From Mytilus galloprovincialis (lineage: Eukaryota; Mollusca; Bivalvia; Mytilida; Mytilidae), in contig NC_134841.1 in assembly GCF_965363235.1 (NCBI RefSeq), positions 57,991,078-58,055,077 on the forward strand: a stretch of DNA of 64,000 nt, written 5' to 3'. Under the pieces are notes generated by a model, which saw only the letters and a list, made by a program, of their open reading frames with translations, was not told the DNA's origin and did not search any database. Numbering within the stretch: the stretch's first letter is position 1; each line of letters starts with the position of its first letter. This document shows positions 1-64,000 of the stretch, piece after piece. The position numbers and the translations under genes were made by a program.

Positions 1-150
1 TTTTGCCTTTTCGCCGCTTGCAATTGAACTTTGCCGTTCGTTTCACCTTATTATAATTATTCCTTTCAGTTCCATACAATTGTCTATTTGTCTCTATGGG
101 GTGTCTAAAGAAGAAGTTGCGAGCACGATGGAACTGATCACGGGCATATG

Positions 151-310
151 CACACTTTACATCAAACCATTCATTATCCGGTCTATCTGTATTTTACATC
201 AAACCATTCATTATCCGGTCCATCTGTATTTTACATCAAACCATTCATTATCCGGTCTATCTGTATTTTATATCAAACCATTCATTATACGGTCTATCTG
301 TATTTGTTTT
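151..310. repeat. 37-bp minisatellite, about 4 copies
   Basis: Four head-to-tail copies of a 37-bp unit containing ATCAAACCATTCATTATCCGG begin near 160, 197, 234 and 271. The last copy has a few substitutions (TATCAAACC and ATTATACGG). An 88-codon reading frame on the plus strand (80-346) is only this repeat read through and is not considered a gene. Confidence 0.9.
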
Positions 311-705
311 ATCTCGTATAAGAATCGAACGACCAAAAACTTTTAAAGCATTGTTATAGAAAATGTTTGAAACATCACTAACTGCAATATTCATATCATC
401 GTTCGAAATATTACTCACTAATGATGTTAAACTTTCTGTTTGTTGTTGTATCCTTTCAACAAAATCGTTTGTTTTACTATCGTCCCATATTAAAATATTT
501 TGAGTCTTACGGTATACGTTTTTGGGCTTGCATCTGCTAAAACGAGTTCAAAAAATAACGGTGCATGGTCGGAATGTTCTATGAGTTCTAAAACATTAAA
601 ATCCGACCATAGTTTGTAATCGTCTGGTGATAGGAGAAGATAGTCATTTACACTTTCGATATGCAAAATGTAAATTTCTTGTCTTGGGCATTTGAACGCA
701 AACAA
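305..705 (-). pseudogene. LINE endonuclease-domain remnant
   Basis: The minus-strand frame at 490-705 ends its conserved part with LSPDDYKLWSDF and then HSDHAPLFFEL. This matches the SDH motif region at the C-terminal end of the apurinic-type endonuclease domain of non-LTR retrotransposons. Beyond a stop at about 490 the coding sense continues in another frame (WDDSKTNDFVERIQ, then SNIFYNNALKVFGRS) down to about 305, which implies one frameshift. The expected catalytic N-terminal part is missing. This is a dead fragment of a CR1/Jockey-like LINE. The class is inferred from motif memory and has not been tested by a search. Confidence 0.65.
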
Positions 706-1212
706 GAATTGCCAGTAAGGAATAATTAGATAAAAAAAAAAAACAAAAAAAAAAAAACAACGATGAAAAACCTGTGCAGAGACAGAAAACCAACGTAATT
801 AGAAATTGGGATATTGTTTTTTGTTTGCATTTATATAAAGTTAGGTAGCAATTAACAGTTAGGAAAAAATACTAAAATTTGCCCTTATGAATTTTACCAA
901 GCTTTTTTGCAATATCAAGCTTACTGTTTGTCATATATGGGCATATGTTTGTATCAGAATCTTCCATAGATTTTATATCCAGTATATAAAATGGTAAAAT
1001 ATAATTTCTTTTTGGTATATCCATGGCAACAATCTGCATTTATTTGTTATAAAATATTGCAAAAAAGGGGGGGGGGGAGATGTCACATATTTCCCCAAAA
1101 TTTGGCTAAAAGTAGAATTTCAATCGCTTGAAGTAATACCTTTTCTGTAACTGTGTACATATATCATTCAGCAAATCCAATGAAAATCATATGTCTTTCA
1201 TCTCATTTTTGT
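706..1212. other. AT-rich spacer without recognised gene
   Basis: Contains A-rich tracts near 732-760 and a G run near 1068-1077. No open frame or RNA gene could be supported. Confidence 0.6.
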
Positions 1213-2240
1213 CGAGCCTGCAACTTTTGTTGCAGAAAGCTCGACATAGGGATAGTGATCCGGCGGCGGCGGCGGTGTTAGCTCACTTCTTAAAAGCTAT
1301 ATATTTTGAAGTTTCCGTCAGTCACATGTCCAATGTCCTTGACCTCATTTTCATGGTTCAGTGACCACTTGAAAAAAAGTTCAGAATTTTTGTAACGTTG
1401 AATTCTCTCTTATTATAAGTAATAGGATAACTATATTTGGTATGTGCGTACCTTGCAAGGTCCTCATGCCCGTCAGACAGTTTTCACTTGACCTCGACCT
1501 CATTTCATGGATCAGTGAACAAGGTTAAGTTTTGGTGGTCAAGTCCATATCTCAGATACTATAAGCAATAGGGCTAGTATATTTGGTGTATGGAAGGACT
1601 GGAAGGTGTACATGTCCAACTGGCAGGTGTCATCTGACCTTGACCTCATTTTCGTGGTTCAGTGGTTATAGGTATGTTTTTGTGTTTTGGTCTGTTTTTC
1701 TCATACTTTATGCAATAGGTCTACTATATTTGTTGTATGGAATGATTGTAAGGTGTACATGTCTAGCGGGCAGATGTCATCTGACCTTGACCTCATTTTC
1801 ATGGTTCAGTGGTCAAAGTTAAGTTTTTAAGTTTTTATCTTTTTATCTAATATTATATGCCAAAGGTCAACTATATTTGGTGTATGAAAATATATTATGA
1901 TCTATATGTCAGTCCCGCAGGTTTTATTTGACCATGACCTCAATTGCACGGTTCATTGGACAGTGTTAAGTTTTTGTGTTTTGGTCTATTTTTCTTAAAC
2001 TATAAGTAATAGGTCAACTATATTTGTTGAATGGAAGCATTGTCAGCTGTACATGTCTGCCTGGCATGGTTCATCTGACCTTGACCTCATTTTCATGGTT
2101 CATTGGTCTTTGTTTAACTATCTTGTTTAATGTTAAGTTTATGTGACAGTTGTAATAACGCTTTATACTTAGGACTATCAACATAATATCAATGATTAGT
2201 AAAGAAGGCGAGACATTTCAGTGTGTGCACTCTTGTTTGT
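1213..2240 (+). repeat. Interspersed element A with ~147-bp internal tandem period
   Basis: Starts with a hairpin-forming segment (GTCGAGCCTGCAAC ... GCAGAAAGCTCGAC), followed by a short CGG run (near 1260-1275). Six degenerate copies of a unit with TGACCTCATTTTCATGGTTCA follow (near 1349, 1494, 1639, 1788, 1936 and 2084). The right end is a distinctive segment with AAAGAAGGCGAGACATTTCA. The same structure, inverted, occurs at about 45,447-46,375, which gives the element's extent. No coding capacity is seen. The class is unknown to me; a non-autonomous element carrying internal tandem repeats is likely. Confidence 0.75.
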
Positions 2241-2554
2241 AAAATTGCGTCAAAAACTTCGTGTAGAAAAAGAGTGTTGGTAAACAGTACATTAATTTCT
2301 GGACCGATGGCCGGTCTAGCTATGAAAATACGGATTGTCAAACAGAAAACAGCCCATAAAACATGTAATAAATCATCTTGATGCACTTATAAACCATCTT
2401 TGACGGCTAAATTAGCACTCATCTGTCTAAAAATGAATTTTATTACACAATAACTTTCCTATTTGAAAAATCCATAGGGGCCAAAATGCGAAACTAAACT
2501 CCTAACTGTGTATTGCTACCTTATGCCTTTTTTCCATCTTGAAAAAAAACATAA

Positions 2555-2770
2555 TTGAGAACGGAAATGGGGAATGTGTCAAAGAGAAAACCATCCAATA
2601 AAGAGCAGAAAACAGCCCAAGGTCACCAAGGAGTCTTCAACACAAGGAGAAAATCCCGCACCCGGAGTCGGGCTGTAGCTGGCCCTAAATTTGCAATTTT
2701 CAGACCTGTGTTTCACAACACAAAGTTAAAGATCGGGTGCACAAACATAAATGAGCACGAAGACTGACTT
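2555..2770. repeat. SINE-like interspersed repeat fragment
   Basis: The stretch around 2570-2690 (AAAGAGAAAACCATCCAATA ... GTCACCAAGGAGTCTTCAAC ... GTAGCTGGCCC) recurs in diverged form at 62,310-62,440, where the same word order appears. The open frame here (70 codons) has no host-gene features. Similar sequence is common in mussel genomes as I recall it. Confidence 0.6.
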
Positions 2771-3119
2771 TGTCACTTGCGGGCACCTACGATGTGAAAA
2801 CAAAAATTATATATTTCATAAAATTATAAATTACAAATTGAGAACAAATTAGTTGTGCATCTTGCAGTACCCGAAAAATACCCACCAAGAAAAGCGTTGC
2901 ATACATTTCAGTGTGAAAAATCATGCTAATTAAAAGAAAGTAAAAGAGGATTTTCCCTGGGTTTGGAGTTCGGTGCAAACAAAGGGTGGTGTGGTGAAGG
3001 GTATTGGTATGGAGAATACACACAGTGAATTTTCAGTTCAAAAGAATGCATGAAGCTGTTAGCAAATTGATGAGTTGGACGATCAGTCAATCAATGTACA
3101 ACAAAATGCAATTACAAAC

Positions 3120-3500
3120 GTTTAAGCATGTAGACAGACATGTGAACATGTTGACAGACTGATGGACATGTAGACAGTCACACAGCTTGGTAAACAAATA
3201 GATCGACTGATAGCCGTGTCGACAGACTGTTGGACCTGAAGACACAGCTTGTTAGACATATAGACCGACTGATAGCCATGTCGACAGACTGTTGGACATG
3301 TAGACACAGCTTGGTAGACATATAAACCGACTGATAGTAATGTCGACGGACTGTTGGACATGTAGACACAGCTCGGTAGACATATAGATCAACTGACAGT
3401 CGATTCGACAGACTGTTGGACATGAAGACACAGCTTGTTAGATATATAGACCGATATAGCCATGTCGACAGACTGTTGGGCATGAAGACAGACTAGTGGA
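3120..3500. repeat. 63-bp minisatellite (about 5-6 copies) with decayed flank
   Basis: CAGACTGTTGGACATG and ACACAGCTTG recur about every 62-63 bp (near 3224, 3287, 3349, 3412 and 3471). Because 63 is a multiple of three, two long but repetitive minus-strand frames stay open (3122-3361 and 3178-3483). They repeat a Ser/Leu/Cys-rich peptide and I do not count them as genes. Shorter GACAGACT-type words continue to about 3,700. Confidence 0.85.
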
Positions 3501-3699
3501 CACATAGACAGACCGATGGATCATGCAAATGTAGACGGACTAGTGAACAAAGACAGACTTGCGGAAACATATCCAGACTGTTGAGAATGTAGTCAGACTA
3601 TTATAAAGGACTGGTGAAAATAAAGACAAACTTTTAGACACATAGACAGAATGATGAACATGTATAGACACAAATGTGTTAATGTAAATTGACAAACAA

Positions 3700-5160
3700 A
3701 TTATAGGGATGTCAAAATATCTGAATTTTAATACTCGGATACTCTGTCATGATACTCGAGTACTCGGATGAATCTTAAACGTCTATTGAAAAGTTGAGAC
3801 TTTAGGTGGAATGCAGTGTTTTTGTTATTACCTTTCATAAACATATTAAGACAAATTTATTACAAACCGCATGATAGCTTAATTGCTCTTATGTTTTTTT
3901 GTGTCAATTAAACAATGAATTATTATCGACCGCTGTTTCTGCAAATAACCTATCATAATATCAATTATTGTTTGTTTACGTGTTCATGAACCCAGAGACA
4001 TATATTACAATAATATGAATGAACAAAATTCCAATAAAATTAAAATTATTTGCATACAAAGTCCGACAAAGAAGACTACATTTTTATCATCTGTTACTGA
4101 GGAGTCGGTATTTTTTATATAACGACTTGTCCATTAATTTGTAAACAAAAGTATTGAACTTCAAATTATTTGTGCTTTTTCGTGTCGCTCAGTCTTACTT
4201 TTTTCTGTGTTTTTTTTTACACAGAGTAATTAAATTATACATCTCATACCAAATCACGTTTATATAGAAGTCTTGATTAACGAACAACGGTAAGTTTTAC
4301 ACTCGTGATGAGTTAATTATTAATTCATGAAAGTGTTGATCCGTGTATAACCACCGTTCAAATGTCTCTAATCAGTTGCGTAGGGTTCACCGTTTCTTAT
4401 TAAGAAATATGATCTGGTCAACAGTTTCAGACGAAAGACTTGTTTGACTTTCTAGTTTTTATTTCAAGTAGTGCACATGAAAACATTCACTCGGAAAAGA
4501 ACGTTGATGGTACTTCTATAACAAATAGTAACCTAAGGAAAACATATTTATGTTGTTAAGTATGTACTTAGGTGAGGTTTTGGAATAAATGTCAAATGTT
4601 CGGACTCCTCGGTGTTTTTCATACGATACAATGTAAAATATTTTGCCCCATAACACCTATTTATCATTTAACATAAGACTTAATAATTCATAAAAATGTA
4701 ATTTAACGAAATTTAAGCAGATTCTTGATTTTCTTTCTTTTGATTTGAGACCCAAATAATACCAATGCAAAATTTAGGTAAAAGTCCGAGTCAGCCTTTT
4801 CCCGCCATATTTTATAAATCAACAAGTGTGGACACAGATGAGTGTGGACACAAATGAGTGTGGATAGTATGTTTGGATGTTTGACAGTGTTTTATGATAA
4901 ATGTAGTTCTATGATTTTCCTATATGTGTTATTAACTGTGTTGCACGATGACAACCAACCGGAGCATTAGGAGTATTGTTTATTTTATATTTAGTTTAGT
5001 GTTTATGTTCACGACAGGCATGGAAGAGACACTAATTGCATTAGTTACCAAATGATTATGATAGAATATGTTCCACATCTTTGATTTTGGATACATTTTA
5101 TAGCTAGGAGAGCAACACATAATAGGTTCAATTTTTCGTGATTTTTTTTAAATTGGGAGA
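3700..5160. other. AT-rich spacer
   Basis: Nothing gene-like is visible. A short imperfect repeat (GATGAGTGTGGACACA) lies near 4,825-4,865. Confidence 0.5.
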
Positions 5161-5174
5161 TGATATCTGAGAAC

Positions 5175-5440
5175 ATGATAAAAGGAGCCTGTAATTCAGT
5201 GGTTGTCGTTTGTTTATGTGTTACATATTCGTTTTTTCTTTATTTTTTGTACATAAATAAGCCTGTTATTTTTCTCCTTTGAATTGTTTCACATTGTCAT
5301 TTCCAGACCTTTTATAGCTGACTATGCTGCATTAACTTTGCTCATTGTTGAAGGTTGTGTGGCGACCTGTAATTGTTAATTTCTATGTCATTTTGGTCTG
5401 TTGTGGAGAATTGTCTCATATCACATCTTTTTTTATATGT
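5175..5440 (+). repeat. SINE-like repeat, plus orientation
   Basis: Contains GTGGTTGTCGTTTGTTTATG, then TTTTATAGCTGACTATGC, then TCATTTTGGTCTGTTGTGGA and an AATTGTCTCATA tail. Part of the same family appears in the opposite orientation at 46,815-46,935. I recall this as a very abundant mussel interspersed repeat. No polymerase III promoter was verified. Confidence 0.65.
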
Positions 5441-5555
5441 ATTTGGTAACTATTTGTATGGTTCTATTTATATATACTGAGTGCCAATGAAAACGCAACA
5501 CTTGTTATAAATCAAATATCTCGAAAAGAAGCTCCATGACCTATCAATATTTAAC

Positions 5556-5700
5556 ACGGGTAGTTCAGTGGTTGTCGTTGGTTTGTGCCTGTCATGTTTG
5601 TTTTGCGGGATTGTTTTGTTATGAATAAGTCCGTTTGTTTGCAAGTATGAATTATTTACATTTTACATGTAGTTGCCTTTCATAGCCGATTGTACAGAAG
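5556..5700 (+). repeat. Second SINE-like fragment
   Basis: Begins again with GTTCAGTGGTTGTCGTTGG and includes CTTTCATAGCCGATTGTAC. It parallels the copy at 5,175 but is more diverged and shorter. Confidence 0.45.
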
Positions 5701-6037
5701 GCTTTGAATATTTCCAAAAACTATATAGAATTATGTATGATAAAACGTAGATTTTGGTATCATTTCAAAATAGAAAGTAAGTTTCCTGGATGCAATTTTT
5801 CTAGAATGAAGGAATAGCCCATTAAGACTCTTTCCTATATTTCTTGTTCAAATTAAGAACTATATAGCCAGTGAATAGTTTTAAAACTTTAAAAAAATGT
5901 TTTATTAAATTATGAACTTAGTCCCACTTTAAAGCTGAAATCAAATTCTCCTGCTGCATGTACGTACTTTTTGTCACTGGCATATCTGTTCGTGTTTCGG
6001 CCTTAGCCAATAGTTCAAGGATTATTTTATTTAAGAA

Positions 6038-6149
6038 TTGAATGCTTCTTTCTGTAAATTTATAGGGTTGACCGAAATACATCTTGTATGAAGTGCGATC
6101 AACGCTTATACATGTACAACCCTACGAAATTACTTAAGAAGCATTCAAA
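6038..6149. repeat. Foldback (inverted-repeat) element
   Basis: Left arm TTGAATGCTTCTTTCTGTAA...AGGGTTG (6038-6070) is the reverse complement, with mismatches, of CAACCCTACG...AAGAAGCATTCAA (6118-6149). The same arms occur in a better-preserved copy at 25,311-25,430, so this is a dispersed family. Confidence 0.7.
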
Positions 6150-6609
6150 ACTATACTTAAACCTATTGATCTGAACATTTACTAAATGATACTGAAGGGA
6201 CGTCCATGTGAATATTTGTTAGCGAGAAGTCTCTGCTAGGTACATAATTAATATATCACCCGAGACAGAGATGTTATAAGAAAATTATTGTTCATGTGTG
6301 ACACGTTTCCCAGTCAACTTGTTTTAAAATTACCCGATGCCAGTGTGATAAAATCCACTAATATACCAGGCATAACATATGAATATATAAACTGTAATAA
6401 TATTAAAAAATGATTGTTTTTTCAATAAACTCAAACTTGATCATTAAAAACTGTTTTTTTTTTCAAATGATCGCATTATACATTTCATTTCTATAAGTAC
6501 TAATAAAAAAGGGTCTTTAGTGATGACAATGCAATTCATTTGCAGGTATGTTTTCTGTTAGGGCCTTTGAGTATGTCTAATGTCACCTTTTCTTTTTTTT
6601 TTCCAGCAG

Positions 6610-6636
6610 GGCGCGATGCAGATTGAAGATTCGAAG
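6610..6636 (+). other. First (most 5') candidate micro-exon of the array
   Basis: Lies between a TTTTTTTTTTCCAGCAG acceptor and a GTATGT donor and is 27 nt long. It reads GAMQIEDSK, that is T to M and final Q to K relative to the array consensus. It is preceded by a diverged intron unit starting at 6546, whose upstream flank ends in TTTGCAG. No convincing 5' leader exon could be fixed upstream. Confidence 0.45.
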
Positions 6637-7533
6637 GTATGTTTTCTGTTAAGGCCTTTGTGTATGTCTAATGTCGCCTTTTCTTTTTTTCTAGCAGGGC
6701 GCGACGCAGATTGAGGATTTTCAGGTATGTTTTCTGTTAAGACCTTTGTGTATGTCTAATGATTTTTTTTTTTTTCCTTTAGGTCGTGTGGCCTTTTTTT
6801 TTGCAGGGCGCAACGCAGATTGAGGATTCCCAGGTATGTTTTCTGTTAAGACCTTTGTGTATGTCTAATTGCGCCTTTTCTTTTTTTCTAGCAGGGCACG
6901 ACGCAGATTGAGGATTCCCAGGTATGTTTTCTGTTAAGACCTTTGTGTATGTCTAATTGCGCCTTTTCTTTTTTTCTAGCAGGGCGCGACGCAGATTGAG
7001 GATTCCCAGGTATGTTTTCTGTTAAGACCTTTGTGTATGTCTAATGGTTTCTTTTTTTTTCCTTTAGGTCGTGTGGCCTTTTTTTTTTTGCAGGGCGCGA
7101 TGCAGATTGAGGATTCCCAGGTATGTTTTCTGTTAAGACCTTTGTGTATGTCTAATTGCACCTTTTCTTTTTTTCTAGCAGGGCGCGACGCAGATTGAGG
7201 ATTCCCAGGTATGTTTTCTGTTAAGACCTTTGTGTATGTCTAATTGCGCCTTTTCTTTTTTTCTAGCAGGGCGCGACGCAGATTGAGGATTCCCAGGTAT
7301 GTTTTCTGTTAAGACCTTTGTGTATGTCTAATTGCACCTTTTCTTTTTTTTTAGCAGGGCGCGACGCAGATTGAGGATTCCCAGGTATGTTTTCTGTTAA
7401 GACCTTTGTGTATGTCTAATTGCGCCTTTTCTTTTTTTCTAGCAGGGCGCGACGCAGATTGAGGATTCCCAGGTATGTTTTCTGTTAAGACCTTTGTGTA
7501 TGTCTAATTGCGCCTTTTCTTTTTTTTTAGCAG

Positions 7534-7563
7534 GGCGCGACGCAGATTGAGGATTTTTTCCAG
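7534..7563 (+). other. 30-nt variant micro-exon (in-frame insertion)
   Basis: This unit ends GATTTTTTCCAG instead of GATTCCCAG. The candidate exon is 30 nt and reads GATQIEDFFQ, keeping the frame. The same variant recurs elsewhere in the array (for example near 7,930, 8,460 and 10,205), so it spread by amplification. Confidence 0.5.
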
Positions 7564-7733
7564 GTATGTTTTCTGTTAAGACCTTTGTGTATGTCTAATT
7601 GCGCCTTTTCTTTTTTTCTAGCAGGGCGCGACGCAGATTGAGGATTCCCAGGTATGTTTTCTGTTAAGACCTTTGTGTATGTCTAATGGTTTCTTTTTTT
7701 TTCCTTTAGGTCGTGTGGCCTTTTTTTTTGCAG

Positions 7734-7760
7734 GGCGCGACGCAGATTGAGGATTCCTAG
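7734..7760 (+). other. Variant micro-exon ending in an in-frame TAG
   Basis: CCCAG at the exon end is CCTAG here, which would put a stop in the GATQIEDSQ frame. The same change sits 907 bp downstream (8,641-8,667) inside a duplicated block, so it is probably one mutation copied once. Confidence 0.55.
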
Positions 7761-10680
7761 GTATGTTTTCTGTTAAGACCTTTGTGTATGTCTAATTGCA
7801 CCTTTTCTTTTTTTCTAGCAGGGCGCGACGCAGATTGAGGATTTCCAGGTATGTTTTCTGCTAAGACCTTTGTGTATGTCTAATTGCACCTTTTCTTTTT
7901 TTTTAGCAGGGCGCGACGCAGATTGAGGATTTTTTCCAGGTATGTTTTCTGTTAAGACCTTTGTGTATGTCTAATTGCGCCTTTTCTTTTTTTCTAGCAG
8001 GGCGCGACGCAGATTGAGGATTCCCAGGTATGTTTTCTGTTAAGACCTTTGTGTATGTCTAATTGCGCCTTTTCTTTTTTTCTAGCAGGGCGCGACGCAG
8101 ATTGAGGATTCCCAGGTATGTTTTCTGTTAAGACCTTTGTGTATGTCTAATTGCACCTTTTCTTTTTTTCTAGCAGGGCGCGACGCAGATTGAGGATTCC
8201 CAGGTATGTTTTCTGTTAAGACCTTTGTGTATGTCTAATTGCACCTTTTCTTTTTTTTTAGCAGGGCGCGACGCAGATTGAGGATTCCCAGGTATGTTTT
8301 CTGTTAAGACCTTTGTGTATGTCTAATTGCGCCTTTTCTTTTTTTCTAGCAGGGCGCGACGCAGATTGAGGATTCCCAGGTATGTTTTCTGTTAAGACCT
8401 TTGTGTATGTCTAATTGCGCCTTTTCTTTTTTTTTAGCAGGGCGCGACGCAGATTGAGGATTTTTTCCAGGTATGTTTTCTGTTAAGACCTTTGTGTATG
8501 TCTAATTGCGCCTTTTCTTTTTTTCTAGCAGGGCGCGACGCAGATTGAGGATTCCCAGGTATGTTTTCTGTTAAGACCTTTGTGTATGTCTAATGGTTTC
8601 TTTTTTTTTCCTTTAGGTCGTGTGGCCTTTTTTTTTGCAGGGCGCGACGCAGATTGAGGATTCCTAGGTATGTTTTCTGTTAAGACCTTTGTGTATGTCT
8701 AATTGCACCTTTTCTTTTTTTCTAGCAGGGCGCGACGCAGATTGAGGATTTCCAGGTATGTTTTCTGCTAAGACCTTTGTGTATGTCTAATTGCACCTTT
8801 TCTTTTTTTTTAGCAGGGCGCGACGCAGATTGAGGATTTTTTCCAGGTATGTTTTCTGTTAAGACCTTTGTGTATGTCTAATTGCGCCTTTTCTTTTTTT
8901 CTAGCAGGGCGCGACGCAGATTGAGGATTCCCAGGTATGTTTTCTGTTAAGACCTTTGTGTATGTCTAATTGCGCCTTTTCTTTTTTTTTAGCAGGGCGC
9001 GACGCAGATTGAGGATTTTTTCCAGGTATGTTTTCTGTTAAGACCTTTGTGTATGTCTAATTGCGCCTTTTCTTTTTTCTAGCCGAGCGCGACGCAGATT
9101 GAGGATTCCCAGGTATGTTTTCTGTTAAGACCTTTGTGTATGTCTAATTGCGCCTTTTCTTTTTTTCTAGCAGGGCGCGACGCAGATTGAGGATTCCCAG
9201 GTATGTTTTCTGTTAAGACCTTTGTGTATGTCTAATGGTTTCTTTTTTTTTCCTTTAGGTCGTGTGGCCTTTTTTTTTTTTGCAGGGCGCGACGCAGATT
9301 GAGGATTCCCAGGTATGTTTTTAAGACCTTTGTGTATGTCTAATTGCACCTTTTCTTTTTTTCTAGCAGGGCGCGACGCAGATTGAGGATTCCCAGGTAT
9401 GTTTTCTGTTAAGACCTTTGTGTATGTCTAATTGCGCCTTTTCTTTTTTTCTAGCAGGGCGCGACGCAGATTGAGGATTCCCAGGTATGTTTTCTGTTAA
9501 GACCTTTGTGTATGTCTAATTGCGCCTTTTCTTTTTTTCTTGCAGGGCGCGACGCAGATTGAGGATTCCCAGGTATGTTTCTGTTAAGACCTTTGTGTAT
9601 GTCTAATTGCGCCTTTTCTTTTTTTCTAGCAGGGCGCGACGCAGATTGAGGATTCCCAGGTATGTTTTCTGTTAAGACCTTTGTGTATGTCTAATTGCGC
9701 CTTTTCTTTTTTTCTAGCAGGGCGCGACGCAGATTGAGGATTCCCAGGTATGTTTTCTGTTAAGACCTTTGTGTATGTCTAATGGTTTCTTTTTTTTTCC
9801 TTTAGGTCGTGTGGCCTTTTTTTTTTTTGCAGGGCGCGACGCAGATTGAGGATTCCCAGGTATGTTTTCTGTTAAGACCTTTGTGTATGTCTAATTGCAC
9901 CTTTTCTTTTTTTCTAGCAGGGCGCGACGCAGATTGAGGATTCCCAGGTATGTTTTCTGTTAAGACCTTTGTGTATGTCTAATTGCGCCTTTTCTTTTTT
10001 TCTAGCAGGGCGCGACGCAGATTGAGGATTCCCAGGTATGTTTTCTGTTAAGACCTTTGTGTATGTCTAATTGCGCCTTTTCTTTTTTTCTAGCAGGGCG
10101 CGACGCAGATTGAGGATTCCCAGGTATGTTTTCTGTTAAGACCTTTGTGTATGTCTAATTGCGCCTTTTCTTTTTTTTTAGCAGGGCGCGACGCAGATTG
10201 AGGATTTTTTCCAGGTATGTTTTCTGTTGAGACCTTTGTGTATGTCTAATTGCGCCTTTTCTTTTTTCTAGCTGGGCGCGACGCAGATTGAGGATTCCCA
10301 GGTATGTTTTCTGTTAAGACCTTTGTGTATGTCTAATTGCGCCTTTTCTTTTTTCTAGCTGGGCGCGACGCAGATTGAGGATTCCCAGGTATGTTTTCTG
10401 TTAAGACCTTTGTGTATGTCTAATGGTTTCTTTTTTTTTCCTTTAGGTTGTGTGGCCTTTTTTTTTTTTGCAGGGCGCGATGCAGATTGAGGATTCCCAG
10501 GTATGTTTTCTGTTAAGACCTTTGTGTATGTCTAATTGCACCTTTTCTTTTTTTCTAGCAGGGCGCGACGCAGATTGAGGATTCCCAGGTATGTTTTCTG
10601 TTAAGACCTTTGTGTATGTCTAATTGCGCCTTTTCTTTTTTTCTAGCAGGGCGCGACGCAGATTGAGGATTCCCAGGTAT

Positions 10681-13600
10681 GTTTTCTGTTAAGACCTTTG
10701 TGTATGTCTAATGGTTTCTTTTTTTTTCCTTTAGGTCGTGTGGCCTTTTTTTTTTTTGCAGGGCGCGACGCAGATTGAGGATTCCCAGGTATGTTTTCTG
10801 TTAAGACCTTTGTGTATGTCTAATTGCACCTTTTCTTTTTTTCTAGCAGGGCGCGACGCAGATTGAGGATTCCCAGGTATGTTTTCTGTTAAGACCTTTG
10901 TGTATGTCTAATTGCGCCTTTTCTTTTTTTCTAGCAAGGCGCGCCGCAGATTGAAGATTCCCAGGTATGTTTTCTGTTAATACCTTTGTGTATGTCTAAT
11001 TGCGCCTTTTCTTTTTTTTTAGCAGGGCGCGACGCAGATTGAGGATTCCCAGGTATGTTTTCTGTTAAGACCTTTGTGTATGTCTAATTGCGCCTTTCCT
11101 TTTTTTCTAGCAGTGCGCGACGCAGATTGAGGATTTCCAGGTATGTTTTCTGTTAAGACCTTTGTGTATGTCTAATTGCGCCTTTTCTTTTTTTCTATCA
11201 AGGCGCGCCGCAGATTGAAGATTCCCAGGTATGTTTTCTGTTAATACCTTTGTGTATGTCTAATTGCGCCTTTTCTTTTTTTCTAGCAGGGCGCGACGCA
11301 GATTGAGGATTCCCAGGTATGTTTTCTGTTAAGACCTTTGTGTATGTCTAATTGCGCCTTTCCTTTTTTTCTAGCAGTGCGCGACGCAGATTGAGGATTT
11401 CCAGGTATGTTTTCTGTTAAGACCTTTGTGTATGTCTAATGGTTTCTTTTTTTTTCCTTTAGGTCGTGTGGCCTTTTTTTTTTTGCAGGGCGCGACGCAG
11501 ATTGAGGATTCCCAGGTATGTTTTCTGTTAAGACCTTTGTGTATGTCTAATTGCGCCTTTTCTTTTTTTCTAGCAGGGCGCGACGCAGATTGAGGATTCC
11601 CAGGTATGTTTTCTGTTAAAACCTTTGTGTATGTCTAATTTCGCCTTTTCTTTTTTTCTAGCAGAGCGCGACGCAGAATCCCAGGTATGTTTTCTGTTAA
11701 GACCTTTGTGTATGTCTTATTGCGCCTTTTCTTTTTTTCTAGCAGGGCGCGACGCAGATTGAGGATTCCCAGGTATGTTTTTTGTTAAGACCTTTGTGTA
11801 TGTCTAATGGTTTCTTTTTTTTTTCCTTTAGGTCGTGTGGCCTTTTTTTTTTTTGCAGGGCGCGACGCAGATTGAGGATTCCCAGGTATGTTTTCTGTTA
11901 AGACCTTTGTGTATGTCTAATTGCGCCTTTTCTTTTTTTCTATCAGGGCGCGATGCAAATTGAGGATTCCCAGGTATGTTTTCTGTTAAGACCTTTGTGT
12001 ATGTCTAATTGCGCGTTTTCTTTTTTTCTAGCAGGGCCAACGCAGATTGAGGATTCCCAGGTATGTTTTCTGTTAAGACCTTTGTGTATGTCTAATTGCG
12101 CCTTTTCTTTTTTTCTTGCAGGGCGCGACGCAGATTGAGGATTCCCAGGTATGTTTTCTGTTAAGACCTTTGTGTATGTCTAATTGCGCCTTTTGTTTTT
12201 TTCTAGCAGGGCGCGACGCAGTTTGAGGATTCCCAGGTATGTTTTCTGTTAAGACCTTTGTGTATGTCTAATTGCGCCTTTTCTTTTTTTCTAGCAGGGC
12301 GCGACGCAGATTGAGGATTCCCAGGTATGTTTTCTGTTAAGACCTTTGTGTATGTCTAATTGCGCGTTTTTTTTTTCTAGCAGGGCGCGACGCAGATTGA
12401 GGATTCCCAGGTATGTTTTCTGTTAAGACCTTTGTGTATGTCTAATTGCGCCTTTTCTTTTTTTCTAGCAGGGCGCGACGCAGATTGAGGATTCCCAGGT
12501 ATGTTTTCTGTTAAGACCTTTGTGTATGTCTAATTGCGCCTTTTCTTTTTTTCTAGCAGGGCGCGACGCAGATTGAGGATTCCCAGGTATGTTTTCTGTT
12601 AAGACCTTTGTGTATGTCTAATTGCGCCTTTTCTTTTTTTCTAGCAGGGCGCGACGCAGATTGAGGATTCCCAGGTATGTTTTCTGTTAAGACCTTTGTG
12701 TATGTCTAATTGCGCCTTTTCTTTTTTTCTAGCAGGGCACGACGCAGATTGAGGATTCCCAGGTATGTTTTCTGTTAAGACCTTTGTGTATGTCTAATGG
12801 TTTCTTTTTTTTTCCTTTAGGTCGTGTGGCCTTTTTTTTTTGCAGGGCGCGACGAAGATTGAGGATTCCCAGGTATGTTTTCTGTTAAGACCTTTGTGTA
12901 TGTCTAATTGCACCTTTTCTTTTTTTCTAGCAGGGCGCGACGCAGATTGAGGATTCCCAGGTATGTTTTCTGTTAAGACCTTTGTGTATGTCTAATTGCA
13001 CCTTTTCTTTTTTTTTAGCAGGGCGCGACGCAGATTGAGGATTCCCAGGTATGTTTTCTGTTAAGACCTTTGTGTATGTCTAATTGCGCCTTTTCTTTTT
13101 TTCTAGCAGGGCGCGACGCAGATTGAGGATTCCCAGGTATGTTTTCTGTTAAGTCCTTTGTGTATGTCTAATTGAGCCTTTTCTTTTTTTCTAGCAGGGC
13201 GCGATGCAGATTGAGGATTCCGAGGTATGTTTTCTGTTAAGAACTTTGTGTATGTCTTATTGCGCCTTTTCTTTTTTTCTAGCAGGGCGCAATGCAGATT
13301 GAGGATTCCCAGGTATGTTTTCTGTTAAGACCTTTGTGTATGTCTAATTGCGCCTTTTCTTTTTTTCTAGCAGGGCGCGACGCAGATTGAGGATTCCCAG
13401 GTATGTTTTCTGTTAAGACCTTTGTGTATGTCTAATTGCGCCTTTTCTTTTTTTCTAGCAGGGCGCGACGCAGATTGAGGATTCCCAGGTATGTTTTCTG
13501 TTAAGACCTTTGTGTATGTCTAATTGCGCCTTTTCTTTTTTTCTAGCAGGGCGCAACGCAGATTGAGGATTCCCAGGTATGTTTTCTGTTAAGACCTTTG

Positions 13601-16600
13601 TGTATGTCTAATTGCGCCTTTTCTTTTTTTCTAGCAGGGCGCGCCGCAGATTGAAGATTCCCAGGTATGTTTTCTGTTAAGACCTTTGTGTATGTCTAAT
13701 TGCGCCTTTTCTTTTTTTCTAGCAGGGCGCGACGCAGATTGAGGATTCCCAGGTATGTTTTCTGTTAAGACCTTTGTGTATGTCTAATTGCGCCTTTCCT
13801 TTTTTTTCTAGCAGGGCGCGCCGCAGATTGAAGATTCCCAGGTATGTTTTTTGTTAAGACCTTTGTGTATGTCTAATTGCGCCTTTTCTTTTTTTCTAGC
13901 AGGGCGCGACGCAGATTGAGGATTCCCAGGTATGTTTTCTGTTAAGACCTTTGTGTATGTCTAATTGCGCCTTTCCTTTTTTTTCTAGCAGTGCGCGACG
14001 CAGATTGAGGATTCCCAGGTATGTTTTCTGTTAAGACCTTTGTGTATGTCTAATGGTTTCTTTTTTTTTTCCTTTAGGTCGTGTGGCCTTTTTTTTTTTG
14101 TAGGGCGCGACGCAGATTAAGGATTCCCAGGTATGTTTTCTGTTAAGACCTTTGTGTATGTCTAATTGAGCCTTTTCTTTTTTTCTAGCAGGGCGCGATG
14201 CAGATTGAGGATTCCGAGGTATGTTTTCTGTTAAGACCTTTGTGTATGTCTAATTGCGCCTTTTCTTTTTTTCTAGCAGGGCGCGACGCAGATTGAGGAT
14301 TCCCAGGTATGTTTTCTGTTAAGACCTTTGTGTATGTCTAATTGCGCCTTTTCTTTTTTTCTAGCAGGGCACGACGCAGATTGAGGATTCCCAGGTATGT
14401 TTTCTGTTAAGACCTTTGTGTATGTCTAATGGTTTCTTTTTTTTTCCTTTAGGTCGTGTGGCCTTTTTTTTTTGCAGGGCGCGACGAAGATTGAGGATTG
14501 CCAGGTATGTTTTCTGTTAAGACCTTTGTGTATGTCTAATTGCACCTTTTCTTTTTTTCTAGCAGGGCGCGACGCAGATTGAGGATTCCCAGGTATGTTT
14601 TCTGTTAAGACCTTTGTGTATGTCTAATTGCACCTTTTCTTTTTTTTTAGCAGGGCGCGACGCAGATTGAGGATTCCCAGGTATGTTTTCTGTTAAGACC
14701 TTTGTGTATGTCTAATTGCGCCTTTTCTTTTTTTCTAGCAGGGCGCGACGCAGATTGAGGATTCCCAGGTATGTTTTCTGTTAAGTCCTTTGTGTATGTC
14801 TAATTGAGCCTTTTCTTTTTTTCTAGCAGGGCGCGATGCAGATTGAGGATTCCGAGGTATGTTTTCTGTTAAGAACTTTGTGTATGTCTTATTGCGCCTT
14901 TTCTTTTTTTCTAGCAGGGCGCAATGCAGATTGAGGATTCCCAGGTATGTTTTCTGTTAAGACCTTTGTGTATGTCTAATTGCGCCTTTTCTTTTTTTCT
15001 AGCAGGGCGCGACGCAGATTGAGGATTCCCAGGTATGTTTTCTGTTAAGACCTTTGTGTATGTCTAATTGCGCCTTTTCTTTTTTTCTAGCAGGGCGCGA
15101 CGCAGATTGAGGATTCCCAGGTATGTTTTCTGTTAAGACCTTTGTGTATGTCTAATTGCGCCTTTTCTTTTTTTCTAGCAGGGCGCGACGCAGATTGAGG
15201 ATTCCCAGGTATGTTTTCTGTTAAGACCTTTGTGTATGTCTAATTGCGCCTTTTCTTTTTTTCTAGCAGGGCGCGACGCAGATTGAGGATTCCCAGGTAT
15301 GTTTTCTGTTAAGACCTTTGTGTATGTCTAATGGTTTCTTTTTTTTTCCTTTAGGTCGTGTGGCCTTTTTTTTTTTTGCAGGGCGCGACGCAGATTGAGG
15401 ATTCCCAGGTATGTTTTCTGTTAAGACCTTTGTGTATGTCTAATTGCACCTTTTCTTTTTTTCTAGCAGGGCGCGACGCAGATTGAGGATTCCCAGGTAT
15501 GTTTTCTGTTAAGACCTTTGTGTATGTCTAATTGCGCCTTTTCTTTTTTTCTAGCAAGGCGCGCCGCAGATTGAAGATTCCCAGGTATGTTTTCTGTTAA
15601 TACCTTTGTGTATGTCTAATTGCGCCTTTTCTTTTTTTTTAGCAGGGCGCGACGCAGATTGAGGATTCCCAGGTATGTTTTCTGTTAAGACCTTTGTGTA
15701 TGTCTAATTGCGCCTTTCCTTTTTTTCTAGCAGTGCGCGACGCAGATTGAGGATTTCCAGGTATGTTTTCTGTTAAGACCTTTGTGTATGTCTAATTGCG
15801 CCTTTTCTTTTTTTCTATCAAGGCGCGCCGCAGATTGAAGATTCCCAGGTATGTTTTCTGTTAATACCTTTGTGTATGTCTAATTGCGCCTTTTCTTTTT
15901 TTCTAGCAGGGCGCGACGCAGATTGAGGATTCCCAGGTATGTTTTCTGTTAAGACCTTTGTGTATGTCTAATTGTGCCTTTCCTTTTTTTCTAGCAGTGC
16001 GCGACGCAGATTGAGGATTTCCAGGTATGTTTTCTGTTAAGACCTTTGTGTATGTCTAATGGTTTCTTTTTTTTTCCTTTAGGTCGTGTGGCCTTTTTTT
16101 TTTTGCAGGGCGCGACGCAGATTGAGGATTCCCAGGTATGTTTTCTGTTAAGACCTTTGTGTATGTCTAATTGCGCCTTTTCTTTTTTTCTAGCAGGGCG
16201 CGACGCAGATTGAGGATTCCCAGGTATGTTTTCTGTTAAAACCTTTGTGTATGTCTAATTTCGCCTTTTCTTTTTTTCTAGCAGAGCGCGACGCAGAATC
16301 CCAGGTATGTTTTCTGTTAAGACCTTTGTGTATGTCTTATTGCGCCTTTTCTTTTTTTCTAGCAGGGCGCGACGCAGATTGAGGATTCCCAGGTATGTTT
16401 TTTGTTAAGACCTTTGTGTATGTCTAATGGTTTCTTTTTTTTTTCCTTTAGGTCGTGTGGCCTTTTTTTTTTTTGCAGGGCGCGACGCAGATTGAGGATT
16501 CCCAGGTATGTTTTCTGTTAAGACCTTTGTGTATGTCTAATTGCGCCTTTTCTTTTTTTCTATCAGGGCGCGACGCAAATTGAGGATTCCCAGGTATGTT

Positions 16601-19490
16601 TTCTGTTAAGACCTTTGTGTATGTCTAATTGCGCGTTTTCTTTTTTTCTAGCAGGGCCAACGCAGATTGAGGATTCCCAGGTATGTTTTCTGTTAAGACC
16701 TTTGTGTATGTCTAATTGCGCCTTTTCTTTTTTTCTTGCAGGGCGCGACGCAGATTGAGGATTCCCAGGTATGTTTTCTGTTAAGACCTTTGTGTATGTC
16801 TAATTGCGCGTTTTTTTTTTCTAGCAGGGCGCGACGCAGATTGAGGATTCCCAGGTATGTTTTCTGTTAAGACCTTTGTGTATGTCTAATTGCGCCTTTT
16901 CTTTTTTTCTAGCAGGGCGCGACGCAGATTGAGGATTCCCAGGTATGTTTTCTGTTAAGACCTTTGTGTATGTCTAATTGCGCCTTTTCTTTTTTTCTAG
17001 CAGGGCGCGACGCAGATTGAGGATTCCCAGGTATGTTTTCTGTTAAGACCTTTGTGTATGTCTAATTGCGCCTTTTCTTTTTTTCTAGCAGGGCGCGACG
17101 CAGATTGAGGATTCCCAGGTATGTTTTCTGTTAAGACCTTTGTGTATGTCTAATTGCGCCTTTTCTTTTTTTCTAGCAGGGCACGACGCAGATTGAGGAT
17201 TCCCAGGTATGTTTTCTGTTAAGACCTTTGTGTATGTCTAATGGTTTCTTTTTTTTTCCTTTAGGTCGTGTGGCCTTTTTTTTTTGCAGGGCGCGACGAA
17301 GATTGAGGATTCCCAGGTATGTTTTCTGTTAAGACCTTTGTGTATGTCTAATTGCACCTTTTCTTTTTTTCTAGCAGGGCGCGACGCAGATTGAGGATTC
17401 CCAGGTATGTTTTCTGTTAAGACCTTTGTGTATGTCTAATTGCACCTTTTCTTTTTTTTTAGCAGGGCGCGACGCAGATTGAGGATTCCCAGGTATGTTT
17501 TCTGTTAAGACCTTTGTGTATGTCTAATTGCGCCTTTTCTTTTTTTCTAGCAGGGCGCGACGCAGATTGAGGATTCCCAGGTATGTTTTCTGTTAAGTCC
17601 TTTGTGTATGTCTAATTGAGCCTTTTCTTTTTTTCTAGCAGGGCGCGATGCAGATTGAGGATTCCGAGGTATGTTTTCTGTTAAGAACTTTGTGTATGTC
17701 TTATTGCGCCTTTTCTTTTTTTCTAGCAGGGCGCAATGCAGATTGAGGATTCCCAGGTATGTTTTCTGTTAAGACCTTTGTGTATGTCTAATTGCGCCTT
17801 TTCTTTTTTTCTAGCAGGGCGCGACGCAGATTGAGGATTCCCAGGTATGTTTTCTGTTAAGACCTTTGTGTATGTCTAATTGCGCCTTTTCTTTTTTTCT
17901 AGCAGGGCGCGACGCAGATTGAGGATTCCCAGGTATGTTTTCTGTTAAGACCTTTGTGTATGTCTAATTGCGCCTTTTCTTTTTTTCTAGCAGGGCGCAA
18001 CGCAGATTGAGGATTCCCAGGTATGTTTTCTGTTAAGACCTTTGTGTATGTCTAATTGCGCCTTTTCTTTTTTTCTAGCAGGGCGCGCCGCAGATTGAAG
18101 ATTCCCAGGTATGTTTTCTGTTAAGACCTTTGTGTATGTCTAATTGCGCCTTTTCTTTTTTTCTAGCAGGGCGCGACGCAGATTGAGGATTCCCAGGTAT
18201 GTTTTCTGTTAAGACCTTTGTGTATGTCTAATTGCGCCTTTCCTTTTTTTTCTAGCAGGGCGCGCCGCAGATTGAAGATTCCCAGGTATGTTTTTTGTTA
18301 AGACCTTTGTGTATGTCTAATTGCGCCTTTTCTTTTTTTCTAGCAGGGCGCGACGCAGATTGAGGATTCCCAGGTATGTTTTCTGTTAAGACCTTTGTGT
18401 ATGTCTAATTGCGCCTTTCCTTTTTTTTCTAGCAGTGCGCGACGCAGATTGAGGATTCCCAGGTATGTTTTCTGTTAAGACCTTTGTGTATGTCTAATGG
18501 TTTCTTTTTTTTTTCCTTTAGGTCGTGTGGCCTTTTTTTTTTTGTAGGGCGCGACGCAGATTAAGGATTCCCAGGTATGTTTTCTGTTAAGACCTTTGTG
18601 TATGTCTAATTGAGCCTTTTCTTTTTTTCTAGCAGGGCGCGATGCAGATTGAGGATTCCGAGGTATGTTTTCTGTTAAGACCTTTGTGTATGTCTAATTG
18701 CGCCTTTTCTTTTTTTCTAGCAGGGCGCGACGCAGATTGAGGATTCCCAGGTATGTTTTCTGTTAAGACCTTTGTGTATGTCTAATTGCGCCTTTTCTTT
18801 TTTTCTAGCAGGGCACGACGCAGATTGAGGATTCCCAGGTATGTTTTCTGTTAAGACCTTTGTGTATGTCTAATGGTTTCTTTTTTTTTCCTTTAGGTCG
18901 TGTGGCCTTTTTTTTTTGCAGGGCGCGACGAAGATTGAGGATTCCCAGGTATGTTTTCTGTTAAGACCTTTGTGTATGTCTAATTGCACCTTTTCTTTTT
19001 TTCTAGCAGGGCGCGACGCAGATTGAGGATTCCCAGGTATGTTTTCTGTTAAGACCTTTGTGTATGTCTAATTGCACCTTTTCTTTTTTTTTAGCAGGGC
19101 GCGACGCAGATTGAGGATTCCCAGGTATGTTTTCTGTTAAGACCTTTGTGTATGTCTAATTGCGCCTTTTCTTTTTTTCTAGCAGGGCGCGACGCAGATT
19201 GAGGATTCCCAGGTATGTTTTCTGTTAAGTCCTTTGTGTATGTCTAATTGAGCCTTTTCTTTTTTTCTAGCAGGGCGCGATGCAGATTGAGGATTCCGAG
19301 GTATGTTTTCTGTTAAGAACTTTGTGTATGTCTTATTGCGCCTTTTCTTTTTTTCTAGCAGGGCGCAATGCAGATTGAGGATTCCCAGGTATGTTTTCTG
19401 TTAAGACCTTTGTGTATGTCTAATTGCGCCTTTTCTTTTTTTCTAGCAGGGCGCAACGCAGATTGAGGATTCCCAGGTATGTTTTCTGTT
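10681..19490. repeat. ~4.6-kb tandem segmental duplication inside the array
   Basis: Rare unit variants repeat in the same order at a constant distance. The AAGGCGCGCCGCAG unit, the short GCGACGCAGAATCCCAG unit (11,665 and 16,285) and the GCAGGGCCAACG unit (12,031 and 16,651) are all 4,620 bp apart. After a ~176-bp (two-unit) deletion in the second copy the offset becomes 4,444 bp (for example GACGAAG at 12,851 and 17,295; the GCGATG unit at 13,201 and 17,645). The first block runs to about 15,300 and the second starts at once. Confidence 0.8.
11665..11684 (+). other. Frame-breaking 20-nt variant micro-exon
   Basis: An internal 7-nt deletion leaves 20 nt between acceptor and donor (AGCGCGACGCAGAATCCCAG), which would shift the frame if this exon were included. 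A copy lies at 16,285-16,304 in the duplicated block. A 26-nt frame-breaking variant is at 12,035-12,060 and again 4,620 bp downstream. Confidence 0.5.
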
Positions 19491-20400
19491 AAGACCTTTG
19501 TGTATGTCTAATTGCGCCTTTTCTTTTTTTCTAGCAGGGCGCGACGCAGATTGAGGATTCCCAGGTATGTTTTCTGTTAAGACCTTTGTGTATGTCTAAT
19601 TGCGCCTTTTCTTTTTTTCTAGCAGGGCGCAACGCAGATTGAGGATTCCCAGGTATGTTTTCTGTTAAGACCTTTGTGTATGTCTAATTGCGCCTTTTCT
19701 TTTTTTCTAGCAGGGCGCGCCGCAGATTGAAGATTCCCAGGTATGTTTTCTGTTAAGACCTTTGTGTATGTCTAATTGCGCCTTTTCTTTTTTTCTAGCA
19801 GGGCGCGACGCAGATTGAGGATTCCCAGGTATGTTTTCTGTTAAGACCTTTGTGTATGTCTAATTGCGCCTTTCCTTTTTTTTCTAGCAGGGCGCGCCGC
19901 AGATTGAAGATTCCCAGGTATGTTTTTTGTTAAGACCTTTGTGTATGTCTAATTGCGCCTTTTCTTTTTTTCTAGCAGGGCGCGACGCAGATTGAGGATT
20001 CCCAGGTATGTTTTCTGTTAAGACCTTTGTGTATGTCTAATTGCGCCTTTCCTTTTTTTTCTAGCAGTGCGCGACGCAGATTGAGGATTCCCAGGTATGT
20101 TTTCTGTTAAGACCTTTGTGTATGTCTAATGGTTTCTTTTTTTTTTCCTTTAGGTCGTGTGGCCTTTTTTTTTTTGCAGGGCGCGACGCAGATTAAGGAT
20201 TCCCAGGTATGTTTTCTGTTAAGACCTTTGTGTATGTCTAATTGAGCCTTTTCTTTTTTTCTAGCAGGGCGCGATGCAGATTGAGGATTCCGAGGTATGT
20301 TTTCTGTTAAGACCTTTGTGTATGTCTAATTGCGCCTTTTCTTTTTTTCTAGCAGGGCGCGACGCAGATTGAGGATTCCCAGGTATGTTTTCTGTTAAAA
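12720..20400. repeat. Nested ~1.63-kb repeat inside the 4.6-kb blocks
   Basis: GACGAAG at 12,851 recurs at 14,484, and the GCGATG...CCGAGG unit at 13,201 recurs at 14,833. In the second large block the same markers lie at 17,295 and 18,928, and at 17,645 and 19,277. All spacings are 1,632-1,633 bp, so a ~1.63-kb duplication predates the 4.6-kb one. Confidence 0.75.
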
Positions 20401-21496
20401 CCTTTGTGTATGTCTAATTGCGCCTTTTCTTTTTTTCTAGCAGGGCGCGACGCAGATTGAGGATTCCCAGGTATGTTTTCTGTTAAGACCTTTGTGTATG
20501 TCTAATTGCGCCTTTTCTTTTTTTCTAGCAGGGCGCGACGCAGATTGAGGATTCCCAGGTATGTTTTCTGTTAAGACCTTTGTGTATGTCTAATTGCGCC
20601 TTTTCTTTTTTTCTAGCAGGGCGCGACGCAGATTGAGGATTCCCAGATATGTTTTCTGTTAAGACCTTTGTGTATGTCTAATTTCGCCTTTTCTTTTTTT
20701 CTAGCAGAGCGCGACGCAGATTGAGGATTCCCAGGTATGTTTTCTGTTAAGACCTTTGTGTATGTCTAATTGCGCCTTTTCTTTTTTTCTAGCAGGGCGC
20801 GACGCAGATTGAGGATTCCCAGGTATGTTTTCTGTTAAGACCTTTGTGTATGTCTAATTTCGCCTTTTCTTTTTTTCTAGCAGAGCGCGACGCAGATTGA
20901 GGATTCCCAGGTATGTTTTCTGTTAAGACCTTTGTGTATGTCTAATTGCGCCTTTTCTTTTTTTCTAGCAGGGCGCGACGCAGATTGAGGATTCCCAGTT
21001 ATGTTTTCTGTTAAGACCTTTGTGTATGTCTAATGGTTTCTTTTTTTTTTTTGCAGGGCGTGACGCAGATTGAGGATTCCCAGGTATGTTTTCTGTTAAG
21101 ACCTTTGTGTATGTCTAATTGCGCCTTTTCTTTTTTTCTAGCAGGGCGCGACGCAGATTGAGGATTCCCAGGTATGTTTTCTGTTAAGACCTTTGTGTAT
21201 GTCTAATTGCGCCTTTTCTTTTTTTCTTGCAGGGCGCGACGCAGATTGAGGATTCCCAGGTATGTTTTCTGTTAAGACCTTTGTGTATGTCTAATTGCGC
21301 CTTTTGTTTGTTTCTAGCAGGGCGCGACGCAGTTTGAGGATTCCCAGGTATGTTTTCTGTTAAGACCTTTGTGTATGTCTAATTGCGCCTTTTCTTTTTT
21401 TCTAGCAGGGCGCGACGCAGATTGAGGATTCCCAGGTATGTTTTCTGTTAAGACCTTTGTGTATGTCTAATGTTGTCTTTTCTTTTATTTTGGCAG

Positions 21497-21523
21497 GGCG
21501 CGACGCAGATTGGAGATTTGCAG
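21497..21523 (+). other. Edge micro-exon variant GATQIGDLQ
   Basis: Twenty-seven nt between TTTGGCAG and GTATGT, with the last third replaced (GGAGATTTGCAG). The ending TTTGCAG is shared with the next exon and with the left flank of the array. It may preserve the ancestral unit better than the homogenised interior. Confidence 0.5.
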
Positions 21524-21580
21524 GTATGTTTTCTGTTAAGGCCTTTGTGTATGTCAAATGGTTCCTTTTTTTTCCTTTAG

Positions 21581-21607
21581 GTCGTGTGGCCTATGGGACA
21601 TTTGCAG
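21581..21607 (+). other. Distinct 27-nt micro-exon VVWPMGHLQ
   Basis: Between CCTTTAG and GTATGT lies an intact 27-nt segment that starts GTCGTGTGGCC and reads VVWPMGHLQ. About twenty interior units keep only its first 11 nt, followed by a T run of variable length, GCAG and then the common exon. This copy therefore shows what the longer variant unit derives from: a second micro-exon type whose 3' part became a new polypyrimidine tract. Confidence 0.55.
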
Positions 21608-21665
21608 GTATGTTTTCTGTTAAGGCCTTTGTGTATGTTTAATGTCATCTTTTTTTTTCTGGCAG

Positions 21666-21692
21666 GGCGCGTCGCAGATTGAAGATATTTAA
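21666..21692 (+). other. Last micro-exon, runs into an in-frame stop
   Basis: After a TTTTTTTTCTGGCAG acceptor the final unit reads GASQIEDI and then TAA in the same frame as the rest of the array. It has no GTATGT donor, so it would serve as a terminal exon. The sequence also overlaps the cut end of a minus-strand LINE, so the stop could be a by-product of the junction. Confidence 0.5.
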
Positions 21693-22370
21693 TTTTTTCA
21701 TTTTCTTGCCAAGACAGAAAATCTGGCATATGTTTAATTACATTTCCTATAAAGTTATCTCTTAGCTTAGCATTTTTTTTACAGTATAAAATAAAATGGG
21801 CTTTATCCTCCATTGTATTACAGGATGTGCACAGTCTTTTTTCTCTAGATAGGTATTTTTAAATGTCTTCCTTTTTCTATCACTAAATTATGATAGCTAA
21901 TTCTCATTTTTGTTATGTTACTTCTCTTTTCAAAAGATTTACAGTTTAAGTAGTTTTCCATTTTAAAATTTTGCTTTAAACTTTTATATAAATACAATTT
22001 ACTTTTTTTATCTATTTTTTCAAATTTTTGTTAAAATATATTTGTGTAGAAATTTAATAATTGATGTTTTAAGGTTGTTTTTTTTTAAATTTCAGTATTT
22101 TTTTCTTTTGTTTCCCTCAAAATATTTTTAACATATGTAAACCAGGTATAGCAACCTGAATTATCTAAACTTATAGAAAGTAAAAAGGATTCATATAATA
22201 ATGGATTAATTTCAGAATTTGGTAATCTTGATATAAAGTAAAGTATACTTTGAGTTTTTATATGCATCTCTAGTGGGGATCTCCCTAGCTCTGTTCTCAC
22301 AGCTATGTTTGATGAAGATTTTCTTGTTCTGAGGATATACTTACAGACAGACAAATGTATTTTCTACACT
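21690..22370 (-). pseudogene. LINE reverse-transcriptase C-terminal fragment
   Basis: Minus-strand translation gives SSSNIAVRTELGRSPLEMHI near 22,290, then FKMENYLNCKSFEKRSNITK, then SYHNLVIEKGRHLKIPI, then MEDKAHFILYCKKNAK near 21,800 and NEKIKYL near 21,700. This order is typical of the C-terminal region of CR1/Jockey-type LINE proteins, including the cysteine/histidine patch. At least one stop and frame changes are present, so it is dead. The usual last ~20-25 residues and 3' UTR are missing, because coding sequence passes straight into the last unit of the 88-bp array. Confidence 0.75.
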
Positions 22371-22468
22371 TGATTTTTCAGTAAAAATAAGGGGGGTCTA
22401 TATTTGTTACATTTGGACTATCCTGGAATGTTTTCTTTCTTAATTTTTTTACTATTTGTTTGTATTTA

Positions 22469-22640
22469 GGCAACAACCATTTTATTATCTGGGGGGGCCT
22501 GGGATTTTTTTGAAAAAAATATAAAAATATTTTAATGGCCTAAATGAACAAAAAAAAATTATGTTTTTAAACTGTAGCTGAAAAAAAAATTATGTTTTGC
22601 AATGTAGCTGAAAAAAAAATTATGCTGTCACCTGCTTAAA
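22469..22640. mobile_element. One-ended or decayed copy of the GGCARCAACCATTT MITE
   Basis: TTA followed by GGCAACAACCATTTTATTAT and CTGGGGGGGCCTGG matches the left end of the complete MITE at 27,007. No matching right end is seen. Downstream is a short tandem repeat (GTAGCTGAAAAAAAAATTATG). Confidence 0.55.
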
Positions 22641-22891
22641 AATTTTTTTTGCACTGCTGAATTTGAGAATAGTGAAAATAACAACAGTTGAGACAGTGAA
22701 ACAGCAGATTATAAACATCTGTCCAGTCTACAGATTAAGCTAAGATTTATATTTATACCTTATTACTTTTTATATTTTCCTGTAAGTGTTTGATCCAGAA
22801 ATATTTAAAAGCATTCCAAATCTCCCGCATGTACATGTATGCTACTAGATTAAGACATATTTAAAACTGCAAATATTATAAACATGATATG

Positions 22892-23049
22892 CAGGCGCAG
22901 ATCCAGAGGGGGGTTCCAGGGTTGGAACCCCCCCTTTTTTTTGGCCGATCAATGCATTTGAATGGGAGCATATAGCTGGAACCCCCCCCCCCCCCCCCCC
23001 CATTAATCTGGGTTGGGAACCCCCTTTTTAAAATGGCTGGATCCGCCCC
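22892..23049. mobile_element. MITE with CAGGSGCRGATCC ends and G/C runs
   Basis: Starts CAGGCGCAGATCCAG and ends CTGGATCCGCCCC, which are inverted repeats of each other. It is flanked by the direct repeat TGATATG (22,885-22,891 and 23,050-23,056). The interior has long C runs. Related ends occur at 29,771 and 38,630. A non-autonomous hAT-like element is plausible. Confidence 0.6.
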
Positions 23050-23059
23050 TGATATGGTC

Positions 23060-24080
23060 ATTTTATAACAGGGATAGATATGGTATCATATTAAAGCAGT
23101 CTTTTAAAGTAGCCCTGATTGTGTATTTTCCTTTGTATCATTCTGTATCATTTTTTATACCTCTTTTTTCAATGGAATATCAATTATCATAGTTGGAAAC
23201 AGTGGATGCTACTCACTCTTACATATGGCAATGGTTTTGAGAAAAATAGAATGTATTTCTGTTCCACATTATAGGAAAAAAAATTATCGGAGGAAGCTTA
23301 GGTTCCGAAATTTTTTTTATGAACATAATAAAAATCCCAGGTGAAAGATAAGACTTCAATATTTGTAATTCGTTGTGTCCATGCATGTCAACTTTTTGCA
23401 CCGGAACCTTGCCCTAATCGAAAATAAAGGTGGAATTTCCCCTTCTCGGAAGCTCATTTTTTATACTTCTCTTTTCAATACCGGTGTCCTTGTGTTTGAA
23501 AATGAGCAGCTACATTTGTAGAGTTTTCTGAATTTTTGGTATGTTTTGGGATAAAAGTCAAACTTTATGCACACCAAACCTTATCGGAAAAGAGCAGGTG
23601 GATTTTTTTTTAATTGTCATTATGTTTTGATAGACAATTAAGGGAAAATAACTGTGTTCTCCGGCCTTTTTGGTCCCCTGATTTGCACCATTTGCTTAAA
23701 ATTTGAAATGCAATGATATTTTATTGTTAATTTATAGTAAATGATTGAAAAATAATTTGTGATGCCTATTTTACCATATTTTGGGGTTGTAAAGTTTATT
23801 TGTTGAAACTTTTGCGGCAAATCTCAAATCAGGGGCTCATAGTTTTTCTGTTTTGGGCAAATTCCTACTCATTCTGATAAGAAATATTTCATTTAAAGGA
23901 CTTATTCCAAAATATTGAGCAAAATTACAAGAAAAAACTGCCCCTAAGTAATATTAAATTAAATGTTTACTTTATTTAATTGGTGTAAACACCAAATGGC
24001 AATTTCACATATCTTTTTGAAGGATTTGGGTGGTCCTTAAAAGGACCTTTGGTTGCATGAGTTGCTGGGTTACTGTCTCA
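23060..24080. other. AT-rich spacer
   Basis: Only short unrelated open frames on both strands. No gene or RNA gene recognised. Confidence 0.5.
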
Positions 24081-24081
24081 T

Positions 24082-24688
24082 CTATGGTGCTGGTGGTAGT
24101 TTTCTCTTGCAACTAGTACTATGGCTAAGAAAGGCAGGTACTTGGTCCAACTGTCCTTTTCTGTAAACATCTTGCTCTTTACTTTTTAGCTTGGCCTCTC
24201 TATGTTCCACTATTTTTTCCCCACTCCGTGTAAGACATCTATGTTGAACTTCAGTTTTGTTTCCATAGTCTTGCTTGTAGGTAAACTGTTTGTCCATGCT
24301 TTACTGAGGTTCCTGGCATGTTGTTGTTTCTGTGAATTCCAGATGCCAATCTGGCCTCCATGCCTCTTGAGAAGATTACATACATTCTTAGGTAAATTCA
24401 CACTTAAAGACCTGTGCACAGCTTCATTCTTGTTCATGTTGTTGATGGTGTTGTAAAGCTTCATACTAGGCTACTAATTGCATCTTCGCTAAGCTTCATT
24501 CTCAAGATCTCTTGTAGTAACAACTTGTCTTTTTCATCCATTTGTAGGATAGTAATGTTATGACAGCCAAGGATGCAATTCTGAAAACTAGGTTGAGTTT
24601 TTAATTTTTCATTGATTTTTCTCAAATATTCTGGGTAGGAATTTATGTGATTTGAAATGAATTTAGAAAAGTAACCTTGATAACACAA
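24082..24688 (-). pseudogene. Frameshifted coding fragment, transposon-derived protein-like
   Basis: Three minus-strand frames follow one another. The first (24,688-24,461) has ILQMDEKDKLLLQEILRMKL. The second (24,464-24,210) has NMNKNEAVHRSLSVNLPKNV. The third (24,297-24,082) has EKIVEHREAKLKSKEQDVYR. The N-x-NK-EA-HR-LS-LPKN pattern resembles a multi-copy mollusc/cnidarian protein that I associate with DNA transposons, and the three parts fall in the expected order. The second to third switch happens at an A6 run. I read this as one coding region with two frameshifts. The family assignment is from memory and uncertain. Confidence 0.4.
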
Positions 24689-24699
24689 TGATGTGTTCT

Positions 24700-25300
24700 T
24701 CTTTTGGAAAATTTTATTATTGATTTAATTTCATGAATGTTTCTACTTTAACAAACACTTTAGTTTTTCCAAAAACTTGCACTAATAAAAAAGTTATGAG
24801 CATTTAAATATTGAAGGTATTTTGAGGGAAATGAAAATTCCATTCCAGAAAAATGATAAAATTTTGGTGTGAAGGTTGTGCTAATTGTCTGCATTAGTCA
24901 AGGGAATTTTTTGAAAATTTTTACAGAACTGGAAAGAAAACCTGTTGCGACTAATATTTATAACCTTTCCATCATTATTTAAAGCAAATTTGTAATGTAA
25001 TAAATACCTTGATGGATTACATATAAATATCCTGATGGAGAGCTTAGTCGATTCTGAAACTGAGGGTGCAACAGGTAACGGAAAAACCCCAAAAGTTGAC
25101 CAACTTGGTCGAATGAAAATGTCTTTTCTTAATAGTGTTTTTAATTATTATTGCAACATTATTAAGAACGGCTTGCATGTATTAGATTGACTTGTTATAA
25201 TATCACTTTTAACTTTTATAGGCAGGGTTTGTAAAATTGAGGCTTTTCTTTTCAAGAATTTCCTGTTTGATCAAATATTGCTATTTTTAAAAAAAAAAAC
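24700..25300. other. AT-rich spacer
   Basis: No supported feature. Confidence 0.45.
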
Positions 25301-25310
25301 CATAAAAATT

Positions 25311-25430
25311 GCTTCTTTTTGTAACTTCATTTGGTTGTAAAAGCGTTGACCAAAGTACATTTTGTAAATCATTCTAAAAATGTGCGCACAGTCAACGCTT
25401 TTACAACCCTATGAAGTTAGAAAAAGAAGC
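25311..25430. repeat. Foldback element with 40-bp arms
   Basis: Left arm GCTTCTTTTTGTAACTTCAT...GTTGAC (25,311-25,350) is almost the exact reverse complement of the right arm GTCAACGCTTTTACAACCCT...AAGAAGC (25,391-25,430), around a 40-bp loop. It belongs to the same family as 6,038-6,149. It could form a strong cruciform or hairpin. Confidence 0.8.
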
Positions 25431-26009
25431 ATTCAATACTTATACATTGTAATTACATTTTTTAGCTATGATCATGAAAACACATATTTTATGTTTTTTT
25501 TATTTAATTCACCTGTGCCCTTTTTTGTGGGACCAAGTATTATCATGAATGAAAAGTTTTATTGAGTAATGCAATTGCTTAAGGAATAACACGTGTTGTG
25601 CTGTTAGCCAATCAGAATAGAGTATTATAATGAAACATACATCTAATGTAATTATTACCTTTTAAAAAATTTTGTTACCATAGTAATAATTTATCGCCTT
25701 CTCTAACAAAGAGCTTCGATTCTTTTGTTCTATTTCAACCGGGTTTCCACCTGTTTAAATAAATGATATCACTGATATCTTGAATATTACCGGGTGTTTG
25801 GCCAGTAGAAACATCCAAACGTTCAGATGCGAAGTGTAAATGAAAGTATTATTTCCGTAAAAGAAAAAGAACAGAGAAGAATGGGATTTCATTTGTCTTG
25901 ACATAGCATCCAAATCTTTAAAAACTACCAATAAAAATAAAAGTAAATTTCAAATTTCAACTTTCCTCCAGTGTGAACGAATATAAATCCATGTCTATGT
26001 TGATAGGCG

Positions 26010-26255
26010 TCACATGTGAAGCTGGATCTGTTTATCTTTCTGGAGCCACTGAGATGGCCCCCAATTTTGGTCGGATTCTCGTTGATCAGCCTTTAGTTTT
26101 TATGTTGTGTTTTGTGTAGACTAAGTATTGTTTGTCTGTTTGTCTTTTAGTCTTTCTGTCATTTTTGTCTTTTTTTTATCATGGTATTGTCAGTTTATTT
26201 TCCACTTGTGAGTTTGAATGTCCCTTTAGTATATTTCACCTATCTTTTTAAGTTT
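26010..26255 (+). repeat. Interspersed repeat fragment
   Basis: Words such as GAGCCACTGAGATGGC, GTTTGTCTGTTTGTCTTTTA, ATCATGGTATTGTCAGTTTA and GAATGTCCCTTTAGTAT occur in an order that I recall from an abundant mussel interspersed repeat. No coding capacity. Confidence 0.45.
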
Positions 26256-26944
26256 TTCAACTATAGTAAAACAGCATACTGAACGAGTGACACGATTTTC
26301 AATTGTAATCTTATGAAATAAAATTCATGGCTATACTTGAGACTCTCAAGTTGAGAGGGATTGAATAACCTGAGGGATTGAATTTTCAGAAAAGAACGAA
26401 GCGGCATGCTATTTAAAGCAGTGTGGAAAATTTGAGTTTGAAAACCCTAGGACATGACTACAACTAACTACACTAAAAGATAAGAGCACTGTGCAAAGTC
26501 GTACATCCATGTAGGATTCTAATTTTCCGCCTCTTTTTTCACATCAATCAGTCATTATTATTGATTTGAAAGTCCAGGAGTGTTATGTGTTATACCAAAA
26601 AAAAAAAAGCTTACTTCAGTATTGTAATCGAGCAAGAAAGGCTTTGTTTAGTGAGTGATTTTCTCAATTTTTTTATTAAAATAAAGTGTTTTCAAATTTC
26701 TATTCTACTTCCCATGAATCCTTACCGACGGTTGTTGTCCGTCCATACACCATTTTCCCATTAGGTTTCTTGTATATATATGTTTTCTTTCCATTGGCAT
26801 TATACAAGAAAAGATGCAACGAAAATCACCAATGTAGAACAACGCAACAAGATACACCACATTAATCATTCTGATTCAATGCTATTGAAAAAAAAACACA
26901 AAGAAAAAACGATTAAAATCATTTTTCCAAAATTTTATCACTTC

Positions 26945-28292
26945 ACAACCAATCTATAGAATCGAGGCCAATGTCCATCTTTTTGAATTACTTCAAAATT
27001 ATCTTAGGCAGCAACCATTTGATTTTCTGGGGGGGGGGGGCTATGTTTTTTTTTCTGTACAAACTTTTTTTTTCGCCTGCGGCGAAAAACAATCTATTTT
27101 TTTCGCGAGAAGTCGAAAACAATTTTTTTCTTTCAATTTTAGCATTACATATAGTGGCAGCTGGGGGTGAAACAAACAAATTTTTTTTATCAGAATCAAA
27201 AACAAATTATTTTTTTCTCCAAAAACTGGAAACAAACTTTTTTTTCCAAAAAAAACCATAGCCCCCCCCCCCCCAGAAAATCAAATGGTTGCTGCCTTAC
27301 AGATAGTAGGCAACAAATCAAACTTCAGGGAGTACTCAGCAGTTGGGCTGACATCCAGAAAGGGTTACCCCAAGGCTCAATCCTGGGGTCCCTATTATTT
27401 AATTTTTTTATAAATGACATATTCTATTTTATTGAACATGGTACCCTGTATAATTATGCCGATGATACTCTGTCATATGCAGACAACAATTTTGAAAATT
27501 TATTATGTACACTTAAAAGAGAAAGTGCTGTTTTAATTGACTGGTTTGGATTTAATTGTATGCAGGCAAATCCTGACAAATTCCAAGCCATTGCAGTTGG
27601 AAATAAAACATTTGCAAAAAAGCCTGTTTTTAATATACAGTCAGCAAAAATATCCTGTGATGAGATTGTCAAACTTTTAAGTATTGATATTGACTATCAA
27701 CTTTAAAATTTTAATCACCACATTAAAAATATTTGTCGTAAAGCATCCCAACAACTGAATGTTTTAAAGCGCATTGGCTGCTACCTTACTAAATTGAATA
27801 AATTGACCATTTTCCACACATTTATTTTATCTAATTTTAATTTTTGTCCTTTGGCATGGCTTTTTTACACCACCAAATTGGAAAAAAATCAGGAAAGGGC
27901 TTTAAGATTTATATATGAAGACTATGTTAGTTCATATGATGAACTACTTGTACGAGCAAAGGTTCCATCACTGAAAATAAGACGTATGCGTAACATGGCT
28001 TTTGAGTGTTTTAAAATCTTATATAAATTGTCACCACCATGCTTACATGATTTAGTTGTATTGAAAGATTGTAAATATACTTTTAGATATTCTAATATTG
28101 TAGATATACCTAGGGTCGGAACATCAACCTATGGTAAGAACTCTTTTAAATACACAGCTGCTGTTTTATGGAATGATCTACCTGATGATTTTAGAAAAAT
28201 TGCTAATTTTGGATCATTTTAGTCAGTTCAAAAATATTTTAAAGTTATGGAATGGAAATGACTGTAAGTGCACAGTTTGTGCAGACTTTTAG
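26945..28292 (+). pseudogene. 5'-truncated LINE reverse transcriptase, interrupted by a MITE
   Basis: The frame before the MITE reads ...HLFELLQNYL and resumes after it as TDSRQQIKLQG. Reverse-transcriptase motifs follow: KGLPQGSILGSLLFN..IND, then LYNYADD (the catalytic YADD box, near 27,455), then KLLSIDIDYQL. An in-frame TAA breaks it at about 27,704. The C-terminal part continues (ALRFIYEDYVSSYDELL, KYTAAVLWNDLPDDFR) to 28,219. A frameshift there leads to an ending with NDCKCTVCADF and a stop at 28,292. It is CR1/Jockey-like from motif order and inactive. Confidence 0.85.
27007..27296. mobile_element. 290-bp MITE with long TIRs and TTA target duplication
   Basis: The left end GGCAGCAACCATTTGATTTT...CTATG is the reverse complement of the right end CATAG...AAAATCAAATGGTTGCTGCC. 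It is flanked on both sides by TTA (27,004-27,006 and 27,297-27,299). A 3-bp TTA/TAA duplication is characteristic of PIF/Harbinger elements. Removing element plus one TTA rejoins the LINE frame, which proves insertion into the LINE. The interior has GC-poor direct and inverted blocks, and the open frames through it are not genes. Confidence 0.85.
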
Positions 28293-28308
28293 TTTATATA
28301 TGTAGGAC

Positions 28309-28410
28309 TCTAAAGTGCAATGGGGACGCTAAAGTACGATAGTCACGCTAAAGTGCGATGGTCTACGCTAAAGTACGTGGTTCTATACGCTAAAGTGCGA
28401 TGGTCCAGGA
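28309..28410. repeat. Short tandem repeat of ACGCTAAAGTGCGATGGTC type
   Basis: About five imperfect copies of CTAAAGTRCGATGG with spacings of 18-22 bp, just after the LINE end. It could be a LINE-tail repeat or part of a separate element. Confidence 0.7.
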
Positions 28411-29144
28411 AAATATAGACGTAGTTCGATAATGACGTTAACAGTTGTTTATACAAACTAAAAATGAACATACCGGAAATATATTAGGAACATTTGATTG
28501 ACAATTTTTACACCATATGTCCATGACTTACGAGTAATTGATTGAATTTAACCGTTTTTTGTCGGCTGAATCACAATGTTTATAATTTGCGAGTGCTTGA
28601 AAAAGGACTTGTGTCCTACAGTCGACCATTTTACTATATAAATACAAAACAGTATATGCATACTTATCCTGCTTCTATTTGAAGCGAATGGATACATTCG
28701 ATTCATTGTTTATGTGGCAGTTTATTTGTGATCCCCATTAAAATGCTGTCGATTTTAATGAAAAGTAACGTTGGTAAAATAGAGATACATGTTTTCATGC
28801 ATTAACTATAAATTGTCTGCTAAAACAAGTTCTTACTGTATATTGTAGGAAATACGGAAAAGGAGAAAGCTCGGCGAACATTGAATTTCTCTCGCATTTA
28901 GATTTAAGCTTATGCAAATAAATGTTGCATTTTCCGACAATGAACGAATTAGGGATTTTTAATTTTCAATGACAAATGTAAGGGAGGTTGCAACATTAGT
29001 GTGAACGGCAATCTACACCAATTATCCAAATATTCAATACGCTCCGAATTGTTTAAAATTTATTTTACATGAAATATAATATTAGCAAAACATAAATAAC
29101 CTTTATAGCAATTATTACTTGGTCAGACTTGTTAATTTAGAAAC
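28411..29144. other. AT-rich spacer before assembly gap
   Basis: No exon or signal-peptide-like frame could be supported here, although the 5' end of the gene starting at 30,085 must lie upstream of it. Confidence 0.45.
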
Positions 29145-29344
29145 NNNNNNNNNNNNNNNNNNNNNNNNNNNNNNNNNNNNNNNNNNNNNNNNNNNNNNNN
29201 NNNNNNNNNNNNNNNNNNNNNNNNNNNNNNNNNNNNNNNNNNNNNNNNNNNNNNNNNNNNNNNNNNNNNNNNNNNNNNNNNNNNNNNNNNNNNNNNNNNN
29301 NNNNNNNNNNNNNNNNNNNNNNNNNNNNNNNNNNNNNNNNNNNN
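29145..29344. other. Assembly gap (200 N)
   Basis: A run of exactly 200 unknown bases; its true length is unknown. A reading frame that spans it is meaningless. Confidence 0.99.
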
Positions 29345-29770
29345 ACTTTAAACAGACAAGATAAGATCTGATGACAGTATGCTACCCCTTTTAATTTTCC
29401 TATAAATTAGTATTATTGAAGTTTTATAGATGTGTGTACTCTACATTAATGGTATGAGGAAATGAGTATATTAATTGTTTCATTTTTTTTTCCCTGCTCT
29501 AAAGAAGATCCGATATGCTTTTTTTGTCCTCCAGATTGCATGACATCCTATTTTTTTTCTTCGGGAAGTACTGAACCCAGGATTCCTGAAACTTGATATT
29601 AAGCTTGATTGTTCATCAACTTCCTGTATCTGAACATATTTATATATTATTAGATTATCATCGCAAAATATCTCCAGAAAAGAGCTTTCAGAAATTTGGT
29701 AAATGTGAGCATACTGTACCATGCATTTTTGCATTTCTAACTCATCAAGTTCCTGCTTTCTATTTTGTAC

Positions 29771-29929
29771 CAGTGGCGGATCCAGAACTTTTCATAAGGG
29801 GGCCTGCTGACTGGCCTAAGGGGTTGCCACTCCAGTCATGCTACAAAATTTCCCTATATAATCAACAAAATTTATCCCACGAAAGGGGGGACTCAGGGGC
29901 CCTGCGGGGCCCCCTCCCCCGGTCTGCCT
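29771..29929. mobile_element. MITE fragment with CAGTGGCGGATCC end
   Basis: The left end CAGTGGCGGATCCAGAACTT and the following GGGGGCCTGCTGACTGGCCTAAG.. parallel the better copy at 38,630. The interior words TCCCTATATAATCAACAAAA and ACTCCAGTCATGCT also match. The right end is degenerate. Confidence 0.6.
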
Positions 29930-30084
29930 TTGTGTACTTATATATTCCTACAAATAATGACCATGTATGAAACTTTTCCCAGAAACTACAGATCAGGTCT
30001 TCTTGAAATTTGACCAAATCGCCAAAAACCTTTGCATGTTTTTTTACTGCCAGGTAGATATTTCATTTTTATGTTGACTTTCAG

Positions 30085-30341
30085 ACTCTGGATGTGCTGA
30101 TGGATCAAGAATAGGCCTATATGGACATGAAAACATTGTGACGTGTCAAGGAAAATGGAAAGGACATATAAACAACAGTAGTCATTTATGTGCTGTTGGA
30201 TGGAAAGTGTGTTCATATGAAGACACAGATTTACTTGGAACTATATCATGGGAGGAAGCTATATCTGTGGAGGGATGTTACAGTATGAATGCTGCACAAG
30301 ATGGTGGGAAATGTCAGAAATGTGCCGAAGATTATGGTCAG
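30085..30341 (+). CDS. Exon: first half of Cys-rich module 1
   Basis: Acceptor GACTTTCAG, donor CAG|GTTGGT. The exon enters with 2 nt of a split codon and leaves in phase 0. Key parts are SGCADGSR, VTCQGKWKGH, LCAVGWKVC, VEGCYSMNAA and GKCQKCAEDYGQ. The donor is weaker than the others; GATTATG|GTCAGG is an alternative but would change the phase. Confidence 0.8.
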
Positions 30342-33300
30342 GTTGGTGTACCTAAATCTATTGCATTACAATGTTTTTTTCTCAAAAAAAATTTCTATCC
30401 AAACTTGACCTGATTTTTTTTCTCGCTTCAAAAGTTCCAAAACTCTGTATAGCTTTCCTATTAGATTTTCATCAAATATTTGTATTATATATAGCTAAAA
30501 GGTAATATAAATGCTTGGTAGAAATCTTCTCTTACAAGAGAATGATCATTACCTTAGAAATGTAGATTATGTTGCCTTTCTTACTCTATTACTAATCAAA
30601 GAATCAGAACATAGAAACACAAATTTTAACAAAAGCTTGAGAATCAAATGTACTATAATAAACAGAGATAATCTAAATATGGGAAGTTATTTATTCAATG
30701 TTTAGAATATTTGAATCAGCATATATATTTTATTAATGAAAGAAATAGTAAAGCAATGAATTACTAGTTTCACCTCATTAACTTTCAAATTATGTAATTA
30801 TAATTTGGTTTTTTGTCTCTCAAATTCATAAGTTATCAAAAGCCAATTATTAACATTGTAAAAATAAACAGGTAAAAATTTCCCATTAAATATTTAAAAT
30901 TAGCACACAAATGTTTTGCAAAATTGCTAATGAATTTGCATTTTTTTCAAGTAAACAACTATATGTACTTCTACCTACATACCAAAGTACAAAGTAACAA
31001 TATATAGTTTATTTAGATATGTGGACTAAGTACTAATTAGCTACTGTTCTATCTGGGGTGTCTAGGGTTCGCTAGTTAAAGTCTATGAAGGATGAGGTTC
31101 AGGTATCCATTCAAGATTAACAGCTGATTAACTATGATAAACTTTTCAACAAAGACATCAAAATGTTGTAAACAGAAGATAGCCATCATAAAGATTGTGA
31201 GGTCATCTTCACACCTTGCAATGAATTTGCAAATATTTGTAGAATTTATTCCATCTTTTCACATGACTTTCTTATCATATTTGTTAATTCACAAGATCAG
31301 AGAAGGAATTTTTGTAATATTTGTAAATTGGTGAATTTAATTCTTTCAATCAAAATTTTTTTTTTTTTTTAATTGTCAATCACAATCAATGTATAGATTA
31401 GGTGGCAAAATTAATAAAATCTAAAATGAAAAACGCATTTGACTTTTATAACCAAAATTCATGCTTTTCTAATGCAGGGAATGATTTTTTGATTTGAGTT
31501 GAGACGATTGATTTGTGAAATAATTATATGATAATGGAGTTTCATTCTACCTTGCAAGACGTGTGGTAAATTATGTAATAGATGGAATATTATATAAAAA
31601 GGAAGATTTTTTTACTTAACAACCAAAAGCATATTTATAATGTTGTAGTACAATAATTATGCAATGAAATTCTTATAGGAATTGATTTTACTTTAATGAA
31701 AGTTCTTTATTATGTTTTGTAAATAGATTCAGTTCATTATAACTTTATATGTTTTGAAAATTAAAACCATCTGTGTGGCATCTTTCGATTTATTAATTGA
31801 ATAATTTATTTTCTTTAAATAACACAGAGGATCATAATCCTAATATTATGAAATGATTGATAATTTTACAGTTGTGACTATAATAAAATGCTCAACCTGC
31901 TTTGTGGAATGAAAAAGTTAAAAAATATTCTTTGGAACGATAAAGAACCTGTTTGATTATTTAATGTTACGGTAATGTAACATACATAAAGTATGCTCAA
32001 ATGAATAAATTTAAAAGGAAAATGTTTAATAGTTGATTTAAATTTTCAATAAATATTAATTGTTGAACTTTGTAGGAATCATAAATTCACATAACATTGT
32101 TAACTATAAAAGACACTTAAAAAGTTTCGCCACGCTCAACAATGATAAATGCAGAGGAAAAGAAATCCATGATCGTTATCGGAAAGCGAACTTAGTGCTT
32201 GGGTGAAACTTAAAGGATGATTTTACACCCGTATAAGTCTTAAAATAAAAATGGGGAACCACATGAAAAGAATGAAAGGATTTACCATTACAAAATCATC
32301 CACCAAGTAATTTTTGCACAATGGATTTGAAAATAGATATTTTATTACTCTGAGTTGCTGTTTGTCAGATGAATGTTACTGTTCATTTCACAGTTATGTA
32401 AGACATGCAGAGACATTTTTACTGCAAAGTCAATCTGTATAATAGACTACTTCATAATTTACTTTTAGTGTGTACTGTATTAAGTAAAGAACTGTATCAG
32501 TTAATAAAAGTCCAATTCTCTGGTTTTTTAAGTTAAATAAAAAATTATGTCAAGTGCATATGTTTAATGGAAAATAAAAGGTATTTTTCAGAAGAAAATC
32601 GGAAGATTTTTAATGTGTAAAATCTCAATCTTCAGAAGTTCTCAATATACATATCTGTTTAGTCATTGCTTGCCTAAAACATCTGAACACATTGTTAAGC
32701 TATGTGGAAAAACTAGGAAAAAATTAAACCTGATGCACTTTTAATCATTACCTTGTTTAACACCCACAAGGTAAACCTTTATTTACAAGATTCTTTGCAT
32801 TGCTGTATAACCATTTTGATAGAACCCAGTCTTACAAATCTTCATGCTTTCATTAATTAAACAGCCACTAACGACAGGAAGTATCAGTAACTCATTAACA
32901 AAACAATGTTGTTGCACATTACCTGCATTTTTATAATAAAACAATGTTATAATTGACCTACGATATTTTCAAAAGAATAAATACAACCTATGAACATTCA
33001 CCTCTATATAATGAGGACAAAGATATCACACCAGGAGGGATATGTTAAGTGCATTTTTTTCTGAAAGTTTATTCAGAAAAATCCTGTGATGTTTTGACCA
33101 AGCAGATGTGTTTTCTTGTAATTTAGGAATATAGTACATTTTTGTGAAAAGATAGATAAAAAATGAAATGAAATTATCTTTTTGAGTGATTATGATCATG
33201 ATTATACCTTTCTATCAGTGAAGTTAACATTTTTGAATAAGTGATAATGACTGCTAGATCAACACACATAAAATATATACAACAAATCTAGGTGTTATTC

Positions 33301-36300
33301 ACTCTGTAATAGTCATTTCAAATTAGTATTATGTTATGTCTTGAACAACATATCTATGAAATTAGATGATGGACGATAATGAAAAAAATTAATAGAAAAA
33401 CAAAATAAAAATATTTGACCTTACCAAATTTTAAAGAAAGCAATATCTAATAAAGGACACTTTAGGTGTATTTTGCATTTAGAAATGGTAGAACATTAGA
33501 ATAAGACATAAATGAAAAAGAATTTCATGGTTTTATATCAAATCATTCGAGACCATAACTTGAGCTTATCCATCCACTGACCTTCTGACTGACATATCTA
33601 GCCATATATACTTTCATCATTTATCTAATCAGGATTCAGGAGTTCTATAATTGGTTTATTCCCAATTTTGGAAAAGGTCTGTTTCTAGCATATTTCTTTT
33701 CATCAAATGCATAAACTAAAATGCAGGCTTATAAAAAATTTGACTTGTACTTGTAGGATGACATGGCTGGTATTGGTAGAGGATGTCCACATCAGAACTT
33801 TGGTCAAACATCCTGCATTCGTGGAGGACGAATAGATTCTAGTTGTTGTGTAGACTCACATTTCCAGCAAGCTTGTCATTATAAACCTAACATACATGGT
33901 GTTGTATGCTGTAAACTCCCAAGTAAGTAGTAAAGACTTTTCAAAAGCATCTGAAGTGTCATCAATGACCACAGTCTACTACATGTACTGTCCAGATGGA
34001 GATATATTTACTCTTGTAGTGTTGTTGTCTTCTGTGTATACATGTATAACTAAAATACATTTATCAGCTTCAACAGAGATTTTATCAATAATTTTTTTTC
34101 ATCATAACTCAATTCATTTAATTGAAGGTTATAATTTTGTGCATAAGAAGTGGTGTCTTCTGAAAGATTAATCTTAAAATAGCCCATACATTCTTATGAG
34201 GACAATTTTCATTCCTTCCTGTCAACATCTGATGTTTTATCTTTGTAAACATAATAATTGCATGACAAACATGATAATACTGTGTAAATTGTTCCTTTAA
34301 ATTGGCCGGAACTGATTCAAGAATTTGTCCAGTTATTTTTTTTAGTGCAATCAAATAAATCTTTTGTTCAGGATCATGTGAAGTAAAGTTGACCATAAAC
34401 TACTAATAAATTTAAATGTTAGCTATGTTCATATTTACATAGTTTTATAAATACACATAATACACCCACTAATGGAATGACAGATTTACTTCTTTGAACT
34501 TCCATGTTAATAAATTACTTGTATTATAAGTTTTGAGAGAAACTGTAAATATTGAAAAAAAGATTTTGATAGGTTTAAGTTATGCAGAGGAATATCTTAC
34601 ATTTTATTATTTATGATAAAGTTTCATCTAGAAAAAATACAAGTATCTCATGTAATTATTACTAGTATTTGGTTCTATTATTAACAGTCTGACAGTCATT
34701 ATGAAAAAAATATTTTAGGCCCCACCTTCAATAGCAGGGCATATTATGATTTCTGGTCTGTCAGTCTGTTTGTCCTGTATAATGTTAAAGTTTTAGTTGT
34801 GACAGTTTAACATTTGAAACTTTTAAAATACCCATACTCATTATTATTTGTACTTTTAAGAAAATATTTACCAAATTAGGGTTTTGACCCAAATTGTGTG
34901 GTTGACTAAACATTGAATAGATGATGGGCATTGGGATATGGTTTCCTATGAAAACTTGCTACATGTAATTTTCTCTAGTTTATCTTACTCCTATGCAAAA
35001 CATTGACTTCTTTAAACGTAAAATCTTGGAAGAAGTACTGATCTAGCTATTTATAAAACTTTGATTGAAGCTGATTTTGTTTTAAAGGGACATATATTAA
35101 CCATGTCTGCCTGTTTCCTTATGAAAGACAAACATGGCTTTTTTCTGGTTATCAACTTATCTGAACTACCTGAATAACTGCAACTGATGACATATATCCT
35201 ATTAATACCTAGCAGTAGGGTGCCAATGAATGATGTAGTTTTCTGCCATAATAACATGTTATTGCTTGTAATATGTTTATATAAATCACATGTAATTAAT
35301 TTGAGTTTACTAACTTTAGATTAACTATACTGTAGTATCCTCATCAATTAATATCATTTCAAGTGTTTTTTTGCATACCACTCTGTAAAAAAGATTGGAG
35401 CTAAATACTTTTCTGTCTGCTGTTTTTGTAGACAGGTTATTAACTTTTTTTCTTTTTTTTCTGTCTTAAACATATGACAGTAGCTTGTACTTTGGCAATT
35501 ATTGTATATTACCTTAGTGATTTCTATTGGAGTAATTGATTGTAAGATGACAACTTTTGTTATTGTTGGCAAACCTTTTTGTTTGGCATTAATGATTTGT
35601 TTGTTGCAATTGACAAATAGGATGTTCAGTCATAAATAGCACAGTTATTGTTAAGTCAAAATCAGCAGTTGTCAAACAGTTTTAATTCTCTATCTAAAGC
35701 TATCAGCCTAATAATATCTGTATAAGATATACTTGTAGATAAATTATAATGAAATACTCATAAACAGTTGGCAGTATGTATCCGTATACCATAAATAAAA
35801 ACTAAATTTTTATAGAGAGCATGCAATCAATTAAAGTTATGAAATTGTATTGTTTGCAATATTTCATATTAATATCTACTTTAAACCTTATTATTTTCAA
35901 GTCTTTCAAAATGATTTTTTTATATATGAATATTTCATAATTCATGGTTTAGTATTCTAGGTGCCATATTAATTTGAACAGGAGGCTCCAAAGGTCCTGT
36001 AAAATTCAGCTGTATTATGAATAATACCATTGTGTATGTTCTGCACCAAAACTTTGTCAAGTTTCATTAAAAGATTTGAATATTGAGGCATTTTGTTGAA
36101 CTTTTAAAGAAGAAAGAATAATAGACACTAAGTTGTTAACACCCAGTTTGTTTGTCTCTGGTGGATCAGTGCGTCATTGGTAATCAACTACCACATTTTT
36201 ATACTAATGTAATGACAACAGCACGTCCCAGCTTGTTTGTACTTGTTAGAGGAAGACGTAGTTCCTCCTCAGTACTTTTCATTTCCTTTTGTTGTCTTTC

Positions 36301-39300
36301 TCAACCTAGATCACCAATCATTATCATGAAATTGCCATTTAGAGATATGTCTGGGTCAATTTGGAAAATCGCAGTCACATGGAAAGACTGGGCTGAAATT
36401 ATGTAAAAATATATCTTTTATGCTGTCTTCTTATATCAAAGTACTGTCATACTCATAATCAAAGCATTAGTTTGTGATTATTCTATGAACCAAGGTTACA
36501 TGTTGTAATTCAAGGTTACAGTAATTTTAATTATAAATGTCAAAATCACATCATCTTTATGTTGGGTTGAATAAAATGTATTGCAAGTCTTTCTTCATCT
36601 ATAAACAAATTTTGTCTATCTTGCATAAGATATATTAATCACACATTTTCCCACTCTGTAAGTCTATTGAAGAATGTGTTGACTTGTTTTACCTATAGTA
36701 ATAAATCAAACTGACCAGGTTTAGGTCGGCCAATTAATCTTGGCCAATTTACCCAATTATCATCAACACAATTTTCAATACAAACTATTAATTAAATCTA
36801 TAATGATTTGAACTAGCAAATTATTTATAGAGATCTTTATCAGAATCAAGAATTTTTACAGATTTGATATTTCTAATCTCAAGTTTTAGTTGCAAAATAT
36901 TGAGTTATACTCATGACTGGCATAATTTGTTTGTAAAAAGATTGTGTTTTAATTTCTATATTTATTTTGTACTTATTGAAATAAATATCTAAATCAACAA
37001 ATTAGTAAAACAGAGTTTGATTATAAAATCTTTAACAAGATCCCTGACATAGCTAAAATATTGTATTAAAACAGCTTCTCTAACTATTTTTCTTTGTACT
37101 TTTAGGCAGAAAACCCAAGATAGTTGTAAAACCAAAATCAAAAATAGAAGTAAATACTGGTTTAATTTTCCTGTTAACCTGTCAAGCTACTGGCTCACCT
37201 GCTCCTAGAGTTCAGTGGTATAAGGATGGTACTCAGATTCCGGTCACAAACAACAGAATACAAACATTACCTTCAGGTTAGTAAAACTGACCTGCAGCAG
37301 GAAAAAAGGGGAAGATCCAAGTGGTCCGAAGACCATAAACATTTATTAGTCACAATAAGTGGAAAATGTATGTTCTCTTAAGATTATGAGCAATGACTAT
37401 CAACAAATACAGCTGTGCAGTGAAAACTTCTATACATGTATTTTAGTTTTGAATGTAAACAAAAAAATCTCTGAAACAAGAAAAGTTTTCCAGTTCTACA
37501 TAAAATGTTCAATAATTTTTCAACTTTATTCAAAGGACTCATTTTCAACTAAAATCAAAGGACCTGTATTCAATAAATTTACATCAATACTTGAAATTAT
37601 GGAGAGAAAAAACGAATTCAAATTGAATTTATGTGCATAATTCTGAAAAATTTATTTTTACAGATATATTTTATCGTTTATTTTATAATACACTTACTTG
37701 TAGGTGACTTATTAGTTACACTAGCCAAGAAATCGGATACAGGATTATATAGTTGTGAAGTCATCAATACAGAAGGAATGGATATGGCTAGCTCCCAAGT
37801 CATAGTTAGAGGTAAGGCATTATTTCTACTGGTTTACTGTTGTAGGGGAGACAACTGTTTATTTACAAACATTCTTCAGATTTTACCAAAATAAAGCAAT
37901 GACAAAAATAGGCATACATTATTATATTGTAGACATTTGTTAATTTGAATACAACAAGCATATTTTAAAATTCTATAGAAGTTTAATATGAAAGTTTTAA
38001 ATAAAATGACTGGTATTAAATAGTATAATTAATATATATTGATATTTAGATATAAACAAGTCTAAATTGAAGACAGCGTTCAAACCTATGATTGCTTTGG
38101 GAAAAAAACGCAATTTTTATACATGTGTATGTAACAAATTGTGTTATAGAGGAGTCTAAACACAGCACAACTAACATTTTCCAAAAGACCAAAAGGGTGA
38201 AAAATATAAAATATTATGATATATAGATATATAGATATATAGCCTCCTCCTGATTTTATAGTAATGAGCAAGCTTGTGTAGAATTTCAGTGCTCTTTTAT
38301 TGTTTTATAGAATATAGTTCAGGATGTAAAGATGGTACAACAGAAGGACTAGATTTACACAGAGACGTACATGCTTGTTCTGGGAAGTGGGAAGGACATG
38401 TTAGGAAGGGGAAATCACTCTGTAAGAAAGGTTGGAAAGTATGTAATCCCACAGACAGAGAGGTTTTACATGGGTTAACATGGCTAGATATGTTAGATTT
38501 ACAGGGATGTTATGCTTATAATGCTGCAATGAGAAAAGGACAATGTAAAAAGTAAGTTGCTTCTGTTCATAATCATATATGAAAGAATTAGTGTAAACAA
38601 GCATAAAGTATTCAGTGTATAGATAAAACCAGTGGCGGATCCAGGATTTTTCATAAGTGGGGGCCCACTGACTTACCTAAGAGGGGGCCCGCTCCAGTCA
38701 CGCTTCAGTGATTCCCTATATAAGCAACCAAAATTTTTCCTAAAAAGGGGGGGTGCCCCCCCCCCCCCCTAAATCCGCCTCTGAAAAGTATTTTTTTAAT
38801 TTTTGTTTTTAATAGAAGAGTGATATGTATATCAGGTTCCTTTGCTTTAAATACTATTAAGTCAGTTTTGGCTCTAGAAGAGTTCATCCTCTTTTTATCT
38901 TCTTTTTTTTTTTGCTCTTTAAAATTTGGAACCATTACAGAAGGTTAAGATAAAATTTATAAAAAGAACTTTAGAATTCCATAAATTTGTATCCTTGTTT
39001 TTGTAAGTTTCACACAATTATTTATTTATTTTTTAATTTTCAGATGTAGAGAAAGAAATATGGCAGGTTTTGGTAGGAATTGTGGTAAATTAAGATACCA
39101 ACGGAAAAGACAATCATGTTTAGCTACAGGAAGAGTTGATGTTTTTAAAAAGTCAGAAGCTTCATCAGGTTGTTTCTATAAAGAAGGTGTTACTTCTGGA
39201 GTTCTGTGCTGTAAAAGGAAATCTAGAAAATCTAGTAAGTAAATTCTGATTAGAATAAACATGTTTTTTGCATTGTCAGTCATAATTTCTTGTTAGTTAA

Positions 39301-41275
39301 ATTGTGATAAATATATGTCGCTCCCAGTTACAGAACAACATAAATTCTATTTGATGTAAATTTTAATTTGAGTTTTGGTGTATATGTACTGAAGAAATTT
39401 AAGGGAGATTTTTTTTTAAATATGCTTCGTTGTTTTCATTGTACTTAATAATAACCTTAAATTATATACAGTATGAAATAAAAATTGCAAATAAAACCTG
39501 AAATTTACTTTTATTGATAGCTTAATGGCAATGTGTGTCATCTTGATTTTTTCTTTTTGGTCATTAAGAATTATAAATATTTATTCTTAGATAATTAATT
39601 TCCAATTTTTTAATTTTTTCCAGAGAAGAAGCCATCAGCTGTATGTTCTTCTAAATGTTTGAATGGTGGTAAATGTATGGCACATAACTATTGTCAATGT
39701 CCTAGTGGCTACAAAGGAGCAGTTTGTCAAATACGTAAGTAAATACTAGCTTTGATTTATTAAAACTAAGATTTATTTATATCATTTTTTTCTCCAAGAG
39801 TTTGAAAAAGAAATTTTATATTGATACGACAGGCTTGTGATTTATAGATCATCATTGGTCATCTCAACAAGATTGATTTTCTCACTTGAGCTGGTGCGGC
39901 GAAAGTGAGAAAAGTAATCGAGTTAAGATGACCAATGATAATCTTTTTATTGCTATTTTACTTATGAAGACATTGTTAATTTCCTTGACAATTGCACATG
40001 TTTCTTTAGTATCTAGCAATAATTTTCATATCACTTTACTCTGCTGAGAAAGGAAATTATCAGTCAGCAAGATCAATGGAAAAATTCCTAAAATAGCGAT
40101 AATTAATTTTATTTCTAATCAAAAACAAAAAATCACATTGTGTTGAGCAGCTCATACTTATAAGCAGAAAATCTGATTATCAGTTTATCCTGTAATTTCA
40201 GGTATTTTCCCTCTTACGCAGTTTTGGACTTTAGGAAAGTAAGCTTGATAATGTCATACTCTCTCCTCCTATTATAATTTTAAAAAAAACACAGATAAAT
40301 ATTTAGATAAGTAATAAATGATACACACCAACATGACACTAAGGACACTAAATCATAAAATATCTCTTTTTTTTATTCAGCTATATGTAGATATGGATGT
40401 GGAGATTTTGGAGAATGCATAAAGCCAGGAGTTTGTCAGTGTAAGGATGGTTTTACTGGTAAAAACTGTCATAGAAAAGTTTGTAAACAGACATGTCTTA
40501 ATGGAGGCCGATGTGTGAAGCACAAGTGTCGATGTTCTTCAGGGTTTGATGGAAAACATTGCCAACGAAGTAAGTTGAAAATAACTTCATCCGAAAAACA
40601 CATTTTTCTCTTTATTGCTCTGCCTTTGTGCATCATTTTGTACAGGTCCAAAATCCAACAGTTTTCTAATCTTTTACATCCATATATGATAATGCTTGGA
40701 GATAATAGCTAAATGTTTGTTTGCAATTTTTTTAAAGAAAGTTCCCTGATTGAATTAGTGTTTTGTTTGTAATTACTTTATTTTCACAAAATGACTGTTC
40801 TTGCTCCTAGTACTGTACATAATTTTGGCAAGATAACGCAGCTTCTGTGATTTCATGATGCATTTAGTTTCATAGTATTCAAATGATTAATGAAGACTTG
40901 AACTAAAGTTTTCTTAGATCTTGCAGATAATGCCACAGTTTTTGAATAATTGAAAGAAAACAGAAAGAAAGAAAAATTATCTACTTGCTTAAATAAATTG
41001 TAACTACTATATACAGCATTTTTTTCTGAAATGTAAATGAAAGGAGATGTATGGTTAACTTTAATACACCGATACTGAGCAACTCAAGATATACAAAATA
41101 GACATTATTGTATAGAAAGAGATTACTTATCTGTCAATTGAATAACATTGTATTAATTAATGTACAACTATACTGTTTTGTGGGTTTTTTTGTTTGTTTG
41201 ATTGTTAATTTTATTTAAATTTATTTTTTTTTAGAATCAACAGTTTTATCAAAATTAAATAGAACAGAGCGATGA
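30085..41275 (+). CDS. Secreted protein: two Cys-rich modules, one Ig domain, three EGF repeats (3' nine exons)
   Basis: Nine exons keep a continuous frame across GT-AG introns: 30085-30341, 33757-33922, 37106-37276, 37704-37811, 38311-38551, 39044-39234, 39624-39734, 40381-40569 and 41235-41275 (stop TGA). About 490 codons are present. Order: Cys-rich module 1, Ig domain, Cys-rich module 2, EGF, EGF, EGF, short basic tail. Both modules share GC.DG, C.GKW.GH, LC..GWKVC, GCY..NAA, MAG.GR.C, a GR.D block and a final CC. I do not recognise the module by name. High cysteine content and Ig/EGF domains indicate an extracellular protein. No transmembrane segment is seen, so it is probably secreted. 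The first exon(s) with start codon and signal peptide were not found, and may lie in or before the N gap. The 3' UTR follows; an AATAAA occurs near 41,530. Confidence 0.85.
30342..33756. other. Large first visible intron, no features
   Basis: A 3.4-kb AT-rich intron. Short open frames occur on the plus strand but none has domain content or paired splice sites. Confidence 0.6.
33757..33922 (+). CDS. Exon: second half of Cys-rich module 1
   Basis: Acceptor ACTTGTAG, donor A|GTAAGTAG. Reads DDMAGIGRGC, SCIRGGRIDSSCC, QACHYKP and GVVCCKLP. It ends in phase 1. The module-2 counterpart is the exon at 39,044. Confidence 0.85.
33923..37105. other. Intron with SINE-tail-like fragment
   Basis: Mostly featureless AT-rich intron. 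Around 36,135-36,215, GTTTGTTTGTCTCTGGTGGA with CATTGGTAATCA resembles the 3' tail of a mussel interspersed repeat; an 84-codon frame through it is not a gene. Confidence 0.5.
37106..37276 (+). CDS. Exon: N-terminal half of Ig domain
   Basis: Acceptor CTTTTAG, donor TTCAG|GTTAGT. Reads KIVVKPKSKIEVNTG, FLLTCQATGSPAPRVQWYKD and NNRIQTLPSG. The first disulfide cysteine and the core tryptophan of an I-set Ig domain are present. Confidence 0.88.
37704..37811 (+). CDS. Exon: C-terminal half of Ig domain
   Basis: Acceptor ACTTGTAG, donor G|GTAAGG. Reads GDLLVTLAKKSDTGLYSCEV, which has the D-x-G-x-Y-x-C motif with the second cysteine, and ends SQVIVRG. Both ends are phase 1, so it pairs with the preceding exon to make one Ig fold. 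Confidence 0.88.
38311..38551 (+). CDS. Exon: first half of Cys-rich module 2
   Basis: Acceptor TGTTTTATAG, donor AA|GTAAGT. Reads SSGCKDGTTEG, HACSGKWEGHV, LCKKGWKVCNP, LTWLDM and LQGCYAYNAAMRKGQCKK. It is a clear paralogue of the exon at 30,085, with all shared cysteines kept. Confidence 0.88.
38630..38783. mobile_element. MITE with CAGTGGCGGATCC ends
   Basis: Starts CAGTGGCGGATCCAGG and ends TAAATCCGCCTCTG, imperfect inverted repeats. Between them are TCCAGTCACGCT, a TCCCTATATAAGCAACC block and C/G runs, as in the copy at 29,771. No clean target duplication is seen. Confidence 0.65.
39044..39234 (+). CDS. Exon: second half of Cys-rich module 2
   Basis: Acceptor AATTTTCAG, donor A|GTAAGT. 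Reads CRERNMAGFGRNCG, SCLATGRVDVFKK, GCFYKEGVTSGVLCC and then a basic linker. It is shorter than its module-1 counterpart at the SSCC/CHYK region. The intron before it holds the MITE at 38,630-38,783. Confidence 0.88.
39624..39734 (+). CDS. Exon: EGF-like repeat 1
   Basis: Acceptor TTTTTTCCAG, donor C|GTAAGT. Six cysteines in VCSSKCLNGGKC...YCQCPSGYKGAVC give a complete EGF-like repeat without the calcium-binding consensus. Both ends are phase 1, the usual arrangement for EGF exons. Confidence 0.88.
39842..40112. repeat. Interspersed element B (~260 bp)
   Basis: Contains TTATAGATCATCATTGGTCA, a hairpin-prone CTCACTTGAGCTGG...AAAGTGAGAAAAG, TTATTGCTATTTTACTTATG, TAGCAATAATTTTCATATC and AAAATAGCGATAATT. 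A second copy is at 52,270-52,500 in the transferrin gene. TTTATCGCTATTTTAC-type words near both ends are partly inverted. Confidence 0.65.
40381..40569 (+). CDS. Exon: EGF-like repeats 2 and 3
   Basis: Acceptor TTTTATTCAG, donor A|GTAAGT. Reads ICRYGCGDFGEC...VCQCKDGFTGKNC and VCKQTCLNGGRC...CRCSSGFDGKHC. The two six-cysteine repeats are back to back, similar in style to tenascin or WIF1 EGF repeats. Confidence 0.88.
41235..41275 (+). CDS. Exon: C-terminal tail and stop
   Basis: Acceptor TTTTTTTTAG. Reads STVLSKLNRTER and then TGA, with the frame continuing from the previous phase-1 exon. The tail is short, polar and has an NRT glycosylation sequon; no membrane anchor. Confidence 0.75.
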
Positions 41276-43000
41276 CAACTTCCATACTGAAACACAAATT
41301 CCAAACACTGCCAAGTTGTGATGATATTCTGTGATTGTAAAAACATTGAATGAATTAATGCATAATAAACTTGTGTTGGTGCCATGACCCAAGGGTGCCA
41401 TACAGTTCTACAGAAAATGACTGAACAAAACTACCAAAACAGCTGTACAGAAGCTAATATAGAGGAGATTTAGATTCAAAACTAGAACAGTATTTTGTTA
41501 GTGAGATTACAGAAACTTGTTATACCAAAAATAAAGTAGCACCATATATTGTCAATAATCAAATACTTGCCATTACTATACTACAATGTAGTGATCTTTA
41601 ATGAACTTCTGCAAGTGAAATATGTTACTTCAAGAATAACATGCTTTATGGCGATTTCCATCATTAATACGGCTTTTGGTATTTTTTGCTTTTAACCACA
41701 ACACCTATAAAATTGGTAACGACAAATATTTGTATCAGTTTGGATACATAATTCTAATATTTTCTTATACCACTTTTTATTGAAATGATATTATGATGTC
41801 CTGAGAATTGTTGTACAGCTTTCCATATTGTTAGTTTTGTTGGTAAATGATACAACAGCAGCTGGTTGTGAAATCCAATGTGACTGTCTTTTTTAATCGT
41901 ATTTAGAAGTATTTCTTCAGTTTAAAGAATGGTTCGGAACACATCCAAGTAACCAATATTAATAAGGCATGATAAGCATAATTATTTTCCAAGAGTAGAG
42001 AGAATGAGCTTGTATATTTCGCAAAAACTTTATAATAATTTATATTATATAAAATAAAATAAAATATAAAAATAAATAGTATCATTGTAGAAACTGTGAA
42101 ATTTGAACAAGAGTAGTAAATGTAAAACTTTACCAATAATAAGCATAGTAATTACCTCTTTACTGAAAACTGCAATACAGGGTTTGGTTAATCCCCTGTA
42201 TCTGTCTAATTCATTTCCTTATAATAAGTGAAGAAATTAAAAAGTTTTTATCATTTTTTATTATGTCTACTAGGTAACACTGCACTTGAAAGTCCAGGAA
42301 ATAAAATGTGTTGTGTCATTATAGAATTTGTTATAGATGTTGTTTATATTGTTTTTTCATTACATTGTTATCATTCATTTGTATATAAACATTTTTTGTA
42401 TTTTATTTGTTATGTAAGTAAATTTGTAAATTTGTAAATACACTTATTTAAACACCACATGTACAAATGTATGTAATTCTGGAATCTGCATTTGTAAAAT
42501 ATTTTGAGTGTTCATTAAGTTTTACTAAAATATTGTTTGTGCCAAATTGTTTTCCCAAAAATGCTATCAAAACTGAAAAGAAAGATAAAAGTGTATAAAT
42601 TAAGCAAAAAAAAATCTAACTGAACAAATAATAGAAATCCAATTGATACTTTGTTCTCATAATAATTTTTTTTTTCAAATAAATTTTTGGATACATTGAA
42701 ATGTTGAATGGCCTAGAAAAAAATTGTGTTTATGGTAAAACACTGATAATTGTTAGAATTTTTTTTTTTTTTTGCTTGAATAAGCAGAAAATAATTCTTG
42801 ACTTTTTCAAAAATTGCATAATAAACTTGATTAATGGATTCAAGTTACACGCACATTTTTATTAGACCTTTGAATTGTAATGCTCAAGTGGAACTACCTC
42901 AATAGTTTTTAAGGTTGTTATGTTACACGATAGAATTAATAGACTTTCAGAAACATGTCAAATCTGCAAAAAAAAATTTCAGTTTAGCCATACTTACCAG
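41276..43000. other. 3' UTR and downstream spacer
   Basis: Follows the TGA of the Ig/EGF gene. AATAAA-type signals occur near 41,360 and 41,530. Past about 42,500 the sequence is AT-rich with homopolymer runs. Exact transcript end unknown. Confidence 0.4.
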
Positions 43001-43138
43001 GCCCGTAGCTAGGAATTCCCATGGGGGGTTATTTAGACTTGTGAACCCAACTTTAACAGTCACAATTCAAACAGAACCTTGACTTTAACAGTGCTTAAGG
43101 GGGAGGGTTCGTCCAAACCCCCTTTGGCTACGAGTATG
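43001..43138. mobile_element. Small MITE-like element, GGCCCGTAGC end
   Basis: Begins AGGCCCGTAGCTAGGAATTC and ends CCCCCTTTGGCTACGAGTATG, so the GTAGC/GCTAC cores are inverted with G and C runs just inside. The structure is typical of short C/G-run MITEs, as at 22,892. Confidence 0.5.
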
Positions 43139-45440
43139 CTTACTATGTTTTGTCTATATTTTAAGCAATATAAAGAGCTTTTAACAGCATCTTGATTTAA
43201 AATCTTCCTGTTTCAGGACACAATGATCTTCCTTCAAGCTGAAAGTTCATTAAAAGGCTATATTTCTTATTTTTTTAACTGAATAGTGCAATATTATTGT
43301 AAATTGAAAATAATTGGACTAGATATTTACTGTAGTTAGCTCTGATGTAGAAATAGACTTTTCATGATGTCTTATGGTAACATTTTAAAGTAAAAATGTT
43401 TTCATTGATTCAAAAGTTTAAAACCTTGTTATATCATCTAACTTGAATTTCAAATAATATTTTTTTTTCTTAAAATATTGTTCAATTTGATTTTAAACAT
43501 GTTTGATGATTTTCATAGCTTTTGTGATTTCAATTGTATACACGTTTTTCTCTATTAAATCGATTACTGTTTGTAGTAAAGTACCAGTGGAAAAATCATG
43601 GACTCTATTATAACAAATTGAATTTATAAGAGCCCCAATACTTGTAATTGCAAAGGCTTATACCTTTAGGTTTACTAAAACACAAAACATACTTATGTCT
43701 ATGCACATGCATTACCAAAAAATTATATAATTACTGTAATCTTCTGCATTTTAACATACATGTAAACCAGGAATTGGCACTCTAAAAATGGATTTCCAGT
43801 ATGTTAAAGCAATATCACAGTAACCCATTTCATGCTTTCTCTTATTGAAGTTCATCCATAGTAAATTCAAACTGAAATTTGTGAATGCTATTCTTTAGTG
43901 AATAATATTTAAATAAAAGTGTTGATGCCTACTATTATCTGCATCTAAATTTTGTTTTGTGTATGTGAAATATATTCAGACCTGATGTTACAATAGAAAA
44001 TACCTTAGAATTTTACTTAATAATACTTTTACGTAACTTTTCAACATAATCACGAGAAAGTATGATTTTTGTTTGAATTTCTATGATGAGAGTTATTACA
44101 ATCCCTCTGTTCCCGTAATACCAATATCAAAATAGTTTTGTAACTCTGGTTTCAGGACTAACTGATGACGGAAAGATATATAAAAGGTGTTTGCTTCCTT
44201 CATTGCTTCTCTAAACATAAGCAATAATATGGACAAATAACTACACTGTTATATTTGTTATTATAAAACATATCAATAACAGTTATGTTCTAAAATAACT
44301 GTTAATTCATTGAGATCATTGTCAAATTATTTGTTGTAAAATAAAATGTTAGTCCCAATTAATAATGCATTTGTTGTATAGATTTCTACATGTGTTTATA
44401 TATGTTGACAATTGTTATATATTTTTATGAGAAAAAAGCCAGTGGTTACAATAAAACACAATGTTACTTTGATATTATTTTTCTTTTCTTTTATCCTCAG
44501 TCATTGCCGTCTTTGTGATGAGGATTATTTAGAAATCAAAAGCTTTTCTTGTTAATTATTAATTAATCAGGACAGAAAAATTTGTTGATGACAAAAAAGG
44601 TTCTTACCATCCAAGGAATGAAAAAAAAAAATACTCATGATTATCTGATATCTTACAGTTGCAAGTCTATTGCAATATATTCTCATAATACACAAATATT
44701 ATCTTTAGCTTCTAACTGATGGAAAAGAACGGATTTAAGACTCATAATCACAACATGTATTTAAAAAAGTAAATCCACAAAACTTTTATTGCTGTTCTTC
44801 ATCCTCAAAATGTTAGAAAAAGTGATAAGATTGCCAATGATAAAACTATCCATCAAAAAACAAGAAGACAAGGATGTGAACAACACAAGTCAAAGTATGC
44901 CTTCAACAAAGAGGAAACTATATACCATGGTGACAAAATATCAACCAATTCATAAGAGAAAACCAACAGGATGAAAACAATGGCTTGGTCTATATCATAA
45001 AGTTTTAAGCAAAAAAAACCTAACAGATAGATGTAAATTTCTTTGAAACCATCCTTGATAAGACAAAAAGTACAGAAGAAATTGGCCATAAAGCAGTGCA
45101 ACAAAAGATACAAAGTACTTCCTTTGATGAAGTCATGAATAGTAACAGTTTTTGAACAATTAAATATCAAATTAATGAATTAGTGACAAGTACAAATACC
45201 AGGTTTGAGGCTGGATATTTGATGGAATTGTTGAAACCATAACGTTGTACAAACATTCTTTCACATATTCATACTGTTCCATTCATGTTATCCAAAAGTT
45301 GAAATGACATAAAATAATTTTGGTTAAACAGTTGGATTAGCAATTCCAAAATGTAAAATAAAAAAAAATACTAAAAATACTGAACCTCAAGGAATATTCA
45401 AAAGGGAAAGTCCCTTAACAAAATAAAAAACTCATAGAAA
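43139..45440. other. AT-rich intergenic spacer
   Basis: Short open frames on both strands (for example 44,789-44,974 plus and 44,853-45,170 minus) lack domain content and low-complexity-free structure. Nothing supported. Confidence 0.5.
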
Positions 45441-45446
45441 TGAAAA

Positions 45447-46375
45447 ACAAGAGTGCACATGCTGAAATGTCTCGCCTTCTTTACCAATCATTGATATTAT
45501 GTTGATACATGTAATCCTAAATAGAAAGCTTTACTACAGGTACAACTAAGACATAAACTTAACATGATCCAAGAAAATGAGGTCCAGGTCATATAAACCA
45601 AACAAGAAATACATGTACACATTACAATCATTCAATACACTAAATATAGCTGACCTATTGCTTATAGTTTCTAAGAAACAGGCTTAACCAAGAAAACTAA
45701 ACATTGACCAATGAACCATGAAAATAAGGTCCAGATCAAATAAAACCTGCGAGACTGACATGCAAATCATGAAATATTTCCATACACCAAATATAGTTAA
45801 CCTATTGCATACAGTATAAGAAAAACAGACTTTAACACAAAAACTTAACTATAACCACTGAAGTTGACTGAACCATGAAAATGAGGTCAAGGTCAGATGA
45901 CACCTATCAGTTGGACATGTACACCTCACAATCATTCCAAACACCGAATATACTAGACCTATTGCTTATAGTATCTGAGATATAGACTTGACCCCCAAAA
46001 CTTAACCTTGTTCACTGATCCATGAAATGAGGTCGAGGTCAAGTGAAAACTGTCTGACGGGCATGAGGACCTTGCAAGGTACGCATATACCATATATAGT
46101 TATCCTTTTACACATAAGAGAGAAATTAACATTAGAAAAAATTACAACTTTTTTTTCTAGTAGTCACTGAACCATGTAAATGAGGACAAGGACAATGGAC
46201 ATGTGAAAGACGGAAACTTACTAACATGAGGCATCTATATACAAAGTATGAAGCATCCAGGTCTTCCCCCTCCTAAAATATTAAGCTTTTAAGAAGTTAC
46301 CTAATGCCGCCCCCTCAGCCACCGGATCACTATCCCTATGTTGAGCTTTCTGCAACAAAAGTCGCAGGCTAGACA
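45447..46375 (-). repeat. Interspersed element A, inverted second copy
   Basis: Begins AACAAGAGTGCACATGCTGA with GAAATGTCTCGCCTTC and ends ATCCCTATGTTGAGCTTTCT...GCAGGCTAGAC, the exact mirror of the ends at 1,213-2,240. Internal units with ACCATGAAAATGAGGTCAAG recur about every 145-150 bp. Confidence 0.75.
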
Positions 46376-46814
46376 ACAACTTGTATTACTAACAACTATC
46401 ATATATCTAATTAAGTTTTTCTTCATCTACAGACTTCTTGTTTTTACCTTAGAAATGCATGTCTAATTTGTTAGTGTGGGGCCCACTGATCAGTTAAATT
46501 CAAACAATATCAAGTCATTGAAAATACTGCTTGTTGTTGCAAATTGCGATGGAAAGGTCATGTAATGAGAGTAGGTCATATAAAACATGAGCTTGAATAT
46601 AGACCCACTTAAATTTGTTTTCCAGTTCTGATCATGTGACACTCCAATTTAATCACTCCAAATTAATCACTGCATGGATTATATGGCTGCATAACTTTGC
46701 ATTGATATGAAAAGCAATCAAATGCAAATATCCAAAAGATATTGACTATATTTCATAAACACAAACCTATTTCTACAAATGTCAGGCCTGTTTTACTATC
46801 CATTGATTTTGTGT

Positions 46815-46935
46815 TGAAATATGAAAATAAGAAGGTGTGGTATGATTGCCAAAGAGATAAATCTCCACAAGAGATCAAATGCCACAGAAATTTAAAACAA
46901 CTAAAGGTCACCATTCGGCCTTCAACATAAACTTA
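46815..46935 (-). repeat. SINE-like repeat, minus orientation
   Basis: AAGGTGTGGTATGATTGCCA, then ATCTCCACAAGAGATCAAAT, then AGGTCACCATTCGGCCTTCA. It is the opposite strand of the family at 5,175-5,440. An overlapping 62-codon frame is not a gene. Confidence 0.65.
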
Positions 46936-46939
46936 AACG

Positions 46940-47560
46940 TTTTTAAAGATCCATGATGATGAGGCTCTGAGGTCAGATACATTCTGAGACACATGTATAC
47001 CTTATAATTATTCCATACACCAAATATTGTTGCCCTACTGCTTATGGTAATTGAAACACAAATCATTATAGAAAAACATCATATTGACCTCTGAACCATT
47101 AAATTGGAAAGTCCAGGTCAGATAAAACCTGCTAGACTGACATGTACCCCTTACAATCATTCCATACACCACATTTGGCGACCTCATGCTGATAGTGACT
47201 AAGAAATGCTCTCAATTACATCATTTTTACTTTGATCACTGATCAATGAAATGAGTTTGGGGACATGAAACCTGTCTAATGAACATGCAGACGTTGCAAG
47301 GAACCCATATACGAAATATGATTAAATAAAAAATCATTATTTTTGAGCAGCCACTGAACCATGAAAATGAGGTCAATAATGGGACATATGACAGACAGAA
47401 ACTTTACAACATATTTCACCTGCCAAAAAAAAACCAATCACTGAATCAAGAAAATGAGGGCAAGGGCAATGGATATATTACAGACAGAAACTTTGCAACA
47501 TATTGATTCTGAATACAATGTATGAAGAATCCAGGTCTTCTACCTTCTGAAATATAAAGC
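46940..47560 (-). repeat. Decayed further copy of element A units
   Basis: Degenerate units with GTCCAGGTCAGATAAAACCT, ACAATCATTCCATACACCA and CACTGAACCATGAAAATGAG recur in the same order as in 45,447-46,375, but with many changes and truncations. Confidence 0.6.
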
Positions 47561-47639
47561 TTTATATAAAGTTCACATTGCAGATTCTGGATAGAAATAC
47601 CTGTCTCAAATTTGGCAAATAACATAAATTCTGTTTAAA

Positions 47640-48240
47640 AGATTTAGCATATTTGTGTTTCAGGACAAATAAGTGAAACTGTGGGCTACTGCTCACTGAT
47701 GATACTGCTGCCCAAATACTTGACGATAAACAGGAAGTTGTTGTGTGATGAATCTGAAAACTCATCACACTTTATAGCAGACTTATAAACCCTGGAAACG
47801 AATTTCATCCTTGTAATGTAGTTCATGAGAAAAATATGACGAACATTTACAAATTGTATGTCCTGTGTACAATGACCCAAGTGATCAGCAAACAAAAAGT
47901 TGTTGAGTGATGAATCTGAAAATGCATCACAAGGTATAGCTGACTTATGTTAACCCGGAAACCAAATTTCAGTTATCCTTTTAATATGGTTCCTGAGAAA
48001 AAAGTGATGAAATTTTTCAACTTAGAAGTCATTTGTACAATGATGTAAGCGTTCGGTAAGCAGGAAATTGTTGAGTGATGAATCTGAAAACACATCAAAA
48101 GGTGTAGCTGACTTATGTAAACCTTGAAATCAAATTTCACAAATCCTTGTAATGTAGTTCCTGAGAAAAATGCGACAAAAAATATCAATGGGACGGACTG
48201 AAAGATAGTGGATAGATGGGACAACAGAGGTAAAACAGTA
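47640..48240. repeat. Three-copy tandem repeat, ~162-168 bp
   Basis: GTTGWGTGATGAATCTGAAA recurs near 47,740, 47,902 and 48,070. Each is followed by GCTGACTTATGTAAACC-like and GTAATGTAGTTCCTGAGAAA-like words. The minus-strand open frames across it are repeat artefacts. Confidence 0.75.
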
Positions 48241-50601
48241 TACCCCCAACATTTTTAAATCTATCTGTCTATCCTCTTTGCTCCTGGCAGAGCATAAGGT
48301 CACCACAAGTTTTTGCCATCCAGCTCTGTCTTTAGTCTTTGTTTCGGCTTTTCCCCAGGTAATGTCAAGCTCCTTTTTTTAAAGCTGGGGTATGAATAGT
48401 TTGTGTCAGAAACAATATCTTAAGCTAACTTACTTTGATAAGGCCCAAAGTAGTGAAGAAGAACCTAATTGATTTGAGGTCACTAGGTGAAAGGTTAAGC
48501 TCAAAGCAGCTATTGATAGACTTATAGATGAGCAAATATTATATTTCTGGCATGATCCTTTTTTAATCAAATGATCAAGTGCTATCAAAGTTTGTTTGTA
48601 AAGGACCATGGGATGAAGAAGACTTCTTTTACAGTCACTAAGGTCATATGTCAAGGTCACATCAGCAATTGGTCCAACAATTCCCGATAGTTATCTGACA
48701 CAGAGTAAGTGGTGGTATTATAACACAAGTATCTGGTTTATTCTTTATTTAATTATGGAATGAAATTAATGTAATCATTTCTTCTAAACACTATGATGAT
48801 ATGAAAAATTGTAAAGTTTCAATACAAAAATATTATATAAAATATGTCCAAGTAAATTTGATATGCTCAGAAATGTACATACAATTATGAATATAAATGG
48901 AATGGAAACTTGATATATTCTAATCACACAACCATTTAAAATCACTATTGGAATTTGAGAAATATAAAATGGGTGCTAAAATAAATGCTTAAAAAAAAAT
49001 TCCTACCGATTCATTACAAAATGTTGACTACTTATGTCCAAATTAATTTTGTGGTCTTAATTTTCCTCAAGACAAAATAAAATGTAATATAATTCAAAGA
49101 AAAATTCTTTATGATTAAAAATATGACACATAGTTTTATTCAACTCTTATAATGGAAAACAACATTTTTATGAGTTCATTTTGAGATGGCAATTTTGTGA
49201 TTTTTTTAAAATGTTAAATAATATTTAAATTTTATAATATTGTAGATAGAATCCAGTAAAAAAGTTAGTAAATATTTGGTAATGATATACACTTGTCAGG
49301 ATTTACATTACCATTATCAGAAACTAGTATTTATATATTCAAAAAGTAATTAATGGGGGAATGTGTTAGCTTATTGATAAGTGTGTTCTGTTTTCAACTG
49401 GATTTCATTATATTTTAATGATAGCTTCTTTAACAATGCAGGCACCTTTTCAAATCTCTCTTCTCCATAAAAATATCAAAAACTTCAATGTGTAAGCTAA
49501 AAACAAAGGCTACATTTATGATATCAGTTTAACACAACCCATTATGAAGAAAAAAACTTCTGTACAGTAACAATGTAATAAAATTTGACCATATCACTCA
49601 CAACCATTCACTGTTCTGATATACATAGATACATACATGGCACTTCTTGATATATTATTGATGAAGATAATACAGTTATATATATACAGTCTTATTTACA
49701 AATTAGTTCCTTGTGTGCTTGGAGTTGTCTTACTTTAATTCTGTCTAATTTATTTAATTTATCCACAATACTTACTTACGTTATTGGCTTTTACATTTTC
49801 TAAGATTTGTTCATAGGTTATTAAAAGCTTCAGTGACAAAATGCCATTATCAAAACGTTTGTACAAATAACCATTTTACATAGTACATTGAAACTGAGAA
49901 AACATTTATTGTAACATAATGTCTTCAGTGTTCTCAAAGTTTACATGTTGTCTTCACACAAAAAATTTTGGAATTTTATCATACAAATCTTTTAACTGCA
50001 TATTTCAGAGTTGTGAGTTTCTGATAGGCAATCTTTTACCATATTTTGTAAGAATAATGGAAAATATGAATAAATGAGATCAGAATCTTTTCAGACATTT
50101 ACATAAAGGGGACAACACATAGTTTATACAAGTACATATAAATTATCTACAAATTTTACAGTAAAAAAGTATATACATTTCTTTTTATAAAAATTGCTTA
50201 ATATTACAACAAAGATTCTTTAAAAAAAATAATCAACAATAAAAAATTTTGCTTTTTAAAATTTTGCATCTCAAAGATGATAAATGATTGATATTAAAAT
50301 TTGTTCTTTCCAAAATAATACAAGACATTCATGGGTTTTATATTTTTCAATTCTGGTCATCTAAAAGAAATGTAGATTCATCATAATAACAAAACAATTG
50401 TGCATTAACTGCAATTAAACATTTATTCATCTCTACTCAATGCACAAACATAGAAAAGATATTGTATATAAATCAAGGTTTAAAACAGCTTCTAAATATG
50501 CATAGTTATTTCCCAAACAGATTGCGGAAGATTACAATATATACATCCTGTTTTTATGATATTTTACAAATGACGTTGATTTCAGTGACCTGACATGTCA
50601 A
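48241..50601. other. Intergenic/3' UTR of the minus-strand transferrin
   Basis: AT-rich with no coding signal. The minus-strand transcript of the transferrin gene should end somewhere here; an AATAAA on the minus strand (TTTATT near 50,422) is a possible poly(A) signal. Confidence 0.4.
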
Positions 50602-50851
50602 TCATACAAAGATCCTTATTATGCTAATAACCGTAATCAGATACACAGGAATTAGACTTGTCTTTGGTGCACTTCCTACTGCAACACATGTAAACTTCTG
50701 TAACTTTTCTGCTTGTACTATGAAATCACGGCCGAGGTAGGATGAGAAAGTGTTACGACTATCAGGTACCCTAATAAGTCGAACAGTATCATCTGTAAAC
50801 ATGAGATCGTTGTACCAGGTACCAGAGTCAAACATGTGGAAATCTCCCTCA
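50602..50851 (-). CDS. Transferrin last exon with hydrophobic (GPI-like) tail
   Basis: Acceptor AATTCTCAG. Reads GDFHMFDSGTWYNDLMFTDD, TVRLIRVPDSRNTFSSYLGR, FTCVAVGSAPKTS and a hydrophobic end finishing IIRIFV and TGA. Small residues (GSA) before the hydrophobic run could be the GPI attachment site. Confidence 0.92.
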
Positions 50852-53800
50852 CTGAGAATTAATAAAAACAAAAAATTAATAATAACATGTATATTCAAAT
50901 ATTAGGTAAAGCTAATTCAGCAGATATGTTTGACATATGATGAGTAAAATTATTCAAAATAATTTGACCACTAGAAGTCTTTTTCTTAATAGTTATCCAT
51001 ATTGATAGAACTTTAGTAGGTTTTTCTATATGAATCGGATTTTGAATAAATAAGCATATTAATATTTGGAAAAAGTATATTCACTGCACAAAACTTGGCT
51101 TGCATAATGTGCATAATAATGTTAAAATTGTTTGATGTACAATTGGTTTTGGTAAATAGTTGTCATTACAATTACATCTCTCTCTCGCTCTGAAGCCTCT
51201 CAAAATGTGGAACAAAACAATTACGGTCTCAGAAAATATGTGGTATTATTGACTTTAGAAAAATTGCCAAAGCAAAAGAATAAAACCACATATTTATCTC
51301 ATCAAAAGACAGTAATTTCTTTATTATCTCCCCTTTTAAAATTTGAAACTGTCTGATTTCTTATAAAATGTATAACTGGAGACCAATGTACAGAAATTTT
51401 TTTGGCAAAAAAATTTGACTAAAATAAAGTAATCTATCCCCTTTTATTTTTTTCTTCCTTATTGTGTAGACAATATACTTTTCTTAGGGATGCAATGATA
51501 GAATCGAAAGTCTACTATTATCATATATGCTATGATAGCTTTTTATCAAATCAAATAATATTTCATATTAACTTCCCAGTAAAATGCAATAAACACTTAC
51601 GTATCTGAGGAGAAAAACTGCTGTCCATAATTCAACAGCTGCCAATAAATGTTTACATCCTCCTCTGACTTGTGTTCTGAAATTAAAGAGTAAAATTATA
51701 GAAATGTCATATAAAGAAACATTTAACTTTCAACTTTTGAAACTATGGCAAATTTTTGGGCAACATTATTTTCAATTAACTCATTTAGAAAATCTATTTC
51801 TTCAATTTATATAGAGCAATAATTTTCAAATTCCATATGAAGAGTATGCATTTGAGTATTTTTTTCTAATTAAATCTTTCTTGTTAATTTTATGCATAAA
51901 TTTTGTTTTTCATATGCACAATATTTAAACCATTAAAAACTTGAAATATGGCTGGTTAAGAAAATTATAGAAAGGAATACATTTTAATTTTGAAAGAAGA
52001 CAAAACCATCCATACTGGGGTTGTTTTTTTTCTGTATTTTTAGGTGTTGTATATCATAAAAATTTTCCACTCAAAAAGTTAACATAAACCTCTGTAATAA
52101 GTGATAAAAAATAAGATTTATTTAATAATGCCCCTTACTCATTGCTTAAAGATGGTCTATTTGAAATTCACAACTAATCTGGTGAAAGTGGTGAAATGAG
52201 ATTTTTTCTTGTTCTGACTAGTGAAATCTATATATCATCCAATCAATATCAATTTAACAAATAACATTAGATATTTATAGATTATCATTGATCATCTTTA
52301 AGAGATTGATTTTCTCGCTTAAGGACAAACGAGTTGAGATGACCTATGATAATCTGTTTATCGCTATTTTACATATAACGACGTTGTCAATTTCGTTAGC
52401 AAAATCACATGCCTGCTTAGTTTCTAGCGATAATTTTCCATCTCAAGCAAGTAGCATGATATGAAAAATATCACAAAATAAGATCAAAGGAAAAAGTCAC
52501 AAAATAGCAAAAAAATATCATACTTCCTGTAACGACAGCATTAGATGGCAGTTTACCAAGGTGACAAGTTCTCCATTCATCAATAGGTTTACGTGTTCCA
52601 TCTTTACACATCAGTTCGTAATCATCAGATCTTCTGTTTCTGGCCCAGATGGCATGGTTACGTGCATCAGTATTGTCCCTTACTGTCAAATGTCTCACAA
52701 ACGCTACATCTCCTCCATCTAATAATAATAATAACATTACTTATGATTGTAATTACAAAGTGATATTAAATTCTTACTTTACAGTGTAAATTGCCTAATC
52801 TGACATATTGGGGGACCAAAAAAATGTTCGATTAAGCAGGGTGTCGGAATACTTAGGTTTTTTCTGAAAGGATAGGCATATTTTGGGCCCATGAAAATGT
52901 GTCGATTAAAACAGGATGTTGAAATACTGAGGTGTCGGATTAAGCGAGTTACACTATACTATGTAATTTCTGCATTTTCATAACCATGTAAGACTTGTCC
53001 TCTGCAACTGACTTGAAATGTTTCATCTCTTTAAGATTTATGAATTTGAGGAAAATAAACTAATTTTTTTCCAAAGTAACGTGTGTATGCCACTTATTTA
53101 AATCTGATAAAGTTTTCCTGAAATCCCGACATTGTGAGCAGAACTTTGAACCATCAAATAAAATTGTTCTTTTAGTATGAACATGAAACAATCCATTAAC
53201 TTCTACTTCATCTTGTCTCTAGTGGACAGTTGTCTCATTTGCGATCACATCTCATCTTATTCTTATATTTACTTGCTATATTACAGCATTCTTGTCTCTA
53301 TTTTAAAACAGAACCCTTCTGCCCAAAAATTCTTCATATACCACAAATCCAATCCTGAATCTTAACAGCTGTCTATGTATCTAAAGTACAAACAGGCCTG
53401 AAAAACCTCATGTTTACTAAAATTCTTAACTAATTTTGTAACATAAAACTTGATACATACTTTCAACCAGACAGCGGAAAGCTCCTGTGGCACCATAATA
53501 CTGTTCTATCTGATTCCTCTGACATTTCTTGTAGCCACCAGCAGCACATCCTTCACATAAACTTATAGGATACTGGTTAGGATTGTACTCAGAATCCAGT
53601 GCTCCTGGTATGCAAGTTCTAATAAACAGCTGACCTGGAAGAGAAATCAAAGTATTTTAAATTTTTGCAAACATAAACTTACAATTAAGTATTTTTAAGA
53701 TATTTGTTTGATGAAATACTTTTTTTATCTGTCATCAAAATCAGTAAATTCAGCAATGTTTTTGCATTATGAAATAACAGATTTAAGAAAACAAAGAAAA

Positions 53801-56800
53801 CACTTTCTCCAATTCTACATGAATTCAAATGAGTTCTATTCAGTTTTACATATTTTTTTTATTATACTCTCGAGTTTCTTATCGCCCAAATAGAGACATA
53901 AAATATAACATACAACTTTATCTAATTGCTAATGGAATTTATCCAATTTTGATAGTTGTACTGTGGATTCATTATTATTCGTTGGATACCAATTTTCGTG
54001 GATTTCGTGGGCACAGTCAAACCACGAAATTAAATATTCAACGAATGATAATTTTTCTATAGGTTTGTATGCAGACTTCAGCAAAACCACGAAATTTAAT
54101 ATCCACGAATATGCAAGTTTTTCTTAATCCACGAAAATAGGTACCCACGAAAATAAATGAATCAACAGTATTGTAAAATGCTCAGCCAGTCTAATAATTA
54201 ACAAGTTTGGTAAATTCTTTATCATTTCACTTGAATGTGACATACTCACTAAATGTACCATAATATTTTAATGCAAATTCAATTCAACATGGAATTTTAC
54301 GTGGTCATCTGAAAAGTGCATCAACTGACTTCTTGAAATAATTAGGAAAGATAATTTATTTTATTAATCTAAATCACAAATCTTTTAAGATAGAATATCA
54401 AGTATTTTGTACTACTAGGATACATACCAATATTTTCAAATATACTACAGTACTGTGGAACAAACTGTTCTGTTTCTATAAATATACTGACAGGAACAAT
54501 CCACCCATCACCTCTTCCCATTCCTGCCATACATGCTCTCTTGTCTACAAATAAAAAACATTACATTATAAATATACTGACAGGAACAATCCACCTGTCA
54601 CATCTTCCCATTCCTGCCATACACGATCTCTTGTCTACAAATAGAAAACATTACATTATAAATATACTGACAGGAAAAATCCATCCGTCACCTCTTCACA
54701 TTCCTGCCATACACACTCTCTCGTCTACAAAATAGAAAACATTACATTATAAATATACTGACAGGAACAATCCACCCATCACCTCTTCCCATTCCTGCCA
54801 TACACGCTCTCTTGTCTACAAAATAGAAAACATTACATTATAAATATACTGACAGGAACAATCCACCTGTCACCTCTTCCCATTCCTGCCATACACGCTC
54901 TCTTGTCTACAAAATAGAAAACATTACATTATAAATATACTGACAGGAACAATCCACCCGTCACCTCTTCCCATTCCTGCCATACACGCTCTCTTGTCTA
55001 CAAAATAGAAAACATTACATTATAAATATACTGACAGGAACAATCCACCAGTCACCTCTTCACATCCTGCCATACACACTCTCTTGTCTACAAAATAGAA
55101 AACATTCCTGCCATACATGCTCTCTTGTCTACAAAATAGAAAACATTCCTGGCATACACACTCTCTTGTCTATAAAATAGAAAATTAAAATAATCTACAT
55201 CTCAAACAAAATTCTTAATCACTAAAAGCAGGTTTTACATTGTTAACATGTTTCACTGTTTTTTTAGCAAGTCAATTTGTTCTTCTTGAAATCTGTTTAC
55301 TGTTGAAGCAAACTTTAAAATATTCCAAGTTCAAATATCAAAATTCTCAAAATTATCTTATTTTCATAATTTCATCAACTAATCAAAATAGTGATAGCAC
55401 TATATCAGTTTCATCAACTTACAAAATACACCTCATTATAATGTCTTCAAGCAATATTTTTTCTATAATTATTCATTATTTTAGTATACACATGAGTACA
55501 TACCTTTAAGGTTAAACAATGTCATGGTAGGATTTCTCTTCCAGGCTGCAGCCACGACATAAAAGGAGGCTTCCATATTTCCATAATCCTCTGCTGCTAT
55601 TGGTTTTAAACCATATTTTCTAAAAGTATAAACAAGTCAAATTTTTCCTTTTTAAATATCTGCTTCATACCTGATATAAACCCACGTTGTTGGTTTTTTT
55701 GTGTGTAATACTGTGGTCGAATTTGTTTTTTTAGGTTGTTTATTGTTATTCAAAATGCCACAAAACAGAGATACTTTATGAAAACAACTATACTTCAACT
55801 TACATTTAACATAAAGGGACATAACTGAAGCACGGTAAAAGTGAAGCTACCATACTTGATCTTGGTTTTTTGGTTATCATGGAAATAAGTAATAAGTTTC
55901 ATAACATTGGTTGAGATAAACTTAAGCTAGAGAACGTAAAAAATATTTTACAATCCAATTTACAGTTATAAAATAATACGGAACTATGATAATACTTAAT
56001 AAAGGCAAAGGAAAAAATGTCAAAAATCTTGCATGTCAGTAATGTCAAACTCAAAAACCAAAGCATAAATTGCCAAATTCAAGCATGTGAATATGTATGC
56101 TTTTAAACCAAAAATAATCTTGAATATACATACTCTCCGGCTAAATAAACATCTCCAGAATCTAATGTCATCATATCTGCATCTCCATCAGCAATTAGCT
56201 GCATACAATGGTCTGCACTTTTACCCAATACACAATCCAGCTTTGGCTTCAAATCTTTAGCTCCAAATGCCATCATCATGTTCTCACATTTAGACTTCTC
56301 TCCACCAGAGATCACACACCATTTAGCATAGTTCAATGGGCATTGGTTCAACTTTTCAACATTGTCATAAAACTTGGCATCTAGAGTAATAAACAGAATC
56401 GGATACATATAAATAGCAATATATGTTAAAATCATACATATACAAAGATGACATTTTAAAAGTTATAAACCTGGTTAAACAGTTTTTATGCTATCTGTTT
56501 ACTCCCTTCATATATTTAATAGGGTACTTAAACATTACACATGCAAATGACATTTTTTTCTTCAGACAGGAATTAAACAAAACATAGACTGTGGGTGATC
56601 TCATATACAATATACACCATTTGTACTCTTTGACCAATAGCTCAGATTCTGGCAGGTCAAATAAAAAAAGCTATCATTTGAGAATTATTTAATGAATGCT
56701 TTCACTTTTTCTTTTAAACATGGATTTGTCTGTCTTTTGTGAACAATTGATAATTTTCTTGGTCATGTGGATCCTACATTTTTTCTAGTTATATATTCTA

Positions 56801-59800
56801 TAATCTATCATATTGCCTTAATAGGATGTATCTTTTATGCATTATGCACTGCAAACCTAAGGATTCCAATACAAGTTTACTCACCAACCCATTTGTAATA
56901 TGTGTCTCTATCTCCTACATCTACTAGTTCCTGTGTTGTATCTGTAAACAGTAAGTTTCTTTGTCCTCCATATCCAAGCCAGGCATCAGAACTAAACATG
57001 TTGAATAAGCTAACGTATGGTTTTCCTACTCCAAACCATTCTGATGCTTGCAGGAGAAACTGTTTATAAGCAGCTCTAGTTTTTACGTCTTGTAATGCTG
57101 ATGTCATGATAGTGTTTGCTGGAATGCTTCCATAATTACAGTTCTTGTAGTCTTGAATGTCTCTTGTCCCACCATTAGGACACAATAAGACAAATTCCTG
57201 CAATATTAGAATAGATTGGTATTAAAATTCAATTATTCCAAAAACAAATTCATTACATATTTACTTTTATATAGGGCACATATTGATTGTCACATCATAT
57301 GCCAGCTTCCTCAAGTGATTCTATGTCAGTATTGCTACATAATAAATAAACTACAAATTAAACAAATTTGTTGGGAAGGATCAAAGCTTCTTTTTTTTTT
57401 GTATCAAAAACAAAATTTGCTTATTTTACAAAAATGTATAACAAGACAACCAGCAATAACATGTTTGTATCATGACTGTTGACAAATTCTGCTATTTTCT
57501 TTTCACTGCATTTCTATTCTCTTTCTTTTTGAAAGGAAACTAACAGAAAACTAATATATTGTCTTTGGTCTGTTGTGACAGGCATTGACATGTGTCTTTG
57601 GAATAAAGAGTTTTACAAATTACATTCAGGCTGGTTGGATAAAATGTGTTAAACATTTTCTGTACTGTAAAATACTTGTCCCTTCATTATAATGATTCAA
57701 AATAAACATGAGATAAAAAGACAAACTGCAGTAAGAATATTTAGGGTAAAATAACCTTAACATCCCATCTAGTGAAATTTACAGTCTCAACAGTATCTTA
57801 GTAAAAACTTGCTAAAGTTTAGACTACAGATCAGTACTAATTTCTAGTACTGACAAATTTCCTATTTAAAAGTGAATAAATCCTCCAATTAAAAAAAACT
57901 AAATTTGCATTCAGTTTATTTTAGAAATTTTACTTACAGAGGAAGCATTATTTGTCAAATGTATCAGCGTATCGTGACGAAGGAAAGCTACATCTCCATC
58001 ACCATTCTGTAAACAACGGAAAGCACCATCATATCCAGCACTGGGATCTTTTGTAGAACATTTTGTACCAGATGTTCCTTTACACAGCTGACAAATCTCT
58101 GTTGGATTGTTACCTGAAAGATCAAAATTTCAAAAGATTGATAAATCAGTAACTCAAGACTACACATAATATAAAGAAATCAATAGACATATTCTTACTA
58201 TTTTATGACTTTCTATTCTTTGGACTTTTAGATTATTTGCTGCAAGAAAACACAAGAACTCAGTACAACTATTAATGGTTGCCATAAACTCACTTTTTTA
58301 AGAGGAAATATAATAGATAAAGAATACTTAGATATATATATTGAATGCTTTGGTCATCTTCAATATTTTTCATAAAAAGAATCCAAACTGGAAAGATTAA
58401 AGATTTCATTGAGTTTATATACATCTTAATATTTTATTCCCTATTTACTATTCATAATATGATCAACTGTTCCAATATTGGTTCTTTGTCATTTAAATGG
58501 ATAGTTGTTTCATTGGCAATTGTCACATCTCCTCATTGGTATGATGTTGATAGTTTGCCGTAAGTGAATGCAACTCAAATATTTTAGTTCAAAATATGAC
58601 TCAAGATTTTTCTTCTTCAAACAATGAAGATAACCCAATAGGTGGATTTTGGAACAAATGTATTAACAGCACTCACAAATAAAATTTCACTGCAAAGCTA
58701 AGTTAAAATAGATTGACTAGATTCAGAAAATGATAATGCCATTAAATATAAATATGACAAAGCTAAAAAAGTTTGAGCAAAGCATTCATATGTGACTTCT
58801 TAATCATACATTTTGGTTTTAAAAGATGAATGCTTTTATCTTATTGATCTCATAAATTACCAACATAATGGTGTACATGGAATATGAGGTTTTAATTTTG
58901 TACTGGTTGAATTTAAATTAGTTTGACTGCCAAACAACAGCTGAAACCAAACAGTACCTACCAAATGGATTATAGAAAGATGTAAGTGCACCAGGTAAAC
59001 ACATGTTATGGAAGAAGTCTGTTACAGCCTTCACCACAGCATTACATTCTGTCACTTTGATATCACCATTCTGTAACATTACACTGATAGGGTATAGCCA
59101 CCCTGCTGCTGTTCCAATACCTATAATAGAAAATATTACAATTTTATATTATTATCATAATTAAAGCCCTGCCCCCTTTTACTGCAATAATCATGTCATT
59201 AAATTGTTCTAAGTGTGGGGTAATCTTTGAAAAAGTGTTATATATAGTTTCTTGAAATTAAGGATCATAAAACAATTGTTTCTACACCAGGGATGGGGTC
59301 GATTACTTTGCTAATAAAATGTAATCGATTACATTACAATTACACCCTATTTCATATGTAATCGATTACATTAGATTACTTTTCTTTATTGTAATCATGA
59401 TTACTTTAGATTACTTATGATTACATTGTATATTGCTATATCAAAGTTTTTTTATAACTTTTTCTCCGCTTATTTTGGTGATTTTTTTTAAAAGCCTTAA
59501 TTTATTCATCTTTTAAAAGAATTTATAGACAAGACAGTTACAGTGTAACATGTGTAATTTGATAAAATAGCTATAGACAATTGTCCTTTCTCTATGTAAA
59601 AGATGTAACTTTATTTTTAACTACAAATTGTAACCAACTGCCTAATTAACAAAATAACTGTTTATAAGGAAAAATTAATTAAGTATAGTTTTATTGTCTG
59701 TTGGGACATAATTGACACATCCATTAATGTTTTTACAGGTGTTAATCACTACTTTCATTTTTTTAAACAAACAATGGGTTGGCTTGGGTATTAAAATCTT

Positions 59801-62800
59801 ATTGTCTTAATAACGATATAAATAAAGTTAAAAGTGGTTGATTGTCATAATTTGTTTGAAATTTTTTAATACTTGATCTAATTGAAATTAATAGAATTAT
59901 TGTCAGGTGAAAACACAAAACAGTTTTGTAACTTAGGAAAGATTATACATTTCTCTTTATATTAAGCAACAGTTTATTGTATTGATGAAACTTCTGACGT
60001 CACCTATTGTTTACTATACATATTGTTTGCAATATTTATGCCATATGTATACACTGCACAAAATGTACTTGTTTATACTGGTGAGCCTTATGGCTAATAA
60101 AGTTAATAAAGAATAAAAATAAGAAAGCACATATTATACACAAATTTATGGAAAATAAAATTCATTCAATTTTGTCAATAAATGAAACCTGGTTTTAACT
60201 TCCATTTTGAATTAAGTGGGCTTATATATTTATGCCGACCATCAAAGTCAAATAGGAACTAAATGTTTTCTGCATTTGAATTTCAATGTATTTATGTAAA
60301 AATATTGGGTAAACTAATATGAAATTGGAGTTAATATCAGAAGTTTTCAATCTAGAAACAAATGCTTTCAAGACATATTCTTGTATCTTAAGAGCTCAAT
60401 TTCACAAAGAAATATTGGACAGTAAATTTCTTTTTGTAAACTGTTAAAACAAAATAAAACACTTGGTTATACAAATTTGTTAAATAGATGATCACATTAA
60501 ACAAGGTCCCATCATTGTGATTACTAGTTTCATGATTTTTCATTCAAGCTTTACATTTTCTTATTTTCATCTTGTCTATCAAAAACTATTTTCATATTTA
60601 TACAAGATTTGTAATCATCAAGTAATCTAAAAGTAATCATGATTACACCTGTTTTTGCCATGTAATCAATTACATTACGATTACTTGTAATCAGAAATGG
60701 CATGATTACTGATTACATAGGATTACACTGCAAAATGTAATCGATTACAGCTGATTACGATTACCCCATGCCTGTTCTACACGTATGTATTTTCATTAGA
60801 AATAGGTACATGTGCTGACAGCACATCCTACTTTAATCATAAGATAGCCATCTGATTGCTCAAAATCATGTAGTCTCATATTTTTACTGCCAGTGAGTTT
60901 GCAAGATTTCCAAACATGTACCAAAACAAAAACATTTTTTTGTTTTTTGTTTGATAAATTGATTTTAAGGTTCTAGAGCAGATTTGTAATTATACTCGAT
61001 CCTTATACAGGGGATACATGAAATGAAATGGGCTATTACAAAATGTACTTAAATCTTATCTGAGCTTACCTGGAAAACAAGCATTACTGCCTAACAATCC
61101 ATTCCCTAATTGTGTGCCAGTACCTGCACCACTTCCATAAATACTATTTCTACGAACAACTGCTACTGAATAATAGTTCATACCATCATCACCTGAATAA
61201 AAGATTTGAAGTATCATAAATCATGAATGAATACCAAAATCCCTTGTTATTACAATACACCTAATCGCTATTTATTCCATTCCAGATAAGTTCTAAAATT
61301 ACACAACTTTTTCATCCAGTTGAAGCTATCTAGGACCCTGTTTAAACAATGCACCATGCATGACACTTTTTAATGAGACCTGTTTAAACTACCGTAAATA
61401 CGTCAAACAAAATTTATTTTTACTTCAATTTTAATTTCGAAAAAGTGGATCATAATCTATCAAAGTTTACTAATCACTTTCTAAAGTTTTTCTTCCTTCA
61501 GCTCAATACTGATGACCTCTATTTTCGGAGGCCTGACCTTAACAGGAAGTTTAATAAATGACTGTTTTTCCCAGATTGGACTAAATAGCTACAAGGTATA
61601 TAATGATTAAAAAGAGTGAGGGTAAAGGTTTTACATATAGTTCAGATTTTTATGGACCTGTTTTTTACAATGCTTATGAATATTTGCGTTGATTAAGCAG
61701 TTAATTAACAAGGGACATATTTAAAATGCAGAAACTTGATAAATACCTGCAGTTGCTGCATATTTTTCTGCTACTATAGGCTGCATATTATGATATCGGC
61801 CAGCAAAATAACCTTGACCTGTATCTAACGCCATCATGTCAGCGTTCCCATCCTGGATCATCTTCATGCATTCAAATCTGTTAAGATAAAATAATGAATA
61901 CATTGATGGTTGATAAACGCCATGTGATGTATATAAATTAACATTTCTTTTCAATTTCAAGATCTATGTTCAGAATGAATCAATACAAAATAAGATGTTG
62001 CATTATGGGTACATTTGTGTTATTTACATTCTACAGCTATAATGAAAATGATGAAGCTGTGCAATTATAAAGACAGAAGATAAATTTCTGAACTGGACCA
62101 AAATACCAACTGAAGTTTCAAGGACTTAGGTAAAATAATACTTGGTACACCACATCTTTCAAAAATGAACAATTATTAAATGCATATATTTTATACTTAA
62201 CTTCCATCAATTATGAGCTTATACAGAACAAAAAATACTAACATTCAGTGAAACTTCACCAGCAATTGTGATTTTTATTTAACTGAGTCACTACATGAAA
62301 TTGAGAAGTTAGATAGGGAATGTATTAAAGAGACAACAACCCCGACCATAGAGAAGAAAACAGCTGAAGGCCACCAAAGGGTGTTCAACACAGCGAGAAA
62401 ATCCTGCATCCAAAGGCAGGCTTCAGCTGGCCCCTAAACATATATAGCATACTGAAAGACTTAGTCAACATAAATTGCCTTATAAAAATTGACAATGATT
62501 CAGTGAAGAGTCTATACTACAAAGATTGAACTGCTCTCAGTCTGCACGGTTAGCCACTACTCCGATGCCCCAGACTAGTAAAATTTCATTCGGACTAGTG
62601 AGTTTTTGCAAAACTTTGTTTGGTCAAATAAGAAAAATGTCAGAATATTGGTCTTCGGACTAGTAGTTGAAAAAGTTTTTGGTGCAGACTGTGCTCTAAC
62701 TCTATAAAACTTACGTGTCAAACCCAACCACACATGAAAAACCAGGAATCACTTTGTTAATATCTGCATTTTTTATGGTTGTACTCTTGAGAATGTTCTG

Positions 62801-63949
62801 GAAATTTTCACATTTTGCCTTCTCCGCATCAGTCGATACGCACCACCTTAAAACTGCAAAAATATAAAGATTTTCAATTAATTTGACTTATCTTAAGTCT
62901 GAAACCTCATTGGTGGTTGTCTACATGTACATTTGTAAGTGTACATGCATGTTCTTCCAAGAATTCAGTGTTGATGACATTCTATCCTGGATCCAACTAG
63001 TAGATAATAACTAGATTCTTTACTTTGATTTTGTAAAAAAATAAAAGAAGGCACATATTAAAGACTTTAAAATCATGACATAACCTGAATACCAAATTGA
63101 AAAAAATATAAGCATATATTGTTGTAGAAAATGTACTATTGTAGCACATCTTTCTATTTTTCCAAATATGAATATTTGTTCATATGCACTCTTTTCAAAT
63201 ATGTCTTTTTTTTACAGTTCTAATAGATAAATTTGACATCAAAATCCATAAAATCTAGTTTTGTAAATATAATTGGTCAAGCAGAATGACTAGTAGTTAT
63301 AAAGTCCCAGAACTCAAAATTGGTAAACAATACAAAATATCCTGTTTTAAAAGTTTAAAAGTTCAATAATATAGGTCATTAGGTGTTGCCTGTACATGAA
63401 CTTTTGCTAATCTTTTACTTTTAAAAACTTATATAAAATTAAAATATGCATAAAATGTTACAATGTGATTTGAGTGATGTGAAATAATTACAACAGGAGT
63501 GGAGAAGAAAAGGGAATTAACTCTCACAGAACATGCATGATCAAGTAAAAATAAATGTGTAAATTACACAACAACAAAAATAAAGATTGTGATAATTGTT
63601 AAAGTTTGTTTAAATTTAACCCATATGATCCAATAACATGTATTGTCAGCTTGTACTGGAGCAAACGTGTATACTCATACATTCCGCATGTACAAGTATA
63701 CGTACATGTATGGTCCAGATACTCATATGGTCTTGAACATACATGTATACATTACACTATATAAATCTGAGACAATGATCGAATTACATTGTACCACAAA
63801 AGCACATGCAACTGTTGAAAAATCATTTATTATAATTTATAAACAGTGCAATGTCAAGAAATACAATAAGTTAAAACATTTTAAGATTAAGTGGTTGAAA
63901 ACATTGTGAAGTCAAATAGGGATGTTTGTCCACATACCTGTAGCTGCAA
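50602..63949 (-). CDS. MELTF: Melanotransferrin-like two-lobed transferrin (partial at N-terminus)
   Basis: Coding exons on the minus strand, in transcript order: possible 63938-63949, then 62715-62853, 61747-61877, 61070-61192, 58962-59120, 57938-58113, 56885-57197, 56134-56380, 55504-55619, 54428-54544, 53461-53634, 52524-52718, 51601-51676 and 50602-50851. Phases match at every junction and give about 740 codons, the usual length for melanotransferrin. Lobe starts are LRWCVSTDAEKAKCE (N) and KWCVISGGEKSKCE (C). Each lobe has DADMM-LD, a DVAF-RH block and a DG/CPNG..T/R block before the NY.S/CHLG region. The tail after TCVAVGSAPK is hydrophobic to the stop (SLIPVYLITVISIIRIFV), as in a GPI-anchor signal; serum transferrins lack this. 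Several metal and anion ligands are replaced (see findings), so iron binding is doubtful in both lobes. Expected location: outer face of the plasma membrane. The signal peptide and start codon are outside the window or unresolved. Confidence 0.92.
51601..51676 (-). CDS. Transferrin C-lobe exon, 76 nt
   Basis: Acceptor TAATTTCAG, donor GATAC|GTAAGT. Reads HKSEEDVNIYWQLLNYGQQF then FSSD. Phases 1 and 2 match the neighbours. Confidence 0.88.
52270..52500. repeat. Interspersed element B, second copy
   Basis: TTATAGATTATCATTGATCA, TTGATTTTCTCGCTTAAGG, TTTATCGCTATTTTACATAT, TTAGTTTCTAGCGATAATTT match the order of 39,842-40,112. It sits in the intron just 3' of the transferrin exon at 52,524-52,718. 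Confidence 0.65.
52524..52718 (-). CDS. Transferrin C-lobe exon
   Basis: Acceptor TTATTATTAG, donor GGAA|GTATGA. Reads NGGDVAFVRHLTVRDNTDAR, YELMCKDGTRKPIDEWRTC, HLGKLPSNAVVTG. Asparagine again replaces the expected ligand histidine (PSNAV). Confidence 0.92.
52795..52970. repeat. Short intronic repeat with GATTAAGC words
   Basis: TCGATTAAGCAGGGTGTCGG, GTCGATTAAAACAGGATGTT and GTCGGATTAAGCGAGT are internal imperfect repeats. I recall similar dispersed sequence from molluscs; the class is not assigned. Confidence 0.4.
53461..53634 (-). CDS. Transferrin C-lobe exon, second tyrosine replaced
   Basis: Acceptor TTCTTCCAG, donor GAAA|GTATGT. Reads IRTCIPGALDSEYN, LCEGCAAGGYKKC, QYYGATGAFRCLVE. The family GY-TGAF tyrosine is alanine here. 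Confidence 0.92.
53961..54168. mobile_element. 208-bp MITE with TA target duplication
   Basis: Starts CTGTGGATTCATTATTATTC and ends GAATCAACAG, flanked by TA on both sides. The inside has repeated CCACGAAAT/ATTTCGTGG words in both orientations. TA duplication and the terminal repeat suggest a Tc1/mariner-type non-autonomous element. Confidence 0.75.
54428..54544 (-). CDS. Transferrin C-lobe exon with conserved arginine
   Basis: Acceptor ATTTGTAG, donor ATTG|GTATGT. Reads DKRACMAGMGRGDGWIVPVS, then FVPQYCSIFENIG. The GR-x-x-GW arginine is kept but the HT before it is MA. Its 5' half is tandemly repeated in the adjoining intron. Confidence 0.9.
54545..55185 (-). repeat. Intronic tandem array of transferrin exon fragments with splice acceptors
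   Basis: Units of 90-91 bp start at about 54,541 (the real exon), 54,631, 54,721, 54,812, 54,903, 54,994 and 55,084, then two 41-bp shortened units follow. On the minus strand each full unit holds 28 nt of intron ending TTTTCTATTTTGTAG, the first ~62 nt of the exon (DKRACMAGMGRGD-W-VPVSIF), and then joins the next intron piece without a normal donor. Read on in frame, each copy meets TAA shortly after the exon part. Copies differ at the codon before W (G, R or W). Confidence 0.88.
55504..55619 (-). CDS. Transferrin C-lobe exon, first tyrosine replaced
   Basis: Acceptor ACTTTTAG, donor AAAG|GTATGT. Reads KYGLKPIAAEDYGNMEASFY, VVAAAWKRNPTMTLFNLKG. Aligning SFYVVAA with the family GYFAVAV pattern puts Phe in the ligand-tyrosine position. 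Confidence 0.9.
56134..56380 (-). CDS. Transferrin inter-lobe hinge and C-lobe start
   Basis: Acceptor TTACTCTAG, donor GGAGA|GTATGT. Reads CPLNYAKWCVISGGEKSKCE, then LDCVLGKSADHCMQLIADGD and ADMMTLDSGDVYLAGE. The C-lobe aspartate is kept. Confidence 0.92.
56885..57197 (-). CDS. Transferrin N-lobe C-terminal exon
   Basis: Acceptor AATATTGCAG, donor TTG|GTGAGT. Reads EFVLLCPNGGTRDIQDYKNC, SIPANTIMTSAL, then LLQASEWFGVG, LLFTDTTQELVDV and TYYKWVG. Asparagine (IPANT) stands where a ligand histidine is expected. It is the longest coding exon (313 nt). Confidence 0.92.
57938..58113 (-). CDS. Transferrin N-lobe exon with second tyrosine
   Basis: Acceptor ATCTTTCAG, donor TCT|GTAAGT. Reads CQLCKGTSGTKCS, AGYDGAFRCLQNGDGDVAF, LRHDTLIHL. 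The GY-x-GAF tyrosine is kept. Confidence 0.9.
58962..59120 (-). CDS. Transferrin N-lobe exon, anion-site region altered
   Basis: Acceptor TATTATAG, donor TTTG|GTAGGT. Reads IGTAAGWLYPISVMLQ then AVTDFFHNMCLPGAL. Where family members have an arginine before the (S/T)AGW motif, this protein has threonine. Confidence 0.9.
59288..60774. mobile_element. 1,487-bp non-autonomous hAT-like element with 8-bp target duplication
   Basis: Left end CAGGGATGGGGTCGATTAC, right end ...GATTACCCCATGCCTG (inverted, imperfect). It is flanked by identical TTCTACAC on both sides (59,280-59,287 and 60,775-60,782). Both subterminal regions are packed with TGTAATCGATTAC words in both orientations. No transposase frame is visible. 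An 8-bp duplication and CAGGG ends are hallmarks of the hAT superfamily. It lies in the intron between the transferrin exons at 58,962 and 61,070. Confidence 0.88.
61070..61192 (-). CDS. Transferrin N-lobe exon with first tyrosine
   Basis: Acceptor TTATTCAG, donor CCAG|GTAAGC. Reads DDGMNYYSVAVVRRNS, a glycine-rich linker, LLGSNACFPG. The ligand-type tyrosine is present; the HT of the CHTG motif is replaced by FP. Confidence 0.9.
61747..61877 (-). CDS. Transferrin N-lobe exon with aspartate ligand
   Basis: Acceptor CTTAACAG, donor GCAG|GTATTT. Reads FECMKMIQDGNADMMALDTG, then YFAGRYHNMQPIVAEKY. The LD aspartate corresponds to the N-lobe iron-ligand aspartate and is kept. Confidence 0.9.
62310..62440. 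repeat. SINE-like interspersed repeat fragment
   Basis: AATGTATTAAAGAGACAACA, GAAAACAGCTGAAGGCCACC, GTGTTCAACACAGCGAGAAA and GGCTTCAGCTGGCCCC parallel the words at 2,570-2,690. Confidence 0.6.
62538..62691. mobile_element. 154-bp MITE with CAGTCTGCAC terminal repeats
   Basis: Starts CAGTCTGCACGG and ends GGTGCAGACTG (perfect 10-bp inverted repeat), flanked by TGCTCT on both sides (62,532-62,537 and 62,692-62,697). It contains CGGACTAGTGAG and CGGACTAGTAGTT words. Located in a transferrin intron just downstream of the exon at 62,715 in transcript order. Confidence 0.75.
62715..62853 (-). CDS. Transferrin N-lobe exon: VLRWCVSTDAEKAKCE
   Basis: Acceptor ATTTTTGCAG, donor AC|GTAAGT. Contains RWCVS and EKAKCENF, the conserved N-lobe start, and PGFSCVVGFD. 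Confidence 0.9.
62854..63937. other. Transferrin intron, no other features
   Basis: AT-rich. A plus-strand frame at 63,643-63,909 is rich in Tyr/Thr/His from a CATGTAC-rich stretch and is not considered a gene. Confidence 0.5.
63938..63949 (-). CDS. Possible 12-nt exon upstream of the N-lobe
   Basis: On the minus strand TTTTGTTTTCTTTCTTTGCT and TACCAG precede TTGCAGCTACAG, which is followed by GTATGTGG. The phase (2+9+1) fits the next exon and gives AAT before VLRWCV. If the acceptor is not real, the exon extends upward as ...FVFFLCLPVAAT, which looks like a signal-peptide core but meets a TGA without an ATG in frame near 63,996. Confidence 0.45.
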
Positions 63950-64000
63950 CTGGTAAGCAAAGAAAGAAAACAAAATTGTTTTGAAAATACAAATGTCATT

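Follow-up and report, generated by a model that had tools for sequence, protein, structure and literature searches.

A 15-kb array in the mussel Mytilus galloprovincialis, in which a short intron alternates with a 27-nt segment, raises the question of whether splice signals repeated on this scale belong to a gene or to a satellite that only looks like one. An earlier note had read the array as introns and micro-exons that might be spliced into a long repetitive protein or a non-coding RNA, with an amplified ancestral exon and intron as the alternative. The array was analysed in its 64,000-nucleotide stretch of DNA (hereafter the window), and its relatives were sought in the whole assembly.

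Anatomy and edges of the array

We found that the array consists of head-to-tail copies of an intron and a micro-exon spanning about 15 kb, with rows of 88-bp period from Tandem Repeats Finder jointly covering positions 6538-21686. The unit start, GTATGTTT, had 166 matches from 6546 to 21608, or 167 when a changed first base was tolerated, which bears out the roughly 165 units over 15 kb claimed earlier. The array and its edges comprise the following features:
6492..6497, forward strand: TATAAG, a TATA-like box in the left flank with a possible promoter role
6521..6545, forward strand: leader segment TGATGACAATGCAATTCATTTGCAG before the first donor, a putative exon
6546..21681, forward strand: the array of 167 tandem intron and micro-exon units (tandem-repeat and motif scan)
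6546..6636, forward strand: first unit, of edge type, with an exon ending ...GAAGATTCGAAG
12325..14394, forward strand: 23-unit higher-order block, copy 1
16769..18838, forward strand: 23-unit higher-order block, copy 2, with the same unit sequence as copy 1
21581..21607, forward strand: the sole complete B segment of the window, GTCGTGTGGCCTATGGGACATTTGCAG
21666..21681, forward strand: array-side part of the last A segment
21682..22363, reverse strand: LINE ORF remnant, cut at ...ENEKIKYL where the array begins (similarity to P0001/P0002)

Each monomer pairs a micro-exon with a minimal spliceosomal intron of about 55-64 nt, arranged as CAG/GTATGT...CTAAT...polypyrimidine...AG and bracketing a segment of mostly 27 nt, and the second A of CTAAT, as read from the sequence, is positioned 26 nt before the intron end. 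The earlier description of an 88-bp unit with a 5' splice site, CTAAT about 26 nt from the 3' end, a polypyrimidine tract and a 27-nt segment was accurate. The commonest unit reads GTATGTTTTCTGTTAAGACCTTTGTGTATGTCTAATTGCGCC-polypyrimidine-TAGCAG followed by GGCGCGACGCAGATTGAGGATTCCCAG, and unit starts were spaced by exactly 88 bp in 120 of 166 intervals. Among the 166 units parsed (all but the B unit at 21524), the intron was 61 nt long in 128 and the middle segment measured 27 nt in 156, 30 nt in 6, 26 nt in 2 and 20 nt in 2; the donor was not GT in 2 units and the acceptor not AG in 7. Twenty long units (109-113 bp) contain GTCGTGTGGCCT and a run of T, the remnant of a second segment, B, and truncated B remnants are accordingly found at 20 window sites besides the complete one. 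Homogenisation was strong, two sequences accounting for 57 of the 165 window intervals, and the identical unit sequence of the two 23-unit blocks suggests that the array grew by large exchanges. In its head-to-tail, near-identical monomers and higher-order blocks, the array resembles a satellite. RNA folding gave z-scores of -0.72 and 1.11 for two units and -1.31 for the intron alone, indicating no stable fold, and Rfam at gathering scores revealed no known RNA family in the array and no snoRNA anywhere in the window. Exact copies of the intron start were absent from viral and prokaryote contigs, and the literature searched for unit or peptide strings returned no match.

At the left edge, TATAAG stands about 30 bases before the leader in the window array (W) and in the related arrays A2, A3 and A5, which are located below; A4 reads TAAAAG, and array-less copies of the left flank on contigs C10 and C2 read TAGAAG at this position, so that a promoter role for TATAAG can be suggested only tentatively. 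Over roughly the nearest kilobase the flanks of five arrays were 96-100% identical in most 100-column windows, indicating that the five are recent segmental duplicates, and the identity of the leader in W and A2-A5 is confined to such duplicates. The edge-type first unit also occurs in A2, A4 and A5; A3 differs. The 261 bases of the left edge have 11 copies in the genome: 5 with the array junction, all on C4, the contig of the window, and 6 without it, of which C4 has three, C10 two and C2 one, and in which other sequence follows. The array-less element (L038, L039, L041) reaches a common end, ...CCGTACGCCATA, on C10 and C2, and this end is like that of a transposon. The frames left of the array are presumably transposon-like as well; Pfam gave no match for three left-side frames inside the window, and no host gene was evident upstream.

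At the right edge, the remnant probably derives from a LINE, as its similarity to the proteins P0001 and P0002 suggests; it had no Pfam match. P0001 is 92% identical to it up to KIKYL and then runs past the junction with residues absent from the window, and on this ground insertion of an intron-like element into the LINE with target duplication was rejected. The B segment and the leader share a terminal CATTTGCAG, and GCAG/CATTTGCAG is common to the edges, but an empty site was unsupported. Two arrays end inside an intron, A6 at its left end and A3 at its right.

Elsewhere, the window contains:
1489-2108: a repeat of 147 bp (TGACCTTGACCTCATTTTCATGG...), related copies of which lie on the opposite strand at 45.4-47.4 kb of the window
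24007-24052, reverse strand: a Histone3 stem-loop (40.2 bits against a gathering score of 34), the sole Rfam match in the window
24085-25144, reverse strand: four frames adjoining the stem-loop, three of them run against Pfam with one sub-cut-off match (DUF7014)
27155-27703, forward strand: a LINE reverse transcriptase fragment (RVT_1, E 1.2e-10)
37595-40709, forward strand: gene fragments encoding EGF domains and, at a score under the curated cut-off, an Ig-like stretch
50605-61963, reverse strand: transferrin gene pieces; all 5 frames tested matched PF00405, with one match under the curated cut-off
54477-55106: a second tandem array of 7 copies with a 91-bp period

Related arrays along the contig

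The genome searched comprised 1.385 Gb in 331 contigs, with the window located on C4 (104.9 Mb). The 24-base intron start, with two A/G positions, had 2,546 matches, and a control read backwards had none. Family members occupy about 14 places, all on C4 among the unit matches listed:
36.53 Mb
53.28-53.31 Mb (A2)
54.02 Mb (A6)
54.51 Mb
54.54 Mb
56.67-56.71 Mb
57.88 Mb
58.00 Mb (W)
58.17-58.21 Mb (A3)
59.39 Mb
59.93-59.95 Mb (A4)
62.38 Mb
79.62-79.63 Mb
97.21-97.24 Mb (A5)

W, A2 and A3, with 167, 318 and 486 unit starts, respectively, were read whole, and A4-A6 and the loci at 36.5, 57.9, 59.4, 62.4 and 79.6 Mb in part; the sequence read comprises a minority of the 2,546 matches, and 54.5 and 56.7 Mb fall outside it. 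Eleven of the 14 places fall at 53-62.4 Mb, near the middle of C4, and a pericentromeric site is possible. A search for solitary copies, with an exact pattern designed to pass over most units of the arrays, had 18 matches, all on C4 and none a single copy; the two new places that it revealed were a short run of units and an array. The earlier note had proposed that a satellite dispersed over the genome, in random phase to its flanks, would, together with a lack of spliced reads, count against splicing. Other loci do exist and A6 and A3 are cut mid-intron, but no units dispersed over the genome were seen among the matches listed.

At least three subfamilies were distinguished, which share the intron start and have A- and B-like segments, and the recurrence of these segments suggests an old intron-B-intron-A cassette. 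In the part read of the 79.63-Mb array, the intron start is the same, the segments measure 27 nt (1), 19 nt (7) and 11 nt (9), and all 17 introns keep their splice sites. The parts read of the 59.39- and 62.38-Mb arrays have a different intron interior and segments chiefly of 22 and 23 nt, besides single ones of 12 and 17 nt, and 15 of 16 donors are kept. In type III units, the AG of the A acceptor, read by eye, is kept in 15 of 16. Between subfamilies, the segments that separate introns are less well preserved than the intron start, which partly reflects the search, since the loci were found through the intron start. Two further observations concern single loci. Directly upstream of the tandem array at 79.63 Mb (L046) lies a head-to-head inverted pair of the intron element; and directly after GATGACAATGCAA, L036 has a stretch that we take to resemble a hammerhead ribozyme core (CTGATGAGTC...GAAAC), with a similar one in L037.

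Variation at the splice signals

Splice signals were present in most units read, GT and AG both being found in 953 of 968. When approximate splice matrices were applied, in a comparison with shuffled and reversed sequence of the kind proposed in the earlier note, the unit scored 25.4, with its donor at base 1, TAG as the best acceptor and an intron of 58. Its reverse complement scored 3.9, and 1 of 2000 dinucleotide shuffles reached 25.4.

Among units of the main subfamily, type I, we compared variation in 12 splice-critical columns (GTATGT, the branch U and A, the acceptor AG and the exon-final AG) with that in the rest of the unit. These are textbook positions, although they were chosen after the per-column table had been inspected and the set is therefore not blind. 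The tests used short units alone and excluded 8 CpG columns. Counted by unit (803 of 968), non-consensus bases had a mean frequency of 0.0021 in the 12 columns and 0.0205 in the remaining non-CpG columns (p 6e-5 by permutation), and every other circular shift gave a higher value. With one copy per haplotype (190 haplotypes; 841 of 1009 units, from six arrays), the frequencies were 0.0083 and 0.0369 (p 0.0021), again the lowest of the 88 circular shifts. The splice-critical columns of this non-blind set therefore vary 10-fold less by unit and 4-fold less by haplotype. Array by array, p (shift rank) was 0.031 (3) in W, 0.005 (1) in A2, 0.003 (2) in A3 and 0.062 (5) in A5. A first count of single-step changes found 6 in the 12 columns against 64 in 68 (p 0.08; 136 of 169 haplotypes), and a second count 8 in 12 against 60 in 47 (p 0.048). 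In type III, a diverged subfamily, the 4 columns of the acceptor AG and exon-end AG had 3 changes, against 17 in 16 non-CpG columns among the 100 listed of 104 matches (p 0.51), with no excess of conservation. Furthermore, the whole intron start was quiet, beyond what splice rules need, and the parsing of units, being anchored on the intron start, could hide damaged donors, although no interval above 114 bp remained in W, A2 or A3.

These results were weighed against a neutral satellite with fossil splice sites, in which amplification acted on part of an old gene or transposon that contained an intron, and the copies, neither transcribed nor spliced, retain their signals only through their youth and homogenisation. 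We rate this account as a serious contender that falls somewhat short of an even chance. It accommodates the strong homogenisation and the repeated 23-unit blocks, the arrays cut mid-intron, the ordinary variation of type III splice positions, the weak event-level tests, and a quietness that spans the intron start and not the splice positions alone. It is less easily reconciled with splice columns that were the quietest of all 88 shifts when haplotypes were counted once, albeit in a set that was not blind, or with splice sites that outlast changes in exon length and sequence, as in all 17 introns read at 79.63 Mb and in 15 of the 16 donors from the 59.39- and 62.38-Mb arrays. The amplified ancestral exon and intron offered as an alternative in the earlier note fits at least as well as the spliced non-coding RNA also considered there, and is refined here by listed copies on C4 only and by the quieter splice positions of the main subfamily.

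Coding potential and the preferred reading

A coding gene would use full or alternative splicing to produce a long protein of 9-residue repeats. The open reading GATQIEDSQ given earlier for the 27-nt segment is correct for one frame, an arginine-rich frame (ARRRLRIPR), read from the leader ATG, is open as well, and the third frame of the consensus unit contains a TGA stop. In a sample of 1009 type I units (W, A2 and A3 whole; A4, A5 and A6 partial), the exon measured 27 nt in 978, 26 in 22, 30 in 6, 20 in 2 and 25 in 1. From the first ATG, joined exons stay open for 520 aa in W, 975 in A2 and 306 in A3, and at 79.63 Mb one frame runs open for 86 aa through the 17 exons read. However, frame breaks occur in the joined exons at 4 of 166 units in W (units 56, 60, 107 and 111), 1 of 317 in A2 and 18 of 485 in A3; the longest open runs of the joined window exons are 507, 479 and 520 aa by frame, of about 1,500; and relatives have segments of 11, 12, 17, 19, 22 and 23 nt. 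The frame-keeping of a micro-exon gene was thus not seen, given the breaks and the exons of 11, 17, 19, 22 and 23 nt.

Distinct exon states in the GATQIEDSQ frame comprised 33 nonsynonymous, 10 synonymous and 3 stop changes (expected 29.0, 15.3 and 1.7), and those in the arginine-rich frame 29, 16 and 1 (expected 29.9, 12.7 and 3.4), where the expectation assumes transition and CpG bias and the comparison is one of plain counts. Instead of the synonymous excess of a repetitive-protein gene, synonymous changes were fewer than expected in the first frame (10 vs 15.3) and slightly more in the second (16 vs 12.7). Both open frames show exon changes that appear neutral, without clear purifying selection. 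The proposed search for GATQIEDSQ repeats, like that for the arginine-rich repeats, covered 5.8 billion proteins, in which animals may be under-represented, and yielded nothing with an E value of 1 or below; one of the searches scored only the best 8000 candidates. By the tests made, the family is non-coding, coding constraint not having been detected, and a coding gene is very unlikely. Of the earlier interpretation, the tandem anatomy of introns and micro-exons stood, and the protein of 9-residue repeats gave way to frame breaks, neutral substitutions and off-size exons in relatives. In exon-repeat coding genes such as those for titin, nebulin and collagen, many similar small exons are in frame and the frame is kept; the array has similar small repeated exons, but its frame is not kept.

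Still less probable is an introner-like mobile element that transposed repeatedly into AG/GT sites before tandem expansion, in keeping with an intron start that outlasts the inter-intron segments (partly a search bias) and with the CATTTGCAG ending of both B segment and leader, but at odds with the lack of solitary copies (18 of 18 matches of the array-avoiding pattern on C4) and with the failed target-duplication model, the LINE relative continuing past the right junction.

The explanation that we tentatively prefer, from sequence evidence, is a satellite-like non-coding family in which an intron cassette was amplified and which is perhaps still transcribed and spliced, its listed copies lying on C4 only. 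The splicing-competent and fossil readings are equally likely. In the splicing-competent reading, an ancestral intron-B-intron-A cassette would have been amplified by unequal exchange, the B segment partly deleted, and whole arrays copied along the chromosome. Less surely, some arrays may be transcribed (four of the five left edges have a TATA-like box ahead of the leader), and removal of every intron might leave a putative long non-coding RNA of micro-exons. Such removal would explain the quiet donor, branch and acceptor positions. Against the splicing step stand the two arrays that end inside an intron, A4 without TATAAG, and a leader identical only among duplicates, together with the non-blind column set, event p values of 0.05-0.08, the A5 p of 0.062 and the null type III result. 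It is, in our judgement, unlikely that some 2,500 minimal introns of a single chromosome are transcribed from repeat-borne promoters and serially removed to yield non-coding RNAs of hundreds of micro-exons each.

As far as the cited descriptions go, the family resembles several known systems in part. Bivalve satellite-like tandem repeats, some carried by Helentrons, are likewise short homogenised monomers beside mobile elements at several loci, whereas the mussel monomer is a full intron plus micro-exon with both splice sites, and its listed copies lie on one contig (PMC7492417). SNORD116 host transcripts have tandem non-coding exons, and share with the array a tandem exon-intron unit and a potential spliced non-coding RNA; in contrast, the mussel unit is about 88 bp, the window has no Rfam snoRNA, and transcription is putative here (PMC4742849). 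Schistosoma micro-exon genes contain comparable runs of very short exons, but encode secreted proteins and have long introns, whereas the array has introns of about 60 nt, no detected coding constraint and hundreds of near-identical units (PMC10526429). Introners are also near-identical introns in many copies, but inserted in many genes genome-wide, unlike the mussel family, seen as tandem arrays on C4 only among the matches listed (PMC9860276).

Either way, a family with about 14 places and its listed copies on one contig is a marker of within-chromosome duplication. If the array is not spliced, it illustrates how far a satellite can retain splice anatomy in the absence of splicing, which is a caution for gene prediction. 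If it is spliced, it would provide a natural test bed for the spliceosome on introns of about 60 nt, hundreds of them side by side, with 11-27-nt exons, and it would exemplify a satellite with a splicing unit as its monomer. If serial removal were true, the splice signals themselves would be the selected trait of a satellite, and the RNAs would, to our knowledge, be among the most intron-dense transcripts known.
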